A DNA stretch of 64,000 nt, from positions 5,146,001 to 5,210,000 of the forward strand of contig NZ_CP102770.1 of NCBI RefSeq assembly GCF_038561935.1. Reading direction: 5' to 3'. The translations under genes were made by a program, and so were the position numbers. Under the pieces are notes generated by a model. That model was given only the letters and a program-made list of their open reading frames with translations, searched no databases and was not told where the DNA came from. Shown piece after piece: positions 1-64,000 of this stretch (position 1 is the first letter of the stretch; every line of letters begins with the position of its first letter). The stretch comes from Myxococcus stipitatus (lineage in GTDB: Bacteria; Myxococcota; Myxococcia; Myxococcales; Myxococcaceae).

Positions 1-1830
1 GCGGATCTGCGGCTGCCGCCGCGCCGGCATGGTCGCGCGGCGCCGGGCATGGAGGAGTCGGACGAGGACGAGCTGTCGATGGATGACGATGCTCCGGCGC
101 CTCGTGCGGCGGCGCGCAAGAGCGCCCCTCGTGCGGAAGGTGGCAAGTGGAAGCCCGTGGTGGATGGGGGCTCCAAGCTCGCGCGCTTCGGTCGTCCGCG
201 GACTGCGGGCGCGGGGCGCGATGAGGGCGAGCGTCCTGCACGCCGTGAGCGGAGTGCGGACGGAGAGGGCTCTGGCCGTCCCGCGCGCAAGGAGTGGGGC
301 GCGGGAGCAGGGGAGCGCTCGCGGTTCGCTCGAGGCGCGGGTGGCGAGGGTCGTCCTTCGCGAGGCCCCCGTGGTGCGGATGGCGAGGGCCGTCCTGCCC
401 GGAAGTCCTTCGGCGCTGGCGGAGAGGGTCGTCCCGCGCGCAAGGCCTGGGGGGCGGGTGGCGATGACGCCCGGGGTGGAGATCGTCCCGCGCGGAAGTC
501 CTGGGGCGATGAGGGTGGCCGCGGTGGTGAGCGTCCGGCGCGCAAGCCCTTCGGTGCCGGGGGAGATCGTCCCTTCCGGAAGTCCTTCGGCGCGGGTGGC
601 GATGACGCCCGGGGCGGAGACCGTCCGGCGCGCAAGCCTTTCGGTGCAGGGGGAGACCGCCCTGTCCGGAAGTCCTTCGGCGCGGGTGGCGATGACGCCC
701 GGGGCGGAGACCGTCCGGCTCGCAAGCCTTTCGGTGCAGGGGGAGATCGTCCCTTCCGGAAGTCCTTCGGCGCGGGTGGTGATGACGCCCGGGGTGGAGA
801 CCGTCCGGCTCGCAAGTCCTTCGGTGCTGGCTCGGATCGTCCCGCCCGGAAGTCCTGGAGCGCCGGTGGCGACGAGGGTGGACGTGGCGGAGACCGGCCT
901 GCCCGGAAGTCCTTCAGCGCGGGTGGCGATGACGCCCGGGGTGGAGACCGTCCGGCGCGCAAGCCGTTCGGTGCCGGGGGAGACCGCCCTGTCCGAAAGT
1001 CCTTCGGCGCGGGTGGTGATGACGCCCGGGGTGGAGACCGTCCGGCTCGCAAGTCCTGGGGCTCGGGTGATGACGCGCGTGGCGGCGACCGCCCGGCCCG
1101 GAAGGCGTGGGGTGCTGGTGGCGATGACGCGCGCGGCGGCGACCGCCCGGCCCGGAAGCCCTTTGGCGCTGGCGGTGGAGACCGTCCAGCCCGGAAGGCG
1201 TGGGGTGCTGGTGGTGATGACGCGCGTGGCGGCGACCGTCCCGCGCGCAAGCCCTTCGGTGCGGGTGGCGGCGACCGTCCTGCTCGCAAGCCCTTCGGCG
1301 CTGGCGGCGGCGACCGTCCGGCGCGCAAGGAGTGGGGTTCGGGCGACGGCGAGAGCAGCCGTCCCGCTCGCAAGTCCTGGGGCTCGTCCGACGAGTCCGG
1401 GCGTGGCGCTCCTCGGCGAGGCATGAGCTCTGGCTCGGGCCGCTTCGGTGGCGCGGGTCGGGGTGACTCCGCGGGTGAGGGCCGTCCTCGCTTCGGCCGT
1501 GGCGCTGGCGCGGGTCGCCCGGGTGGTCGCGACTCGGATGGCGCGGGTCCTCGCGGACGGGGGGGCTTCGGCTCCAAGCCCGGCGGCAAGGGGCCTCGGG
1601 GGGCAGGCGACGAGGCACGCGCCTGGAAGCCCTACGATGACCGGGGCGCTCCTCGTGAGCGCGTCGTCCGCGCCGGCTCCCGTGGTGGTGGCGCCGACGG
1701 AGCCCGCAAGTCCGAGGGCTTCAAGGACTGGGGCAAGAAGAAGCAGGACGGCGGCAAGCCTCGCTGGAGCAACCAGTCTCCGCGCGGCCGGACGGGCGGC
1801 CCCTCCAAGGGTCCTCGCCGTCCTCACTGA
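1..1830 (+). CDS. Arg/Gly-rich repeat-tailed protein, 3' part only (probable RNA-binding protein tail)
   Basis: The frame is open from base 1, so the gene probably starts upstream; 609 codons are visible. An internal ATG at 49 exists but nothing marks it as the true start. After an acidic patch (EESDEDELSMDDD) the chain is low-complexity: about two dozen RP(A/F/V)RK motifs separated by SFGAGG, PFGAGG, AWGAGG or SWG spacers, with repeated GGDDARGGD. The last 130 residues are Gly/Arg/Lys-rich and end in a basic tail (SKGPRRPH). No folded catalytic domain lies inside the window. Tails of this kind occur on bacterial pseudouridine synthases and DEAD-box RNA helicases, so an RNA-modifying or RNA-remodelling enzyme is my inference, not something seen here. 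The coding repeats also create long spurious frames on both strands. Confidence 0.7.
   Translation, partial: ADLRLPPRRHGRAAPGMEESDEDELSMDDDAPAPRAAARKSAPRAEGGKWKPVVDGGSKLARFGRPRTAGAGRDEGERPARRERSADGEGSGRPARKEWGAGAGERSRFARGAGGEGRPSRGPRGADGEGRPARKSFGAGGEGRPARKAWGAGGDDARGGDRPARKSWGDEGGRGGERPARKPFGAGGDRPFRKSFGAGGDDARGGDRPARKPFGAGGDRPVRKSFGAGGDDARGGDRPARKPFGAGGDRPFRKSFGAGGDDARGGDRPARKSFGAGSDRPARKSWSAGGDEGGRGGDRPARKSFSAGGDDARGGDRPARKPFGAGGDRPVRKSFGAGGDDARGGDRPARKSWGSGDDARGGDRPARKAWGAGGDDARGGDRPARKPFGAGGGDRPARKAWGAGGDDARGGDRPARKPFGAGGGDRPARKPFGAGGGDRPARKEWGSGDGESSRPARKSWGSSDESGRGAPRRGMSSGSGRFGGAGRGDSAGEGRPRFGRGAGAGRPGGRDSDGAGPRGRGGFGSKPGGKGPRGAGDEARAWKPYDDRGAPRERVVRAGSRGGGADGARKSEGFKDWGKKKQDGGKPRWSNQSPRGRTGGPSKGPRRPH
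592..861 (+). repeat. 90-bp tandem coding repeat (three clearest units)
   Basis: Near-identical 90-bp units begin at 592, 682 and 772, each encoding 30 residues (AGGDDARGGDRPARK, then FGAGGDRP(F/V)RKSFG). Shorter or degenerate units of the same type extend from about 430 to 1340. The period is a multiple of three, so gain or loss of a unit keeps the reading frame. This is a coding minisatellite, not a CRISPR: there are no distinct spacers. Confidence 0.85.
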
Positions 1831-1857
1831 AGCACTGCTCTGCGGATTGGGAGACGA

Positions 1858-1890
1858 GGGGGGTGTTGATATAACCCCCCGCGACTTTTC
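1858..1890 (+). terminator. Hairpin plus T-run after the repeat protein
   Basis: A 7-bp stem (GGGGGGT at 1858-1864 with ACCCCCC at 1874-1880) has a 9-base loop and is followed by GCGACTTTTCC. It sits between the stop at 1830 and the next start at 1915, and fits a rho-independent terminator. Confidence 0.5.
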
Positions 1891-1914
1891 CACCGTTTCC
1901 CTCCGCGGAGACCG

Positions 1915-4035
1915 ATGCGAACCGGCGCGCGCCCTTTCATCCTCATGCTGGCCCTGGCCGTCGGTTGCAATGGCAGCCGGGACCAGCTCCTCGCAGACCT
2001 TCAGAGTCCTCGTCCGGAGGTCCGCGCCCTGGCGGTGAAGAAGCTCGCCGGGCAGAACAATCCGGACGACCTGATCCTCTTCACGCGCGCGGCCAAGGAC
2101 CTGTCATCCATCGTCCGCGCCGAGGCCGCTGTCGCCCTCGGCGAGAGCCAGGACCCTCGGGTGGTGGACCTCCTGGGCGAGCTGCTCGAGGACTCCGATG
2201 AGGAAGTCCAGGGCCGCGCCGCCATGGCGCTCTCCAAGGTCAAGAACGACAAGGCCAAGGCCTACCTCACGCTTCAGTACGGCCGCCGAGGCCGCACCAC
2301 CCGTCAGGTCATCGTCCAGGCGCTGAAGAACGCCAACGTGCCCGGCGCCATGACGGAGGTCGTCGCCGCCGAGGCCAAGTCCCAGTGGGACCGAAACCTC
2401 CTGACGCTCTCCGAGGGCGAGCTTCCCGAGCGCGTCGGCGCCGCCGAGGAGCTCGGCAAGAGCGGACGCCCCGAGGCCGTCAACCGGCTGCTGCCGCTCG
2501 TGCGGGACAGCCAGGTCGTCCTCGCCGCCGCGGCGGTGCGAGGCCTGGGCGACGCGGGTGACAAGCGCGCCGTGGGCGCCATCGCGCTCCTGCTCGACGA
2601 GAGCTTCCCGGAGCTGCGCGAGTCCGCCATCACCGCGCTGATGAAGCTGCAGGACCCCGCCGTCGCACCGCGCCTCCAGGCCGTCGCGCTGGAGAAGAGC
2701 GCGGTGAGTCCGCAGGCCCTCGACGCCATCGTGTCCTTCCCCCGCACTCCGGAGACCGACGCTGCGCTGTGCGCCGTCGCGCTCGATGGCGCCCCGGCCG
2801 ATGCGCTCGTGGCCGCCCAGGCCATGCGCTCGCGAGGCGGCTGCCCGGCGGACCCCATTGGCGAGCGGCTCTCCCGCGTCACCACCGCCGCCAACGGATT
2901 GCAGGCCGTCATTGGCCTGGGGCCCTCGGCACAGGCGCTGCTGCCCAAGGTGACGCCTTGGCTTCAGCAGAACGATGCCGCGCTCCGGCTCCTCGCGGTG
3001 GACGCCGTGGCGTCCGTGGGGGATGCATCGGTCATCCCGTTGCTGCAGAAGCTCCTCGAGCAGGAGTCCAAGGGACTCGAGGCGCTGCGCACCGACTGGG
3101 TCACCCAGAAGCTCCCCGAGGCGTATGGCGCGGAGTTCGACCCCGCTGTCTCATCGTCGGCCCTGCCCATCGGGGCGCCCAAGGACGAGCGGGCCGCGCG
3201 CCACGCGACGCTGTTCGACCGGGTCAAGGCGCTGAACGCGCAGCGCGCCCGTGACTCCGGCCGGCCCGTGATCAAGCCGCGCGTGCCCACGGAGCTGTTC
3301 GACGACGTGGAGCCCGCGCGCCTGGCCCCGCTGGCCACCGTGCTGCGCGCCCTGGCGATGTTGCGTGCGCCCGGGGCGTTGGAGCTGCTCAAGGGCTACA
3401 GCCAGGACTCCAGCCTCCCCCTGCGCACGGCGGCGCTCCTGGGGCTGACGCGCCTGGGCGCGGAGGGCGTGGCGGTGGCGCGAGAAGGGCTCCTCGAGCC
3501 CGAGCGCGACCTCCAGAAGGCGCTGGCGATCTCACTCGCGGACGGAGGGGAGGCGGGGGTCGCCGCGCTGGTGGAGCTGCTCCCGAAGATGGGGAGCGAG
3601 AAGCTCCTGGTGCTGGATGCGTTGACCCGGAGCACGGCGGTGCCCGCGTCGGCGTCTCCCGTGCTCCAGGCGGTGGTGAAGGACGGCGGGCCGGAGGCGG
3701 CGCTCGCGGCGATGCTGCTGGCGCGCATCCAGGCGAAGGACGCGGTGCCCACGCTCATCAAGGCCCTGGACGAGACGAACACCGTGGCTCGGCGTGATGT
3801 GCTGCTGGCGCTCGGCACCCTCGGGGATGCGCAGGCCGCCGACGTGGTGGCGCGAGACCTCTTCCACGACCTGCCGGAGATTCGCGCGGCGGCGGCCACG
3901 GCGCTCAAGCGCATGGGGGCGACGACGCAGACCGAGTCGCTCGACGCGCTCCGGAGCGACTACTACCGCACCGTGCGAGACGCGGCGGGCGCGGCGCTCG
4001 CGAAGGGGGGCACGGCTTCGGAGGGTGCCCGGTAA
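1915..4035 (+). CDS. HEAT-repeat lipoprotein
   Basis: 706 residues. The N-terminus has a short basic and hydrophobic signal ending in ALAVGC, which fits a lipobox with Cys18 as the modified residue. The rest is helical HEAT/Armadillo-type repeats: recurring patterns such as VRALAVKKLAG, VRAEAAVALGES, DPRVVDLLGELLED and EIRAAAATALKRMG from about residue 25 to 700. HEAT solenoids act as protein-binding scaffolds; no catalytic motif is visible. GGAG precedes the ATG by about five bases. The stop overlaps the next start as TAATG, so it is translationally coupled to the cyclic-nucleotide-binding protein, which suggests a shared pathway. The partner and role are unknown. Confidence 0.85.
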   Translation: MRTGARPFILMLALAVGCNGSRDQLLADLQSPRPEVRALAVKKLAGQNNPDDLILFTRAAKDLSSIVRAEAAVALGESQDPRVVDLLGELLEDSDEEVQGRAAMALSKVKNDKAKAYLTLQYGRRGRTTRQVIVQALKNANVPGAMTEVVAAEAKSQWDRNLLTLSEGELPERVGAAEELGKSGRPEAVNRLLPLVRDSQVVLAAAAVRGLGDAGDKRAVGAIALLLDESFPELRESAITALMKLQDPAVAPRLQAVALEKSAVSPQALDAIVSFPRTPETDAALCAVALDGAPADALVAAQAMRSRGGCPADPIGERLSRVTTAANGLQAVIGLGPSAQALLPKVTPWLQQNDAALRLLAVDAVASVGDASVIPLLQKLLEQESKGLEALRTDWVTQKLPEAYGAEFDPAVSSSALPIGAPKDERAARHATLFDRVKALNAQRARDSGRPVIKPRVPTELFDDVEPARLAPLATVLRALAMLRAPGALELLKGYSQDSSLPLRTAALLGLTRLGAEGVAVAREGLLEPERDLQKALAISLADGGEAGVAALVELLPKMGSEKLLVLDALTRSTAVPASASPVLQAVVKDGGPEAALAAMLLARIQAKDAVPTLIKALDETNTVARRDVLLALGTLGDAQAADVVARDLFHDLPEIRAAAATALKRMGATTQTESLDALRSDYYRTVRDAAGAALAKGGTASEGAR

Positions 4036-5996
4036 TGGAGGCGCGCAAGCTCAAGGACAGCGCCGCCGAGGCCTTCTCCAAGGGCCGCTTCAGCAGGGCC
4101 GCGGAGCTGTACGAGGACTTCTGCAAGCTCGACCCGAAGGACCATCAGTCGCGCCTGCGCACGGGGGACGCGTGGGCCAAGGCCGGCGAGCGCGAGCGCG
4201 CCATCCTGGCCTACCAGTCCGCCGCCGAGGGCTTCGCGAAGGAAGGCTTCCTCCCGCGCGCCATCGCCGCGAGCAAGCTCATCCTCGAGCTGGACCCGAG
4301 CCATCAAGGCGTCCAGCAGATGCTGGCCAACCTCTACGCGCGGCGAGGGACGCCCGTGGGAGCCCGGGCACGCGGCCCGATGACGAGCGCGCTCGCCGCG
4401 CCGCCGCCTCCCGAGCGTCCCGCTTCCGCGCGACCCGAAGCAGGGGAGGGCCGTCCGCCCGAAGCCCTCGACGCCGGAACGGGCACGGTCGACCTCTCCG
4501 ACGAACTCCCCGCCGAGCTGTCGCTCTCGGTGGAGACCGCCTCGAGCCCGGAGGCCGCGGGTGGCTCGGAAGAGCTGGTGGTCCACTCCGTGAGCGTGGG
4601 GCTCACGAACGCGGACGCCGAGGCTCGTGCCTCCCGCGCCGAGGACGGCATCGACATCCCCCTGGGGGAGGCCGCGGCCCCAGCGCCTTCGCTGCCGCCG
4701 GGACTGTCGCCGCGTGTCCCTCCGCCGAGCGCGACGGACGAGGTCCGCGCACCCGTCCCCCCGCTGCCCAAGGCGGCGAGCGGCAAGTGGAAGGCCCTGG
4801 CCTCACCCATCGCGGATGCCTCGGCCTCGCTTCGGACGCCCACGGTCATCGACCCGCCCTCGGCGCCTCCGGGACTGCGCCCGCGCCGGACGGAAGTCAC
4901 TCCCGCATCGGGTGCGACGGCGGTGCCCTTCCGCGAGGTGTCTCGCGCCTTGGGGGCTTCGCTCCGCGCCGTGCCGCCCGTTCCATCCTCCTTCACGGAG
5001 CTGGAGCTGGAAGCGGACTCCTTGCTGCACGCGGTGGAGCTGGCGGCCCAGTCGGGGCGGGTTCAGCGCGCCCTGGCGTCCGACGGCGGAATCGAGGAAG
5101 AGGTCTTCAGCCTCACCGAGGAAGTCGTCTCGGACGTGCCCTCGCTGGACTCGCTCCCGACCATTCCGCTGTTCTCGGACCTGCCGCGCGACGCGTTCAT
5201 CGAGCTCTTCGAGCGCTGCCCGCTGCGCCGCTTCCAGCTGGGCGAGCGCATCATCGAACAGGGCAGTCGTGGCGACGCCTTCTACGTCATCTGCGAAGGG
5301 AAGGTCCGCGTCTTCCGCTCGGACGACGCCCAGCGCGTCGAGCTCGCCGTGCTGGAGGGAGGCGCCTTCTTCGGTGAGATGGCGCTCCTGTCCGGTGCGC
5401 CCAGGACCGCCTCCGTCGAGGCCGGCGCCGACGACACGCAGCTGCTCGAGATCTCCGCACCGGTGCTCGCGTCGCTCTCGCGGAGCCACCCGCAGGTCGC
5501 CGCGGCGCTGAAGAAGTTCGTCCGTCAGCGCCTGCTCACCAACGTGATGAACACGTCCGCGCTCTTCCGGCCCTTCAACCGGAAGGACCGGCGGACGCTG
5601 GTGGAGCGCTTCCGCGCGCGGGACGTCGAGCGCGACGACGTCATCATCCGCGACGGAGACCCGACGGACGGCCTCTACGTCCTGCTCTCCGGAGAGGTGG
5701 AGGTGCACAAGGACGGGCACCTGCTCACGCGGCTGAAGGAGGGGGACCTGTTCGGTGAAATCTCCCTGCTCCAGAAGACGCCCGCGACGGCCACGGTGAT
5801 GGCGTCGCGGCACACCACGCTGCTTCGGCTTCCGCGCGAGGACTTCGACGCGCTCATCTCCAGCCATCCGCAGATTCTCGTGCTGGTGTCGGAGCTGACG
5901 GATGAACGCCTTCGCCGCACCGAGGCGGTGCTGGGCGCGAGCTCCGCGTTGGACCCGGACTCGATGGACCTCGACGAGGACCTCATCCTCGTCTGA
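4035..5996 (+). CDS. TPR protein with two cyclic-nucleotide-binding domains
   Basis: 653 residues. Residues 1-105 form TPR-like helices (AAEAFSKGRFSRAAELYEDF and following). Residues 105-370 are a Pro/Ala/Ser-rich, probably disordered linker. Two Crp-type cyclic-nucleotide-binding folds follow, at about 373-490 and 505-630. Each has the phosphate-binding-cassette region: FFGEMALLSGAPRTASV in the first and LFGEISLLQKTPATATV in the second. The usual Arg is present in the first (PRTAS) but is Ala in the second (PATAT), so the second may not bind a canonical cNMP. There is no DNA-binding helix-turn-helix or membrane segment, so it is a cytoplasmic sensor or adaptor rather than a Crp regulator. 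Translation is coupled to the HEAT lipoprotein by a one-base overlap. Confidence 0.88.
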   Translation: MEARKLKDSAAEAFSKGRFSRAAELYEDFCKLDPKDHQSRLRTGDAWAKAGERERAILAYQSAAEGFAKEGFLPRAIAASKLILELDPSHQGVQQMLANLYARRGTPVGARARGPMTSALAAPPPPERPASARPEAGEGRPPEALDAGTGTVDLSDELPAELSLSVETASSPEAAGGSEELVVHSVSVGLTNADAEARASRAEDGIDIPLGEAAAPAPSLPPGLSPRVPPPSATDEVRAPVPPLPKAASGKWKALASPIADASASLRTPTVIDPPSAPPGLRPRRTEVTPASGATAVPFREVSRALGASLRAVPPVPSSFTELELEADSLLHAVELAAQSGRVQRALASDGGIEEEVFSLTEEVVSDVPSLDSLPTIPLFSDLPRDAFIELFERCPLRRFQLGERIIEQGSRGDAFYVICEGKVRVFRSDDAQRVELAVLEGGAFFGEMALLSGAPRTASVEAGADDTQLLEISAPVLASLSRSHPQVAAALKKFVRQRLLTNVMNTSALFRPFNRKDRRTLVERFRARDVERDDVIIRDGDPTDGLYVLLSGEVEVHKDGHLLTRLKEGDLFGEISLLQKTPATATVMASRHTTLLRLPREDFDALISSHPQILVLVSELTDERLRRTEAVLGASSALDPDSMDLDEDLILV

Positions 5997-6014
5997 GGTC
6001 CCGGGTGCGCTCGC

Positions 6015-6797
6015 TCAGCGCACCTTCGCGAGGTAGTCGTCGCGGGTCACCAGCCCGCGCTTCTCCAGGAGCTCCAGCATCGCGCGCAGCGAGCGCGCCT
6101 GCTGCGCGACCATGCGCTCCAGGTCCGTCACCTGCTGCGTGAGGCCCTCCACGCGCTGGAGCAGCTCGCTCTCCCGGACGGGCGCGGGCGTCGTGCTGGC
6201 GGCGGCGGGACGCGCCGAGGGCGTGAGCTCCAGGGCACCCGACGGAGGCGCGAGCTCGAACGTCTCCTCCTCCATGCCGAAGGCGAGCGGCGTCGCCGTC
6301 GTGGAGGTGATTTCGCCGTGGTAGTGGCGGCGGATGGCGCGCTCGATGGAGGACGCCGCGGCCACGACGACCTGGATGCGCTGGCCCGTGTGGAAGGCCA
6401 GCTCCTGGAGGGACTCCACGTTGGTGGGGTCCGCCGTCGCGACGGTGAGCAGCTTGGTGGCGCTGTCCACGGTGGTGGGGAACACGGTGTAGCGCTCGGC
6501 GATGTCCACGCGCAGCGCCTGGAGCGCGGAGGACGAGGGCGCCAGGTCATCCAGCTCCACGGTGGGGATGGCGAGCTGCCTCGACAACGCGTGGACCATG
6601 GAGCTTTCGTCCACGAACCGCATCTGCACCAGCGTGAGGCCCAGCCGTCCGCCCCACTTGCGCTGCTCGGCCAGCGCCGAGCGCAGTTGCGTCTCCGTCA
6701 GGAGTCCGGCGTCCATGAGGATTTCCCCGAGCCGGCGCTTGCGGCCCGGAGATGACGGGGGAGGTGACACAGAGGAAGGATTCACGACGCGCAGCAT
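6015..6797 (-). CDS. MshEN (type II secretion GspE N-terminal) domain protein
   Basis: 260 residues from the ATG at 6797; the frame extends upstream without family similarity. Residues about 22-150 match the MshEN/T2SSE N-terminal fold: RRLGEILMDAGLLTETQLRSAL, then a second half with LSRQLAIPTVELDD and VFPTTVDSATKLLTVATADP. MshEN domains are known c-di-GMP binders in pilus and type II secretion ATPases, but here no ATPase follows. The middle is Pro/Ala-rich, and residues about 210-245 form a short coiled coil (VEGLTQQVTDLERMVAQQAR). A free-standing MshEN protein could be a c-di-GMP receptor or adaptor; that is inference. It converges on the cyclic-nucleotide gene with 18 bases between stops. 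Confidence 0.78.
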   Translation of the reverse strand: MLRVVNPSSVSPPPSSPGRKRRLGEILMDAGLLTETQLRSALAEQRKWGGRLGLTLVQMRFVDESSMVHALSRQLAIPTVELDDLAPSSSALQALRVDIAERYTVFPTTVDSATKLLTVATADPTNVESLQELAFHTGQRIQVVVAAASSIERAIRRHYHGEITSTTATPLAFGMEEETFELAPPSGALELTPSARPAAASTTPAPVRESELLQRVEGLTQQVTDLERMVAQQARSLRAMLELLEKRGLVTRDDYLAKVR

Positions 6798-6884
6798 AAC
6801 AGCGACCGGGCAGGCTGGCCGCCGAGGTGACGGACAGAGGGCGGGAAGGGGCGGGCGGCCCCGCAATGGGGTAAACCTCCGTCC

Positions 6885-7712
6885 ATGACGCGAAGTCTCC
6901 TCCCGTTTCTCACTCTGGTGCTGTGCGCCGGCTGTGCGTCGCAACGGCTGGCCGGCGCGGACCTGGACCGCGTGCGCCGCCCCGCCTTCATCTCTCGCAT
7001 CGAGGACGGCGCGGGACCTCGCAGCTTCGTGTTCCGCGACGACTCCACCTACGGCGACAAGCTGAAGAAGCTGGAACCCGTGGAAGCAGATCGCCGACTC
7101 ACGGTGAAGCTGCTCCAGGCGGTGACGCGCTTTGAAATCTCGGAGCGGCTGCGGGTGAACACGCTGACGCAGCTGCCGCGCGAGGCGCCGTGGACGCACA
7201 CGGTGGACCCGGCACGGGTGGCCACGGTGCTGGAGAGCTTCCTCGTGGAGGAAGTCCCAGCGAACGCACCGGACTACGACCTGGTGATGCCCCTGGGCGC
7301 GGACACCATCGTCGAGTTCGTCGTGCAGGAATACGGGATGCGCAGCCACAAGGGCCACGCGGGGGCCTACCTCCGGGGCTATGGCCGGATGTTCACGCTG
7401 GATGGCCGCTCCGAGGTGTGGCGCCACCCGTTCGAGGTGGACCAGTCCGAGTCCGACGCCGCGCACCTGGACCCGTTCAAGGTCGGCAAGAATCCGGACC
7501 TCTTCCGCCAGGCCATGACGTCCATGCTGGACCAGGTGGCGCTGGACTTCGTGAAGGACCTGACGCCTCGCGAGCGGCGCCCGGGGCCGTCGCCCTCGGC
7601 GCCCGAGGTCTCCGCTCAGCCGGACACCGTCGCTCCCGTGGTGGCGCAGCCGCCGAAGCCGCCCGAGCCGGAGCTGGCCCCGGGCGAGCTGCCCGACCCG
7701 GACCCGGAATAG
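6885..7712 (+). CDS. Lipoprotein of unknown function
   Basis: 275 residues. The signal sequence ends in LVLCAGC, a good lipobox with Cys17. The mature part is a single soluble domain up to about residue 225 with no motif I recognise. A stretch around PLGADTIVEFVVQEYGMRSH and GYGRMFTLDGRSEVWRHPF suggests a beta-rich core of the sort found in outer-membrane-associated lipoproteins. The last 50 residues are Pro-rich (PKPPEPELAPGELPDPDPE) and may span periplasm or peptidoglycan. It is divergent from the MshEN gene by 87 bases and convergent with the anion permease. No function is assigned. Confidence 0.8.
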   Translation: MTRSLLPFLTLVLCAGCASQRLAGADLDRVRRPAFISRIEDGAGPRSFVFRDDSTYGDKLKKLEPVEADRRLTVKLLQAVTRFEISERLRVNTLTQLPREAPWTHTVDPARVATVLESFLVEEVPANAPDYDLVMPLGADTIVEFVVQEYGMRSHKGHAGAYLRGYGRMFTLDGRSEVWRHPFEVDQSESDAAHLDPFKVGKNPDLFRQAMTSMLDQVALDFVKDLTPRERRPGPSPSAPEVSAQPDTVAPVVAQPPKPPEPELAPGELPDPDPE

Positions 7713-7734
7713 GCGCCGGGCCCGGCGGCGGGGC

Positions 7735-8982
7735 TCAGAAGAGGGCGTGCTCCGCGTAGAGCACGGCGAGCCCCGCGACGAAGCTGATGAGCGTGACGGG
7801 GAGCCCGACGCGCAGGTAGCGCATGAAGGTCATATCCACCTTGCCTCGGGCCGCCTCGAAGACGATGAGGTTGGCGACGCTGCCCACCAGCGTGAGGTTG
7901 CCCGCCAGCGTGGAGCCCAGCGCGAGCACATGCCAGCCCAGTTCCACGTCCTGGAGCGAGGGCACCCACGAGCGCGCGAGCATCACGAAGGGCACGTTGC
8001 TGAAGAGGTTGGACGCCACGAGCGTCAGGCCCGCGAAGCCCAGGCTCTCTCGCATCCACGAGCCCGCCATCAGCGGCTCGAACACCTGGCGGATTTCCTC
8101 CGCCCACCCGTGCTTGTTCACGCCGTACACCACGACGAAGAGGCTGGAGAAGAACAGGAGCAGCACCCAGTCCACGCGCTCCAGTGCCTCGCGAGGCTCC
8201 CGGCGAGACAGCGCCATGACGAGCGCCGCGCCCGCGAGCGCGCTCCAGCTCATCGGCAGGCCCGCGAAGAAGGCCGCGACCACCCCCAGCATCACGATGA
8301 GCGTCATCGCCAGCAGCCCCCGGTCGACGGGCGGCGGCGGAGGGTGGGGGTCGAACCGCGCCGAGGACAGCTCCTTGCGGAAGATGAACACCAGCGAGCC
8401 GGCGACGATGGCCGTGGAGAGCAGCGCGGGCAGCGCCATGTACGCCGCGAAGCTGGCATACGAGAGGCCGGACGCCCCCTGGATGAGCATGTTCTGCGGG
8501 TTGCCCGTGAAGGTGGCCACCGAGCCGCTGTTGCTGCCCATGCACACCGCGAGCAGGTAGGGCGCGGGCGGCAGGTGGGCGTCCTCCACGGTGGCGATCA
8601 CCAGCGGCGCGAGCATCAGGCACACGGTGTCGTTGACGAGGAACGCGGACAGCACCGCGGAGATGAAGGTCACCGCCACCAGCAGGCGACGCGGGGTGTG
8701 GGCATGCCGGACCGCCCAGGCGCCCGCGGTGCGGAAGAAGGCGGCCTGGGAGAGGTACGCGGCCAGCAGCATCATCCCCAGCAGCAGGACGATGGTGTCG
8801 GCGTCGATGGCGTGCCGGGCGGGGTTCTCGCTGTGGTTGAAGACCTCGGCGGGCGTGACGACGCCGAGGACCACCATGAGCACGGCGCCCAGGAGCGCAC
8901 CCCCGGGGCGGTCCAGCTTGAGGTAGGGGAGACGAGCACCAGCGATGAAGACGTAGGTGAACAGGAAGATGGCGAGGGCCAC
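7735..8982 (-). CDS. SLC13/ArsB-type anion permease
   Basis: 415 residues from a GTG at 8982; an in-frame ATG at 9072 would add 30 charged residues and overlap the start of mrfA, so I prefer the GTG, with AGGG about ten bases upstream. The protein has roughly ten membrane segments and the ion-transporter superfamily pattern: an early ALLGAVLMVVLGVVTP, a loop with FLVNDTVCLMLAPL, SNSGSVATFTGNPQNMLI, and a C-terminal repeat with ASNLFSNVPFVML and LAGNLTLVGSVANLIV. The paired NDTV and S-N-P loops are typical of ArsB/NhaD/CitM and SLC13 carriers. Substrate (dicarboxylate, sulfate, arsenite or Na+/H+) cannot be told from sequence; no arsenic genes are nearby. Confidence 0.85.
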   Translation of the reverse strand: MALAIFLFTYVFIAGARLPYLKLDRPGGALLGAVLMVVLGVVTPAEVFNHSENPARHAIDADTIVLLLGMMLLAAYLSQAAFFRTAGAWAVRHAHTPRRLLVAVTFISAVLSAFLVNDTVCLMLAPLVIATVEDAHLPPAPYLLAVCMGSNSGSVATFTGNPQNMLIQGASGLSYASFAAYMALPALLSTAIVAGSLVFIFRKELSSARFDPHPPPPPVDRGLLAMTLIVMLGVVAAFFAGLPMSWSALAGAALVMALSRREPREALERVDWVLLLFFSSLFVVVYGVNKHGWAEEIRQVFEPLMAGSWMRESLGFAGLTLVASNLFSNVPFVMLARSWVPSLQDVELGWHVLALGSTLAGNLTLVGSVANLIVFEAARGKVDMTFMRYLRVGLPVTLISFVAGLAVLYAEHALF

Positions 8983-9032
8983 GGCGGCGCACCCTAGCCG
9001 AGCCGCATTCCGCGCGCCCGGCCCCGTTCGCG

Positions 9033-9061
9033 TTGTCCGTCCGGGTACACACCTGTACAGT
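9033..9061 (+). promoter_or_regulatory. Candidate promoter of mrfA with embedded inverted repeat
   Basis: TTGTCC at 9033 and TACAGT at 9056 are separated by 17 bases, a sigma-70-like arrangement. A perfect inverted repeat GTACA-CACC-TGTAC (9045-9058) overlaps the spacer and the -10, where a repressor would block RNA polymerase. The predicted transcription start lies only a few bases before the ATG at 9071, and no Shine-Dalgarno sequence is visible, so the mRNA may be nearly leaderless. Confidence 0.4.
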
Positions 9062-9070
9062 GCCCGCCCC

Positions 9071-11488
9071 ATGAAGTCCGAGAAGGAAGAGGGGGCCTTT
9101 GGCGGCCCACGTCGTACGCCCTGGAATGCCCCTCGGGGACTGGACTCCGTGCTCCAGCAGTGGCGCACGGACCGGGCCCTGGCGTCGTGTTTCTCCCTCG
9201 ATGAGGCGTCCCCCGCCCGCGTGGGCTCCTTCGCCCCCATCCCCGATGAGGTGGCCCCCCAGGTGCGCGAGGCCCTGCGCCTGCGAGGCGTCGAGCAGCT
9301 CTTCTCCCACCAGGCGGAGGCGTACCGGCTGGCTCGCGGGGGGAAGAACCTGGTCATCGCCACCCCGACCGCCTCCGGCAAGAGCCTCTGCTACAACCTC
9401 CCGCTGCTGGACCACTTCGCGCGGGAGCCCCAGGCGCGGGCCCTGTACCTGTTCCCGACCAAGGCCCTGTCGAGAGACCAGGAGGAGTCCCTGCGCGCGT
9501 TCATGCGCGAGGCCGGGCTGACCCACGGCGCCATCACCTTCGACGGAGACACTCCGGCGGATGCGCGGCGGGCGGCGCGTGAGCGCGGGGGCGTGCTGCT
9601 CACCAACCCGGACATGCTGCACACGGGCATCCTTCCGCATCACGCGAACTGGGCCCGCTTGTTCTCGAACCTGCGCTTCGTCGTCATCGACGAGCTGCAC
9701 ACGTATCGAGGCGTCTTCGGCTCACACCTGGCGAACGTCCTGCGCCGCCTGCGCCGCGTGGCGCGGTTCCATGGCTCGGATCCGGTGTTCATCGCGGCGT
9801 CGGCCACCATCGGCAATCCCCAGGCGCATGCTCGGAGGATGCTGGGCTGCGACGTCGAGCTCGTCTCCGAGAATGGCGCGCCCTCCGGCGAGCGCCGGGT
9901 CATGGTGTTCAATCCGCCCGTGGTCAACGCGGAGCTGGGCATTCGCGCCAGCTACCTGAAGACGTCCGTGAGGCTGACGGCGGACCTGGTGCGCGCGGGT
10001 GTGTCCACGCTGTTGTTCGGCCAGTCGCGCAACAACATCGAGGTGATGCTCAAGTACCTGAGGGACCGCTTCGTCGAGGAGAAGCTCGACCCGTCGCTCA
10101 TCCAGGGCTATCGCGGTGGCTACCTCCCGGGCACGCGCCGCGCGACGGAGGCCGCGTTGCGCGCGGGCGAGGTGCGCTGTGTCGTCGCCACCAACGCGCT
10201 GGAGCTCGGCATCGACATCGGCTCGTTGGACGCGGTGGTGTGCGCGGGCTATCCGGGCTCGGTCGCGGCGCTCATGCAACGGTTTGGACGCGCGGGACGC
10301 CGGGGCGCGGGGAGCCTCGCGCTGCTCGTGACGTCGAGCGCGCCGTTGGACCAGTACCTCGCGGCGGACCCGCGGTTCCTCATCGGCGCTCCGGTGGAGC
10401 ACGCGCGCATCGACCCGGACAACGTGGAGATCCTCGTCCAGCACCTCAAGTGTGCCTCCTTCGAGCTGCCGTTCGAGGAGGGAGAGCCCTTCGGTGACGT
10501 GCCGGCCGAGTCGACCGCGGAGGCGTTGGGGTTCCTTGCCCAGCACGAGGTGGTGCATCCCACGGCTGGGGAGGGGGGACGGCGCGTGTTCCACTGGTCC
10601 TCGGATGCGTACCCGGCCAACCACGTGTCCCTGCGCAGCGTGGGCTGGGACAACGTCGTCATCATCGAGCGAGGCACGGACCGGACGCTCGCGGAGATGG
10701 ACTTCCGCTCCGCGCACACGATGCTGCACGAGCAGGCCATCTACCAACACGAGGCCGAGCAGTATCAGGTCGAGCACTTCGACTACGAGAACCACAAGGC
10801 CTTCGTGCGGAAGGTGGCGCCGGACTACTTCACGGACGCGATGACGTACGTGCGCGTGAATGTCATCCAGGAGGACCAGGGCGCGCCCATCGGCCCGTCG
10901 CTCCAGGCCGGCATGGGCGAGGTGAGCGTCATCGAGAAGGTCGTGGGCTACAAGAAGATCAAGTACCACACCCATGAGAACGTCGGGTACGGCGAGGTCG
11001 CGCTGCCGGAGATGCAGATGCACACCACGGCGCTGTGGCTGACGGTGCCGGAGTCGGTGGTGCGCTCGATGAACGCGCCTCGTCCCGCGGTCATCGATGC
11101 GCTGCGGGGCGTGGCCACCGCGCTTCGGACGGTGGCGTGCGTCGGGTTGATGATCGACCCGCGAGATATCGGCAAGACGCTGGGCAGTCGCGACGACGCG
11201 GAAGGCCCGCCGCGCAAGGATGGTGGCGTGGGCTTCGACCCGACCATCTTCCTCTACGACAACGTGCCTGGTGGCGTGGGGCTGGCGGCTCGGCTCTTCG
11301 ACCAGCGGGATGAGTTGCTCGTTCGCGCCCGGAGGCTGCTGGAGTCGTGCGTGTGTGAGGAGGGTTGTCCCGCGTGCATCGGACCGGCGTCGGGTGTCAT
11401 GCCGGGACAGGCGCCGGTGGACCCGCATCCGCGCAAACGCCTGGGGTTGGAAGTGCTGTCCGCGCTGGGCGTCGTGGGCGTGCAGTAG
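9071..11488 (+). CDS. mrfA: DEAD/DEAH-box helicase with DUF1998 zinc domain, MrfA-like
   Basis: 805 residues. Motif I is TPTASGKS (Lys104), motif II DELH (207-210), motif III SATI, and motif VI is in RFGRAGRRG. The C-terminal half carries the DUF1998 region with YDNVPGGVGLA and a four-cysteine cluster (Cys760, 762, 766, 769; CVCEEGCPAC), the expected metal site. This architecture is that of Bacillus subtilis MrfA (YprA) and the related eukaryotic Hrq1, DNA helicases acting on mitomycin C damage. The next gene encodes an MrfB-like nuclease, which strengthens the call. The ATG lacks a clear ribosome-binding site. It is divergent from the anion permease. Confidence 0.88.
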   Translation: MKSEKEEGAFGGPRRTPWNAPRGLDSVLQQWRTDRALASCFSLDEASPARVGSFAPIPDEVAPQVREALRLRGVEQLFSHQAEAYRLARGGKNLVIATPTASGKSLCYNLPLLDHFAREPQARALYLFPTKALSRDQEESLRAFMREAGLTHGAITFDGDTPADARRAARERGGVLLTNPDMLHTGILPHHANWARLFSNLRFVVIDELHTYRGVFGSHLANVLRRLRRVARFHGSDPVFIAASATIGNPQAHARRMLGCDVELVSENGAPSGERRVMVFNPPVVNAELGIRASYLKTSVRLTADLVRAGVSTLLFGQSRNNIEVMLKYLRDRFVEEKLDPSLIQGYRGGYLPGTRRATEAALRAGEVRCVVATNALELGIDIGSLDAVVCAGYPGSVAALMQRFGRAGRRGAGSLALLVTSSAPLDQYLAADPRFLIGAPVEHARIDPDNVEILVQHLKCASFELPFEEGEPFGDVPAESTAEALGFLAQHEVVHPTAGEGGRRVFHWSSDAYPANHVSLRSVGWDNVVIIERGTDRTLAEMDFRSAHTMLHEQAIYQHEAEQYQVEHFDYENHKAFVRKVAPDYFTDAMTYVRVNVIQEDQGAPIGPSLQAGMGEVSVIEKVVGYKKIKYHTHENVGYGEVALPEMQMHTTALWLTVPESVVRSMNAPRPAVIDALRGVATALRTVACVGLMIDPRDIGKTLGSRDDAEGPPRKDGGVGFDPTIFLYDNVPGGVGLAARLFDQRDELLVRARRLLESCVCEEGCPACIGPASGVMPGQAPVDPHPRKRLGLEVLSALGVVGVQ

Positions 11489-11503
11489 GCGGAGGCTCGG
11501 CGC

Positions 11504-12970
11504 GTGGACCTCAAGCGAAAGCTGGCGCGGCTGACGGGCGTGGGCCCGGGAGGCAAGCCCGCGTCTCGAGGTGGACCCACGCCCCCCATCGAGTCTGCGC
11601 CGCGCGAGGAAGGCGTCAATGACGCCGTGCTGCCATCGGGACCTCCCACCGGCCAGCCTGCCAGCATCGAACCGCGGCAACCCGCGCCGGAGCCGCCGCG
11701 CCCTTCGGACCCTCGCGTCGAGTCCCTCCGTCGGATGCTCGCGGACTGGTCCGAGCGACAAGGACAGACCTCCGCCCGACGCGCCGCCACACCCGCGCGG
11801 GCTCGCCCAGGCCCGCTTCCGGTCTCGCCCCACGAGACACCCCACGGGACGGTCCACGTCTCCGAGCGGGTCCTGGCCCCGGACCACCACCACGGCACCG
11901 CGCCCGTGGCCGGAGCCCTGGACGTGGAGGGCGCACTCGTCGCCCGGCTCGCGCTGCACGAAGACCTGGCTGGGGTGGACTACCAGCGGATGCTGTTCCT
12001 CGACACGGAGACCACGGGACTCGCGGGAGGCACGGGCACCGTGCCCTTCCTCGTCGGCCTGGCCTGGTTCGAGGGCCGCTCGCTCCGAGTCCACCAGCTC
12101 TTCCTGCGCAAGCTGGGCGAGGAAGCCCCCATGCTGCGCGTGCTCGCCGAGCGCATGGCGGCGTCCTCATGCCTCGTCACGTTCAACGGCAAGAGCTTCG
12201 ACTGGCCGCTGCTGCGCACGCGCTTCGTCCTCAACCGGGTGAAGACGCCCGCCGAGCTGCCTCACCTGGACCTCCTCCACTGCGCCCGGCGCGTCTTCAA
12301 GCACCGAGGGGCGGGCACGCGGCTGGTGCACATGGAGGAGCACGTCCTCGGCCATCGCCGCGTCGATGACGTGGACGGCTCCCTCATCCCAGACCTGTAC
12401 TTCCGCTATCTCCGAGGAGGGGACGGCTCCGCGCTGACGCCCGTCCTGGAGCACAACGCGAACGACCTGCTCCTCCTGGCCGCGCTGCTTGGGGAGATGG
12501 TGCGCCGCTTCCGGGCGGGAGACGGCACCGACGTTCCCCCGAGTGAGGACCCCCGGGACCTCCTGGGCTTCGCAGGGGTTGCCTTTCGGGCCGGAGACCA
12601 TGCCCGGGCGCGGGCCTTCGCCCACGCGGCGACCCGAGGCTCCGGGACGGTGGGGATGGAGGCTCACGCCCTGGCGTCACGGCTGGCCCGCATGGCCGGA
12701 GAGCCCCAGGCCGCGGCTGACCACCTCCACCAGGCGCTGGCCACGGCCCGAGGTGTCCAGGCCGCGACGCTGCACCTGGAGCTGGCCAAGCTCTACGAAC
12801 ATTCCCTCAAGGACCTGCCGGGTGCGCTGCGCCATGCCCGGCTCTCCGCGGCGGCGGAGGCCCCCGCGGACCACCAGCGGCGCCTCCTCCGAATCCAGGG
12901 GCGGCTGGAGCGGAGTGCCCGGGCCCACTCGCTGGACCTGGAGGCCCGGCCGCCGCGTTCGGGCGCCTGA
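11504..12970 (+). CDS. mrfB: RNase H-like 3'-5' exonuclease with TPR tail, MrfB-like
   Basis: 488 residues from a GTG at 11504 with GGAGG eight bases upstream, 15 bases after mrfA. Residues 1-130 are Pro/Arg-rich and probably disordered. The nuclease core (about 155-335) has the DEDD-type acidic residues: Asp167 and Glu169 in FLDTETTG, Asp233 in FNGKSFDWP, and His317/Asp321 in HNAND. The C-terminal 130 residues are TPR-like helices. The order of domains and the pairing with a DUF1998 helicase match B. subtilis MrfB (YprB), a metal-dependent exonuclease working with MrfA in RecA-independent repair of mitomycin C lesions. Function here is inferred from architecture and neighbourhood. Confidence 0.85.
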   Translation: MDLKRKLARLTGVGPGGKPASRGGPTPPIESAPREEGVNDAVLPSGPPTGQPASIEPRQPAPEPPRPSDPRVESLRRMLADWSERQGQTSARRAATPARARPGPLPVSPHETPHGTVHVSERVLAPDHHHGTAPVAGALDVEGALVARLALHEDLAGVDYQRMLFLDTETTGLAGGTGTVPFLVGLAWFEGRSLRVHQLFLRKLGEEAPMLRVLAERMAASSCLVTFNGKSFDWPLLRTRFVLNRVKTPAELPHLDLLHCARRVFKHRGAGTRLVHMEEHVLGHRRVDDVDGSLIPDLYFRYLRGGDGSALTPVLEHNANDLLLLAALLGEMVRRFRAGDGTDVPPSEDPRDLLGFAGVAFRAGDHARARAFAHAATRGSGTVGMEAHALASRLARMAGEPQAAADHLHQALATARGVQAATLHLELAKLYEHSLKDLPGALRHARLSAAAEAPADHQRRLLRIQGRLERSARAHSLDLEARPPRSGA

Positions 12971-13078
12971 GCCCTTGCGTCTGATTTCGGGCGGGCGGCC
13001 CCGGTTCCCCGCGCTCCCGTGTTCGGAACGAGCACATGATGGGGGCGCGAATCCACGGCCTGCGCTATGAGGGGCGCC

Positions 13079-13567
13079 ATGAAAATCACGAAGGACAGTG
13101 TCGTCTCCATCGACTTCAAGCTGCACCTGGGCGATGGAGAGATCATCGACGAGAGCGATGCTGGAGATCCGCTCGTCTACCTCCAGGGCCACGAGCAGCT
13201 GGTCCCCGGTCTGGAGAAGGCGCTCGAGGGCAAGGTGAAGGGTGATGCCTTCTCCGTCGTCGTCCCGCCCGAGGAGGGCTACGGCCCGTACGATGACGAG
13301 GGCATCGAGGTGGTTCCCCGGGACATGTTCCCGCCGGACCTGAAGCTCGAGGCCGGGGGCATCCTCACCGCCGAGGACCCGGACGGCGACGAGGTGGAGT
13401 TCCTCGTCAAGAGCGTGAACGAGAAGGAAGTGACGGTGGACTACAACCACCCGCTCGCCGGCAAGACGCTGCACTTCGACGGCAAGGTGACGGACGTCCG
13501 CGCCGCGTCGAAGGAGGAGCTGGAGCACGGCCACGCGCACGGGCCGGACGGTCACCACGACCACTGA
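13079..13567 (+). CDS. slyD: SlyD-like FKBP-type peptidyl-prolyl isomerase
   Basis: 162 residues from the ATG at 13079, just after GAGGGG; an ATG twelve bases earlier would add four residues. The fold is the SlyD type: an FKBP half (VVSIDFKLHLGDGEIIDES, YLQGHEQLVPGLEKALEGKVKGD) interrupted by an insert-in-flap chaperone domain (about 70-125, EEGYGPYDDEGIEVVPRDMFP), returning with VDYNHPLAGKTLHFDGKV. The C-terminus is His-rich (HGHAHGPDGHHDH), as in metal-binding SlyD. It is expected to act in the cytoplasm as a folding helper and possibly in nickel handling. Confidence 0.93.
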   Translation: MKITKDSVVSIDFKLHLGDGEIIDESDAGDPLVYLQGHEQLVPGLEKALEGKVKGDAFSVVVPPEEGYGPYDDEGIEVVPRDMFPPDLKLEAGGILTAEDPDGDEVEFLVKSVNEKEVTVDYNHPLAGKTLHFDGKVTDVRAASKEELEHGHAHGPDGHHDH

Positions 13568-13581
13568 AGTCCGTACACCCT

Positions 13582-13613
13582 CCGCTCCCGCGCCACGACT
13601 CGCGCGGGAGCGG
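13582..13613. terminator. Bidirectional terminator hairpin
   Basis: A perfect 12-bp stem (CCGCTCCCGCGC at 13582-13593 with its complement at 13602-13613) and an 8-base loop lie between the converging stops of slyD and the exported beta-rich protein. There is no long T-run, but the position and strength suit a two-way terminator. Confidence 0.65.
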
Positions 13614-13621
13614 GGATGCGC

Positions 13622-14629
13622 TCATCGCTGGCGCATCAGGTCCGAGTTGAAGGCGAAGCCCACGAACATGAAGGGCAGGGCGTCCTGGCGGCTGGGGTGC
13701 TTCAGGTACCACGCCACCGACGCCACCACCGTGGGCCGGTTGAACAGCGTCCCCTCATCCTGGTTGAAGGCATACGAGGCGAACGGCCCCACGCGCATGT
13801 GGCTGTTGTTGGCCTTGCGCGAGCCGCTGACGCCCTGGTCCGCGTCGTACTGCGGCCAGACGCCGCTGAAGCGCACCCCCGTGGCCCACCGGTCCGCCAG
13901 GTAGATGACGTCCGAGTCGTTCGTGTAGACCCAGCCCTTGCCCGCGAGCAGCGTGTCGAGGAACGGGTCATAGAACGTCGTCTCGCCGTCGCGCAGCGAG
14001 AGATTCCAATACTCGAAGCTGAACTTGGTGCGCACCGCGATGGGGCCCACCTTGGCCTGGAGCGTGGGCTCCAGCATGAAGTGGTGGCCGCTGGTGCTGT
14101 AGGCGCGGTCCTCGCCCGCGTCGAGCGCGTCGTCCGAGAAGTCCCGGAGCGGGTCCGGATACGACTGGAGGAAGCCCATGGTCCCCATGAACTGGGTGTA
14201 CTCGTAGCTGGCGCGCAGGTTGAACAGCGCCACCGGCTGGATCTCCACCGTGGGGCCCACCTTGAGCGAGGCGGGGCTGACCTTCAGGCTCGCGGCCGCG
14301 TTGAGGAACGTGTCGCGCAGCACCACCGACGTGCTGTCGAACAGGCGCTTCTGGAGCACCAGCCGGTTCTGCGTCTCCAGCCCCAGGGGATTGACGCGGA
14401 AGAGGTTGAGGCTCGTCAGATACAGCCGCACGTTCGGGATGGGGCGCGGCGGCGGCCCCGGCGAGGGCTCATTGGCCGGCGTGACCTCGGGCGGAGCCGT
14501 GGGCCCGGCCGTCGGGACCTCCGGCAGGGCGGCGGTGGACTCCTGCTGCTGCGCGAGAGCGGGGGACGCGGCGAGGCCCAGGGCCAGACACACCGCGCGC
14601 AGGGCCTTCGAAGGACGCTGAGGCATCAT
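13622..14629 (-). CDS. Exported beta-rich protein, probable outer-membrane protein
   Basis: 335 residues from the first ATG of an ATGATG at 14629, overlapping the stop of the upstream symporter gene (ATGA). A clear signal peptide ends at ASPALA-QQQ. A Pro-rich segment follows to about residue 65, then alternating amphipathic strands with many aromatic residues (YEYTQFMGTMGF, TKFSFEYWNLSL, VRFSGVWPQYDAD, FASYAFNQDEGTLF), as in outer-membrane barrels. It does not end in an aromatic residue, so classic OMP targeting is not certain. Coupling to a bile-acid:sodium symporter family protein suggests a joint uptake or export route. I do not recognise a named family. Confidence 0.8.
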   Translation of the reverse strand: MMPQRPSKALRAVCLALGLAASPALAQQQESTAALPEVPTAGPTAPPEVTPANEPSPGPPPRPIPNVRLYLTSLNLFRVNPLGLETQNRLVLQKRLFDSTSVVLRDTFLNAAASLKVSPASLKVGPTVEIQPVALFNLRASYEYTQFMGTMGFLQSYPDPLRDFSDDALDAGEDRAYSTSGHHFMLEPTLQAKVGPIAVRTKFSFEYWNLSLRDGETTFYDPFLDTLLAGKGWVYTNDSDVIYLADRWATGVRFSGVWPQYDADQGVSGSRKANNSHMRVGPFASYAFNQDEGTLFNRPTVVASVAWYLKHPSRQDALPFMFVGFAFNSDLMRQR

Positions 14630-15519
14630 CTCGACACTTCCTCGTGAAGGACGGGGGCCGGGCCACCGCGGGTGACGGCGAAGCCGAACGCCGCCGCCGT
14701 GAAGTACATGATGATGCTGTAGATGGCCGGAGGGATGGCCATGGTCGCGTTGCCCAGCAGGAGCGGGCTCATCGCGATGGTCATCGCGAGGATTCCATTG
14801 TGGATGCCGATCTCCATCCCGATGGCCACCGCCTGCTTGCGCGGCAGTCGGAACAGCAGCGGCGTCACGAAGCCCACGGCCATGCTCAGCAGGTTGAACG
14901 TCAGCGCGGCCAGCCCCACCTGCTTGAAGTACGCGCCGATGTTGTTCCGGTCCTGGACCACGGCGCCGACAATCATCAACGCCAGGAACACCGCGGAGAG
15001 GATCCGGATGGGCTTGTCCAGCCGCGTGGCCAGGTCCGCACGGCGCGAGCGGATGAGCATGCCGATGCTCACCGGCCCCAGCACGATGACCATGACCTGG
15101 ATCACCTTGGAGAACTGCATGGGCACCGCGCGGTCCTCCCCCATGAAGTGCTGGAGGGACATGTTGACGATGAGGGGCAGGGTGACGAGGGTCAGCGCGC
15201 TGTTCACCGCCGTGAGCGTGATGTTGAGCGCCACGTCTCCTCGCGCCAGGTGGCTGAAGAGGTTCGCCGTGGCGCCGCCCGGTGACGCCGCCAGCAGCAT
15301 CAGCCCCACCGCCAGCTCCGGCGCCAGGCCGAAGGCGTGCGCCACCAGCGCGCAGCCCGCGGGGAGGATGAGCATCTGGCACACGAGCCCGATAATCACC
15401 GCCCGCGGGTAGAGGATGACGCGCTTGAAGTCCTCGAGCGTCAGCGACAACCCCAGGCCGAGCATGATGATGGCCAATGACAGTGGAATCAGGACCGCGG
15501 TGAAGACGTTGGACTGCAT
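14626..15519 (-). CDS. Bile acid:sodium symporter (BASS) family transporter
   Basis: 297 residues from the ATG at 15519, preceded by GGGGGAG. It has nine or ten hydrophobic segments and BASS/SBF signatures: LGLGLSLTLEDFKRVILYPRAV early, LLAASPGGATANLFSHLARGDVALN in the core, and GMEIGIHNGILAMTIA near the end. Members move organic anions or pantoate-like acids with sodium. It shares a four-base overlap with the downstream exported protein, so both are probably one transcript. A 19-bp palindrome lies about 115 bases upstream. Confidence 0.9.
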   Translation of the reverse strand: MQSNVFTAVLIPLSLAIIMLGLGLSLTLEDFKRVILYPRAVIIGLVCQMLILPAGCALVAHAFGLAPELAVGLMLLAASPGGATANLFSHLARGDVALNITLTAVNSALTLVTLPLIVNMSLQHFMGEDRAVPMQFSKVIQVMVIVLGPVSIGMLIRSRRADLATRLDKPIRILSAVFLALMIVGAVVQDRNNIGAYFKQVGLAALTFNLLSMAVGFVTPLLFRLPRKQAVAIGMEIGIHNGILAMTIAMSPLLLGNATMAIPPAIYSIIMYFTAAAFGFAVTRGGPAPVLHEEVSR

Positions 15520-15845
15520 TCTCCCCCCGTCGAAGGTTGGATGCGGCGGTGGCTGCGTGGAGCCGAGCGTGGATGTCTCAAGTGCAAACAAGCGTCGCCC
15601 ACTCGGGTGAGCCGCTTCAAGCCACCCCCCTCCGATTGACGCCCGGCGTCAATCGCATGTCACATCCGAAGGAGCGCTACACCTGTATGCGCGTTACCGG
15701 ACATGCGGGGTGGCGCGGAGTCCTCGCGCGTGTCTGTCTTCGGCCCGTCGACGACCTTCCTCGGGCGAGGTCGGATGCGCCCTACGACACGTTGCGTCCA
15801 CGGAGGGCGAGACAGAGGGGACCGGGTCGGCTAGGACGGGGGACC
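15520..15845. promoter_or_regulatory. Divergent intergenic region with 19-bp palindrome at 15635-15653
   Basis: This 326-bp region separates the minus-strand symporter from the plus-strand thioesterase and holds no supported gene. It contains a perfect 9-1-9 inverted repeat, ATTGACGCCCGGCGTCAAT, at 15635-15653. That is a good candidate operator for a dimeric regulator of one or both flanking genes. TTGACG inside it could also be a -35 element on either strand. No regulator gene is adjacent. Confidence 0.5.
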
Positions 15846-16718
15846 ATGAGTCGAGTCCTGGACGAGCTGCTGGAGCTGCTCAAGCTGGAGTCCATCGAGG
15901 AAAACCTCTTTCGCGGCAAGAGCCAGGACCTGGGCTTCCGCCAGCTCTTTGGCGGACAGGTGCTGGGTCAGGCGCTGTCGGCGGCCAGTCGGACGGCGGA
16001 CGCGGCCCGGCATGTCCACTCGCTGCACGGCTACTTCCTGCGGCCCGGGGATGCGGGGCTCCCGGTCGTCTACACGGTGGACCGGGTGCGGGATGGCGGC
16101 AGCATCAGCACCCGGCGCGTCGTGGCCATCCAGAAGGGGCAGCCCATCTTCACGATGATGGCCAGCTTCCACGGCGACGAGGCCGGCTACGAGCATCAGG
16201 CCCCGATGCCGGACGTCCCCGCGCCGGAGGGACTGCCCACGGACCTGGTGCTGTGGTCCCGGCAGGCGGAGCGCATCCCCGCGCGGCTGCGGGAGAAGAT
16301 CCTCTGCCCCAAGCCCATCGAAATCCGCCCCGTCGAGTACACGGACCCGTTCAACCCCACGGCGACGGAGCCACGCAAGGCGGTCTGGTTCCGGGCCGAC
16401 GGCGACGTTCCGGAGGACCCCCAGGTCCACAAGTACGTCCTGGCCTACGCGTCCGACTTCAACCTCATCAGCACCGCGCTGCTGCCCCACGCGGCCAGCT
16501 TCTTCCAGCCGAATGTCATTGGCGCGAGCCTGGACCATGCCCTCTGGTTCCATGGGGACCTGAAGGTGAATGACTGGCTGCTCTACGTCATGGACAGCCC
16601 GTGGGGCGGCAATGCCCGGGGCCTGGCGCGCGGCTCCGTCTACTCGCGCGATGGGCGACTCGTGGCCTCCGTGGCGCAGGAAGGGCTGCTGCGCATCCTC
16701 AAGGACGGCAAGCGCTAG
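15846..16718 (+). CDS. tesB: Acyl-CoA thioesterase II (TesB family)
   Basis: 290 residues, the usual TesB length. The double-hotdog pattern is clear: LELLKLESIEENLFRGKSQD, FGGQVLGQAL and VHSLHGYFLRPGD in the N-terminal half; then LAYASDFNLISTAL, ASLDHALWFHGDLKVNDWLLY and RGLARGSVYSRDGRLVASVAQEG. The Asp of YASDFN and the catalytic-site residues of the C-terminal hotdog are present. It hydrolyses medium to long acyl-CoAs to free acid and CoA in the cytoplasm. An amidotransferase follows 55 bases downstream on the same strand. Confidence 0.95.
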   Translation: MSRVLDELLELLKLESIEENLFRGKSQDLGFRQLFGGQVLGQALSAASRTADAARHVHSLHGYFLRPGDAGLPVVYTVDRVRDGGSISTRRVVAIQKGQPIFTMMASFHGDEAGYEHQAPMPDVPAPEGLPTDLVLWSRQAERIPARLREKILCPKPIEIRPVEYTDPFNPTATEPRKAVWFRADGDVPEDPQVHKYVLAYASDFNLISTALLPHAASFFQPNVIGASLDHALWFHGDLKVNDWLLYVMDSPWGGNARGLARGSVYSRDGRLVASVAQEGLLRILKDGKR

Positions 16719-16773
16719 CCCGGCGAATCCAGCTAGGCTGCCGCGCGCGGACGACGGCAGGGAGGGTGAACCG

Positions 16774-17469
16774 ATGCGCGCGGTGGTCTACCAGCACGAA
16801 GAGCACGAGGGCGTGGGGCTGCTGGGTCCGGCGTTGACCGAGGTGGGCTTCACCCTGGTCAACCGCTTCCGCGCCGTGCGCCGCGAGGACGTGGACGCGG
16901 AGCTGGTGGTGGTGATGGGCGGCCCCATGGGTGTCTACGAGGCGGACCAGCACCCGTTCCTCCGCGAGGAGCTGGGCATCCTCACCGAGCGGCAGGCCCA
17001 CGAGCGGGCCTGTCTGGGCATCTGCCTGGGCGCGCAGATGCTCGCCAGCGCCGCGGGCGCGGAGGTCTTCCCGGGGAAGAATGGCTTCGAGGTCGGCGTC
17101 GCCCCGGTGCGCTGGACGGCCGACGGGGTGAAGGACGCGGTCATCGCGGGGGCTCGGCCCCGCACCGTCGTCGCGCATTGGCACGGGGATACGTACAAGG
17201 CCGTGCCCGGGGCCACGCTGCTCGCGTCGACGGACCGCTACTCGCAACAGGCCTTCCGCCTGGGGTCGTCCTATGGCTTCCAGTTCCACCTGGAGCTGAC
17301 GGCCCGCGAGCTGGGGCGCTGGTTGGACCTGGGCGCGGAAGACTTGCGGCAGCGGGGCAAGGACCTCGCGGAGCTCAAGGCGCAGCTGCCCAAGCTGGAG
17401 TCCGCGGAGCGGGAGAACATCGAGCTGCTTCAACGCCTGGCGCGGCACTTCGCTCAAGCGGTGCGTTGA
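16774..17469 (+). CDS. Class I glutamine amidotransferase-like protein
   Basis: 231 residues with GGAGGG ahead of the ATG at 16774. The triad is intact: Cys84 in LGICLGAQ, His172 and Glu174 in FQFHLEL. The early GGPMGVYEAD is typical of free-standing GMP-synthase-like amidotransferases and gamma-glutamyl hydrolase-type enzymes. No synthase domain is fused and no obvious partner is adjacent, so substrate is unknown; roles in glutathione- or polyamine-related gamma-glutamyl cleavage are possible. It is probably cytoplasmic and co-transcribed with tesB. Confidence 0.88.
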   Translation: MRAVVYQHEEHEGVGLLGPALTEVGFTLVNRFRAVRREDVDAELVVVMGGPMGVYEADQHPFLREELGILTERQAHERACLGICLGAQMLASAAGAEVFPGKNGFEVGVAPVRWTADGVKDAVIAGARPRTVVAHWHGDTYKAVPGATLLASTDRYSQQAFRLGSSYGFQFHLELTARELGRWLDLGAEDLRQRGKDLAELKAQLPKLESAERENIELLQRLARHFAQAVR

Positions 17470-17555
17470 CGCATCCTCCCATGTTTGTGAGTCCAAGCAC
17501 TCCCATGGTTTCGGGTGTGCTCCATGGCTTGCGCGTCTTTTTGGGGTTTCACGAA

Positions 17556-17574
17556 GAGCGCACGGCGTGCGCTC
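17556..17574. terminator. Hairpin in the amidotransferase/Cache gap
   Basis: A perfect 8-bp stem (GAGCGCAC / GTGCGCTC) with a 3-base loop lies in the 245-bp gap before the chemosensory pair. A run of T precedes it, not follows it, so it could equally be an operator or a weak terminator. Nothing else in the gap is supported. Confidence 0.3.
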
Positions 17575-17714
17575 GGCGGGCGAGCGGGGTGGGGCGGCGC
17601 TCGTGTTCCTGTCGCACGTGAGATGTCTCATTCGGTTATCGTCGGCGACATCCGCCGGCGCGAAGGGGACGGGTGTCTCCACCGAACACTGCGTGCGGAC
17701 GCGTTGAGGTCTGG

Positions 17715-18251
17715 ATGTGGTGTATCGGCGTGGTGCTGACGGTGCTCGCGGGGATGCCCCCGGACGGCGCCGCGCAGCTCGAGAAGGTGGATGCCCTGCT
17801 GCCCATGCTTCAGCGGCTGGCGGTGGACCCGGAGCTGGTTCGAGCGGTGAAGGCGCAGAACGCGAAGGGCGCATCGCTGGCGTCCATTCGCGCGGAGGAT
17901 GACGCGTGGCTCGCGACGCCGGCGCTCACTCCGGCCAAGCAGCGGGTGCTCGAGTCCGCGGGGGCGCGCGTGCTGGCCCGCCACCGCGCGACGCTGGGGC
18001 GGAAGGTCGCCGAGATCTTCGCCATGGACCGGCGGGGCGCGCTGGTGGGCGCCACCCGGCGCACGTCCGACTACTGGCAGGGGGACGAGGACAAGTTCCG
18101 GGTGCCCTTCAACGAGGGGCGCGTGCTGAAGGAGAAGCCCTTCTTCGACGAGTCCTCGCAAGCCTACGTCATCCAGGTCTCCCTCCCGGTCCGTGAGGGC
18201 CGCCAGGTCATCGGCGCCATCACCGTGGGCCTCTCCTTGCTCGACCTCTGA
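17715..18251 (+). CDS. Small secreted Cache-like sensor protein
   Basis: 178 residues from the ATG at 17715 with GAGG six bases before; a GTG at 17673 is an alternative. The N-terminus is a short signal (WCIGVVLTVLAGMPPDGAAQ). The mature protein is about 155 residues and resembles a single Cache/PAS-like extracytoplasmic sensor: helical start, then VAEIFAMDRRGALVGATRRTSDYWQGDEDKF, PFFDESSQAYVIQVSLPVREGRQVIGAITVGLSL. The pattern of strand, Y-W-Q-G-D-E and a final V-I-G-A-I-T-V-G strand is what membrane-bound Cache receptors show. It has no transmembrane anchor after the signal and stops 17 bases before the chemoreceptor gene, so it may be a periplasmic ligand-binding partner for it. Confidence 0.75.
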   Translation: MWCIGVVLTVLAGMPPDGAAQLEKVDALLPMLQRLAVDPELVRAVKAQNAKGASLASIRAEDDAWLATPALTPAKQRVLESAGARVLARHRATLGRKVAEIFAMDRRGALVGATRRTSDYWQGDEDKFRVPFNEGRVLKEKPFFDESSQAYVIQVSLPVREGRQVIGAITVGLSLLDL

Positions 18252-18268
18252 AGTCCCGCCGCACCTCC

Positions 18269-20161
18269 ATGCGAATCCTCGACAGAACCTCCCTGCGCAC
18301 CCGGTTGACCCTGGCGGTGGCGCTGCTCACGCTGTGCGCGCTGCTGCCGCTCAACATCCTGGGGCGCTTCTTCATCGCCGACACCTTGCAGGCGCAGCTC
18401 CACGCGACGCTGAGGGTGGAGGCCCAGGGGCTCCGAGACCTCGTCGAGGCCACGCTCGTGGAGCGCGAGGCCACGGTGCGCAGCTGGTCCGAGCACTCCA
18501 TCCTCCGGGGCGCGCTGCTCTTCGAGACCTTCGAGGAGAGCGACTCGGTGCTGGCCACGTTCAAGAAGCGCCACCCCTCCTTCGCGGGCGTGGTGCTCTT
18601 CGCCGAGGACGGGCGCGCGGTGTCCGCCAGCGAGGCCCGGCTGCTCGAGGCCTACGCGGGACACGAGCGCGAGGTCCTCGACGCCGCGTGGTTCCGGGCC
18701 GCTCGCAATGGCACGCACGATGTTTCGGGCTTCACGCGGGTGGACCCGTTCTTCGGCAAGGCGGTGCTGCCGCTCGCGGCCCCCATCTTCAGCCCCATCA
18801 GCGGCGCGCGGATTGGCGTGGTGCTGGGCGCGTATGACTGGGGGCAGGTGGGGCAGGTGGTGGCCCCCGCGCTGGAGCGCTCGCGCGCCCGAGGGCAGCG
18901 GAGCTTCGCCCTCGAGGTGGTGGACCCGGAGGGCCTGGTGCTCTTCGACTCGATGGCGGGAGGCCCGTCCCGCGCCGAGGATGTCGTCCGCGAGTCCGCC
19001 ATCGACGAGGTGGCGCTGCGCGACGTGGGCGACGGCTGGCGCTTCGTGGCGACGGTGGACCCGAAGGAGGTCTACGCGCCGCTGAACCGCGCCGAGCGCA
19101 TCGCCGTGGGACTGACGCTCCTGTCCCTCGCCGTGGCGGGCATCGGGGGCTGGTGGTTGGCGCGCGGCGCCACCCGGCCCATCACCCGGTTGAACGAGGT
19201 GGTGAGCCGCGTCGTGCGCGAAGGGGACCTCACGCAGGACGTGGAGGTCACCACGCGCCGCGATGAAGTGGGGGCGCTGGCCGCCGCGTTCGCCCAGATG
19301 ATGGAGCACCTGCGGGACTCCACGCGCGGGCTCCAGCAGGGCACCCTGGTGCTGGGCAAGACGGTGGCGGAGCTGACGGCCGCGGCGGCGCAGCAGGAGC
19401 GCACGCTGATGAAGCAGGCCGCTGCCCTCCAGGAGACGCAGGTGACGGCGCAGGAGATCAAACAGACGTCGCTGATGGCCGCCGAGCGCTCCCAGGCGGT
19501 GCTCGGCGTCACCGCTCGGGCGCGCGAGGTGGGGCGCTCCGGCGAGGCCACCGTCGAAGCCAGCCTCGCGGGCTTCGAGCAGCTGCATGAACAAGTGGGC
19601 CGCGTGGCGCGGAGCATCGCCGCCCTCAACGAGCGCACGAGCCAGATTGGCGGCATCACCCAGACGGTGAAGGACCTGGCGGACCAGTCCAACATGCTGG
19701 CCCTCAACGCCGCCATCGAGTCCGTCCGCTCCGGCGAGCACGGCAAGGGCTTTGGCGTGGTGGCCCGGGAGATCCGCAGCCTCGCCGACCAGTCCATCCA
19801 CTCCACGGGCCGGGTGCGCGAAATCCTGGAGGACATCCGCCAGTCCATCCAGGCCGCCGTCGCCCTCGCCGAGCAGAGCCAGGGCAGCGCGGAGACGGGC
19901 CTGACGCAGGTCCGCGCCAGCGGGGACAGCCTCCGGGAGCTGACCCGCATCATCCAGGACAACGCCTCCGCCGCTCAGCAGATCGCCGCCGCCGTCACCC
20001 AGCAGAATGCGGGCGTCGCGCAAATCTTCACAGCCGTGACGGATTTGTCCCGGATGATGGAAGAGTCAATGCAGGGATTGCAGAGCGCCCAGCGGATTAC
20101 CGCGTCCTTGCGCGAGGTGGCCGGACACATGGAGGCCGTCGCGGCCACGTACCGCGTCTAG
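18269..20161 (+). CDS. Methyl-accepting chemotaxis protein with Cache sensor
   Basis: 630 residues. TM1 is about 12-36, a large periplasmic sensor (about 37-275, double-Cache size) follows, then TM2 about 278-298, HAMP (RGATRPITRLNEVVSRVVREG) and a cytoplasmic signalling coiled coil. The conserved tip (about residue 470-505) reads ADQSNMLALNAAIESVRSGE, then GKGFGVVAREIRSLADQS, the region that contacts CheW and CheA. The protein should sense a periplasmic signal and control a chemosensory kinase. No cheA, cheW or cheR is in the window, so it is an orphan receptor. It directly follows a small secreted Cache-like protein and probably shares its promoter. Confidence 0.93.
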   Translation: MRILDRTSLRTRLTLAVALLTLCALLPLNILGRFFIADTLQAQLHATLRVEAQGLRDLVEATLVEREATVRSWSEHSILRGALLFETFEESDSVLATFKKRHPSFAGVVLFAEDGRAVSASEARLLEAYAGHEREVLDAAWFRAARNGTHDVSGFTRVDPFFGKAVLPLAAPIFSPISGARIGVVLGAYDWGQVGQVVAPALERSRARGQRSFALEVVDPEGLVLFDSMAGGPSRAEDVVRESAIDEVALRDVGDGWRFVATVDPKEVYAPLNRAERIAVGLTLLSLAVAGIGGWWLARGATRPITRLNEVVSRVVREGDLTQDVEVTTRRDEVGALAAAFAQMMEHLRDSTRGLQQGTLVLGKTVAELTAAAAQQERTLMKQAAALQETQVTAQEIKQTSLMAAERSQAVLGVTARAREVGRSGEATVEASLAGFEQLHEQVGRVARSIAALNERTSQIGGITQTVKDLADQSNMLALNAAIESVRSGEHGKGFGVVAREIRSLADQSIHSTGRVREILEDIRQSIQAAVALAEQSQGSAETGLTQVRASGDSLRELTRIIQDNASAAQQIAAAVTQQNAGVAQIFTAVTDLSRMMEESMQGLQSAQRITASLREVAGHMEAVAATYRV

Positions 20162-20180
20162 TCATTGTCCGCCGGAAAAC

Positions 20181-20213
20181 ACTCAGGGTGTTCTGCGGGG
20201 ACGCACTCTGAGT
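20181..20213 (+). terminator. Hairpin after the chemoreceptor gene
   Basis: ACTCAGGGTG (20181-20190) pairs with CACTCTGAGT (20204-20213) with one G-T wobble and a 13-base loop, 20 bases after the chemoreceptor stop and followed by AAATCTG. It is a plausible terminator isolating the protease array. Confidence 0.45.
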
Positions 20214-20308
20214 AAATCTGAAATATGCGCAACCCGAGGATTCCCAGGTCCATTCCGGCCCTGCGGGCTCCTCGAATCGTTGGTCCCTTCATCCGAAGGA
20301 GCACCCGC

Positions 20309-22735
20309 ATGCGCAGCGTCGTGAAATCCGCCGTATGTATGGCAGTGATGGCGACGTCGTCGGCATGGGCATTCGACCCCACCGACCACTCCCCCAAAGG
20401 AGTCCTCGCCGATCAGGCGTTCTTCAAGCCTGAGTTGTCCCTGCCCAGTGGACAGCTTCCCCTGTCGTTGGCCCTGCCCAAGTTGAGCCCGCAGCAGGCG
20501 AAGGTCTGGGACGACTTCTTCGCCCGCAACGGCACGAACTTCGAAATCCACGTGGACGTGGTGACGGGCACCGCCAGCAACATCCAGGGCGCCGTTCCCC
20601 TCATCCCGGGCAAGGGAGTTGGGAACAAGGTCACGCTGGGCAGCGTAGGCAAGCAGTTGGGCCGTTCGGTGGACAAGGTGGACGGGGCCGTTGTCGCGGA
20701 CCTCGTCTACAAGTTCATCGAGGCGAACCGGGACGCCCTGGGCGTGGACATGCGCCAGCTGGGGCAGGCCCGCGTGGACCAGGTGGCCACCGACCTCTGG
20801 CAGATCTCCATCGCGCAGGAGGTGCAGGGGATTCCGGTGCGCCACGGCCGCGTCGCGGCCACCATCAGCCACGGCAACCTCATCCTCCTGGGGACGGAGT
20901 CGTGGAGCAACGTGGGCGTGTCGCCCATGCCGCTGGTCGACGCGGAGCGGGCGACGATGCTCGCCCACGAGCGCTTCGGCCTGATGGAGAGCCCCGCCAC
21001 GGTGTGGCAGCAGCCCACGCTGGAGATCGCCCCGGTCTCCGTGTCGGGCGCGGCCTTCGGCCAGGGCATGAAGCACCAGCTGGTGTGGACGTACGGCTTC
21101 ACGCTCCAGGGCGAGGATGAGCGCTGGAAGGTCTCCGTGGACGCGGCCTCCGGCGAGGTGCTCGCCCTCGAGGACGACAACCACTACCTCGACCGCCGCG
21201 TCCGGGGTGATGTCTACGTGTTCACCAACACGGGCATCCCCGCGTCGTGCGCGCCGGGTTCGTACTGCGGCTCCAGCCAGGCGGCGTACCCGATGCCCTG
21301 GGCCAACGTCTCCACGGGCGGCTTCACGGATGCCTACGGCGTGTACAATTGGACCTCGGGCACGGTGACGACGTCGCTCCAGGGCCAGTACATCCGCATC
21401 AACGACACGTGCGGCAACCCCGCGACGTCCAGCGACGCCACCGGCACCATCAACACCGGCTCGGGCGTCGCCAGCCCCTGCCCCCCCGCGGGTGGGACCC
21501 GCAGCTCCGCGGCTCGCAGCGCGTTCTACGAGCTCAACCGCATCCACGAGCTGGCGCGCAGCTGGCTGCCCAACAACGCGTGGTTGAACGGGGCCATGAC
21601 GGCCAACGTCAACATCACCAACACCTGCAACGCGTTCTGGAACGGCTCCACGGTCAACTTCTACCGCGCGGGCGGTGGCTGCCGGAACACGGGTGAGATC
21701 GCCGCCGTGTTCGACCACGAGTGGGGCCACGGCATGGATGACAACGACACGGCGGGCACGCTGAGCAACTCCAGCGAGGCCTACGCCGACATCGCGTCCA
21801 TGTACCGCCTGCCGTTCAACCCCGCCGCGACGCCGGCCAACGGCCTGCGCTCCCCGGCGTCCTGCATCGGCTACGGCTTCTTCCAGACCATCAACAACAA
21901 CTGCGGCATGACGGCGGACGGCACCGGCTACAACGTGAACGAGGCCCAGACGGGCGCCGCGTGGTGCGCCACCAACTGCTCGGGCGTGCGTGACGCCGAC
22001 TACGCGGCCCACAACCCCGCGACGCCGGCGACGCCGGCGAACTTCGTCTGCACCCGCTGCTCCACGGGCACCGGCCCCTGCGGCCGTCAGGTCCACTGCG
22101 CGGCGTCCCCCGTGCGTCAGGCCGCGTGGGACTTCGTCGCCCGCGACCTCCAGTCCGCGCCGTTCAACCTGGACTGGAACTCGGCGCAGAACATCGGCAA
22201 CCGGGTGTTCTACCTCGGCTCTGGCAACATCGGCACGTGGCACGCCTGTAACTGCACCGCCGGCACGTCGGACGGTTGTGCGGCGACCAACGGCTACAAG
22301 CAGTGGCTGGCCGCGGACGACGACAACGGCAACATCAACGATGGCACGCCGCACATGACGGCCATCTACAACGCGTTCAACCGCCACGGCATCGCCTGCT
22401 CCACGCCGGCGCCTGTCAACAGCGGCTGCTCCGGCGCTCCGACGGCGAAGCCCACCGTGTCGGTGACGCCCGCGACCGGCCAGGTGTCCCTGTCCTGGGG
22501 CGCCATCGCCGGCGCGACGCAGTACTGGGTGCTGCGCTCCGACGGTGTGAATGCCTGCACCTACGGCAAGGCGCGCATCGCCACGGTGACCACGACCAGC
22601 TTCGTGGACACCAACGTCGCGACGGGCCACCGCGTTTGCTACTCCGTCGTTCCGGTGGGCAGCAATGCGGCCTGCTTCGGTCCGGCCAGCACCTGCGACG
22701 ACGCGACCAACGTGGGCTGCACGGTTCCGCTCTAG
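20309..22735 (+). CDS. Secreted HExxH metalloprotease, copy 1
   Basis: 808 residues from the ATG at 20309 with GAAGGAG upstream. The signal peptide ends near TSSAWA-FDP. Residues about 25-260 form a propeptide of the fungalysin/thermolysin type (VADLVYKFIEANRDALGVD, GIPVRHGRVAATISHGNL, then WKVSVDAASGEVLALEDDNHY). The catalytic domain carries HEWGH at 470-474 and Glu490 in SSEAYADI, a gluzincin-like arrangement near M4/M36 peptidases. Many cysteines, often paired, suggest disulfides outside the cell. The last 95 residues are an FN3-like domain (KPTVSVTPATGQVSLSWGAI). It is the first of a tandem array and is followed by a terminator, so copies are probably expressed separately. A likely role is extracellular protein digestion. 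Confidence 0.9.
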   Translation: MRSVVKSAVCMAVMATSSAWAFDPTDHSPKGVLADQAFFKPELSLPSGQLPLSLALPKLSPQQAKVWDDFFARNGTNFEIHVDVVTGTASNIQGAVPLIPGKGVGNKVTLGSVGKQLGRSVDKVDGAVVADLVYKFIEANRDALGVDMRQLGQARVDQVATDLWQISIAQEVQGIPVRHGRVAATISHGNLILLGTESWSNVGVSPMPLVDAERATMLAHERFGLMESPATVWQQPTLEIAPVSVSGAAFGQGMKHQLVWTYGFTLQGEDERWKVSVDAASGEVLALEDDNHYLDRRVRGDVYVFTNTGIPASCAPGSYCGSSQAAYPMPWANVSTGGFTDAYGVYNWTSGTVTTSLQGQYIRINDTCGNPATSSDATGTINTGSGVASPCPPAGGTRSSAARSAFYELNRIHELARSWLPNNAWLNGAMTANVNITNTCNAFWNGSTVNFYRAGGGCRNTGEIAAVFDHEWGHGMDDNDTAGTLSNSSEAYADIASMYRLPFNPAATPANGLRSPASCIGYGFFQTINNNCGMTADGTGYNVNEAQTGAAWCATNCSGVRDADYAAHNPATPATPANFVCTRCSTGTGPCGRQVHCAASPVRQAAWDFVARDLQSAPFNLDWNSAQNIGNRVFYLGSGNIGTWHACNCTAGTSDGCAATNGYKQWLAADDDNGNINDGTPHMTAIYNAFNRHGIACSTPAPVNSGCSGAPTAKPTVSVTPATGQVSLSWGAIAGATQYWVLRSDGVNACTYGKARIATVTTTSFVDTNVATGHRVCYSVVPVGSNAACFGPASTCDDATNVGCTVPL

Positions 22736-22816
22736 TCGCGGGCCTGTCCTGACCGCCGCTGCGGCGGGGGCGCGCTCGAGCGGGGCACCTCCGCCACCGC
22801 GGGTTTGATTCTCCCA

Positions 22817-22843
22817 GGCGGCTTCCCTTCGAGGGGAGCCGCC
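22817..22843 (+). terminator. Strong rho-independent terminator between protease copies
   Basis: A 12-bp stem with a 3-base loop (TTCG at its apex) and one G-T pair is followed by TTTCGCCGCTTTC. It ends copy 1; the ribosome-binding site of copy 2 begins 16 bases later. Confidence 0.75.
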
Positions 22844-22871
22844 TTTCGCCGCTTTCTGGAAGGAGTCCGAT

Positions 22872-25295
22872 ATGCACGGCGTGACGAAGGCCGCGGTGTG
22901 TCTCGCGGCGCTGGCGGTGTCCCAGGCGTGGGGGGCCCTGCCACCCGAGCCCGGAGCCAACGGCTCGTTGGCGAGCCAGGCGTTCTTCAAACCCGAGCTG
23001 GCCCTGGTCAGCGGACAGGTGCCCCTGTCCCAGGCGCTGCGAAAGCCAGGCACGGACAAAGCCCGGCACTGGGAGGACTTCTTCGCCCGCCATGGCCGCG
23101 ACTTCGAGGTCCACATCGACGCCGTCACGGGCACCGCGGCCAACATCCAGGGGGCGGTCCCGCTCATCCCGGGGACGGGCGTTGGAAACCAGCGGACGTT
23201 GGAGGGGGTCGGCAGACAGCTTGGCCGCGCCGTGGTGGAGGTGGATGACGCCGTCGTCGCGGACCTGGTCTACCGGTTCATCGACGCCAACCAGAAGGTC
23301 CTCGGCGTGGACCTGGCGCAGCTGGGTGACATCCGGGCGGACCCGATTACGCCCGACCTGTGGCAGGTGTCGATACCCCAGCGCTACCAGGGGATTCCCG
23401 TGCGCCATGGGCGCATCGCCGCGTCCATCAGCCATGGAAACCTCGTCGTCGTGGGGACGGAGGCGTGGAGCAACGTAGCCATCTCCCCGCTGCCGCTGGT
23501 GGACGCGGACCGGGCGATGATGCTGGCCCATGAGCGCTTCGGGCTGCTCGCGAGCCCGGACGAAGTCTGGCTCGGGCCGCTGCTGGAGGTGGTCCCCGTG
23601 GCGCGGCCGGGGAGGGGATTGGGCGAGGGGATGGGGCACCGGCTCGTGTGGACGTATGGCTTCCGGCTCCAGGGCGAACATGCGCGCTGGAAGGTGACGG
23701 TGGATGCCAGCAGCGGCGAGGTGCTCGCGCTCGAGGACGACAACCACTACGCCGGGCGCGCCATCCTGGGGGACGTCTTCGTCTACACGAACACCGGGCT
23801 GCCCGCCGCGTGCCAGCCGGGCTCTCGTTGTGGCTCCACTCAGCTTCGGTATCCCATGCCGTGGGCCAATTATTCGCCCACGGGCTTCGCGAACGCCTTC
23901 GGGGTGTTCGGCCCCTCCGCCGAGCTGCCCACGACGACGCTCGCCGGGCAGTACCTCCGCGTCCAGGATGCGTGCGCCATCAACATCGGCGCCGTGGACG
24001 GAGTGGATATCGACGTGGGCTATCGGTACCAGGAGCCGTGCCTGAACCTGGCGTACAAGTCAGCGTCTCCCGCTGCCCGGACCGCCTACTACGAGCTGGG
24101 TCGCATCCAGGAGCTGGCTCGCGGCTGGCTCCCCAACAACACCTGGTTGAAGTCCCAGGTGGTGGCCAACGTCAACATCAACGGCACCTGCAATGCCTTC
24201 TGGAATGGCACGTCGCTCAACTTCTACCGCGCGGGCGGCGGATGCCGGAACATGGGGGAGATTGGCGCGATGCTCGACCATGAGTGGGGGCACGGGCTGG
24301 ACGACAACGACTCGAACGGCGCGCTGAGCAACCCGAGCGAAGCCTACGGCGACATCGCGGCCATCTACCGCCAGCCCTTTCATCCCCTCGCGACCCCTGG
24401 CAACGGCGTGCCCTCTCCCGCGTCCTGCATCGGCTACGGCTTGACGATGTCGTCAGGCCCTTGCCTCATGACGGCGGACGGCACGGGCTACAACGTGAAC
24501 GAGGCCCAGGTTGGCGCCGCGTGGTGCACCACCCAATGCTCGGGCGTGCGTGACGCCGACTACGCGGCCCACGTGGTGCAGACGCCTTCCACGCCGCAGA
24601 ACTTCGTCTGCCCGCGGTGTGTCTCGGGGACCGGGCCGTGTGGCCGGTCGGTCCACTGCGCGGCGTCCCCCGTGCGACAGGCCGCGTGGGACTTCATCGC
24701 CCGCGACCTCCAGGCCCCGCCGTTCAACCTGGATTGGAACACGGCGCAGAACATCGGCAACCGGGTGTTCTACCTCGGCTCTGGCAACGTCGGCACGTGG
24801 CACTCCTGCAACTGCACGGCGGGCACCGCGGATGGTTGTGCGGCGACGCACGGCTACAAGCAGTGGCTGGTGGCGGACGACGACAACGGCAACCTCAACG
24901 ATGGCACGCCGCACATGACGGCCATCTACAACGCGTTCAACCGCCACGGCATCGCCTGCGCCACGCCGTCACCCATCAACAGTGGATGCGCTGGCGCGCC
25001 GACGGCGAAGCCGTCCGTGACGGTGACAGCCGGGACGGGGCAGATAGCGCTGTCCTGGGCGCCCGTCCCGGGGGCGACGCAGTACTGGGTGATGAGGTCC
25101 GATGGCCTCAATGCCTGCACCTACGGGAAGGCGCGCATCGCCACCGTGGCGACCACCACCTTCACGGACACAGAGGTTCGTGGTGGCCACAGGACCTGCT
25201 ACTCGGTGGTCCCGGTGGGCAGCAGTCAGTCCTGCTTCGGCCCGTCGAGCACCTGTGACGACGCGACCAACGTGGGCTGCGCGGTCCCGCTCTAG
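22872..25295 (+). CDS. Secreted HExxH metalloprotease, copy 2
   Basis: 807 residues, colinear with copy 1 throughout. The ATG at 22872 follows AAGGAG. Signal peptide (AALAVSQAWG), propeptide, HEWGH at 470-474, Glu490 in PSEAYGDI and the C-terminal FN3-like domain are all kept, and the cysteine pattern is the same. The most divergent parts are the propeptide and a segment around residues 345-400, where sequence and length differ, possibly altering specificity. The most conserved are the catalytic core and the segment after GTGYNVNEAQ. This is a recent tandem duplication; the unit spacing (start to start) is about 2.5 kb. All active-site residues are intact, so it should be functional. Confidence 0.9.
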   Translation: MHGVTKAAVCLAALAVSQAWGALPPEPGANGSLASQAFFKPELALVSGQVPLSQALRKPGTDKARHWEDFFARHGRDFEVHIDAVTGTAANIQGAVPLIPGTGVGNQRTLEGVGRQLGRAVVEVDDAVVADLVYRFIDANQKVLGVDLAQLGDIRADPITPDLWQVSIPQRYQGIPVRHGRIAASISHGNLVVVGTEAWSNVAISPLPLVDADRAMMLAHERFGLLASPDEVWLGPLLEVVPVARPGRGLGEGMGHRLVWTYGFRLQGEHARWKVTVDASSGEVLALEDDNHYAGRAILGDVFVYTNTGLPAACQPGSRCGSTQLRYPMPWANYSPTGFANAFGVFGPSAELPTTTLAGQYLRVQDACAINIGAVDGVDIDVGYRYQEPCLNLAYKSASPAARTAYYELGRIQELARGWLPNNTWLKSQVVANVNINGTCNAFWNGTSLNFYRAGGGCRNMGEIGAMLDHEWGHGLDDNDSNGALSNPSEAYGDIAAIYRQPFHPLATPGNGVPSPASCIGYGLTMSSGPCLMTADGTGYNVNEAQVGAAWCTTQCSGVRDADYAAHVVQTPSTPQNFVCPRCVSGTGPCGRSVHCAASPVRQAAWDFIARDLQAPPFNLDWNTAQNIGNRVFYLGSGNVGTWHSCNCTAGTADGCAATHGYKQWLVADDDNGNLNDGTPHMTAIYNAFNRHGIACATPSPINSGCAGAPTAKPSVTVTAGTGQIALSWAPVPGATQYWVMRSDGLNACTYGKARIATVATTTFTDTEVRGGHRTCYSVVPVGSSQSCFGPSSTCDDATNVGCAVPL

Positions 25296-25353
25296 GTCGC
25301 GGGCCGTCTTGTCCGCCGCCGGGGTGGGGCGAGCTTGGGCGAAGGAGTCCGTA

Positions 25354-25521
25354 ATGCACGGCGTGATGAAAGCCGCGGTGTGTCTCACGGCGCTGGTGGT
25401 GTCCCAAGCGTGGGGGGACGCGCCGGCCGAACAGGTCTCGAGGAGTTCGTTGGCGAGCCAGGCGTTCTCCAAACCCGAGCTGGTGCTGGTGAACGGGAAC
25501 CTCCCGCTCCAAGAGGTGTAG
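25354..25521 (+). pseudogene. Truncated third protease copy (signal peptide plus start of propeptide)
   Basis: A 55-codon frame starts with the same ribosome-binding site and nearly the same first 50 residues as copy 2 (MHGVMKAAVCLTALVVSQAW, then SLASQAFSKPELVLVNGNLPL). It ends in QEV-stop where the full copies continue. The stop is six bases from the end of the convergent MarR-GNAT gene, so the rest of the copy is missing rather than interrupted by a point mutation. It could still make a short secreted peptide, but a remnant of a third duplication unit is the simpler reading. Confidence 0.8.
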
Positions 25522-25527
25522 TCCCCC

Positions 25528-26463
25528 TCAGAACTTCAACTCCCAGGTCTCCGACACCAGCCCCTCGCCGAAGTCACTGTGGGGCTCCGAGCTGATGCGC
25601 TCGAAGCCCGCTTGTTCATACAGGTGTCGCGCGGCGAGGAGCTGGCTGTCGGTCCACAGGCGCACCTTCCGGTAGCCCGCCTCGCGCGCGAAGCGGATGC
25701 ACGCATCCACCAGCCGGGTGCCAACGCCAAGCCCTCGCGCGGACGGCTCCACGAGCAAGAGTCGCAGCTTCGCCACCGTCTTCGACTCACTCACCAGGAA
25801 CACCGAGCCGACGCTCCGGCCGTTCAGCTCGGCGATCCAGCAGCGCTCCCGCTCCGGCTGAAGCTCCAGGATGAACTTGGACGCGATGCCCGCGACCAGC
25901 GCCTCGAACCGCTCATCCCAGCCGTACTCCTGGCTGTAGAGCTCCCCGTGCCGCTGGATGACCCAGCCGATGTCCCCTGGCCGATGCGGCCGCAGGACGA
26001 CGGACTCCGCGGACGCGCGCGGCTTCTTCTCGTCGAGCAGCTCCTCGATGACCCGCATCGCCTCCACGATGCGCTCGCGCTCATCGCCTCGCAGCGTGGA
26101 GAGCAGGGTGCGGATGGAGTCCTCGGAGCGGTTGTTCAGCCGCGCGTATGCCTGCTCTCCCTTGGCCGACAGGCGCAGCAGGTGCTGACGCCCATCCAAC
26201 GCGGAGGGCACGCGCTCGATGAGGCCCTGGTTGCTGAAGCTCCGCAGCAGTCGGCTGAGATAGCCCGGGTCCAGCGCGAGCTCCCGGCTCAGCTCGGCCG
26301 CGGTGGGGGCCTCGCGGTGGTGCAGCTCGTAGAAGAGCCGGGCTTCCGTCAGCGAGAACTCACTCTGAAGCAGGCCATCGGTCAGCACGCCAATCTTCTG
26401 GGTGTAGAAGCGGTTGAAGTGCCGCACCGCCGCCACGCTCTGGTCTCGTCGTGTCTGTGCCAT
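25528..26463 (-). CDS. MarR-type regulator fused to GNAT acetyltransferase
   Basis: 311 residues from the ATG at 26463. Residues 1-150 are a MarR winged helix: RHFNRFYTQKIGVLTDGLLQSEFSL, then ELSRELALDPGYLSRLLRSF as the recognition region and DGRQHLLRLSAKG as the wing. Residues about 157-311 are a GNAT acetyltransferase with the acetyl-CoA loop in ARGLGVGTRLV and a C-terminal HLYEQAGFERISSE. The fusion is a known bacterial arrangement. The likely use is acetylation of a small molecule or peptide coupled to its own regulation; substrate is unknown. It converges with the truncated protease copy. Confidence 0.9.
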   Translation of the reverse strand: MAQTRRDQSVAAVRHFNRFYTQKIGVLTDGLLQSEFSLTEARLFYELHHREAPTAAELSRELALDPGYLSRLLRSFSNQGLIERVPSALDGRQHLLRLSAKGEQAYARLNNRSEDSIRTLLSTLRGDERERIVEAMRVIEELLDEKKPRASAESVVLRPHRPGDIGWVIQRHGELYSQEYGWDERFEALVAGIASKFILELQPERERCWIAELNGRSVGSVFLVSESKTVAKLRLLLVEPSARGLGVGTRLVDACIRFAREAGYRKVRLWTDSQLLAARHLYEQAGFERISSEPHSDFGEGLVSETWELKF

Positions 26464-26543
26464 CAGCCTGTGTCCCCGAACCGCCACGCCATGGTCCCTC
26501 CATTCTCGTGGAACCCGCTCGAGGCAGGCAACCACCGAGAGGC

Positions 26544-27533
26544 TCAGGACTCCGTGGGACGACTCGCGTACCGCTCCGCGAGCACCGAGCACACCACGAG
26601 CTGGAGCTGGTGGTAGAACATGAGCGGCAGGACGATGAGCCCCAGCGCCGGATGCGCCCCGAACAGCAGCCGCGCCATGGGCACTCCCGAGGCCAGCGTC
26701 TTCTTCGAGCCGCAGAACACCGCGGCAATCTCGTCCTCCGTGGAGAACCTCCAGCGCCGCGCCGCCAGCGTGGTGAGCGTCAGCACCGTGGCGAGCAGCA
26801 GCGCCGCGCCGCCAATGACCATCGCGAGCGTGGCACCCCCATGGCGACTGAAGAGCCCCGAGGAGAACGAGTCACAGAACGAGGCGTAGACCAGCACCAG
26901 GATGAACACCCGGTCCACGCCGTTGGTGTACTTCCGGTAACGAGCGAAGACCGCCCCCACGAAGGGCCGCGCCAGCTGCCCCAGCACCAGCGGCAGGAGC
27001 AGCAGCAGGGACAGCTTGAGGATGGCCTCTCCCAGGGGCAGCGACTGCCCCGTGGTGTGCGCCAGCAGCCCGACGATGAGGGGCGTGAAGAAGATGCCCA
27101 GCAGGCTCGACAGGCTCGCGTCGAAGATGGCGCCCGCCACGTTGCCTCGGGCCGCGCCCGTCATCGCCACGGACGACGAGATGGTGGACGGCACCGCGCA
27201 CAGGAACAGGAAGCCCAGCGACACGTCCGCTGGCACCCACGCGCCCGCGACGAGGTTGAAGGCGAGCCACAGGGCGGGGAAGACGAGGAACGTGAAGGAC
27301 TGCACCAGGACGTGCAGCCGCCACTGGAGGGCCCCGGCCTTGAGCTGGGCCAGGGGCATCCCCACGCCGTGGAGGAAGAACACGGCGAAGATGCCGACGT
27401 TGGTGACGACGTCGGCATGCATCGCTCCGCCGGCCTTGCCGAAGTCGGGGAAGAGGAGCGCGAGCCCCACGGCGCTGACCATTCCCAGGAGGAACCAGTC
27501 GCGCGAGAGCCGCTTGACGAGGCGCAGTGACAT
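26544..27533 (-). CDS. SLC10A7/YfeH-like transporter
   Basis: 329 residues with nine or ten membrane segments. Motifs of this BASS subfamily are present: FFLHGVGMPLAQLKAG, LFLCAVPSTISSSVAMTGAARGN and the C-terminal AVFCGSKKTLASGVPMA. It differs clearly from the other BASS-type protein at 14.6-15.5 kb, so these are not recent duplicates. The subfamily's substrate is poorly defined. Translation starts at 27533, close to a hairpin that may belong to the gene upstream. It lies 80 bases downstream of the convergently unrelated MarR-GNAT start, read in the same direction. Confidence 0.88.
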   Translation of the reverse strand: MSLRLVKRLSRDWFLLGMVSAVGLALLFPDFGKAGGAMHADVVTNVGIFAVFFLHGVGMPLAQLKAGALQWRLHVLVQSFTFLVFPALWLAFNLVAGAWVPADVSLGFLFLCAVPSTISSSVAMTGAARGNVAGAIFDASLSSLLGIFFTPLIVGLLAHTTGQSLPLGEAILKLSLLLLLPLVLGQLARPFVGAVFARYRKYTNGVDRVFILVLVYASFCDSFSSGLFSRHGGATLAMVIGGAALLLATVLTLTTLAARRWRFSTEDEIAAVFCGSKKTLASGVPMARLLFGAHPALGLIVLPLMFYHQLQLVVCSVLAERYASRPTES

Positions 27534-27536
27534 GTC

Positions 27537-27577
27537 GGGGGCTGAATACTCCCTGGCTCGGGAGAGCTCCAGCCCCC
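27537..27577 (-). terminator. Nested hairpin between endonuclease-like and transporter genes
   Basis: GGGGGCTG at 27537-27544 pairs with CAGCCCCC at 27570-27577, and an inner CTCCC/GGGAG stem lies between. It fills the 53-bp gap and ends four bases before the transporter ATG, so it may terminate the upstream gene, limit ribosome access, or both. Confidence 0.5.
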
Positions 27578-27586
27578 CGTGTCACC

Positions 27587-28681
27587 TCAGTGCTCGACGC
27601 GGAAGTCCACCACCAGCCCCGCGTGGTCCGTGGGCCAGAGGCCCGAGGGCGTGCGGTCCGTGGCGTTCGCGCCGATGACGGCCGCGGACTGAGGGTTCGT
27701 GCCTTTCCCGGCATACAGCACCAGGTCGATGCGCTCATCGAGGGCGCTCGTGTTGGCGTCGGTGAGGGCCTCGCTGAAGCAGCAGGTGAAGCCCGACCCC
27801 GTGCCCACCGTGGCCCAGACATCCGTCAATCCCGTCGTCGCATTGACCAGGATGTCGTAGCCCGTGGTCGCCGCCCCCGGTCCGGTGTTCAGGTCGCCCA
27901 CCAGGATGAGTGGCCGGTCGTACGTGGCCACGAGCGCGGCCAGCTCCGTCGCCTGGTTCTGGTTGCCCGGCGAGAGCGTCTCCAGGTGCGTGTTGACGAA
28001 GGCGAAGCGCGCGTCGTCCACCTTGGCGTCCAGCTTGGTGAAGCCGCGCGTGATGCGCACGGAGACGCCGCCCAGGCTCACCTCCTGCGCGAAGGTGTAG
28101 TTGCCCGTCACCACGTTGGAGACCTGCACGTCGCCGCGCGCCAGGATGACGTCTCGGTCCGTGAGCCGGACGTCGGTCAGGTCGGAGGGGTTGCCGGTGA
28201 GCGCGGCGGGGAGCTCGACGTCCGCGTTCTGCACCGTCGCCACCGCGCGGTAGTTCAGCCCCCGGCTCTGGAGCTCCTTCAGCAGGAGGTCCAGGTAGTC
28301 GTAGGTCACCGTCTGCGCGTTGGGCACGGGGTTGGACCGGAAGTCGCTGGGGCTCTGCGTCCGGAACAGGGAGACCTCTTGCAGCCCGATGAGCGCGGGC
28401 TGGTCGCTCTGGATTTCATCCGCGAGCGACTTCACGCGCTCCGGGAAGTTCGTCTCCTGCACCGTCGCGTAGAGCGCCGCCGCGAGGCCCGGGACGTCGG
28501 CGGGAGACTGTGCCGCGAACAGCCGGTCGATGTCCGCGCCCAGGTAGAGATTGCGAGTCATCACCTTGAACTCGGCGACGTCGGGGTCGACGCCGCCTTC
28601 GTCATCGTCACTGCAGGAGGTGAGGAGCAAGGGGGCGCACGCGAGCAGCGGCGCCAGGCGAAGCAAGCGAAGTGGATTCAT
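27587..28681 (-). CDS. Endonuclease/exonuclease/phosphatase-fold lipoprotein
   Basis: 364 residues. The signal ends in LLLTSC, a lipobox, followed by an acidic linker (SDDDEGG). The EEP fold is recognisable: VMTRNLYLGADI (Asn), ALIGLQEVSLF (metal-binding Glu), FVNTHLETLSP, VGDLNTGPG (Asp and Asn) and a final PTDHAGLVVDF (Asp-His pair). Catalytic residues are all present. Family members cleave DNA, RNA or phosphate esters such as sphingomyelin or phosphoinositides. Being exported and lipidated, it most likely acts on extracellular nucleic acid or lipids; which one cannot be told. Confidence 0.88.
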   Translation of the reverse strand: MNPLRLLRLAPLLACAPLLLTSCSDDDEGGVDPDVAEFKVMTRNLYLGADIDRLFAAQSPADVPGLAAALYATVQETNFPERVKSLADEIQSDQPALIGLQEVSLFRTQSPSDFRSNPVPNAQTVTYDYLDLLLKELQSRGLNYRAVATVQNADVELPAALTGNPSDLTDVRLTDRDVILARGDVQVSNVVTGNYTFAQEVSLGGVSVRITRGFTKLDAKVDDARFAFVNTHLETLSPGNQNQATELAALVATYDRPLILVGDLNTGPGAATTGYDILVNATTGLTDVWATVGTGSGFTCCFSEALTDANTSALDERIDLVLYAGKGTNPQSAAVIGANATDRTPSGLWPTDHAGLVVDFRVEH

Positions 28682-28793
28682 GGGGCGAGTGGGGCAGGGG
28701 TGGATGAGCGCGCATCCGGCCCCGTTCTCGCGCTCCGGGCAAACGCTAATCCCCGGTGGCGTCGCCTCATTCACAGCCGCGTGCGCGGAGTGT

Positions 28794-30566
28794 TCAAAGC
28801 CCTGCGGGACCTCGGCTGTGAGGCAGGGCGAGGTGTTGGCCGGGAGGAGGAAGCTCGATGCGCTTGAGCCCGTTGTCGCTCCAGGTCACGAAGCAGAAAT
28901 CGCCCGACTCCAGGACGTGGCCGAAGTCGAAGCGCGCGCGCAGGAAGCCGGACTCACTCGACTCCAGCACGGAGACCCGGAGGTCGCCCAGCTTCAGCTT
29001 CGTGCCCACGGGCGGCGCCGACTCCCGGTTCACCACCTCCCAGAACCCTTGCTTGCGCGGCGAGCCTTGCACGACGAGGTCGATGGCTTCTGGAGAGACG
29101 CGCTCGAGGACATGGTCGTGCGGCGCGCCGCTGAGCAGCCGGAAGCCCCGAGGTGCCCGCCCCTTGAGCGACATGGCGGCGGGGACGTACTGCGACACGC
29201 TCGGGTCCGAGGAGGCCACCAGGACCAGCGTGCCGTCGCAGGGCGGCGCTTCGCGAGCGACTCGCCACTGTTCATCCGCGACGTGTCCCAGCGCGAGCGC
29301 CATCCCCACCCGGAACAGCGGGCTCAACCCGAAGTGGCCCAGCACGAGGACCACCACCGCGGACTGGAGGATGAACGCGGGGACTCGGAGCCGCTCGGGT
29401 TCGCGGGCGGCCTGCCAGCCTCGGAGGATGAGCACGGACATCAGCGCGCTGCCCGCGACCAGCGGCACCATGAGGACGCGCCCTCCGACGATGCCCACGG
29501 CGCCAGGGAGCGTGGCGAGGATGCCTCCCGGAATGAGCCACCGCAGGGCCGCTTGATCGCGTTCGGGGAGCCACGGCTGGACGACCCGGCTCATCCACCA
29601 TGCTCCCAAGGTGACGACGAGTCCCAAGGTCGCGACGAGGGGTTGAAGCGGCGGGGCACTGGAGGTGATGTCCGAAGGCGTGGCCACCACCAGCTCGCTC
29701 AGGAGGATGAACACGCGCTGGATGAAGACCGCGAGGAACGCCCACGGCGCCGCGACGGGGTTCAGGTAGCCACTGCTGCCGCGCGCGCCGTAGCCCTGGC
29801 TCACGTAGAAGAGGACATAGACGAGCGACAGCACGAAGTAGGGCGCGAGGTGCTTCGACGTCTGCCGCCAGGACTCACGGCGGCCGAACACTTCATAGGC
29901 GCCCAGGAGCAACACGGCTCCCACGGCGGCCTCGCCCGAGAGCAGGGCGCCCGCGAGTGCCAGCGGGGCGAGGACGCGTCCAGGCTTCCAGGCGTCCTCG
30001 CGAGCACGCAGGTGTGCCGCCAGGGCGAGCAGTCCCAGGAGTGCGGAGACCAGAGGATGACGCGCGGCCAGCCATGCCACCGGGAGCACGTGGGCGCCCG
30101 CCACCGCGTAGAGCACGGTGGCCAGTGTCGCCACGGGAGCGGGCAGCAGCCGCTGGTGCAACCATCCCACCAGGACGACCAGCGCCACGAACCACGCGAG
30201 GCTGTGCAGGTGCGCGGGGAGCGCGGCGTCGCGGAACAGCCACGCATCCAGGCTCAAGAGCGCGCTCGGAATGGGGCGGAAGAACCGGACGAGCAGCGAG
30301 TCCGAGGCCCACCAGGGCAGGAGCCCGGACTCGCGCAGCCGCTCCGGCATCGAGCCCGGCCCACCGACGAACTCATAGAGGGACAGCGGCCCCCAGTCGC
30401 CGAGGGCCTGGGTCGAGCCGTTGATGACCATCCGGTGCATCAGGTCGTCGAGCATCAACCCCACGCGCAACGACGGCAGCGAGAGGAGGACGCCCAACCC
30501 CAGCGCCAGCACGAGCGAGCGAGGCCACGTCCAACGAGTGCCCACGTGAGGAGGACCGTCCGCCAT
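28794..30566 (-). CDS. Polytopic membrane protein, GT-C glycosyltransferase-like
   Basis: 590 residues from the ATG at 30566, which has GGAGGTGG upstream. An N-terminal membrane segment is followed by LMLDDLMHRM, a DD pair in the first outer loop where GT-C enzymes bind metal and sugar-phosphate lipid. About ten further hydrophobic segments run to residue 440 (HSLAWFVALVVLVGWLHQRL, APLALAGALLSGEAAVGAVL and others). The last 140 residues are a soluble beta-rich domain (LVLVASSDPSVSQYVPAAMS, LRVSVLESSESGFLRARFDF). The layout resembles ArnT/PMT-type transferases, but the identity is only suggested by topology and the DD motif. Confidence 0.7.
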   Translation of the reverse strand: MADGPPHVGTRWTWPRSLVLALGLGVLLSLPSLRVGLMLDDLMHRMVINGSTQALGDWGPLSLYEFVGGPGSMPERLRESGLLPWWASDSLLVRFFRPIPSALLSLDAWLFRDAALPAHLHSLAWFVALVVLVGWLHQRLLPAPVATLATVLYAVAGAHVLPVAWLAARHPLVSALLGLLALAAHLRAREDAWKPGRVLAPLALAGALLSGEAAVGAVLLLGAYEVFGRRESWRQTSKHLAPYFVLSLVYVLFYVSQGYGARGSSGYLNPVAAPWAFLAVFIQRVFILLSELVVATPSDITSSAPPLQPLVATLGLVVTLGAWWMSRVVQPWLPERDQAALRWLIPGGILATLPGAVGIVGGRVLMVPLVAGSALMSVLILRGWQAAREPERLRVPAFILQSAVVVLVLGHFGLSPLFRVGMALALGHVADEQWRVAREAPPCDGTLVLVASSDPSVSQYVPAAMSLKGRAPRGFRLLSGAPHDHVLERVSPEAIDLVVQGSPRKQGFWEVVNRESAPPVGTKLKLGDLRVSVLESSESGFLRARFDFGHVLESGDFCFVTWSDNGLKRIELPPPGQHLALPHSRGPAGL

Positions 30567-30650
30567 GACCACCTCCGGCTTCGAGGAACCGGGCGAGACG
30601 AGCCCCGGCTCCGCGAGGACACGCTAGTCCGGACGTGGTCACCTCAACCA

Positions 30651-30878
30651 TCACCTCTCGCCGCGAACCCAAGCGTCGTACTGGCTCCGAGCCATGTTCG
30701 ACAGCGCGTACCCGAACTCGAGCGCCATTTCCGGGCCAAGGCCCAGAGTGGCTTCGAGGTCGGCGACAAGGCCTCCCACGAACAGCCCCTCCAAGTTGGA
30801 CCCCTTCCGGGTGTACCGCGCCACATCCAAGGCGGCCTCAGCCCACCGTCGCATCCACTTCTTTCGATTGTTCTGCAT
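30651..30878 (-). CDS. Small hypothetical protein
   Basis: 75 residues from the ATG at 30878, with GAGGAAG seven bases upstream; an ATG at 30893 is a weaker alternative. It has a basic start (NNRKKWMRRWAEAAL) and amphipathic helices (LEGLFVGGLVADLEATLGLG, MALEFGYALSNMARSQYDAW). The composition is protein-like, not that of a GC-shadow frame, and the ribosome-binding site is good. No domain is recognised. It reads toward the intergenic space beside the GT-C-like gene's start. Confidence 0.6.
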   Translation of the reverse strand: MQNNRKKWMRRWAEAALDVARYTRKGSNLEGLFVGGLVADLEATLGLGPEMALEFGYALSNMARSQYDAWVRGER

Positions 30879-31170
30879 TGCCAACTTCCTCATGCACGGA
30901 ATGGAGAGCCCACCACCTAGAACCGTGCTGGGTGGACCCGCCCGCGATGTGCAGTCCGGCCATTCCGGGCTCACACATCACCGACACGCAGAAGATTGGG
31001 TTCGGGGTCTGGGGCTCCTTCTTGCCGGGCATCGGGCACTCCAGAGCCAGGCAGCGGAGCGGTTGTCCGCCCGGCCCGAGGTCTCCATCGGCGCGGGTTG
31101 CGGCGGCCTCCGGCTGCGTTACGTCGAAGGCATGTTCCAAGCGACTCCACAGCCCGAATCGCGTGACTTC

Positions 31171-31332
31171 ATGATTCCCGAAGGCTGTCCCGCCTGTGCC
31201 GCGGACCTGCCCGTGCGTGTCACGGCGGCGGGCCCCAGCGGTGTCTGCAAGCACTGCGGATGGATGGGCCGCCCCGTCATCACCGTGACGCACCGAGGTC
31301 TGCGCGTCACCTACGAGGGCGCCGCGGCCTGA
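31171..31332 (+). CDS. Small zinc-ribbon protein
   Basis: 53 residues from the ATG at 31171; a start at 31132 would add 13. Two CxxC pairs (CPAC and CKHC, about 28 residues apart) form a probable zinc ribbon, followed by a short strand-rich tail (RPVITVTHRGLRVTYEG). Neither candidate start has a strong ribosome-binding site. It could be a nucleic-acid or protein-binding accessory factor. The 277 bases before it (30894-31170) show no other supported feature. Confidence 0.6.
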   Translation: MIPEGCPACAADLPVRVTAAGPSGVCKHCGWMGRPVITVTHRGLRVTYEGAAA

Positions 31333-31360
31333 GCGACAGGGAAGGGCAACGCCCGTGGCG

Positions 31361-32650
31361 TCAGCCCGCCTGCGCGGCGGGGGCTTCGGGCGTCTGCGGC
31401 TTGGGAGAAGGCTCCGCGGTCGTCAGCTCCAGGCGGTCCACCTTCCGCAGCTCGGGGAAGCCCCAGGACCACAGGACCACGACCGCCAGCGTTCCCACCG
31501 CGCCCGCCACCACCGCCGGAACGGCGCCCACGTGCTCCGCGAGCCAGCCCGCGCGGAACTCACCGAGCTCGTTGGATGCACCGATGCACATCATGTTCAC
31601 CGCCCCGACGCGGCCTCGCATCTCGTCGGGCGTGGCCATCAGCTCCAGGGTGTGACGCACCACCACGCTGACCATGTCCGCCGCGCCGCCGATGGCCAGG
31701 GCCAGCAGCGACAAGGGCAGGGAGCGGCTCACCCCGAAGACCAGCGTCGCCGCGCCGAAGACGGCCACGGCCGCGAACATCTTCCAGCCCGCGTTCCCAC
31801 CCAGGGGCCGCATGGCGAAGACCACCGCCGTCAGGGCCGCGCCCGCCGCCGGAGCGCACCGCAGCAGCCCGAGTCCCCACGGCCCCGTGTGCAGCACATC
31901 CTTCGCGTAGATGGGGAGCAGCGCCACGGCGCCCCCCAGCAGCACGGCGAACAGGTCCAGGGTGATGCTGCCCAGCAACAGGCGCTGGCGGCGGACGAAG
32001 CCCAGGCCAGCGACGAGCGTGGAGAAGGACAGCGGCTCCGACGAAGCCCGGCCGGTCCGCACCTTCAGCGAGAGGATCCACACCACCGTCAGCGCACACA
32101 GCGCGGCCGACCCGAGGTAGGCCCCCGTCGGTCCCGCCCACCCGTAGAGCACGCCACCCACCGCGGGGCCCGCGATGGTGGCCACCTGCCACGTGGTGGA
32201 GTTCAAGGCCACCGCGCGCGTCAGCTCACTCTTGGGGACCAGGTGCGGCGTGAGCGCGGAGCCCGCGGGCGCATAGAAGGCGCGCGCCGTGCCGAAGAGG
32301 ATCAGGACGCCATAGACGAACCGCACATCCGTGATGTGGCCCAGCGAGAAGGACAGCAGCGCCAGGCTGCACAACAACATCACGCTCTGACAGATGGCCA
32401 GGATGGTGCGCCGGTCGAACCGGTCGGCGGCCTGTCCCCCGAGCAGACAGAACAGGAGGAAGGGGACGAACTGGGCAAGCCCCGTGTAGCCAAGCGCCAG
32501 GGCGCTGCCCGTCATGTCGTAGACCTGCCAGCCGATGGCCACCGACTCGATCTGCATGGCCAGCACCGCGCAGAGTCGAGCGATCTGGTAGGTGCGGAAG
32601 TCGCGGTGCCGAAAGACGGAGAGGGCCGGGCCTGCTGCGGTGGCTGACAT
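31361..32650 (-). CDS. MFS exporter (EntS/MFS_3 type)
   Basis: 429 residues from the ATG at 32650, GAGG eight bases upstream. Twelve membrane segments and the MFS loop motif GGQAADRFDRRTIL (2-3 loop) are present. The N-terminal RHRDFRTYQIARLCAVLAMQIESVAIGWQVYDMT and the central PDEMRGRVGAVNMMCIGASNELGEF are typical of the enterobactin-exporter-like MFS_3 group. A substrate is not predictable: siderophores, macrolides or other small molecules are possible. No siderophore genes are in the window. Confidence 0.9.
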   Translation of the reverse strand: MSATAAGPALSVFRHRDFRTYQIARLCAVLAMQIESVAIGWQVYDMTGSALALGYTGLAQFVPFLLFCLLGGQAADRFDRRTILAICQSVMLLCSLALLSFSLGHITDVRFVYGVLILFGTARAFYAPAGSALTPHLVPKSELTRAVALNSTTWQVATIAGPAVGGVLYGWAGPTGAYLGSAALCALTVVWILSLKVRTGRASSEPLSFSTLVAGLGFVRRQRLLLGSITLDLFAVLLGGAVALLPIYAKDVLHTGPWGLGLLRCAPAAGAALTAVVFAMRPLGGNAGWKMFAAVAVFGAATLVFGVSRSLPLSLLALAIGGAADMVSVVVRHTLELMATPDEMRGRVGAVNMMCIGASNELGEFRAGWLAEHVGAVPAVVAGAVGTLAVVVLWSWGFPELRKVDRLELTTAEPSPKPQTPEAPAAQAG

Positions 32651-32718
32651 GCTGGTGGCCTCGTCTAACGCAGGCCGGCGCCGCATGCCAGTCACAGTGG
32701 TGCCACCCCCTCACCGGA

Positions 32719-33855
32719 TCAGGCCGAGGTCTTGCGGAACCGCCGAGCAGCCACGGCCATCATCACCGCCCCGAACAGGGCGAGCAGGAGTACCTGCCGC
32801 CACAAATCCCACAGGCCCGCGTTCTTGAGCAGCACACCACGCAGCACCTCCGCGTAGTAGCGCACGGGGTTCAGGTACGTCAGCCACGCCAGCCAGTCCG
32901 GCATCGCGCGGATGGGGCTCATCACTCCCGAGAGGAGCACCGCGGGCAGGACGAAGAGGAACCCACCCACGAAGGCCTGTTGCTGCGTGCGGCTCACCGT
33001 CGCGATGAGGAGTCCCACGCTCAAGGTGGACAGGAGGTAGAAGAGGGTGGCCACCGCGACGAGCAGCAGGCTCCCTCGCAGCGGAACGCCAAAGACCCAG
33101 GCGCCCACGCTCAGCGCCAGCCCCACGTCCACCAGGCCAATCAACAGGAAGGGCGTCACCTTGCCCGCCATCAGGATGCCGGGGCGCAGCGGCGTCACCT
33201 GGAGCTGCTCCAACGTCCCCGTCTCCCGCTCGCGCGCCAGGCCCATCGCCATGATGATGGTGGTGACGATGAGCAGCAGCATCGCCGCGATGCCCGGCAC
33301 CACGTACACGGACGTCGACAGCTCCGGGTTGTAGAGGACTCGAGGCACCAGCTCCACGGGTGTCCGTGGCGGCGTCAGCCCCTGGCTCTGGGCCTGCTCG
33401 CGCAGCATCCGCGTCGCGCGGAGCAGGCTGTACTGCGCCACCGCGGTCGCCGCGACGGATGAACGCGTGGGGTCCGATCCATCCACCAGCGCCTGGACCT
33501 GCGCCCCTTCACCGCGCAGCAGGTCCTTCTGGAAATCGGGAGGGAAGATCAACGCGACGGAGGCCTTGCCTTGCTCGAGCGCCTCGGCCGCCGCGGTCTC
33601 ATCGGGCAGCTGCGCCGTGAGGCTCAAGGTGTCGCCCGCGAGCTGTCCTCTCGCGTACGCGCGGCTCTCCGCCGTCTTGTCCCGGTCCACCACCACCGTG
33701 GGGACATGGCGCACGTCGAAGTTCACCGCGAAGCCCAGCATGAAGAGCTGGATGAGCGGTGCCAGCGTCAAGAGCGCCATGACGCGCCGATCTCTCGCCG
33801 TCTGTCGGACTTCCTTCACCACCACCGCGCGGTACTGCACCACCAGGGGATGCAT
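32719..33855 (-). CDS. ABC-2 type efflux permease (YbhR-like)
   Basis: 378 residues. One N-terminal membrane segment (LLTLAPLIQLFMLGFAVNFD), a large periplasmic domain (about 45-180), then five C-terminal segments: LLLIVTTIIMAMGLARERETGTLEQLQVTPLR is the usual permease-ATPase coupling region. Last gene of a five-gene operon with the layout of E. coli ybhGFSR. It should form a heterodimer with the preceding permease, powered by the two ATPase subunits. Confidence 0.92.
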   Translation of the reverse strand: MHPLVVQYRAVVVKEVRQTARDRRVMALLTLAPLIQLFMLGFAVNFDVRHVPTVVVDRDKTAESRAYARGQLAGDTLSLTAQLPDETAAAEALEQGKASVALIFPPDFQKDLLRGEGAQVQALVDGSDPTRSSVAATAVAQYSLLRATRMLREQAQSQGLTPPRTPVELVPRVLYNPELSTSVYVVPGIAAMLLLIVTTIIMAMGLARERETGTLEQLQVTPLRPGILMAGKVTPFLLIGLVDVGLALSVGAWVFGVPLRGSLLLVAVATLFYLLSTLSVGLLIATVSRTQQQAFVGGFLFVLPAVLLSGVMSPIRAMPDWLAWLTYLNPVRYYAEVLRGVLLKNAGLWDLWRQVLLLALFGAVMMAVAARRFRKTSA

Positions 33856-33870
33856 GTTCGCGTCCCTCCT

Positions 33871-35004
33871 TCAGTCCAGTCGCCGCTGGAAACGCCGCGT
33901 CGCCACCACCAGCATGAGGGCCGCGAACAAGGTCAGAGCCAACAACTGAGGCCACAGCACGGACAGGCCATTGCCGCGCAGGAGCACCCCGCGCAGCGTG
34001 GCCACGAAGTAGCGCGCCGGAATCAGCGTGCTGATGACCTTGAGCGGGGGCGGCAGGTTCTCGATGGGGAAGATGAACCCCGACAGGAGCATGGACGGCA
34101 GCACGGACGTCATCGTCGCCACCTGCGTCGCCACCATCTGGTTCCGCGTCACCACCGAGATGAGCAACCCCTGGCCCAACATCCCGACGAGGAACAGGAA
34201 CGAACCCAACCCCAGCGCCACCAGGCTTCCTCGGATGGGCACGTCGAACACCCAGGTGCCCACCGCGAGGACCAGCATCACCTGGAGCAGCCCGATGCCC
34301 AGGTAGGGCAGCAGCTTGCCCACGACAATCTCCATCCGGCCCACGGGGGTCGCGAAGAGCTGCTCCATGGAGCCTCGCTCCCACTCTCGCGCCACGGTCA
34401 GCGCGGTGATGAGCACCGCGACGATGGCCAGGAGATACGCCGCCAGGCCCGGCACCAGGAACATGGCGGAGCGCGCCGTCGGATTGAACAGCGTGCGAAC
34501 ACGGACCTCCAGCGGAGGCGCGGCCATCACCCCGGCGCCTCCGAGCTGGCGGCCCGCCATCTCCACCAGGGACTGGGCCTTCGCCAGCGCCTGCGTCGCG
34601 GTGTTGCCATCCGCCCCATCGAGCAGGAACTGGACCTGCGCGCCGCCGCGCTTCACGTCCTCCGAGAAGCCCTTGCGGATCAGCAGCACGCCCGTCGCGC
34701 GGCCTCGGCGCAGCTCGCTCACTGCTTCCTCCGGTGAGGTGCCTTCGCGCAGCACCTCGAACTCGCCGGACGCGGTGACGTGGCGCACCAGCTCGCGAGA
34801 CAAGTCCGTGCGGTCCTGGTCCGCCACCGCCAGCTCCAGGTGGTCCACGTCGAAGCTGATGCCGAAGCCGAACAGCACCAGCATCACCACGGGCAGGGCG
34901 AGCGCCAGGTAGAGGGTGCGGATGTCCCGGCGGATGTGCAGGACCTCCTTGCCCGCCATCGCGAGGATGCGGCCCACCCGGCGATTCACGCTTGAGGAAT
35001 CCAT
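33871..35004 (-). CDS. ABC-2 type efflux permease (YbhS-like)
   Basis: 377 residues from the ATG at 35004; a GTG at 35010, directly after the upstream stop, is an alternative. It has the same topology as its neighbour and is homologous to it: early LYLALALPVVMLVLFGFGISFDVD, a periplasmic domain, and VAREWERGSMEQLFATPVGRMEIVVGK. It lies between the ATPase gene (six bases) and the second permease (15 bases), in one transcript. Predicted role: drug, dye or lipid efflux across the inner membrane. Confidence 0.92.
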   Translation of the reverse strand: MDSSSVNRRVGRILAMAGKEVLHIRRDIRTLYLALALPVVMLVLFGFGISFDVDHLELAVADQDRTDLSRELVRHVTASGEFEVLREGTSPEEAVSELRRGRATGVLLIRKGFSEDVKRGGAQVQFLLDGADGNTATQALAKAQSLVEMAGRQLGGAGVMAAPPLEVRVRTLFNPTARSAMFLVPGLAAYLLAIVAVLITALTVAREWERGSMEQLFATPVGRMEIVVGKLLPYLGIGLLQVMLVLAVGTWVFDVPIRGSLVALGLGSFLFLVGMLGQGLLISVVTRNQMVATQVATMTSVLPSMLLSGFIFPIENLPPPLKVISTLIPARYFVATLRGVLLRGNGLSVLWPQLLALTLFAALMLVVATRRFQRRLD

Positions 35005-35010
35005 GGCCAC

Positions 35011-35949
35011 TCAGTCCTCTCCCCGCTGGGCATTCGCCGTGAGGGCCAGGAAGACGTCGTCCAGTGTCGGCGCCGAGTCCTCCATCTCCAATGGGTCCAC
35101 GCCGCGCGCGCGCAGCCGCGCCGCGAGCACCTCGGAGGGGAGCCGCGTCGGGTCCACGCGAACGGTGGCGCCCGAGCCGAAGCGGCTCACGTCCAACACC
35201 CCCTCCATGCCGCGAAGCGAGTCCAGGGCAGGGGAGAGGTGGGGGCCTCGCACTTCCAGCACGCGGCCCGGTGCGTGCGTCCGCTTCAGTCCCTCCGGGC
35301 TGTCCAGCGCCACCAGCTTTCCATCCACCATGATGCCGATGCGGGCGCAGTTCTCCGCCTCGTCCATGTAGTGCGTGGTGACGAAGACGGTGGTGCCGTG
35401 GGACGCGAGGTCGCGAATCAGCTCCCAGAAGGAGCGCCGCTGCACCGGGTCCACGCCCGCGGTGGGCTCGTCGAGGAAGACGATGCGGGGCTGATGCAGC
35501 ACCGCGCTCGCCAGGGCCACGCGCTGCTGGAGTCCTCCCGGAAGCGAGCCCGTCACCTCGTCCTGGACCTCGCGCAGCTGCATTCGCTCGAGCATCTCGC
35601 CGATGCGGCGCTCCAGCGCCTTGCCGTACGCGCCATAGGCCGACGCGAAGAACTCCAGGTTCGCGCGCACGCTGAGGTCCAGGTACAGCGAGAATCGCTG
35701 GGACATGTAGCCGATGCCCGTCTTCACGCGCTCGGGCTCGAGCCCCACGTCGAAGCCCGCGACCCGTGCGCCGCCACCCGTGGGCTTCAGCAGCCCACAC
35801 AACATGCGGATGGTGGTGGACTTGCCCGCGCCGTTGGCGCCCAGGTAGCCGAAGATCTCCCCCGCGCCGACGTCGAAGCTCACGTCGTCCACGGCGGTGA
35901 AGGCGCCGAAGCGCCTCGTCAGGTGTTGCACCTCGATGGCCGGAGTCAT
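35011..35949 (-). CDS. ABC transporter ATP-binding protein, second half of YbhF type
   Basis: 312 residues. Walker A GANGAGKST (about 37-45), Q-loop in YMSQRFSLY, signature LPGGLQQR (Pro in place of the usual Ser), Walker B IVFLDEPT and switch His in TTHYMDEAE. The C-terminal 80 residues form an accessory domain ending TLDDVFLAL, usual in DrrA/CcmA-like exporters. Its start overlaps the previous ATPase by four bases. In E. coli the two ATPases are fused in YbhF; here they are separate. Confidence 0.93.
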   Translation of the reverse strand: MTPAIEVQHLTRRFGAFTAVDDVSFDVGAGEIFGYLGANGAGKSTTIRMLCGLLKPTGGGARVAGFDVGLEPERVKTGIGYMSQRFSLYLDLSVRANLEFFASAYGAYGKALERRIGEMLERMQLREVQDEVTGSLPGGLQQRVALASAVLHQPRIVFLDEPTAGVDPVQRRSFWELIRDLASHGTTVFVTTHYMDEAENCARIGIMVDGKLVALDSPEGLKRTHAPGRVLEVRGPHLSPALDSLRGMEGVLDVSRFGSGATVRVDPTRLPSEVLAARLRARGVDPLEMEDSAPTLDDVFLALTANAQRGED

Positions 35950-36707
35950 GCCGCCCTCCCGCCGTCGCGCTTCTCGACGAGCGACAGGAACACGGCCTCG
36001 AAGTTGGACGCCGCGACACCATGCCGACGCGCCAGCTCGCGCGGGTCACCCTCCGCGATGAGCTCTCCCATGTGGAGCAGTCCCACGCGATGGCACCGCG
36101 CGGCCTCGTCCATGTACGGCGTGGACACGAGCAGCGTCATGCCCTCGTGCACCAGGCCATAGAGCAGCTCCCACAGCTCACGGCGGCTGACCGGGTCCAC
36201 GCCGTTGGTGGGCTCATCCAGCAGCAGCACCCGAGGCCGGTGGAGCAGGGCACACGCGAGCGCCAGCTTCTTGTACATGCCGCCCGACAGCGCATCCGCG
36301 CGCCGCTCCGTGAAGCGCCCCAGACGGGTGATGTCCAGGAGCTGCGCCCGACGCGCCTCGAAGTCGTGCTGGGACAGGCCGAACAGTCGCGCGAAGAAGC
36401 GCAGGTTCTCGCCGACGCTCAGGTCTCCGTAGAGCGTGTTGCGCTGGGGCACCAGGCCCAGGGACTCGCGCACCGGTGAGCGGGTGTCCGCCGGGTCCGC
36501 GCCCAGCAATCGCACCTCGCCCGAGTCCGGGAGCAGCAGGCCCGCCATCAACCGGATGGCCGTGGTCTTCCCCGCGCCATCGGGCCCCACCAGTCCGTAG
36601 ACCTCCCCCGGATGGACGGACAGGGAGACGCCTCGCAGCGCCTGCGCCTTGCCGAAGGCGCGGCGGACCTCCTCGAGCGACACGGCCATCTCCGGCCGCG
36701 GGCTCAT
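35946..36707 (-). CDS. ABC transporter ATP-binding protein, first half of YbhF type
   Basis: 253 residues. Walker A GPDGAGKTT, signature LSGGMYKKL, Walker B VLLLDEPT, and a switch region STPYMDEAARC in which the usual switch His is replaced by Pro. That substitution suggests a degenerate site paired with the canonical one in the neighbouring ATPase, giving an asymmetric dimer. It overlaps the HlyD gene upstream and the second ATPase downstream by four bases each. Confidence 0.93.
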   Translation of the reverse strand: MSPRPEMAVSLEEVRRAFGKAQALRGVSLSVHPGEVYGLVGPDGAGKTTAIRLMAGLLLPDSGEVRLLGADPADTRSPVRESLGLVPQRNTLYGDLSVGENLRFFARLFGLSQHDFEARRAQLLDITRLGRFTERRADALSGGMYKKLALACALLHRPRVLLLDEPTNGVDPVSRRELWELLYGLVHEGMTLLVSTPYMDEAARCHRVGLLHMGELIAEGDPRELARRHGVAASNFEAVFLSLVEKRDGGRAA

Positions 36708-37768
36708 GGCTTCTGCTCCGCCACCACCGCCGCGTTCACGGCGCCCAGGGTGATCTCCACCGGCATGCCCGGCAACAGCACGCCCTCCGGCGCGTCGATG
36801 TGCACCTCGACGGGATAGACCAGCCGGTCCCGGTCCGAGCGCGTCTGCACGTTGCGAGGGGTGAAGGCCGCCTCGCGCGCCACCGTCACCACCTGCGCCT
36901 GGAACGTGCGGTTGGGATATGCGTCCGCGCGCACCGTGGCGGACTGCCCCGGCTTCGCCGAGGCCAGCTCCGCGTTGGGCAGATAGAAGGTCGCCTTGGG
37001 GCGATGCGTGTCCACCAGCCGCGCCACCACCGCGCCGGGCAGGGCCAGCTCACCGACTTCCAGCGGGAGCGTCTCCACCGTCCCGCTCAGCGGCGCGCGC
37101 AGCTCGCACTCCGCCACGGACACCTGGGCCCGGCGGACCGTGGCCTCCGCGACCTGGATGGCGCGGAGCGCGGACTCGGCTTGCTGGAGGCTCGCGCGCT
37201 CGGACTCCGTCGCGGCGCGGGCCTGTCTCGCCGTCGCCGTGCTCGCGTGGCGCGCCGCTTCGAGCTGCTGCGCCAGGGCCTGGGCCTGGGCACGCGCCTG
37301 GTCCAGCGCGGCCTCCGTCGTCGCGTCCCCCATGCGCTGGAGCCGCTCCGCCTGACGCTGCGCGAGCCCGTGCTGGTCCGCCAGCGAGGCAATCTGCGAC
37401 TGGCTCCCTTCCGCCTGCGCGGCCACCGCCTCGCTGCTGCGCCCCGCGGCCACCGCCGCCGCGCGAGCCGCGTCCGCCTGCGCTTGCGCCATGGTCAACC
37501 GCGCGGTGGCCTCCGCCAGTCCGGCCTCCGGCTCCGTGCAGTCGAGGGTGAGGAGCACCGCGTTCTTCTCCACCTTGGCGCCTTCCTCCACGTTGCGGGT
37601 CAGCACGCGAGCGTTGATGCGCGCACGCACGTCCACCGCCGTGCCCTCCACCACCCCCGAGCCCCCCGCCGGTCCCTCCGCGGCCCGGCGATCCTTCAGG
37701 ATGCGCACACCCAACAACGCGGTGAGCACCACCACCAGGACCACGAAGACAACGACCGCACGCCGCAT
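36704..37768 (-). CDS. HlyD/membrane-fusion protein (YbhG-like)
   Basis: 354 residues from the ATG at 37768, GGGAGG upstream. One N-terminal membrane anchor (VVVFVVLVVVLTALLGVRI), a lipoyl half, a long alanine-rich coiled-coil hairpin (about 95-220), the second lipoyl half (AECELRAPLSGTVETLPLEVGE) and a beta-barrel domain. It bridges the inner-membrane ABC exporter to an outer-membrane channel, for which no gene is present here. First gene of the five-gene operon; expression is probably driven from the gap upstream. Confidence 0.93.
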   Translation of the reverse strand: MRRAVVVFVVLVVVLTALLGVRILKDRRAAEGPAGGSGVVEGTAVDVRARINARVLTRNVEEGAKVEKNAVLLTLDCTEPEAGLAEATARLTMAQAQADAARAAAVAAGRSSEAVAAQAEGSQSQIASLADQHGLAQRQAERLQRMGDATTEAALDQARAQAQALAQQLEAARHASTATARQARAATESERASLQQAESALRAIQVAEATVRRAQVSVAECELRAPLSGTVETLPLEVGELALPGAVVARLVDTHRPKATFYLPNAELASAKPGQSATVRADAYPNRTFQAQVVTVAREAAFTPRNVQTRSDRDRLVYPVEVHIDAPEGVLLPGMPVEITLGAVNAAVVAEQKP

Positions 37769-37860
37769 GGAGCCTCCCCTCGGTGCCGCGGTCTTTCCGC
37801 GGTAACGGCCGCCTCGTTGGCAAGGGGTGTGCCAGCGATTGCGCGTCGCAGCCGCCACGG

Positions 37861-37919
37861 CCCCGCCGGAAGCCCGCGCGTTCCCCCCGCCGGATATCCG
37901 GCACCCCGCCGGAAGCCCG
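37861..37919. promoter_or_regulatory. Palindrome flanked by direct repeats upstream of efflux operon
   Basis: A perfect 14-bp palindrome GCCGGATATCCGGC (37889-37902) is bracketed by two copies of CCCCGCCGGAAGCCCG (37861-37876 and 37904-37919). It lies about 120 bases before the HlyD start. It looks like an operator cluster for the efflux operon; related operons elsewhere are controlled by TetR-type repressors, but no such gene is adjacent. The rest of 37769-38135 holds nothing I can support. Confidence 0.5.
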
Positions 37920-38135
37920 ACACCTCCACGCGCGGCGGGCTCGAGGAGAAGGTGCGCATGGCCCGCTCCAAGGGCCTTCGCTACGCCTTCTTCATGCTTC
38001 TTCACGCCCGGAGACGGCGCGTCATGGCACCTTGCACATCGCTTCCTCGGCCCCCGGGGAAGGTGGCACCGCCATTGCTCTTGCCGCGCACGGCACACTC
38101 ATCCACTGCGCATCCGCTCAAGGCGAAGAGGCCCC

Positions 38136-38363
38136 ATGCTGCTCGACATGTACCTGTTCTTTTGCCTGCCATTCCCTCGCCCGATACGGCGCACGCTCGC
38201 AGGCAAGCCGCTGTCCGCGAGCAACCGGGCCCCCCGGCGGTCCGCCGCCAAGTCCTCCCGACCCACGCGAGGCGCCGCGGCGGCGAAGCCCAAGGCCGCG
38301 CCTCGGCGACAGGCGAAGGCCACGCTTCGTGTCGTCGAAGGAGGCAGGCCCGGGCTTCGCTGA
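38136..38363 (+). CDS. Possible small basic protein
   Basis: 75 codons with GAGG five bases before the ATG. The first 20 residues are hydrophobic and aromatic (MLLDMYLFFCLPFPRPIRR); the remainder is Lys/Arg/Ala-rich (AAAAKPKAAPRRQAK), like histone-H1-type tails. The frame is of modest length in a GC-rich gap, so chance is possible. The ribosome-binding site and the biased, ordered composition give some support. Confidence 0.35.
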   Translation: MLLDMYLFFCLPFPRPIRRTLAGKPLSASNRAPRRSAAKSSRPTRGAAAAKPKAAPRRQAKATLRVVEGGRPGLR

Positions 38364-38432
38364 GACGCGAGGCCCGGTGTTCCAGGAAGCAGGGGCCCAT
38401 GATTGACTGCCCCGCCTGGGAGCCACTGTTCA

Positions 38433-39635
38433 ATGAAGACCCGAGGCTTTTGGCGCGTGCTGCGCCGGGGCGCGATGGGGCTGGCGGCGCTGCTGGCGCT
38501 GGGCATCCTCGTGCTCGTCGTGGATGGATACACCGCGTTCGGCCGGCGCGCGACAGGCGCCCGGCGCGAGCGGATGGAGCGCTCTCCTCAGTGGAAGGAC
38601 GGGCGCTTCGACAATCCGCAGCCGCTGGTGAACCACTACGGGGAGATGCTGACGAGCGCGCTCCAGGCGAGCCCGCACACGAATCCCACCGAGCCCCTCC
38701 AGGTGGCGCCCATCGACCCCGCGCGCTTCCGGACGCCTCCCGCGACGGGGCTGCGCTTGACGTGGCTGGGGCACTCGACGCTGCTGGTGGAGCTGGATGG
38801 CCACCGCATCCTCACGGACCCGGTGTGGAGCGAGCGCGTCTCGCCCTACACCTGGGTGGGCCCCACGCGCTGGTTCGCGCCGCCCATCGCGTTGAAGGAC
38901 CTGCCCCCCATCGACGCGGTCGTCATCTCGCATGACCACTATGACCACCTGGACATGGGGACCGTCGTCGCGCTGAAGGACTCCCAGGCGGTCTTCATCG
39001 TGCCGCTCGGGGTGGGCGCGCATCTGGAGTCGTGGGGCATCCCCGTCGAGCGCATCGTGGAGCTCGACTGGTGGGAGCGCATTCAGGTGGGTGGGCTGGA
39101 GGTGGTCGCCACGCCCGCGCGGCATGCCTCGGGGCGGCAGGTGCTCGACAAGGACGCGACGCTGTGGGCCGGCTATGCACTGGTGGGCCCGAAGCACCGC
39201 GTCTACTTCTCGGGAGACACCGGCCTGTTCCCCGCGATGCGGGACATCGGCGAGCGCCTGGGGCCCTTCGACGTGACGATGATCGAGACAGGCCAGTACC
39301 ACCGCACCTGGCCGGACTGGCACATCGGCCCGGAGCAGGCCGTGCTGGCACATCAGATGCTAGGTGGGAAGGCGATGCTTCCCATTCATTGGGCCCTGTT
39401 CGGGCTGGCCTATCACGGTTGGACGGAGCCGGCGGAGCGTGTGCGCGCCGCGGCGACCCTTGCCTCGGTGGAGCTCCTGTTGCCCAGGCCCGGCCAGAGT
39501 CTGGAACCGGAAGCCGAACAGGCCGAGTCCCCCTGGTGGCCGGCGCTGGCCTGGGAGACCGCGGAGCAACATCCCATCCTCTCGACAGGGATGCCGGCCT
39601 CGGTGACGGCCACGCAGCCCGGCCACCTGCCTTGA
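38433..39635 (+). CDS. Membrane-anchored metallo-beta-lactamase-fold hydrolase
   Basis: 400 residues. An N-terminal membrane helix (GLAALLALGILVLVVDGY) precedes the MBL domain. Metal motif SHDHYDHLD places His167, His169, Asp171 and His172; further ligands are His in TPARHASGR and Asp in YFSGDTGLF, and the final His in LPIHWALFG. The set of RLTWLGHSTLLVELDG, WVGPTRWFAPP and MIETGQYHRTWPDWH matches the NAPE-PLD/RomA/UlaG-like group, which includes N-acyl-phosphatidylethanolamine phospholipase D. A phospholipid substrate is plausible but unproven. The two-component pair follows by 24 bases. Confidence 0.9.
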   Translation: MKTRGFWRVLRRGAMGLAALLALGILVLVVDGYTAFGRRATGARRERMERSPQWKDGRFDNPQPLVNHYGEMLTSALQASPHTNPTEPLQVAPIDPARFRTPPATGLRLTWLGHSTLLVELDGHRILTDPVWSERVSPYTWVGPTRWFAPPIALKDLPPIDAVVISHDHYDHLDMGTVVALKDSQAVFIVPLGVGAHLESWGIPVERIVELDWWERIQVGGLEVVATPARHASGRQVLDKDATLWAGYALVGPKHRVYFSGDTGLFPAMRDIGERLGPFDVTMIETGQYHRTWPDWHIGPEQAVLAHQMLGGKAMLPIHWALFGLAYHGWTEPAERVRAAATLASVELLLPRPGQSLEPEAEQAESPWWPALAWETAEQHPILSTGMPASVTATQPGHLP

Positions 39636-39659
39636 ACGCGGCGCACTGACGAGTCGGAC

Positions 39660-41003
39660 ATGGAACCTCGAATCCGGCGCAGTCTCGATGCCGTGCGCCT
39701 CAAGCACGTGGGCCGACTCATCGGTCGCGTGGTGCGGATGCGCGCCTACCTGGGGGCCTTCCTGATGGCGACCATTGCGGGCCTCACCCTGATGGACACC
39801 GCGCCCTGGCGCCGCATCTGGTTGCCGGTGCAGATGATCGCCGCCCTGGCGTTCTTCTTCAACGAGCTGCGCCGGTACGAGCGGGAGGGCATCTCCACGA
39901 AGGGCCTGTTCATCAACTTCGCGGGTGGCCTCGTCTTGGAGCAGGGCCTGACGTGGGGGACGGGGGGGCTGGCGAGTCCGTTGTTGCCGCTCATCGCGCC
40001 GCTCGCGTTCGTCGCGGCGGCGCTGCTGCCATCGAGGCAGCGGAACGTGTTGTTGGTGGCGGAGGTCGTGATGGTGGCCGTGCTGTCGATGGCGCACCTG
40101 AATGCGTGGACTCCGCCATTGCACCTGTCCTTCCTGGGGGCTCCGCCGCGCGAGCTGCTCATCGCCATCTCGGTGTGCACGTTCCTGTCCATCTTCGCTG
40201 CCAGCGCCATGGGCGCGGCCTTCCGGCGCACGGTCGAGGACATGCTCGCGGAGTCCTTCCAGCAGCGAGACGAGCTGCTCGCCACGCACAGGACCTACGC
40301 GCGGACGCTGGAGGCGCTGTCGGGAGAGATTGCCCACGAGCTGAAGAACCCCCTCGCCACGGTGAAGGGGCTCACGCAGCTCATGCAGCGGGAGACGGGG
40401 CGGGCCCAGCCCCAGGAGCGACTGGAGGTCCTCGCGGGGGAAGTCACGCGCATGCAGGGCATCCTGGAGGAGTTCCTCAACTTCTCGCGGCCCCTGGTGC
40501 CCCTGTCTCTCAGCGAGGTGGACCTGTCGGCGCTGTGTGACCAGGCGCTGGTGCTCCACGAGGGCGTCGCCGCCGAGCACGGGGTGACCATCCTCCGCGA
40601 CAGCGAGGGGCCGCTGCACGCCGTCTGTGACACGCGCAAGGTGAGGCAGGTGGTGATGAACCTGCTGCTCAACGCCATCGATGCCAGTCCGCGAGGAGGG
40701 CAGGTGCTGGTGAGCCTCGAGTCCGCGAGCACGGGGGAGGTGCGAGTGGTCATCCGCGATTCGGGGGCGGGGCTCGCGCCGGAGCTGGCCAGCCGGGTCT
40801 TCGACGCGGGCGTGACGACCAAGAAGCGCGGCTCGGGGTTGGGGTTGACGGTGGCTCGTGCGTTGGCGCGTCAGCATGGGGGCGACGTCACCTTGCGCAA
40901 CGAAGTGGCGGGAGGCTGCGTGGCGGAGCTGGTGCTGCCGCGCGAGCCCCCCGCGGACACCCTGGGGCCGGTGCGAGGGCGAGAGGTGAGTCATGCGGGG
41001 TGA
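39660..41003 (+). CDS. Membrane sensor histidine kinase (NtrB-like)
   Basis: 447 residues. The N-terminal 190 residues hold about six membrane segments with very short loops, so it senses within or at the membrane. The HisKA helix is SGEIAHELKNPLATVKGLTQLM with phospho-acceptor His226. HATPase boxes follow: N box NLLLNAIDASP, G1 DSGAGLAPE, F/G2 TTKKRGSGLGLTVAR. The gene overlaps the response-regulator gene by eleven bases, so they form a pair. It lacks a PAS domain. Confidence 0.95.
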   Translation: MEPRIRRSLDAVRLKHVGRLIGRVVRMRAYLGAFLMATIAGLTLMDTAPWRRIWLPVQMIAALAFFFNELRRYEREGISTKGLFINFAGGLVLEQGLTWGTGGLASPLLPLIAPLAFVAAALLPSRQRNVLLVAEVVMVAVLSMAHLNAWTPPLHLSFLGAPPRELLIAISVCTFLSIFAASAMGAAFRRTVEDMLAESFQQRDELLATHRTYARTLEALSGEIAHELKNPLATVKGLTQLMQRETGRAQPQERLEVLAGEVTRMQGILEEFLNFSRPLVPLSLSEVDLSALCDQALVLHEGVAAEHGVTILRDSEGPLHAVCDTRKVRQVVMNLLLNAIDASPRGGQVLVSLESASTGEVRVVIRDSGAGLAPELASRVFDAGVTTKKRGSGLGLTVARALARQHGGDVTLRNEVAGGCVAELVLPREPPADTLGPVRGREVSHAG

Positions 41004-42423
41004 GGCGCGGAGTGTCTCGCGGGTGTTGGTGGTGGATGACGACGCGGGCGTGCGCTTCACGCTGAAGGAGATGCTGCGGAGCATCGACGACGTGGAGGTG
41101 GTGCAGGCCGAGGACGGCGTGGCGGCGCTGGAGAAGCTGTCGTCACAGGCCTTCGAGCTGGTCATCACCGACCTGCGCATGCCTCGGATGGATGGCATGG
41201 AGCTGGTGCGGCGGCTGAGCACGATGCCCCACGCGCCGCGGGTCATCGTCATCACCGCGCATGGCTCGGAGCGCTTCGCGGTGGAGGCGGTGAAGGCGGG
41301 GGCGTATGACTACTTCCGCAAGCCATTCGACGTGGATGAGCTGCTCGCCGTCGTCACGCGGGCCCTGGAGTCGGTGCGGCTGCGCCACGAGAACGAGCGG
41401 CTGACGGGCGAGCTGAACCTGTCGCGCTCGTTGGTCTTCACCTCGGAGCCCATGGGGCGGCTGGCGCAGATGGTCCAGCGCGCGGGCTCTCGCGACGTGA
41501 CGGTGCTCATCACGGGAGAGAGCGGCACGGGCAAGGAGCGTGTGGCGGAGGCGCTGGTGCGCGCCTCGTCGCGAGCCCAGAAGCCCTACCTGCGCTTCAA
41601 CTGCGCGGCGCTCACCGAGGAGCTGGCCGAGGCGGAGCTGTTCGGCCACGCGAAGGGCGCCTTCACCGGCGCGCACCGCGTGCGGCAGGGCCTCTTCCGG
41701 GAGGCGGACGGGGGCACGCTGCTCCTCGACGAGGTGGGCGAGCTGGCCCCTCCGCTCCAGGCGAAGCTCCTCCGGGTGCTTCAAGAGGGCGAAGTGCGCC
41801 CGGTGGGCGAGGACCGGCCGGTGAAGGTGGACGTGCGAATCCTCGCCGCCACGCACCGGGACTTGCGCAAGCGCGCCGCGGAGGGCCAGTTCCGCGAAGA
41901 CCTCTACTACCGCCTCAACGTCGTCCACCTTCGAGTCCCCGCGCTGCGAGAGCGCCCCGAGGACATCCCCGTCCTCGCGCGCATGTTCCTGGACCGCTTC
42001 AGCGGCCGGTTCCACACGGGCCCGCTCAAGGTGCCCGAGGGCTTCATCGAGCGACTGGTGGCGTTGCCGTGGCGCGGCAATGTGCGCGAGCTGGAGAACA
42101 CCCTCGAGAGCCTGGTCGCGCTGTCCAGTGACGGAGAGCTGGACCTGTCGCAGCTGCCATCCCCCGAGCCGGGCGGTGTCATCCCCGCGTCCTCGGGTGC
42201 CATGCCCGACGGACCGAGGCCGGACGAAGCCGAGGCCGCCCCTGGCGTGGGGCTGAAGGAGCGGGTGGAGGCGTACGAGCGGGGACTCATCCTGGACGCG
42301 CTGCGTATCGAAGGCGGCAACCGCAGCGGAGCGGCTCGACGGCTGGGGATTGGCCGCGCCACGTTGCACGACAAGCTGCGCAAGTACGGGCTGGACAGCG
42401 CTCCGGACGAAGGCGGGAGCTGA
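40993..42423 (+). CDS. NtrC-type sigma-54 activator, response regulator
   Basis: 476 residues. Receiver domain 10-125 with phospho-acceptor Asp60 (VITDLRMP) and the KPF motif. AAA+ domain about 145-380: Walker A GESGTGKE (Lys181), sigma-54 contact loop GAFTGA intact, Walker B GGTLLLDEVGEL, sensor and R-finger region REDLYYRLNVV. A Fis-type helix-turn-helix closes the protein (NRSGAARRLGIGRATLHDKL). Phosphorylated by the overlapping kinase, it should remodel sigma-54 polymerase at target promoters. Targets are unknown; I did not find a convincing -24/-12 sequence in nearby gaps. Confidence 0.96.
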   Translation: MRGEARSVSRVLVVDDDAGVRFTLKEMLRSIDDVEVVQAEDGVAALEKLSSQAFELVITDLRMPRMDGMELVRRLSTMPHAPRVIVITAHGSERFAVEAVKAGAYDYFRKPFDVDELLAVVTRALESVRLRHENERLTGELNLSRSLVFTSEPMGRLAQMVQRAGSRDVTVLITGESGTGKERVAEALVRASSRAQKPYLRFNCAALTEELAEAELFGHAKGAFTGAHRVRQGLFREADGGTLLLDEVGELAPPLQAKLLRVLQEGEVRPVGEDRPVKVDVRILAATHRDLRKRAAEGQFREDLYYRLNVVHLRVPALRERPEDIPVLARMFLDRFSGRFHTGPLKVPEGFIERLVALPWRGNVRELENTLESLVALSSDGELDLSQLPSPEPGGVIPASSGAMPDGPRPDEAEAAPGVGLKERVEAYERGLILDALRIEGGNRSGAARRLGIGRATLHDKLRKYGLDSAPDEGGS

Positions 42424-42513
42424 TTCGTCGGGGGACAGGGAACAAACGGTGTTTCCCGTCGTTCGGGGTAGGTTGTGTCCCCCACGAGGTCGCGTCCCAT
42501 CCCTGGAGCGTGC

Positions 42514-44472
42514 ATGTCCACCGTGTCCCGCAGACTCGCGGCACTGTTGCTGTGTTCCCTCGCCAGTCCTTCGCTCGCGCAGACACCGCCCGCCGCCCCG
42601 CCGAAGGTGGCCGCCGCGGCGCCGCCGGAGCGGGTCGAGCGCATCCGCTCGCGCTACACCAAGTTCGAGTACCGCGTCCCCATGCGGGACGGCGTGAAGC
42701 TCTTCACGTCCGTGTATGTCCCGGTGGATGCGTCCCCCGGCAAGCGCTATCCCATCCTGCTGGTCCGCACGCCGTACAGCGTGGGGCCCTATGGCGCGGA
42801 CCGCTACCCGAAGCGGCTGGGGCCGACGGACGACTTCGAGAAGGAGGGCTACATCTTCGTCTTCCAGGACGTGCGCGGCCAGCACATGTCCGAGGGTGAG
42901 TTCGTCAACGTGCGTCCGCACAACCCGAAGAAGCGCGGGGCGAAGGAGACGGACGAGAGCTCGGACACGTATGACACCATCGACTGGCTGGTGAAGCGCG
43001 TGGCCCACAACAACGGCCGCGTGGGCATGTGGGGCATCTCCTATCCCGGCTTCTACGCGTCCGCGGGTGCCATCGACTCGCATCCGGCGCTCAAGGCCGT
43101 GTCCCCGCAGGCGCCCATCGGTGACTGGTTCTGGGACGACATGCACCGGCATGGGGCCTTCAACCTGTCGCTCGCCTTCAGCTTCTTCTCGGGCTTCGGC
43201 AAGCCGCGCCCCGCGCCCACGGCCAGCGAGGACTTCAACCGCTTCGACTACGGCACGCCGGATGGGTACCAGTTCTTCCTGGACCTGGGCCCGCTGAGCA
43301 ACGCCGACACGAAGTACTTCAAGGGCGACGTCGCGTTCTGGAAGGACGTGTCCTCGCACCCCAACTACGACGCCTTCTGGAAGGAGCGGAACATCCTGCC
43401 GCACCTGAAGAACATCAAGGCGGCGATGCTGGTGGTGGGCGGCTGGTTCGACACGGAGGACTTGTACGGGCCGCTGCGGACGTACGCCGCCATCGAGAAG
43501 CAGAACCCGGGCACGGCGAACACGCTCATCATGGGCCCGTGGTCTCACGGGGGCTGGATTCGCACCGAGGGCTCCGAGCTGGGGGACGCCCACTTCGGCT
43601 TCCGCACCGCGGAGACGTATCAGGACCTGGCCCTGGCCTTCTTCAAGCACCACCTCAAGGGAGGCGGAGCACCGGAGGTGCCCGAGGCCCTCGTGTTCGA
43701 GACGGGCGCCAACCGCTGGCGCCAGTTCGACACGTGGCCTCCGAAGGGGCTGCGCGGGACGAAGCTGTACTTCCAGCCGAAGGGTGGGTTGTCGATGCAG
43801 GCGCCCGCCGGCAAGGGCGCGACGGAGTCCTTCGCGGAGTACGTGAGCGACCCGGCGAAGCCCGTGCCGTACACGCAGGAGCTGACGACGGGCTGGAGCA
43901 AGAACTACATGACGGAGGACCAGCGCTTCGCGGCGAGCCGCCCGGACGTGCTGGTGTTCCAGACGGAGCCACTCACGCAGGACCTCACGCTCGCGGGACC
44001 GCTGGAGGCGGAGCTGTGGGTCTCCACGACGGGCTCGGACGCGGACTGGGTGGTGAAGCTCATCGACGTGAACCCCGGGGTGCTTCCGGGGCGGAAGGCG
44101 AGCGACGACGAGGAGCATGGCGCGAAGGACCGGGGCGGACAGCAGACGCTGGTGCGCGGCGAGCCGTTCCGAGGCCGCTTCCGCGAGAGCTACAGCGAGC
44201 CCAAGGCCTTCAAGCCCGGTGAGGTGACGAAGGTGCGCTTCACCATCAACGACGTCCTGCACACATTCCAGCGAGGACACCGGGTGATGATCCAGGTGCA
44301 GTCGAGCTGGTTCCCGTTCATCGACCGCAATCCGCAGACGTACGTGCCGAACATCTTCGAGGCCAAGGAGACGGACTTCACGCGTTCGTTTCATCGCGTG
44401 TATCACTCCTCGGCGCACCCCAGCTTCATCGAGGTCGGCGTGCTGCCCGCGTTGGATGCGCAGGGCGGCTGA
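42514..44472 (+). CDS. Exported S15/CocE-type hydrolase
   Basis: 652 residues from the ATG at 42514 (GGAG upstream); signal peptide to about SLAQ. Alpha/beta hydrolase core with Ser176 (WGISYPGF), Asp313 (GGWFDTED) and His345 (GPWSHGGW), and a C-terminal jelly-roll (LTLAGPLEAELWVSTTGSDADWVVKLIDV). These are the marks of the X-Pro dipeptidyl-peptidase/CocE family, which includes alpha-amino-ester hydrolases, cocaine esterase and glutaryl acylases. The signal peptide places it outside the cytoplasm. Peptidase or ester/amide hydrolase activity cannot be separated from sequence. Confidence 0.92.
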   Translation: MSTVSRRLAALLLCSLASPSLAQTPPAAPPKVAAAAPPERVERIRSRYTKFEYRVPMRDGVKLFTSVYVPVDASPGKRYPILLVRTPYSVGPYGADRYPKRLGPTDDFEKEGYIFVFQDVRGQHMSEGEFVNVRPHNPKKRGAKETDESSDTYDTIDWLVKRVAHNNGRVGMWGISYPGFYASAGAIDSHPALKAVSPQAPIGDWFWDDMHRHGAFNLSLAFSFFSGFGKPRPAPTASEDFNRFDYGTPDGYQFFLDLGPLSNADTKYFKGDVAFWKDVSSHPNYDAFWKERNILPHLKNIKAAMLVVGGWFDTEDLYGPLRTYAAIEKQNPGTANTLIMGPWSHGGWIRTEGSELGDAHFGFRTAETYQDLALAFFKHHLKGGGAPEVPEALVFETGANRWRQFDTWPPKGLRGTKLYFQPKGGLSMQAPAGKGATESFAEYVSDPAKPVPYTQELTTGWSKNYMTEDQRFAASRPDVLVFQTEPLTQDLTLAGPLEAELWVSTTGSDADWVVKLIDVNPGVLPGRKASDDEEHGAKDRGGQQTLVRGEPFRGRFRESYSEPKAFKPGEVTKVRFTINDVLHTFQRGHRVMIQVQSSWFPFIDRNPQTYVPNIFEAKETDFTRSFHRVYHSSAHPSFIEVGVLPALDAQGG

Positions 44473-44606
44473 GGCCGTGTGAGGGGCATGGGCGCGGCGG
44501 TGCATCTGTCAGGCACCGTCCGCTCGTGCGCGGTGCGGGAGCAACTTCACGAGAGATTGCCGCTCGTTCCTGTTAGCTTCCGCCGGCACTGAGGGACGGG
44601 AAGGGT

Positions 44607-45680
44607 ATGACTGGCACCGAGGGGCTCGACACCGGGCCGGTGCGGCTCGATGGGAGTGAGGGCGAGGGGGGAGGGCAGATCCTCCGCTCGGCGCTGTCGT
44701 TGTCGCTCATCACGGGGCGGCCGTTCCACATCACGCGTCTTCGCTCGCGGCGGGAGCCACCGGGCTTGAGGCCGCAGCATCTGGCGTGTGTGCGCGGCGC
44801 GGAGGCGCTCGGCGGGCGGAGTGACGGCGCCACGGTGGGCGCGTCGGAGCTCTCCTTCACCCCGGGCCCGGTGCGCGCCGGGGACTATCTGCTGGAGGTG
44901 GGCACGGCGGGGAGCACGCCGCTCATCTTCCAGTGCCTGGTGTATCCGCTGGCGCTGGCCGGCGGTGGGAGGCTCACGCTGCGGGGAGGCACGCACCTGC
45001 CGCACAGCCCCAGCTTCCACTACGTGGCCACGGTGTGGCAGCCGGTGGCCCATGCATACGGGTTTCCCGTGCAGCTCACCATGCCCCAGGCCGGGTTCTA
45101 TCCGGAGGGCGCGGGGGAGATGGTGGCGGAGGTGGGGGCGCCTCGGGAGCCGCCGCTGTTGGTGGACCTGCCCGCGCGCGGGATGTTGCGCGAGGTGCAT
45201 GTCTCGTCCTTCGTGGGAGGCTTGCCGTTCAGCATCGCCGAGCGACAGTCCCGCGCCGCGGTGTCGATGCTGCGGGAGCGGGGCATTCTCGCGGAGGCGG
45301 AGAACCGGCCGCTGCCGGTGACGCGCTCACTGGGCACGGTGACGTTCGTGCTGGCTCAGTTCGAGCACACCATCGCGGGCTTCACGGCGCTGGGAGAGAA
45401 GGGCCGTCCCGCCGAGGACGTGGGTCGCGAGGCGGGCGAGGCGCTGACGCGCTTCATGGAGACAGGGGGCGCGCTGGATGAGTTCCTGTCGGACCAGATC
45501 CTCCTGCCGGCGGCGCTGCTGGCGTCGGGGCGGCTGGGGAGGGTGATGCCGGGGACAACGCGCTTCTCGGCGGCGCGGGTGACGGACCACCTGACCACCC
45601 ACGCCCGCGTGCTCGAGCAGTTCCTTCCGGTTCGGGTTCGAGTGGACGCGGGAGGGGCGGTGGAGGTGGCGCCGGCGTGA
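44607..45680 (+). CDS. rtcA: RNA 3'-terminal phosphate cyclase
   Basis: 357 residues. N-terminal LDGSEGEGGGQILRSALSLS and TGRPFHITRLRSRREPPGLRPQHLA are the family signature; RTCA insert is present. The nucleophile is His328 in DHLTTHARVLEQFLPV, aligning with the His that is adenylated in E. coli RtcA. It converts RNA 3'-phosphate to a 2',3'-cyclic phosphate using ATP. No RtcB ligase or RtcR regulator is adjacent, unlike the enterobacterial rtcBA operon. Confidence 0.95.
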   Translation: MTGTEGLDTGPVRLDGSEGEGGGQILRSALSLSLITGRPFHITRLRSRREPPGLRPQHLACVRGAEALGGRSDGATVGASELSFTPGPVRAGDYLLEVGTAGSTPLIFQCLVYPLALAGGGRLTLRGGTHLPHSPSFHYVATVWQPVAHAYGFPVQLTMPQAGFYPEGAGEMVAEVGAPREPPLLVDLPARGMLREVHVSSFVGGLPFSIAERQSRAAVSMLRERGILAEAENRPLPVTRSLGTVTFVLAQFEHTIAGFTALGEKGRPAEDVGREAGEALTRFMETGGALDEFLSDQILLPAALLASGRLGRVMPGTTRFSAARVTDHLTTHARVLEQFLPVRVRVDAGGAVEVAPA

Positions 45681-45687
45681 GGCGACT

Positions 45688-46041
45688 TCAGGCCTCTTCG
45701 TCTTCGCCGCGGTTGGAGTTGTTGCCGAAGGTGTTCGAGTTGGCCATCTCCTTCGACGTGTTGCGGAAGGCGCGAATGCCGAAGGGGATGGCGGCGAGGA
45801 ACACGAGGCCGGCGAGTCCCACGGCCTTCCACGGGAAAGGCTGGGCCTTCACCTGGATGTCCTTGCCGTAGGAGTTGAGGTTGTTGCCCATGGCGCGCTG
45901 CTTGGCTGCCTCGCGCTCTTCGGCGGTGAGCTCACGAGGGGCGTTGAAGTCCTGGACCGGTTTGCGCGGCTGGGCCAGCGCGGCTCCGCCCGTCGCGAGC
46001 GCGAGGACGAGGAGGAGTCGGGCGAGGGAAGGGGTTTGCAT
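45688..46041 (-). CDS. Small exported membrane protein
   Basis: 117 residues. An N-terminal signal (LLLVLALATGGAALAQ) is followed by a charged stretch (ELTAEEREAAKQRAMGNNLNSYGKD), one membrane segment (WKAVGLAGLVFLAAIPFGIRAF) and a polar Asn-rich, acidic C-terminus (NSNTFGNNSNRGEDEEA). No ribosome-binding site is obvious on this strand. It is divergent from sppA by about 100 bases and ends eight bases from rtcA. Function unknown. Confidence 0.75.
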   Translation of the reverse strand: MQTPSLARLLLVLALATGGAALAQPRKPVQDFNAPRELTAEEREAAKQRAMGNNLNSYGKDIQVKAQPFPWKAVGLAGLVFLAAIPFGIRAFRNTSKEMANSNTFGNNSNRGEDEEA

Positions 46042-46144
46042 GAGGGGGGAGGCTATCACGACCCAACGGGAGGGCTGAACAGGGCTTGCGCGAGGAGTGC
46101 GCGTCCAGTACGCGCCTGGACGCCCACATCGACCACGGGACGCC

Positions 46145-47941
46145 ATGCTGCGCCTGCCCTTCATTGCTCTCGCGAACCTGTTCCTGCTGCTGAGCTCCCT
46201 CCTGGGAGCCCCCTTCCGGATGCTGGCTGCTCGCCACCGCCCGGCGTACGTGCGCTTCCGGCTGACGGGGGACCCCTCGTACCGCCAGCAGCGCCGACCC
46301 CGGTTCTCGCTGGGGGGCGGGTCCAAGCCTGAGCCCGCGGATGTGACGTCTCTGGAGCGGTTCGGGGAGGACCTGAGGCTCCTGGCGAAGGATGCCCGGG
46401 TGAAGGGCATCGTGCTGGAGGTAGAGGAACTGGGGCTGCCGTCGGCGAAGCGGGACGCGGTGGTGGCGCTGCTGGCGGAGTTCCGGGCGGCGGGGAAGCG
46501 GGTGGTGGCGTGGGCGGTGATGGTGGACTCGGACAGCTACGCGTTGATGTGCGCGGCGGACGAGGTGTTGCTGGCGCCAATGGGGCGGCTGGAGCTGGTG
46601 GGCTATGCGGCCGAGGCCACCGCGCTGGGCGAGGGGTTGTCGCGGGTGGGGATTCGGGGGCAGTTCGTCCGGCGGGGTGACTACAAGACGGCGCCGGAGT
46701 TGTTCACGCATCCGGAGGTCTCGGACATCCAGCGGCGGACGGTGGAGACGTTCCTGGACGAGCGGTACTCGGCGTTGGTGGAGGCGGTGTCGGCGGGGCG
46801 GCGGAAGACGGCGGATGAGGTGAAGGGGTTGATTGACGTGGGCCCGTTCAGTGCGCAGCGGGCGAAGGCGGCGGGGTTGGTGGATGCGCTGGTGAGCGAG
46901 GCGGACCTGTCCGTGCATCTGGGGCTGGTGGCGGCTCCGGCGGCGGACTCGAAGGCTCCGGCGGCGGAGGAGGATGAGACGGAGCTGGAGCCGTTGGAGA
47001 TGTATCTGGAGACGGTGCCGTTTCCGCCGGTGAAGTGGAAGCGATTGAAGCGGCGGACGCGTCTGGCATTGGTGCCGGTGTCTGGGATGATTGTGCCGGG
47101 GAAGGGGAACGCGGGCGGGCGGCTTGCGACGGCGGACGCGGTGGTGAAGGGGTTGCGAGCGGCGGGGCGGGACAAGCGGTCCAAGGCGGTGTTGTTGTAC
47201 GTGAACAGCCCTGGGGGCGCGGCGATTGCGTCCGAGCAGATCCTGGAGGCGGTGCAGCGGGTGGCGAAGAAGAAGCCGGTGCTGGCGTACATGGATCGGG
47301 TGTGCGCGAGCGCGGGCTACATGGTGGCGTTGGGGGCGAAGGAGGTGTGGAGCGCGCCGCACGCGGTGGTGGGGTCGATCGGCGTGTTCGCGGGGAAGTT
47401 CGACACGAGCGGGTTGCTCAAGCTGCTAGGGATTCACCGCACGGTGCTGACGCGGGGAGCGAACGCGGCGTTGTTGTCGTTCTCGAAGGCGTTCTCGGAA
47501 GGGGAGCGGGCGGCGCTCGAGGCGGATGTGGAGGAGATGTACCAGTCCTTCCTGGGGCACGTGGCGAAGGCGCGGGGGCGGACGAAGGAGGAGATCCACG
47601 CCCTGGCTGAGGGGCGGGTGTACTCGGGCCTGAGAGCGAAGGACGTGGGGTTGGTGGACAGGATTGGCGGGTTCGAGGAGGCGTGCAGGCATGCGCTGTC
47701 TCTGGCGAACGTGACGCCGGGGGACTTCGAGCTGAAGACGTATGGGGCGGCCGAGCGGAAGATGTCGCTGCTGCGATTGCTGGCGGGGGCCGCACATCCC
47801 CAGACATATGCCTTCTGCCCGTGGTCGTGGAATCTAGGGGGGCATGAGCAGGATTTGCTGGCTTTGCTGGCTGATGGAACAAAGTGGGGAGGGTGGCTGC
47901 GACAGTTGGTCAGCGAATGGCGTGACGGCAAGTATTGGTAA
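46145..47941 (+). CDS. sppA: Signal peptide peptidase SppA, 67K type
   Basis: 598 residues, the long double-domain form. An N-terminal membrane helix (FIALANLFLLLSSLLGAPF), then two S49 domains. The catalytic Lys181 is in RRGDYKTAPE in the first domain, and nucleophile Ser389 is in CASAGYMVALGAKEV in the second, as in E. coli SppA. It degrades cleaved signal peptides in the inner membrane. The gene is unusual in base use: codons prefer G over C in third position, making the coding strand strongly G-rich. Confidence 0.94.
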   Translation: MLRLPFIALANLFLLLSSLLGAPFRMLAARHRPAYVRFRLTGDPSYRQQRRPRFSLGGGSKPEPADVTSLERFGEDLRLLAKDARVKGIVLEVEELGLPSAKRDAVVALLAEFRAAGKRVVAWAVMVDSDSYALMCAADEVLLAPMGRLELVGYAAEATALGEGLSRVGIRGQFVRRGDYKTAPELFTHPEVSDIQRRTVETFLDERYSALVEAVSAGRRKTADEVKGLIDVGPFSAQRAKAAGLVDALVSEADLSVHLGLVAAPAADSKAPAAEEDETELEPLEMYLETVPFPPVKWKRLKRRTRLALVPVSGMIVPGKGNAGGRLATADAVVKGLRAAGRDKRSKAVLLYVNSPGGAAIASEQILEAVQRVAKKKPVLAYMDRVCASAGYMVALGAKEVWSAPHAVVGSIGVFAGKFDTSGLLKLLGIHRTVLTRGANAALLSFSKAFSEGERAALEADVEEMYQSFLGHVAKARGRTKEEIHALAEGRVYSGLRAKDVGLVDRIGGFEEACRHALSLANVTPGDFELKTYGAAERKMSLLRLLAGAAHPQTYAFCPWSWNLGGHEQDLLALLADGTKWGGWLRQLVSEWRDGKYW

Positions 47942-47968
47942 GCGTCACGCAGGCCCCGGTCTCCGAGG

Positions 47969-48000
47969 GACTCCGCATTTCGTATGAATATTGCGGAGTC
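47969..48000 (+). terminator. Hairpin after sppA
   Basis: A perfect 9-bp stem (GACTCCGCA with TGCGGAGTC) and 14-base loop start 28 bases after the sppA stop. There is no T-run, so termination may be partial or rho-assisted. Confidence 0.45.
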
Positions 48001-48042
48001 GCTGGATTGACGTGATGCCGCGCAGAAAGGTAGAGCGGGTTT

Positions 48043-48062
48043 GCTCGACTTGAGGGTCGAGC
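48043..48062. promoter_or_regulatory. Inverted repeat upstream of the giant gene
   Basis: GCTCGAC-TTGAGG-GTCGAGC, a perfect 7-6-7 inverted repeat, lies 56 bases before the ATG of the giant gene. It may be an operator or a leader hairpin. A strong ribosome-binding site (GGGAGGGGG) follows just before the ATG. Confidence 0.35.
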
Positions 48063-48117
48063 CGGACCGTGGTCTGTCCAATCAGCGAGATGGCTTGTGC
48101 GTCGTGGGAGGGGGCAG

Positions 48118-51100
48118 ATGCTGCGAATCCGAGGAGTCGGCTTGGGGCTGGGCGTACTGCTGTGCATGGGGGGCTTACTGCCTGTGCGCGCGTATGGCTC
48201 GGAGCATGTCAGTGCCTATCAGCATGATGGCTCGCCCTATGGCGTTGGGTCTGGCATTGCACCGCGAGTCCGAGTCGCAAAGACTTTCTACCTGACGCAC
48301 GAGGATGCCTATGACTTCCTCGTCGTTCTGCCCACCTTCGATGTGGATCTGGGCCAGGACGTTGCTGGACTCCACACGCCTGTGCGCAACGACGTCCAGG
48401 GCGTCGGGCTTCCAATCTTCAACCGGGCCGGCGAGTTCGGCAGCGCCGGGCAACTGAAGGCCTACATCGACCTTCGAGCGCTCAGTCCCGACGCGCAGGG
48501 GACGACGGTTGACGCCGCGACGGCGCTCCTGGCCCATGAAGTCGCGCATCAGTGGACAGGGCACATCCGATACCGGCTCGCGGGAGAGTCCCAGCTCCGG
48601 AGCGACCTGCTCGGGCGGGACGCTGCCCACTGGAGCTTCTTCTTCGATTCGGATGCCTCGGTTCTGTATGGGTCGGACTGGGGACAGGACTCGCCCGGGT
48701 ATTTCTCCGCGCGGAGAAGCCAGGCCCGCTACTCCGATCTGGACCTGTACCTGATGGGATACCTCTCGCCCCTGGAGGTAGGCCCCCTCACGCTGTTGGC
48801 TCCCGATGGGACGACTCCGCACCAGGCGACGGACTTGCCCCCGCCCGCTGGAACGAGTCTTCGGGCGAACGCCCAGACGCTCTCCGTGGCGGACATCATC
48901 CGGGCGGAGAATGATCGCGTGCCTGCGATGTCTCGGTCCCAGAAGGGATTCCGCGCGGCCTTCATTCTCTTGACGCCTCCAGGCGTGCCCGCGACGACGG
49001 CCCAGGTCCAGTTCGTCGACGCGCTGCGCAAGACCTTCGAGCAGCGCTTCTTCTTCCTTACGAAGGGGAGAGGTGTCTTTGAATCAGACTTGGTGGAGAC
49101 GCCGCCTGGACAGGTCGCGGAGACTCCCGGGGTTCAGCTGGGCCTGGACTACCTGCTGGCTCAACAACAAGCGTCTGGCGCGTGGGGACAGGGCCCCGCG
49201 TCCGTCCGTGAAACCCACCAGGTCCTGGATGCGCTTCGTCTCTTCTATTCAGACCCACGAGCCCCGGACGCGGTGACCCGGGGTGGGAGCTACCTGTCGG
49301 GCCTCACGCCCTCGGATGCGGACAGCGTCGCGCGCCGAGCACTGGCCTTGCGGGATGCATCCGCGCAGACGGCTGCGCGGCTTGCCGCCTTGCGTGGTCA
49401 GCACGGTGGCGCCGGCCTTGTGCCTGGCTATGCGCCGTCCACACTGGACTCCATCCTGGTCGGCCAGGCGGTGCGGCTCGCGGGAGCGGTGCCGTCGGGA
49501 TTGGATCCGCTGACGCCCTACCTCCTCGGAGAGCAGAACGAGGATGGGGGCTGGCCCATGGTGAAGGGGGGGCCGAGCCGGTTCGAGGTGACGTCGTTCG
49601 TCATGGAGCACCTCGCGACGTTGTCACGCACTCCTGAAATCACCACGGCGGCTGGCAAGGCACTCGCTTGGTTGCGCGCACAGCGCCGCCCGTCAGGGCT
49701 CTATTGGGAGGATCGGGAGAGCGTCCGTGCAACGGCCTGGGCGCTCTTCGCGCTGTCCTCCTGGCGGCAGCTTGGTGCCGAAGAGGCGCGGCAGTCCGCG
49801 ACGGTTCTGCTCTCGCGGCAACGCGCGGACGGGAGCTGGGAGGGTTCGCCTCTGGATTCCGCCCTGGCCTTGCGTGTCCTGCGCATCGCGTTGGCCCCGA
49901 ACCTGTCCTTGGTCGACTCGGACCTCCAGCTCTCCAGCGCCACAGCCACCGAGGGAGAGACGGTGCTGGCCACCGTGCGCTTCTTCAACACGGGCTATGT
50001 CGCCGCGACAAACGTCCTGGTGCGGGCGTTCGACTCGATGGGGCGACCGATGGGCGACGGACAACGCGTTGCGTCCGTTGCCGCGGGTGAGCGTGGGCAG
50101 GTCGTCCTGAGACTGGATACCTCCGCCAGCCGAGGCTCCTCCCGGGTCTTCGTTCGTGTTGATGCCAGCAACGAGCTGGATGAGTCCTCCGAGGCGGACA
50201 ATGGTGCCTCCCAGCCGCTGTTCGTGAGTGATCCCACCGAAGGAGTAGACCTGTTCGTCCACGCGGGAAGTGTGACCGCGACTCCGTCGAAGTTGGCCCG
50301 GCTTCCCTCGGTTGTGCGGGTGACGGCGACCGTGGGGAACCTTGGAGGAACCGCCTCCTCGGAGGTTGAAGTCCAGGTTCGACTGGGCTCCGTGGTCCTG
50401 GCCCGGTCTCGTCGCGCCATCGGTCCCCGTACGCATGAGCCGCTCGCATGGGACGTGACGGTCTCCACCTTGCCTCCCGACTCGGCCATCACGGTGTGGG
50501 TGGATGCCCTGGATGAACAGGTCGAGAGCCGGGAGACCAACAACGCGCTGAGCACGCCCCTGGAGCGAGTGCAGGGGGTCGACGTGTCGGTGGCGAACGT
50601 GACCGTGAATGCGCCCGTGGAGCAAGGTCGCGACGCGACCATCCAGTACCAGGTCGCCAACTCCGGAACGGTCCTCGCCAGCGTCACCCCGGTCGTTGAA
50701 GTCCAGGGGCAGGGCGGCAACGTCATTGCCAGCCTCACAGGTGCGACGCTTCAAGTCCCGGCTGGGAGCCAGGTCTTCGCGCAGGCCGTTTGGCGCGCGA
50801 GTGTCGCTGGCGCCCTACGAGCGGTGGTGCGAGTCTCGCATCCAGAAGACCTGGATTCGAGCAATGACGCGGGATTCGCCACCTTCGATGTCACCGCGTC
50901 GGGCCTCGCCAACCTGCATGCCGTGGGCAATGCCCTCTCCATCACGCCCAGCCGCCCGCTTGAGACGAAGAGCGCTACGGCGCAGGCCACCGTACGAAAT
51001 AGCGGAGTTGGCGCGACCTCGACCTTCAGTGTCGACTGGTATCTGGGCAACCCCCTGGAGGGCGGGACCCGGGTGTTCCACGAGTCTCAGCCTCCGCTCT

Positions 51101-54100
51101 CCGCTGGGAGCTCGCGCGAGGTGTCCGCGACCTTCACCGTGCCGCAAGACAGTCCCAAGGCACTCTTCCTCGTCCTCGACGCGGAGGATGTGGTGTCGGA
51201 GTTCGATGAAGATGACAACCAGGTGCTGCTGGCCTTGCAGCCCATTCCCATCGCGGACCTGGTCGTGGCGAGTGCGGATATCCTTCCGCAACCAGCTTTC
51301 CCGCAGGAGGGAAGCACGGTAGCGGTCACCGTCTCGGTCCTCAATGCCGGAGGGCAGGCCGCCGAATCCGTCTCGGTTCAGCTGTTGCTGGGAGTTCCAG
51401 GTCTGGACGACGCGACGCTGGGGGAGCAGGTCATCGCGACCATTCCCGCGGGCGCGAGGCGTGAAGCGTCCTTCACGTGGGCCACGACCGGCGTGAAAGG
51501 CAATGTTCGTCTGGTGGCCCACGTCAACCGGGGTGGGGCGACCCCCGAGGGACGTCCGGACAACAACCGCGCGGAGAAGGGCGTGGTGGTGCAGGACGCG
51601 AAGCTCGCGCTCAGCGAGCCGTTCTTCTCCCCCAACGGAGACGGGGTGAAGGACACCACGGAGGTGGTGTATCGGCTCGATGCCGCGGCCCCTGTGTCCG
51701 TGCGGGTGCTGGACGATGCGGGCAAGGAGGTCCGAACGCTTGAATCCGTGTCCGCGCAGGCAGGGAGTCTGACGTGGGACGGACGCTCGCAACGCGGGCG
51801 CATCGTTCCCGACGGCACCTATCGCTTGATGGTGACGTCGCCGAAAGCGGAGGGGCATGCCGTGGTGGGGACGCTCGTGGCGGTGGTGGATACCAACCGG
51901 TATCCCATCGAGAAGTCCGAGGTCGCCTCACGGGATCTGGAGAGCCTGGAGTCCTATGTCGCGCCTCTCCACCACAGGAAACCCTTCGCGGCCATGCCCG
52001 ACGAGAGTGGTGTCGTCTTCTATGCGCAGGACCCGTCGACTCAGAAGCACGGCATCTATCTCCAGCCCCTGGGGGGAGCTGCGGCGAAGCGGTTGACGCG
52101 CGAAGACTGGGTCGGGAACTACTGGGGCCAGCTCGCAATCAGCCGGGATGGGAGTGTTGCGGTCTTCGCGAGCAGCACGCAGGACACCAGCGGCAATGGA
52201 CTGAGCACACTGACCTCACTGAGTCTTTCGGACGGGCAGGTCCGTCATGTGGTGGCGGAGACGCGCGCCTCGGATGTCGAAGTCATCCTCTCGGATGAGG
52301 TCAAGCCTGTCCTGAGCATGGATGGAAGCGTCTTGTTCTTCGCGTCACGACATATGAGCGCGGAGCGGGAGTTCAGCTACCGCCTCGAGTCGATCCAGAC
52401 GAACGGTACGAACCGGCGGGTCCTGGCGGAGCATGAGCTGGCGGAAATGAGCCTTTCGCCAGATGGACGCTCCCTCGCGTTCGTCACGAAGGAGGGGGCG
52501 CTGTACCGCATTGGAGTGGATGGTACAGGCCTGCGCCAGCTCCTGCCGGACACGACCCTCTCCAATGGCCGCTATCCCGACAGAAGGGACACACGCATTC
52601 GCGGTGGCGACGATTTCAGGCATGGCTGGCTTCCCGACGGGGACGCCATTGCCTACGTCGAAGCGGGCCCCATGCGGTACTCCTACACGGATTGCACCGA
52701 GGGCTGCGTCGACATCTACGAGTCGGTCTCGGCGGCCGTGAAGGCGGTGGACGTCCAGTCGAAGGCGATTCGTCCCATCTACGAAGCTCCCGTGGGCTCC
52801 AGGGACTTTCTCGCTGACCTCGCCGCGCTACACATCAATCCCTTGAGCGGAAGCGTGTTCTTCCGTTCGTACCTGGGGAACAGCGAGGATGACGCCTGGC
52901 TCCAATGGGTCACCGGGCTTCGTCAGTCGAAGCTCTTCACGGAACACAAACTAGAGGCGGGGCGATTCTCTCCTGGAGGGAGCTTCGTTCACGGCTACAT
53001 GTTCCTGGAGAGCGGCCCGTCGCTCTATCGCGCCCTCACCACTCGCGCCAACCTCACGGCGAGGTTGTCCGCGACCCGAAAGCCAGGCGCCTCGATGATT
53101 GGCTTCACGGGGACCGCCGCGGACGCCAACTTCGAGTCTTTCGAGGTCGGCGTCCGCCCGTACCGGGCCACGATTCCATTCGTCGCGATCTCCCGAGGGG
53201 CTGTGCCCGTGGTGCGCGGGAGCCTGGGGAACTGGACACCTCCGGGGCCTGGCCTCTACGAAGTGCAATTGCTGGTGCGGGACAAGGCTGGAAACCTCCG
53301 GACCCACCAGACAACGGTGGGATTCAGTGATCGCCCGGTGGTGGCAAACCTCACTCGCGAGCCGGAGTATTTCTCGCCGAACAGCGACGGAGTCCTCGAC
53401 GAGGTCTCCGTCCACTACACGGTGACCGCTTCCGCGAGCATCGAGTTCCAGGTCATCGATGCTTCGGGGGAGGTGGTGCGGCACATCGCGCGCACGCATA
53501 CCGCCGAAGGTGACCACAGTCTCGCCTGGGATGGTCGAGACGACGACGGCAACGTCGCGGCGGATGGACGGTACACGCTCGCGGTCGAGGGAAACGAGCT
53601 GGAGGTCACTCTCGATACGACCCCACCTCTCATCGCACTGGACCTTGGCCGGGTGAGCGGGGAAGAGGAGTACGCCCAGACCATTCCAACGAGTCGCCTG
53701 GAAGCCGTCCAGGTGATGAAGGGGGGCGTCACCCTGAAAGCGGCGGACACCTCGCTCGTGGGCTGGACCCTGGAGCTCGCGCGTTCGGACGGGATGGCTG
53801 GCTTCGACGAGTGGCAGACCGGCAAGGACGAGACGAAGAGTTTCAAGGTCGCTCTCGCGGAGTTCGAGGGACGTGCCGTGCGGCTTCGTGCAAGAGATCT
53901 CGCGGGCAACGAAGCCGTCACCACCCCCCAGCGATTCGAAGAGCAGCTCTACATCACCGAAGTGGGCACGGGATTCGAGAGAGATAACTACTGGTTGCTC
54001 CCGGGGCGTGTCGTCTATCGCATGCCCGGCAAGAAGGCTGTCGAGACGCCCACGTCGGTGGGGCTCATCCCTTACTCTGGCCCCAAGAAGTACTCACTTC

Positions 54101-57100
54101 TCATTGATGACTCGGTCTCCCGCTCCTGGGCGGCATTCAGCATTGCGTACCGCACTCCTGGCTCACAGGAGTGGAGGGTCGACCACTCGAATGTGTCGTT
54201 CGTAGGTGACGCCCTCGTCGTCTGGGACACGGAACTCATCGGAGCTATTTCCGAATTCGAGGTCCGTGCCCAGGACGGCGATGGCCGCATCTTTACCCGG
54301 CGCATCCAATTCGGGCAGGACGGCGGCGCCGTACCGTTGGATGCATGCGCGATGATTCGCGAGAAGGAACAGGCCCTCCTCATCGCCAGGTTCGACGGCG
54401 CCGCGTACAGCGACAACTCACCGATCCAGCCGGGAGCCTTGTGGACTCTTGAGAACCTGGATGGAACAGGTGAACTGATTCGTCTTCCCGTCTTGGACGG
54501 GCAGGCGACTGGCAGCACCAGCAGGAGCTTCTCCGAGACCATCTCAACCGCCACGATGAAGGGCTGCCTCTACCGGACCGGCTTCTCCGCCATGCGAGAG
54601 AACGGCAAGCCGCTGCTCGCCGCGGGTGAGGTGAATCTGTGCGTCGTGCAGCTGACTGCGCAACCGGGGGGCGTGATGGCCACCGAGTCCTTCCGCGGAG
54701 GAGGACTGCGGTCACTGGAGATCCTCTCGAGTGGAGGCGGAACCTCCGCGCCCATAGCGCGCTTCGGCGCATTCGATGGGAGGTCGGCGACGGTTCCCAT
54801 GGACCTGACGCGGTTCTCGAGTGGAGGGGAGATCGCCGCCACTGCTCGTGGCGTGCTGGAGGACGGTACAACCGTGTTCACACGCGTGAATTGGCCGCCG
54901 GAGCGCTTGGCGCATGTAGAGGAATGCCGCGATGAGGCACGTATCCGCATCCCCTCTCCAGTGCTCTCCCTTTCATTGCCTGAGCGCAATGGGAAGGCGC
55001 CGCTGTGTTCGGTGCATCAGCCTCGGTTCACTGCGTCGATCTCCGGTACCATCGCGACAGGCCATACGTTCTCCACGTTGACCGTGGACTTGAACCCGGC
55101 ACGCGGTTCCGGGACCTACCACCCCGTCATCTCGGGATTCACCCCGGGCAGCGGGTCACTCGCGGCCCAGTACACCGTGGAAGGCTCCGCGCTGCCCGAA
55201 GGCGTCTACTGGCCGCAGGCAACCGCCACCTGGAGCAACGGCGACAAGTCCAAAGCAGAGTCGGCGGCATTGATTGTGGACCGGACTCCTGCGGTGGCTG
55301 TCATTACCCAGCCAGCGGGTGGGACACGCGTGTGCCGCCAATCCCAACGGCAACAGGATGGATCTCTCCGCCACTACATCAACGTGGAGGGACAGGTTGC
55401 GGATGCCCACCTGGAGTCCATCGAACTCTTCGCGCGTGTCAATGGAGGCGCTTGGACGCAGCATGCGGCGAAGGCGTTCAATCCGATGGGGGCGACTTCG
55501 GTTCAAGGACAACTCGGCCGGGTGGACGTCACGAACCTGGGATCCGATGTCGAACTGCTCGTGAGTGCCAGGGATGCGAGCGGGTCGTCGTGGTGTGCCC
55601 TTCCTGTCCCCGTGGAACTCGCGGGCGTCGTGAGTGTGAGCACGCTTGCCTCTCAGCCCGCCATCTTCTCGCCGGACCTGGATCAGGCGCATGACACCAC
55701 CGAGCTCGCCTTCGCATTGACGGAACCTGCCTTGGTCTCCGTGAGCGTGTGGCAGGACCGCGTGAAGCGGGGCACCGTGGCGGAAGTGTCATTGGGTGAG
55801 GGGCCCGCATCGCTGACGTGGAACGGCAAGCTCGCCGATGGGGCGCAACTCCCCGATGGAGACTACCGACTGGTCCTTCAGGCTGTGGATGGCTGCGGCG
55901 CCTCGGCGGAGCGGGCAACCATGGTGCGTGTGGACACTGTTGCGCCCATGGCGCGCCTCGACACACCTGAGCAGGACGCGGCAGTGGGCACCGCGATGGT
56001 GGTCACAGGTGAAGCCTCCGATGTGAGCTTCCTTCGCTACGAGCTGGCGGTGGGGCAGGGCTCGGCACCGGTTGATTTCACCCCCGTCATCGTCCGGATG
56101 GCTCCGGCCTCGGGCATCCTGGGCACGGTTCCAACGGACGCCTTGCCCGTGGGCGAACATGTCCTCCGACTGACGGTCGAGGATCATGCAGGCCATGCTC
56201 GCCAGGTCTTCCGTCGGTTCGTGCGGCAACCTGCGGGCAGGCTGCTCGCGGCCTCGGTGACGCCCAGACTCATCTCTCCGAATCCTCCCTCCGGTGATGG
56301 AGTCCAGGATGTGGCCACATTGGAGATGGTGCTCGCGGCACCTGCCTCCGTGCGGATCCAACTCGTTGATGGTCTTGGAGCAGTGGTGAAGCCACTGCAG
56401 GCTGCGATTCCTACTCCGCAGGGAAGTACGTCACTGGTGCTGGGCCCCGCGGCTCTGGCTGGTGTCGTGGATGGGACGTACTTCGTGCAGGTGGACTTGC
56501 TGGACACCGGGGACTCGGTGCGCCTGCCCCTGACTCTCGACACCCAGATGCCAGCGGTCGCCCTCAGCCAGCCATTGTCTGGATCGTCACGGCGAGCCAG
56601 CGTCTCCGTGGAAGGGAGCTTCGCCGACCTCCATCTGGAAGAGTGGAAGGTTGAGCATGTGAACCCGGGTGGTGTGACGACACTCGTCGGGACGGGTGTG
56701 ACACAACACAGTGGCGTGTTGGCACAGTTGGAGGGACTGGAGGAGGGGACCCATCGCGTGCGTTTGACAGCGCGAGATGGCTCGGGGAACACGCGCACGC
56801 TCGAGGCGCCCTTCTCGGTCGACGTGACACCACCCCAGGTGGCGTTCAAGTCCCCACTCCAGGGGGCATTCCTATCTGGGCTGCGAGGACCCGTGGGCAT
56901 CGCGGGAATCGCAGTGGATTCGGGCCTGGCGACAATCCAGCTGCGCATGCTTCGTGGTGCACAAGAGAGGCTGCTCTTCACGGGAACGACTCTCCCGTCC
57001 GAAGGAGCCTTCTTGAATTGGGCCGTGGCTCAGGAGGGGAACGGCCCCGCCGAGTTGGTGCTCTCCGCGGAAGACACCGCGGGCAATCGGGCGGAGAGCC

Positions 57101-60100
57101 GCATCGAAGTGATGCTGGACAGCACGCCGCCCGTGGCCCACGTGGTGTCCCCGCGAGCCACGGCCTTGAGCTCCGACAAGTCCATCCGTGGCACCGCGAC
57201 GGATGAGAACCTCACGGAGTGGACGCTGGCATTGGCTTCCGCTGCATCGGTCCAGGACTGGCGAGAGGTGGCTTCCTCCACGCGGCCTGTCACGGCCAGT
57301 GTGCTGGCGACGTTGGCGTCGCTGCCATCGGACGGAACGTACCGAGCGCGTCTCACGGTGAAGGACCGCGCGGGCAACGAAGTCTCGGATGAGGTGGACT
57401 TCTTCGTCGACACGCAGCCGCCCGAGGCGCCACTGGCCCTTGTCGCGACCCAGCAGAGACCGCAGAACGTCGCGCTCTCCTGGACTCCGAGCCTCTCGGT
57501 CGACGTCGTCGCCCACGAGGTGCTCCGGGCTGCCCGTGATGCCGAGTGGGTGCGGCTGGCCACCGTGGAGCTTCCCGCCACGACCTATCTGGATACGGCC
57601 GTGGCGGACGGAACCTGGCGCTACGCGGTGCGCGCGGTGGATGGCGCGGGCAACATCAGTGAGGTCTCGCCCGAGGCCGTCGTTGAGATCGACTCGACAC
57701 CGCCGCTCGCCGTGATTCGCACGCCCACCCCTGATGCCGTCGTGCGCGGTCAGGTTGAAATCTCGGGGACCGCGTTCAGCGCTACCGACTTCAAGGAATA
57801 CCGGCTGAGCGTCGGGGAAGGGGCTTCACCGACCTCCTGGCGTGTACTGGTGCAGTCGCCGGTAGCCGTCACTGGTGGTCGCCTGGCGGGGCTGGATACG
57901 GGCGCGCTGAGGCAGGGGGCGCTCTACACGCTGCGGCTCGAATCGGAGGACTTCACGGGCAATACGGCAGAGGTTCGCGTCGGTGTTCGCGTGGACAACG
58001 AGCCGCCAACTGCCCCAGTCCTGCTGTCCGCATCGGCGCAAGGGTCGAGCGTCGCGCTCCAGTGGCAGGCTGCGCCAGCTCCCGACCTGCTGGGCTACGT
58101 CCTGTTCCGCGATGGCTCCGTGGCCAATGCCCCCGACGGTTCGAGCCTGGAAGACTTGCGCCCCTATGCATTGGCGGCGACGCAGTACACGAACATGCAG
58201 GTTCCGGACGGGGTTCACGGCTACCACCTGGTGGCCATCGACCATGCTGGAAACATCAGCCCTTCGTCGAACACGCTCTCGGTCACGGTTGAAACGCGAG
58301 CGCCTGCTGCGCGCATCACGTCCCCAATGCCGCTGGCCCGTCTGCGCGGAGCCACGCGGTTGTTGGCCCATAGCGAAGATGGCGATGTGGCCAGTATGCA
58401 ACTGCAAGCCCGTGGAAGCCCCACGGCGGACTTCGCTTCCTTGGGAGCCGCGGGCACTCGTGCCCCCTTCGAGGCGATGTTGACCTCGAATGTTCCTCCG
58501 GGCCGGATCGTGGAGCTTCGTGCAGTGGCCACGGATACCCAAGGCAACACGGATGCCTCACCTGCGACGATCCATGTCCTTCGTGAAGCGATCCCCAGCC
58601 GGTCTGTGCTGTCCGCGAGGGTGGACGCGTCAGACATCCACTTCTCGTGGGATTCGGACGCCACCCAGGCAGGAGTGGCTGGGTTCGACATCCGGGGGCC
58701 CGAGGGCTCCGTGCTCCCCTACCAGGGGAAACCGGCGGGGACGGCCTCGGCGTCGTCCGGAATGGCCTTTGACGCGGCGCGAGCCTATGACGACTCCACC
58801 AGTACCTATTGGTCGTCAGGAAGCGAACCGGAGAAGCACTGGCAGGTCGTGTTCGCGGCGCCGGTCATGCTGGACACCGTGTCCGTATGGACGCAGGCGC
58901 AGACAACCGCGCGAGTGTTGGGACGGGTGGATGGATTCTGGGTCGAGGTGGCGGATCCTCTCATCGCCCCGAGTTGGGGTGGATATGCCACGGTCAACCT
59001 GACGGCGCCGCTGGAGGTGAGTGGGCTCCGACTGGTCTTCACGAATGCCCCCTTCGGCACGGTCACGCTCTACGAAGTGATTCCTGGCGTGCGTCGTCTG
59101 ACTCGCGGCAATACCTTCACGTTCAGCGGCAATGAGGGGACGAACAGGTACACGCTCGAGGCCGTGGGTTTTGGTGGAACCTCTTCGGAATCCAGCGCTG
59201 CGACGGTCCACATCTATCGCCCCACGCTGGAGGTTCCGACCAGCCCGACCGCGGATGACACGGTGGTCATGCGGGGAGGAAACGCCGTGGCGAACTCGAC
59301 GGTGGAGCTCTTGTCTGACACCACCGTCGTCGCCACGACCACTGCGGACTCGTCGGGAGCCTTCACGTTCGCGACCGTTCCTCTGCAGCCTGGGACCAAC
59401 CAGTTCGAGGCGCGGGCCACGGATACGGCGGGGAACCGGAGCATGCGGTCCGAGACCGTCGAGGTGGTGCGAATCCCTCGGCCGCAAGCGACTGTCGCCC
59501 TGACCTTGGACGGAGTCGCTCAGAGCACGGTGTCGCTCTCCTTCGCGGTTTCGGGTGACATGACCTGGCTGGCGGGCTTCGCCCTCCTTCGCGACAGCGG
59601 GCAAGGGTATGTGGAGGTTGGGACGGCGGGGACTGACGCCCGGACGTTCGTGGACCCGCAGGTCCGCAATGGAACGCACACCTACCAGGTCGTGCCGGTC
59701 AACCAGGCCCACCTGAGGGGAACTCCCTCCAACGCGGTGCAGGCCGCTGTCTCTGTTGCTCCTCCGCCAGCCCCCGGGATGATCTCCGTGTCGCCACTGC
59801 CGGAAGGCGGGGCGCTGGCGGTCCAATGGCAGAGTGGAGGCGGTGGCGTCGCCTATCGTGTCGAGCGAGCGCTGGGCGCCACGGGTCACTTTGAAGTGAT
59901 CCCCACCCACACAGAGACGAGCTCCACGCAACTCGAGGACGTGGGGCTGGCCAATGGCGCGCTCTATCGCTACCGGGTGATGACGCTGGATGCCCAGGGC
60001 AACACCAGTGTGCCCGTGGAAGCGTCGGGTACACCTTCGGACGTGTTGGCCCCGGGCATGCCCCGGTTCACCTTCCCGACGACCGCGGGCACTCCGCTGA

Positions 60101-63100
60101 CCGTGGCGCAGTCCTCGACGAACGTAGAGGGCGTCGCGGAAGCGGGGACTGTGGTCACCCTCGTCAGGAATGGTATTCCCTATGCGGACACTGCAACTGG
60201 GAAGCTGGAAGTAGAGGCCGTTCCGGACGCCCTTGCATATCCGCCGCAAGACCGCATCGAAGGGTCTTCGAACGGCCGCTATTTCGCATATCTCGGGACC
60301 ATCGAAGCGCAATCGCGGATCGTGGTGGAAGAGGTGGGCGGGAGTGTCATCGGTAGCATCGTGAATCCCTTCACCGAGCCTCCCCATCAAATCGTCCCAT
60401 CACCTGATGGTGAGTTCGTGGCGCTCAGAGGGTATGCGGACGATCTGGGCCGGTCTGTTGTGTACGTCGCGAGAGTGGCCACGGGTTCGATGTGGCTGGT
60501 GGGCGCGTCGCTGCAAACCTCGACCGATCTCCCCGTCTGGTCGAGGGACTCCAGGCAGCTCGTCGTGGTGGTGCGTGGAATCTCCGAGTACCTGAAGCGT
60601 GTGGATGTGGCTCGGCAGATCGAAGAGGACTTCCGCCCACCAAACTGTGAATACATCAAGGCCCACGCGCTGACGTCGCGTGGAACCGGGCTGGTGGCCT
60701 GCTGGACGGCCTCCTATCGGGACGAACTCTCCGAGGTGGACTGGAGGACGCGGTCTTCTGTTCGTCGATTCGCCGCACAGCTCATCGAGCTTCCGTTGGT
60801 CGTGTCGCCCGATGCCTCTCGGGTCGTTGTCTGGGCACACTCGGAACTGGGGCTCGGACTGCACGGAGTGTCACTCTCCTCGGCTCAGACCTCCTTGTTG
60901 TCAGACAGGTCCATGAATGAGAGTTCCGTCGCGTTCTCTCCGGATGGCCACTCCCTCGTTGCGATTTCACGAGACGGGGATGTGAGCGTCGGCACGGATG
61001 GACCGTTGGAAGTCGTGGGACATGTCGAGTCCGGATCGGGATGGCTCGGGTGGAGCCTCCAGCGGGGCCTGGTGTGGGCGAATCCAGACGCGGTGACACG
61101 CCTGAAGCTGCTGGGCCGCTTCCAGTTCGAGGGAGTCCCACTGTCGCCCGGAGCGACGCACTTCGGGGCTGCCTCCTCTGATGTCTCCCTCAACGTGAGC
61201 GAGTCCGCGGCACCTATCGAGGTCCGTCTCGATGGCCTGGGACTGCCTGACCTGTTGGCCGAGGTCACCCTCGTGCCGGATGTCATCGCCGTCGGGGAAC
61301 AGGCCTTCGCCCGGGTCACGGTGCGGAACGTGGGGGGAGCTGCGGCACCTGCCCATGACCTGTCGGTAGGCGTGCGGACCGCTGCGGGCGTTCTGCGTGC
61401 GTTGCCCTTGTTGAAGATGGGCCCTCTCGCGGCCGATACCTCCATCACGACGGAGGTCGCTCTGCCCTTGGAGGGACTGACAGGAGTCCTTGTCCTGGAG
61501 GTGGGGGTGGATCCTCGGGCCTTGGTGTCTGATGCGAACCGGGACAACAACCAGATTCGGCATCCGTTCGTCTTGGCCACGAGCAGCCTGCCCAGCGTGG
61601 CGGTTGCATTGGATTCTCCCACGGTCGAAGTGGAGGGCCTGCGTCTCGCCACCGTGACGGTCACGAACCCGGGCCTCCCTCTGACGGGGGAGGTGAGAGT
61701 GGAGTTGGTCGGATCGGACGGCGGCGTGGCTCGCGTGGTCGAGCCTCCGGAGGTCCTGACAGCTCTTCCCACGGGGCAGTCTCGCACGTTCACTCGAACA
61801 GTGGCGGTGGGTTCGCTGCTGGCGGGCAGCTACGAGGTTCGTGCCACGTTGTGGGTGAATGGTGCGGCGCGGAGCGTGGCGATGTCGCCCCTCACCGTGT
61901 TGCCGGAGGAGGCTGTTACCCTTGCGATAGCCACATCCCGGACGCGTTATCTCTCTGGTGAAGACGCAGAGGTCCTCGCGGACGTGACGAGTACTTCGCG
62001 CAACAGCGAGCTCGAAGGGACCAACCTGCGAGTGACGTTGAGGACCTCCGCGGGGACCCTTGTCGAGCAGCAACAGCTGCCACTCCCGAGGTTGTTGCCA
62101 GGGACGGTGGAGCACCCATCCGTTCGCTTCTCCACGGCCGCGATCTCTCCAGGCACCTACCATGTGACTGGAGAGGTGATGCTGGGGGCACGTTCCCTGG
62201 TTCAGGCGCAGGCGAGCTTCATGATGGAGGGGCAGCCGCGAATCTCGGGTGTCGTCTCCATCGCCGGCCAAGCCGTTCCTCAGCCGCTCCTTCGTGTGGG
62301 ACAGGTCGCCACCACGAATGTCGTGCTGGAGAACCGGGGGACTGCATCCGCGCCTCAGTCCGTCGCAAACCTGGTGGTGACGCGCCCGGATGGCAGCCTC
62401 TTCACGGCCGCGACATGGCCACTCGATCCGTTGGCACCTGGAGCTCAGTGGTCGCGGCAACTCTCGTTGGCCACCACGGATTGGAGCCTGGGAGTCCACG
62501 GCCTGACCCTGGTGGTGGAGTCGTCGACCGGCATGGCGGAGGTGCTATCGCGGCTCACACTGATGATTCTCGACGGACGTGCTCCACGGTTGGCCATGGT
62601 GACGCCCACGGACGGCATGTTCGTGCGCGGCGTGGTGAACGCGCACGTCCGCGCGCTCGACGACGCTTCGGGAGTGGGGGCGGTGCGCGTTGCCGTGGAT
62701 GGAGCTGCGCCGGTCGACGCGGCTCCGGTGTCCGGTAATGCCTTGAATGGAGTCTGGAGCACGAGCGTGACGCTCGCGTCCGAGGGCCCCCATACCCTTG
62801 TCTTCAGCGCGGTGGACCTGGCGGGCAATGACGGTCGGATCCTGGCCGCGCTCGACAATCCGCTGACAGTCAGTGTCATTCGAGACACTGTGTCGCCAGA
62901 GTTGGTGGTGTCGGGGGTTCCTGGAGAGTCACCAGTCCATGGCCCCGTGGTTCCCGTGTTCTCGGCGCAGGACGCTCATCTGGCGACCGTGGTTGCCACA
63001 CTCGATGGCAAGCCGTTCACCTCGGGGACTCCCGTCTCGACGGATGGTGTCTACGAACTCCATGTCGTCGCCACGGACAAGGCAGGCAACACGAAGCAGG

Positions 63101-64000
63101 CTCAACGGCGCTTCACCATCGACACGCTGCCGCCGCGCATCGTGCTGGGGGGAGTTGCTGAAGGAGCCATCGTCAACCACGACGTCACACCGACGCTGAG
63201 CGTGTCGGACCTGCATCTGGATGCGACACCGCCCACCGTGACCCTGAACGGGCAGCTCTTCACCATGGGGACCCTCGTCTCGAATGAAGGCAGCCACGAA
63301 CTTCGGGCAAGTGCCAGGGATGTCGCGGGCCATCTGACGGAGGCGAGCCTCACATTCGCTGTCGACAAGACACCTCCAGAGATTCAGGTGACGGGCGTTT
63401 CGCAAGGGGCCGCGGCGGAAAGCTTCACGATCCACTTCACTGCGACCGATGCTCATCTCGACGCGAACACGCTCGGAGCCGCGTTGGATGGACTGCCGTT
63501 CACCAGCGGAGAGACCGTGAACACGGAAGGTCCTCACTCGCTCCAGGTGAGCGTGTTGGACAGGGCGGGCAACTCGCGCGTCGTGACGCTGAGTTTCTCC
63601 GTCGTGACAGAGACGTCCGACCCGCTCATGCCGACGTTCCGCTACGCGGCCTGTGGCCTCCAGGACATCCTCGTGTTCGGGGATGCCCAGGTCGTAGGCC
63701 CGGGTTTGACCACGCCTGCTTCGGTGGCAGCCAACAGCCTGGCCTACGTCGGCGAACGAAGCCTCGTGTCGGGTGACCTCGTGGGTGGATACTCCGCTGT
63801 CGTGGAAGAGGGGACCCTGGTGGGTTCGCTGTACTACGGCGAGGGATACGCCATCGGCGAATACGCCTCCGTCCAAGGGGCCGTCCATCTCGTGACCCCG
63901 ACGCCGACGCCCTGCTGGTGCGGCTATGACGTGGCGGCCAATCTGCTCCAGGCGAGCAGCAACAACGACAACGTGCGCCTGTCCTCCCTGGAGAATAGCG
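48118..64000 (+). CDS. Giant secreted multidomain surface protein, 3' end outside window
   Basis: At least 5,294 codons without a stop, from the ATG at 48118 after a strong ribosome-binding site. Domains by residue: signal peptide 1-25 (ends PVRA); metallopeptidase-like domain about 30-320 with HEVAH at 140-144 and a further His171 in AHWSFFF; alpha/alpha-toroid 340-595 with four squalene-cyclase-like repeats (QQQASGAWG, QNEDGGW, QRADGSW); five CARDB domains 601-1160; FlgD-like Ig (FSPNGDGVKD) from 1162; propeller-like 1274-1621; FlgD-like at 1742, 2518 and 2722; bacterial Ig; FN3 near 3102, 3295, 3780 and 3870; discoidin-like 3542-3658; second propeller-like 4042-4321; CARDB-like 4375-4820; tandem Ig 4923-5163; then a Gly-rich repeat segment. 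No anchor is visible yet. Probable roles are adhesion, matrix or prey contact; proteolysis by the N-terminal domain is possible. Confidence 0.9.
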   Translation, partial: MLRIRGVGLGLGVLLCMGGLLPVRAYGSEHVSAYQHDGSPYGVGSGIAPRVRVAKTFYLTHEDAYDFLVVLPTFDVDLGQDVAGLHTPVRNDVQGVGLPIFNRAGEFGSAGQLKAYIDLRALSPDAQGTTVDAATALLAHEVAHQWTGHIRYRLAGESQLRSDLLGRDAAHWSFFFDSDASVLYGSDWGQDSPGYFSARRSQARYSDLDLYLMGYLSPLEVGPLTLLAPDGTTPHQATDLPPPAGTSLRANAQTLSVADIIRAENDRVPAMSRSQKGFRAAFILLTPPGVPATTAQVQFVDALRKTFEQRFFFLTKGRGVFESDLVETPPGQVAETPGVQLGLDYLLAQQQASGAWGQGPASVRETHQVLDALRLFYSDPRAPDAVTRGGSYLSGLTPSDADSVARRALALRDASAQTAARLAALRGQHGGAGLVPGYAPSTLDSILVGQAVRLAGAVPSGLDPLTPYLLGEQNEDGGWPMVKGGPSRFEVTSFVMEHLATLSRTPEITTAAGKALAWLRAQRRPSGLYWEDRESVRATAWALFALSSWRQLGAEEARQSATVLLSRQRADGSWEGSPLDSALALRVLRIALAPNLSLVDSDLQLSSATATEGETVLATVRFFNTGYVAATNVLVRAFDSMGRPMGDGQRVASVAAGERGQVVLRLDTSASRGSSRVFVRVDASNELDESSEADNGASQPLFVSDPTEGVDLFVHAGSVTATPSKLARLPSVVRVTATVGNLGGTASSEVEVQVRLGSVVLARSRRAIGPRTHEPLAWDVTVSTLPPDSAITVWVDALDEQVESRETNNALSTPLERVQGVDVSVANVTVNAPVEQGRDATIQYQVANSGTVLASVTPVVEVQGQGGNVIASLTGATLQVPAGSQVFAQAVWRASVAGALRAVVRVSHPEDLDSSNDAGFATFDVTASGLANLHAVGNALSITPSRPLETKSATAQATVRNSGVGATSTFSVDWYLGNPLEGGTRVFHESQPPLSAGSSREVSATFTVPQDSPKALFLVLDAEDVVSEFDEDDNQVLLALQPIPIADLVVASADILPQPAFPQEGSTVAVTVSVLNAGGQAAESVSVQLLLGVPGLDDATLGEQVIATIPAGARREASFTWATTGVKGNVRLVAHVNRGGATPEGRPDNNRAEKGVVVQDAKLALSEPFFSPNGDGVKDTTEVVYRLDAAAPVSVRVLDDAGKEVRTLESVSAQAGSLTWDGRSQRGRIVPDGTYRLMVTSPKAEGHAVVGTLVAVVDTNRYPIEKSEVASRDLESLESYVAPLHHRKPFAAMPDESGVVFYAQDPSTQKHGIYLQPLGGAAAKRLTREDWVGNYWGQLAISRDGSVAVFASSTQDTSGNGLSTLTSLSLSDGQVRHVVAETRASDVEVILSDEVKPVLSMDGSVLFFASRHMSAEREFSYRLESIQTNGTNRRVLAEHELAEMSLSPDGRSLAFVTKEGALYRIGVDGTGLRQLLPDTTLSNGRYPDRRDTRIRGGDDFRHGWLPDGDAIAYVEAGPMRYSYTDCTEGCVDIYESVSAAVKAVDVQSKAIRPIYEAPVGSRDFLADLAALHINPLSGSVFFRSYLGNSEDDAWLQWVTGLRQSKLFTEHKLEAGRFSPGGSFVHGYMFLESGPSLYRALTTRANLTARLSATRKPGASMIGFTGTAADANFESFEVGVRPYRATIPFVAISRGAVPVVRGSLGNWTPPGPGLYEVQLLVRDKAGNLRTHQTTVGFSDRPVVANLTREPEYFSPNSDGVLDEVSVHYTVTASASIEFQVIDASGEVVRHIARTHTAEGDHSLAWDGRDDDGNVAADGRYTLAVEGNELEVTLDTTPPLIALDLGRVSGEEEYAQTIPTSRLEAVQVMKGGVTLKAADTSLVGWTLELARSDGMAGFDEWQTGKDETKSFKVALAEFEGRAVRLRARDLAGNEAVTTPQRFEEQLYITEVGTGFERDNYWLLPGRVVYRMPGKKAVETPTSVGLIPYSGPKKYSLLIDDSVSRSWAAFSIAYRTPGSQEWRVDHSNVSFVGDALVVWDTELIGAISEFEVRAQDGDGRIFTRRIQFGQDGGAVPLDACAMIREKEQALLIARFDGAAYSDNSPIQPGALWTLENLDGTGELIRLPVLDGQATGSTSRSFSETISTATMKGCLYRTGFSAMRENGKPLLAAGEVNLCVVQLTAQPGGVMATESFRGGGLRSLEILSSGGGTSAPIARFGAFDGRSATVPMDLTRFSSGGEIAATARGVLEDGTTVFTRVNWPPERLAHVEECRDEARIRIPSPVLSLSLPERNGKAPLCSVHQPRFTASISGTIATGHTFSTLTVDLNPARGSGTYHPVISGFTPGSGSLAAQYTVEGSALPEGVYWPQATATWSNGDKSKAESAALIVDRTPAVAVITQPAGGTRVCRQSQRQQDGSLRHYINVEGQVADAHLESIELFARVNGGAWTQHAAKAFNPMGATSVQGQLGRVDVTNLGSDVELLVSARDASGSSWCALPVPVELAGVVSVSTLASQPAIFSPDLDQAHDTTELAFALTEPALVSVSVWQDRVKRGTVAEVSLGEGPASLTWNGKLADGAQLPDGDYRLVLQAVDGCGASAERATMVRVDTVAPMARLDTPEQDAAVGTAMVVTGEASDVSFLRYELAVGQGSAPVDFTPVIVRMAPASGILGTVPTDALPVGEHVLRLTVEDHAGHARQVFRRFVRQPAGRLLAASVTPRLISPNPPSGDGVQDVATLEMVLAAPASVRIQLVDGLGAVVKPLQAAIPTPQGSTSLVLGPAALAGVVDGTYFVQVDLLDTGDSVRLPLTLDTQMPAVALSQPLSGSSRRASVSVEGSFADLHLEEWKVEHVNPGGVTTLVGTGVTQHSGVLAQLEGLEEGTHRVRLTARDGSGNTRTLEAPFSVDVTPPQVAFKSPLQGAFLSGLRGPVGIAGIAVDSGLATIQLRMLRGAQERLLFTGTTLPSEGAFLNWAVAQEGNGPAELVLSAEDTAGNRAESRIEVMLDSTPPVAHVVSPRATALSSDKSIRGTATDENLTEWTLALASAASVQDWREVASSTRPVTASVLATLASLPSDGTYRARLTVKDRAGNEVSDEVDFFVDTQPPEAPLALVATQQRPQNVALSWTPSLSVDVVAHEVLRAARDAEWVRLATVELPATTYLDTAVADGTWRYAVRAVDGAGNISEVSPEAVVEIDSTPPLAVIRTPTPDAVVRGQVEISGTAFSATDFKEYRLSVGEGASPTSWRVLVQSPVAVTGGRLAGLDTGALRQGALYTLRLESEDFTGNTAEVRVGVRVDNEPPTAPVLLSASAQGSSVALQWQAAPAPDLLGYVLFRDGSVANAPDGSSLEDLRPYALAATQYTNMQVPDGVHGYHLVAIDHAGNISPSSNTLSVTVETRAPAARITSPMPLARLRGATRLLAHSEDGDVASMQLQARGSPTADFASLGAAGTRAPFEAMLTSNVPPGRIVELRAVATDTQGNTDASPATIHVLREAIPSRSVLSARVDASDIHFSWDSDATQAGVAGFDIRGPEGSVLPYQGKPAGTASASSGMAFDAARAYDDSTSTYWSSGSEPEKHWQVVFAAPVMLDTVSVWTQAQTTARVLGRVDGFWVEVADPLIAPSWGGYATVNLTAPLEVSGLRLVFTNAPFGTVTLYEVIPGVRRLTRGNTFTFSGNEGTNRYTLEAVGFGGTSSESSAATVHIYRPTLEVPTSPTADDTVVMRGGNAVANSTVELLSDTTVVATTTADSSGAFTFATVPLQPGTNQFEARATDTAGNRSMRSETVEVVRIPRPQATVALTLDGVAQSTVSLSFAVSGDMTWLAGFALLRDSGQGYVEVGTAGTDARTFVDPQVRNGTHTYQVVPVNQAHLRGTPSNAVQAAVSVAPPPAPGMISVSPLPEGGALAVQWQSGGGGVAYRVERALGATGHFEVIPTHTETSSTQLEDVGLANGALYRYRVMTLDAQGNTSVPVEASGTPSDVLAPGMPRFTFPTTAGTPLTVAQSSTNVEGVAEAGTVVTLVRNGIPYADTATGKLEVEAVPDALAYPPQDRIEGSSNGRYFAYLGTIEAQSRIVVEEVGGSVIGSIVNPFTEPPHQIVPSPDGEFVALRGYADDLGRSVVYVARVATGSMWLVGASLQTSTDLPVWSRDSRQLVVVVRGISEYLKRVDVARQIEEDFRPPNCEYIKAHALTSRGTGLVACWTASYRDELSEVDWRTRSSVRRFAAQLIELPLVVSPDASRVVVWAHSELGLGLHGVSLSSAQTSLLSDRSMNESSVAFSPDGHSLVAISRDGDVSVGTDGPLEVVGHVESGSGWLGWSLQRGLVWANPDAVTRLKLLGRFQFEGVPLSPGATHFGAASSDVSLNVSESAAPIEVRLDGLGLPDLLAEVTLVPDVIAVGEQAFARVTVRNVGGAAAPAHDLSVGVRTAAGVLRALPLLKMGPLAADTSITTEVALPLEGLTGVLVLEVGVDPRALVSDANRDNNQIRHPFVLATSSLPSVAVALDSPTVEVEGLRLATVTVTNPGLPLTGEVRVELVGSDGGVARVVEPPEVLTALPTGQSRTFTRTVAVGSLLAGSYEVRATLWVNGAARSVAMSPLTVLPEEAVTLAIATSRTRYLSGEDAEVLADVTSTSRNSELEGTNLRVTLRTSAGTLVEQQQLPLPRLLPGTVEHPSVRFSTAAISPGTYHVTGEVMLGARSLVQAQASFMMEGQPRISGVVSIAGQAVPQPLLRVGQVATTNVVLENRGTASAPQSVANLVVTRPDGSLFTAATWPLDPLAPGAQWSRQLSLATTDWSLGVHGLTLVVESSTGMAEVLSRLTLMILDGRAPRLAMVTPTDGMFVRGVVNAHVRALDDASGVGAVRVAVDGAAPVDAAPVSGNALNGVWSTSVTLASEGPHTLVFSAVDLAGNDGRILAALDNPLTVSVIRDTVSPELVVSGVPGESPVHGPVVPVFSAQDAHLATVVATLDGKPFTSGTPVSTDGVYELHVVATDKAGNTKQAQRRFTIDTLPPRIVLGGVAEGAIVNHDVTPTLSVSDLHLDATPPTVTLNGQLFTMGTLVSNEGSHELRASARDVAGHLTEASLTFAVDKTPPEIQVTGVSQGAAAESFTIHFTATDAHLDANTLGAALDGLPFTSGETVNTEGPHSLQVSVLDRAGNSRVVTLSFSVVTETSDPLMPTFRYAACGLQDILVFGDAQVVGPGLTTPASVAANSLAYVGERSLVSGDLVGGYSAVVEEGTLVGSLYYGEGYAIGEYASVQGAVHLVTPTPTPCWCGYDVAANLLQASSNNDNVRLSSLENS
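62884..63606 (+). repeat. Three tandem Ig-like repeats inside the giant gene
   Basis: Units 62884-63120, 63121-63363 and 63364-63606 encode 79, 81 and 81 residues. Each opens with D-x-x-x-P-x-I/L and contains SxxDxHL, a G-x-x-F-T/x-S/M-G turn and a closing AxDxAGN or equivalent. They are diverged at DNA level, so the duplication is old. Confidence 0.8.

What the first reader, a model, noticed from the sequence alone, without database searches (positions are those of the whole stretch)
48118..64000. Giant secreted protein joining an HExxH domain, a terpene-cyclase-like toroid and dozens of Ig/CARDB modules
One uninterrupted frame of at least 5,294 codons has an unusual N-terminus: a zinc-protease motif followed by a squalene-cyclase-type alpha/alpha-toroid, in a secreted protein. 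The remainder is a long stalk of CARDB, FlgD-like, FN3, discoidin-like and propeller-like modules. A toroid outside the cell cannot be a normal membrane terpene cyclase; it might be a binding platform, as toroids are in some other extracellular proteins. I know of no described system with this order, so it may be a new class of contact or predation protein.
Basis: partly seen in the sequence, partly recalled or inferred. Interest (0 to 1): 0.75.

Follow-up and report, generated by a model that had tools for sequence, protein, structure and literature searches.

The report
Giant partner of bacterial RHS toxins
A myxobacterium makes a 5,438-residue secreted protein with a protease-like domain and a ring-shaped domain at one end, and relatives of this giant in several bacterial phyla are usually encoded beside a second giant that looks like a toxin carrier, so the two probably form an undescribed weapon against other bacteria.

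Summary
It is one real gene (ATG 48118; stop ends 434 bases past the window; 5,438 aa). The N-terminus is an invariant HExxH domain (AF2 pLDDT 94.6; no clear PDB match) and an alpha/alpha-toroid (Z 24.9 to class II terpene cyclases; no DxDD, no thioester Cys), then CARDB, FlgD-like, Ig, propeller and DUF7305 modules. Collinear giants occur in several phyla.

Of 41 giants examined, 35 have an RHS gene within about 3 kb on the same strand (one only as weak pieces); in Myxococcota 16 of 18 genomes with the giant carry the partner; N-terminal distances of the two correlate (r 0.81, not corrected for descent).

Best reading: the giant is the surface companion (display or delivery scaffold, perhaps with protease-assisted processing) of a family of Sec-exported RHS toxins. 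The pairing is well supported; the mechanism is inferred. The papers searched gave no description of the giant or the pair.

The parts
48118..64000 (+). giant secreted protein gene (stop codon ends at 64434, i.e. genome C1:5210434; 5,438 aa)
48118..48201 (+). signal peptide (by eye; no lipobox seen)
   Evidence: sequence
48202..49107 (+). HExxH domain without Pfam family; H140-E141-x-x-H144; H171 the only other invariant His; near-invariant LDLYLMG
49120..49896 (+). alpha/alpha-toroid (squalene-cyclase type, QW-like repeats), no DxDD, no Cys
49921..51576 (+). four CARDB modules
51655..51843 (+). FlgD-Ig-like module
51964..53014 (+). TolB/PD40-like propeller region (approximate ends)
53398..53592 (+). 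FlgD-Ig-like module
55624..58500 (+). FlgD-like, Big_13/Big_3/PKD-like Ig modules (approximate ends, partly by eye)
58741..59049 (+). discoidin (F5/8)-like stretch, below cut-off
60214..61114 (+). second propeller-like region (weak: TolB model E 0.041; ends by eye)
61246..62541 (+). two further CARDB modules
63943..64000 (+). start of C-terminal DUF7305 domain (match runs to 64275 beyond the window). Beyond the window follow the RHS giant, C1:5210446-5222028 (3,860 aa), and a 202-aa TPR-like ORF, C1:5222009-5222617
46142..47941 (+). peptidase S49 (sppA-like): left neighbour of the variable island, matched in 27 of 27 genus genomes

Best explanation
The gene encodes the companion of a Sec-exported RHS polymorphic toxin. 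Shown by sequence: the two giants are a linked, co-occurring pair; the RHS protein's tip is exchanged between relatives while the giant and the rest of the RHS protein are kept; the pair is an accessory cassette. Inferred: both are exported by Sec; the giant (over 500 kDa, long CARDB/Ig/propeller stalk) stands on the producer's surface as a display and delivery scaffold; the inactive transglutaminase region of the RHS protein docks on it; the HExxH domain and toroid at one end engage or clip a target or partner protein so that the RHS shell releases its tip toxin into a neighbouring cell. My odds: functional pairing about 0.9, scaffold/delivery role about 0.55, protease acting on a target or partner at contact about 0.3. 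The figure below is for the statement as a whole.
For: Linkage: RHS gene within about 3 kb on the same strand in 35 of 41 giants of >= 5,400 aa (one, G102, only as weak pieces); 11 bases between stop and ATG in G000, and near-touching or overlapping frames in seven other family members. Order flips but linkage stays: RHS 1.2-3 kb upstream in 3 Geobacteraceae giants. Co-occurrence in 195 Myxococcota genomes: partner region in 16 of 18 with the giant and 11 of 177 without it (E <= 1e-60). G042 keeps two partner genes on other large contigs. N-terminal distances correlate, r 0.81, 0 of 10,000 permutations reach it, 31 pairs. Tip exchange: RHS identity per window 78-95%, then 35% and 19% (G000/G061); the same drop in G000/G068 and G004/G007; DNA homology stops at the RHS core. 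One of 9 tips scanned is a YwqJ deaminase (E 7.4e-14). Of 9 following ORFs scanned, 5 match SUKH, ankyrin (2), pentapeptide or MORN over cut-off. Empty site: three relatives carry 0.9, 1.6 and 8.0 kb where G000 has 34.6 kb. Transglutaminase domain with Asp where the Cys would be (canonical motif recalled).
Against: No direct evidence for surface location, contact between the two proteins, or protease activity. G040 and G150 have the giant without a partner at the threshold used (each genome had only its 4 best first-look candidates scored for the partner). G114, G123 and G135 show no adjacent RHS gene (two of these contigs end upstream). None of 9 shorter-frame relatives with downstream DNA fetched has RHS there, though 4 of them (G115, G116, G130, G133) have it upstream. 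Partner-like regions without the giant exist in 11 genomes. The distance correlation is not corrected for species descent. Other HExxH relatives carry the domain at the C-terminus of adhesin-like proteins with no RHS match in the fetched flank, so the domain is not specific to this system. 8 of 9 tips scanned, G000's included, have no Pfam family; 4 of 9 following ORFs have none over cut-off. The immunity role of the TPR-like ORF in G000 is by position only.
Confidence: 0.55

Rival explanations
1. The giant is chiefly a processing or activating protease for the RHS protein (or a trap that shields the producer), and the stalk only keeps it at the surface; delivery is done by something else.
For: The HExxH residues are invariant in all aligned members, so catalysis is probably kept; the toroid also resembles complement C4 and alpha-2-macroglobulin thioester domains.
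Against: RHS shells are known to cleave themselves at their core (PMC13018210, Results parts 1-2 read); no thioester pattern in the toroid of 57 members; about 3,500 residues of the stalk, as far as compared, align across phyla, more than a protease anchor would need.
Confidence: 0.2
2. The giant is an adhesion or predation protein in its own right that merely shares an operon or island with an RHS toxin.
For: CARDB/Ig/propeller modules are common in adhesins (recalled); HExxH relatives exist in proteins without an RHS neighbour in the fetched flank; some giants lack a partner.
Against: Co-occurrence 16 of 18 and correlated distances, gene order flipped but still linked, and retention in G042 when unlinked.
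Confidence: 0.17
3. The toroid is a working terpene cyclase or prenyltransferase of the cell.
For: Best fold matches are class II terpene cyclases, Z 24.9, 2.6 A over 250 residues.
Against: No DxDD catalytic motif in the window's protein (the string occurs in 2 of 57 relatives); it is fused to a protein with signal peptide.
Confidence: 0.02
4. Separate genes joined by a sequencing error.
For: None found.
Against: Collinear giants of similar length in single-contig genomes and in several phyla.
Confidence: 0.01

Closest known systems
RHS polymorphic toxins with inactive transglutaminase domain (Zhang et al. 2012, PMC3482391; passages read)
   Same: Signal peptide, inactive transglutaminase, Ig-like domains, RHS array, variable tip: the partner gene fits this class.
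   Different: The words CARDB, squalene and toroid do not occur in the held text; it proposes that the inactive transglutaminase anchors the toxin by binding peptides; no giant companion appears in the passages read.
Large signal-peptide Rhs proteins of Myxococcus xanthus (Rhs4, Rhs5, about 4,000 aa; review PMC10433427, passages read)
   Same: Size, signal sequence, C-terminal toxins, killing that persists without T6SS and outer-membrane exchange.
   Different: Those lie on Mx-alpha prophages; no giant partner is mentioned in the passages read, and their N-termini were not compared here.
Bacterial teneurin-like proteins (PMC13018210; abstract, Results parts 1-2 and passages read)
   Same: YD shell with enclosed variable toxin, downstream immunity gene, frequent in Myxococcota.
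   Different: Defined by FN-plug, NHL and YD-shell, and predicted lipoproteins in Gram-negatives; the partner here has a transglutaminase-type N-terminus, and that paper's main text has no transglutaminase or CARDB.
Tc (ABC) toxin complexes (recalled)
   Same: A second large protein works with an RHS-shell toxin carrier.
   Different: No Tc-type family was reported in the giant or in the first 1,786 residues of the partner.
Class II terpene cyclases; complement/alpha-2-macroglobulin thioester domains
   Same: Toroid fold.
   Different: Catalytic DxDD and thioester Cys absent.

Membership tests
RHS polymorphic toxin (partner gene) | YD repeats and RHS core domain | tested here: met
   TIGR01643 E 1.8e-42, TIGR03696 E 6.8e-20
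RHS polymorphic toxin (partner gene) | C-terminal tip exchanged between relatives | tested here: met
   window identities of 49-95% before the core fall to 19-35% after it in three comparisons
RHS polymorphic toxin (partner gene) | immunity gene directly downstream | tested here: inconclusive
   an ORF of at least 60 aa begins near the RHS stop in each of 18 loci, some of which may be chance; 5 of 9 scanned match SUKH, ankyrin, pentapeptide or MORN over cut-off; TPR-like in G000. Protection not testable.
Inactive-transglutaminase RHS class | transglutaminase domain near the N-terminus with a lost catalytic residue | tested here: met
   PF01841 E 1.6e-12; GNDADL, read against the recalled canonical motif, in place of the Cys
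Zinc metalloprotease | HExxH with conserved Glu | tested here: met
   invariant in 12, 57 and 55 aligned sequences
Zinc metalloprotease | known metalloprotease fold | tested here: inconclusive
   confident model with HExxH in a helix; Foldseek best E 1.0, VIA best Z 4.9
Zinc metalloprotease | proteolytic activity | not testable with these tools
   -
Class II terpene cyclase | toroid fold | tested here: met
   Z 24.9, rmsd 2.6, 250 residues
Class II terpene cyclase | DxDD catalytic motif | tested here: not met
   absent in the window's protein; string found in 2 of 57
Complement/alpha-2-macroglobulin thioester domain | thioester Cys-Gln motif | tested here: not met
   0 of 57 by pattern; no Cys in the window's toroid
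Bacterial teneurin-like protein (for the partner) | NHL domain before the YD shell | tested here: not met
   no NHL family up to E 0.05 in the first 1,786 residues
Two-partner CDI (CdiA-like) for the giant | TPS secretion domain | tested here: not met
   none reported by Pfam up to E 0.05 in four pieces covering the giant

The most novel reading that the evidence does not exclude
A new, trans-phylum two-protein weapon: a 5,400-7,000-aa surface giant with an unassigned metalloprotease-like head and a repurposed terpene-cyclase-type ring displays and delivers Sec-exported RHS shells, a missing delivery partner for large RHS toxins that kill without type VI secretion.
Probability: 0.45. Interest if true: 0.88.

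Novelty: new variant of a known kind. Interest (0 to 1): 0.72.

Why it matters
How very large, signal-peptide RHS toxins of Gram-negative bacteria reach the outside and enter neighbours is open: the myxobacterial review read in passages says delivery of Rhs4/Rhs5 does not depend on the type VI system and presumes a CDI-like surface mode (PMC10433427). A co-occurring giant companion in several phyla makes the question testable by deletion. The HExxH domain has no Pfam family and no clear match among solved structures, and the ring looks like an enzyme fold reused outside the cell.

Tried and rejected
Rejected: sequencing error or fusion artefact; terpene cyclase function and thioester trap; teneurin-like identity of the partner. 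PHROGs: no match for the HExxH domain or the partner N-terminus. PADLOC: no match for the HExxH domain or for the partner in two pieces; toroid and stalk were not scanned in these two libraries. The HExxH domain had no clear fold match; this shows neither that its fold is new nor that it is not a known one. A Pfam scan of one alternative C-terminus of a relative (ending in YWEARWYLF) found nothing. Paper searches: searches found no paper; some searches gave listings, from which passages of PMC10553843 (CARDB adhesins of sulfate reducers) and PMC4612132 (YD toxins of mussel symbionts; no transglutaminase or CARDB in its text) were looked at without use. Not done: species-tree correction of the distance correlation; comparison with the N-termini of M. 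xanthus Rhs4/Rhs5; model of a giant-RHS contact.

Dropped rows and limits: in the distance comparison G143 and pairs whose RHS N-terminal match did not begin before model position 400 and end after 850 were left out (31 pairs kept). The stricter count (16 of 18 against 1 of 177) leaves out ten genomes whose only partner match was a shorter one (213-370 bits, frames of 953-2,497 aa); I drew that line after seeing the scores; the lowest full-region score kept is 397 bits (G158), and G010 was kept at 266 bits because its match is cut by the contig end. In some searches only the best 4 and 7 first-look candidates of a genome were scored. Only 80 of 220 confirmed loci were returned, and 50 of these 80 were searched as genomes. 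For the two giants of G132 the downstream stretch was placed by frame length.

Full report
The gene. The window lies in a 10.17-Mb genome of two contigs. The frame runs from 48097 and its stop ends 434 bases beyond the window, at C1:5210434. The likely start is the ATG at 48118, which gives a signal peptide (by eye) and 5,438 aa. G068, a genome of the same genus, holds the locus of a record titled Myxococcus sp. RHSTA-1-4, so the host is probably a Myxococcus (inference).

N-terminus. Residues 29-330 hold an HExxH domain that no Pfam family matched. In 55 aligned sequences from several phyla the invariant positions include those of H140, E141, H144 and H171 of the giant, and LDLYLMG is invariant or nearly so (renumbered). 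AlphaFold2 models the domain with pLDDT 94.6 and pTM 0.92, the HExxH lying in a helix that follows a helix and strands, as in zincins (my reading). Foldseek gave no significant match among solved structures (best E 1.0) and VIA-align no Z above 4.9; this leaves membership open. The third metal ligand is probably H171 (inference). Residues 335-593 form an alpha/alpha-toroid: profile match to squalene-hopene cyclase at E 1.1e-33 and fold match Z 24.9, 2.6 A over 250 residues, to a class II terpene cyclase. DxDD is missing in this protein (string in 2 of 57 relatives) and there is no thioester pattern (0 of 57), so a binding or structural role is likelier than catalysis.

Stalk. Six CARDB stretches lie in the frame, with FlgD-like and Big_13 Ig modules, PD40 propeller signal and a C-terminal DUF7305. 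Discoidin is below cut-off and fn3 was not reported. A model of the 12 giants of the family aligns with giants of other phyla in collinear blocks up to about position 4,100 of 5,644, which is as far as the fetched loci reach; some stretches of the model stay unmatched in between, and Ig modules cross-match. Of 27 proteins compared there, L107 matched little beyond the N-terminus and L123 and L125 only the HExxH domain.

Distribution. 12 of 96 family genomes have a giant of 5,466-6,375-aa open frame, 3 of 27 in the genus; the other HExxH matches are ORFs of 426-726 aa and one fragment of 113 aa. A scan of GTDB contigs confirmed 220 loci and returned 80, with titles from Myxococcota, Gammaproteobacteria, Burkholderiales, Nitrospirota, Acidobacteriota, Desulfobacterota and Geobacteraceae. 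In 50 genomes behind 50 of these 80 loci, 34 places have frames of at least 5,400 aa.

The partner. Eleven bases after the stop starts a 3,860-aa protein with signal peptide (by eye), transglutaminase domain, DUF6531, YD repeats and RHS core. The transglutaminase Cys position holds Asp in a conserved GNDADL (canonical motif recalled), the inactive type described in PMC3482391 (passages read). The last 350 or so residues lose recognisable identity between relatives that are 78-95% identical before (G000/G061), and their DNA homology ends at the RHS core. Of nine tips scanned one is a YwqJ deaminase; the other eight have no Pfam family. An ORF of at least 60 aa begins near the RHS stop in each of 18 loci; of nine scanned, one is SUKH, two ankyrin, one pentapeptide, one MORN, one has only sub-threshold zinc-ribbon matches and three have none. 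Together this is the make-up of a polymorphic toxin with immunity-like genes.

Linkage. The 12 giants and the 34, less five that are the same loci, make 41. An RHS gene lies downstream on the same strand in 9 of the 12 (G043 at 2.6 kb; G010 cut by the contig end) and in 23 of the other 29, within about 1.3 kb (G102 only as weak pieces); it lies 1.2-3 kb upstream in 3 more of the 29 (L096, L104, L146): 35 of 41. Without one: G040, G041, G042, G114, G123, G135. G042 has two partner genes on other large contigs; G041 has one on a short contig of 8.9 kb, so there distant linkage is not excluded. The contigs of G114 and G135 end just upstream. Among shorter-frame relatives, none of nine has RHS downstream but G115, G116, G130 and G133 have it upstream. 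The partner's N-terminal region of about 1,050 aa, outside the repeats, was found in 35 of 38 RHS frames given (three of these only in part because the locus was cut).

Co-occurrence. In 195 Myxococcota genomes the giant is found in 18 and the partner region (E <= 1e-60) in 27; 16 have both, Fisher p 1.6e-14. Leaving out ten genomes with only shorter, lower-scoring partner matches, a line drawn after seeing the scores, it is 16 of 18 against 1 of 177, p 2e-20; the one exception, G087, has a fragment of the giant's N-terminus on another contig. These p values ignore descent. Distances of the two N-termini over 31 pairs correlate at r 0.81, with no permutation of 10,000 above 0.26; shared descent contributes an unknown part.

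Island. sppA is matched in 27 of 27 genus genomes. Where G000 has about 34.6 kb between sppA and the mrp side, G070 has 0.9 kb, G056 1.6 kb and G072 8.0 kb of other DNA. After the TPR-like ORF come several transposase-like ORFs (by eye). The pair is an accessory cassette at this site.

Mechanism. Shown: pairing, tip exchange, accessory character, conserved HExxH, ring without cyclase motif. Inferred: both proteins are exported by Sec; the giant stands on the surface; the inactive transglutaminase region docks on it; contact or cleavage triggers entry of the tip. The M. xanthus review (passages) reports that killing by large signal-peptide Rhs proteins persists without T6SS and outer-membrane exchange and presumes a surface route, so a companion of this kind would fill a real gap.

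Novelty. The paper searches gave no description of the giant or of the pair; most subscription papers are not in that library. The partner belongs to a known kind; the giant and the pairing look new.

Noticed in passing
L125:5078-11671, L129:6911-11671 and other loci among L123-L142: The same HExxH domain sits near the C-terminus of other proteins of roughly 800-3,900 aa, with no toroid match and no RHS match in the fetched flank; two scanned ones carry FG-GAP, HYDIN-type Ig, Glucodextran_B or Lcl_C modules.
   Followed up: partly
L023-L040: ORFs of 426-726 aa carry a diverged copy of the HExxH domain in other genomes of the family.
   Followed up: no
L043/L044 (G068), oriented 21292-28018: Between the giant and the full RHS gene lies a 2,001-aa RHS-partner N-terminus whose C-terminal part has its own HExxH stretch, followed by a 251-aa ORF with a lipoprotein-like start (by eye): perhaps a displaced or alternative toxin cassette.
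   Followed up: partly
C-termini of giants in G043, G040, G041, G042, G004, G007, G032, G010 and others: Giants end in different ways: a DUF7305-like domain, a type ending in ...YWEARW without Pfam match, a ...GFEC... tail in Marinicella-like records, or a dockerin-like stretch in two acidobacterial ones (by eye).
   Followed up: partly
genome C1:1856233-1860240: Another CARDB-rich protein (1,405-aa frame, 11 CARDB stretches listed) elsewhere in the genome.
   Followed up: no
window 44607-45680: RNA 3'-terminal phosphate cyclase (RTC plus insert) upstream of sppA.
   Followed up: no
window 1915-5996: HEAT-repeat protein and a protein with cyclic-nucleotide-binding domains whose frames touch.
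   Followed up: no
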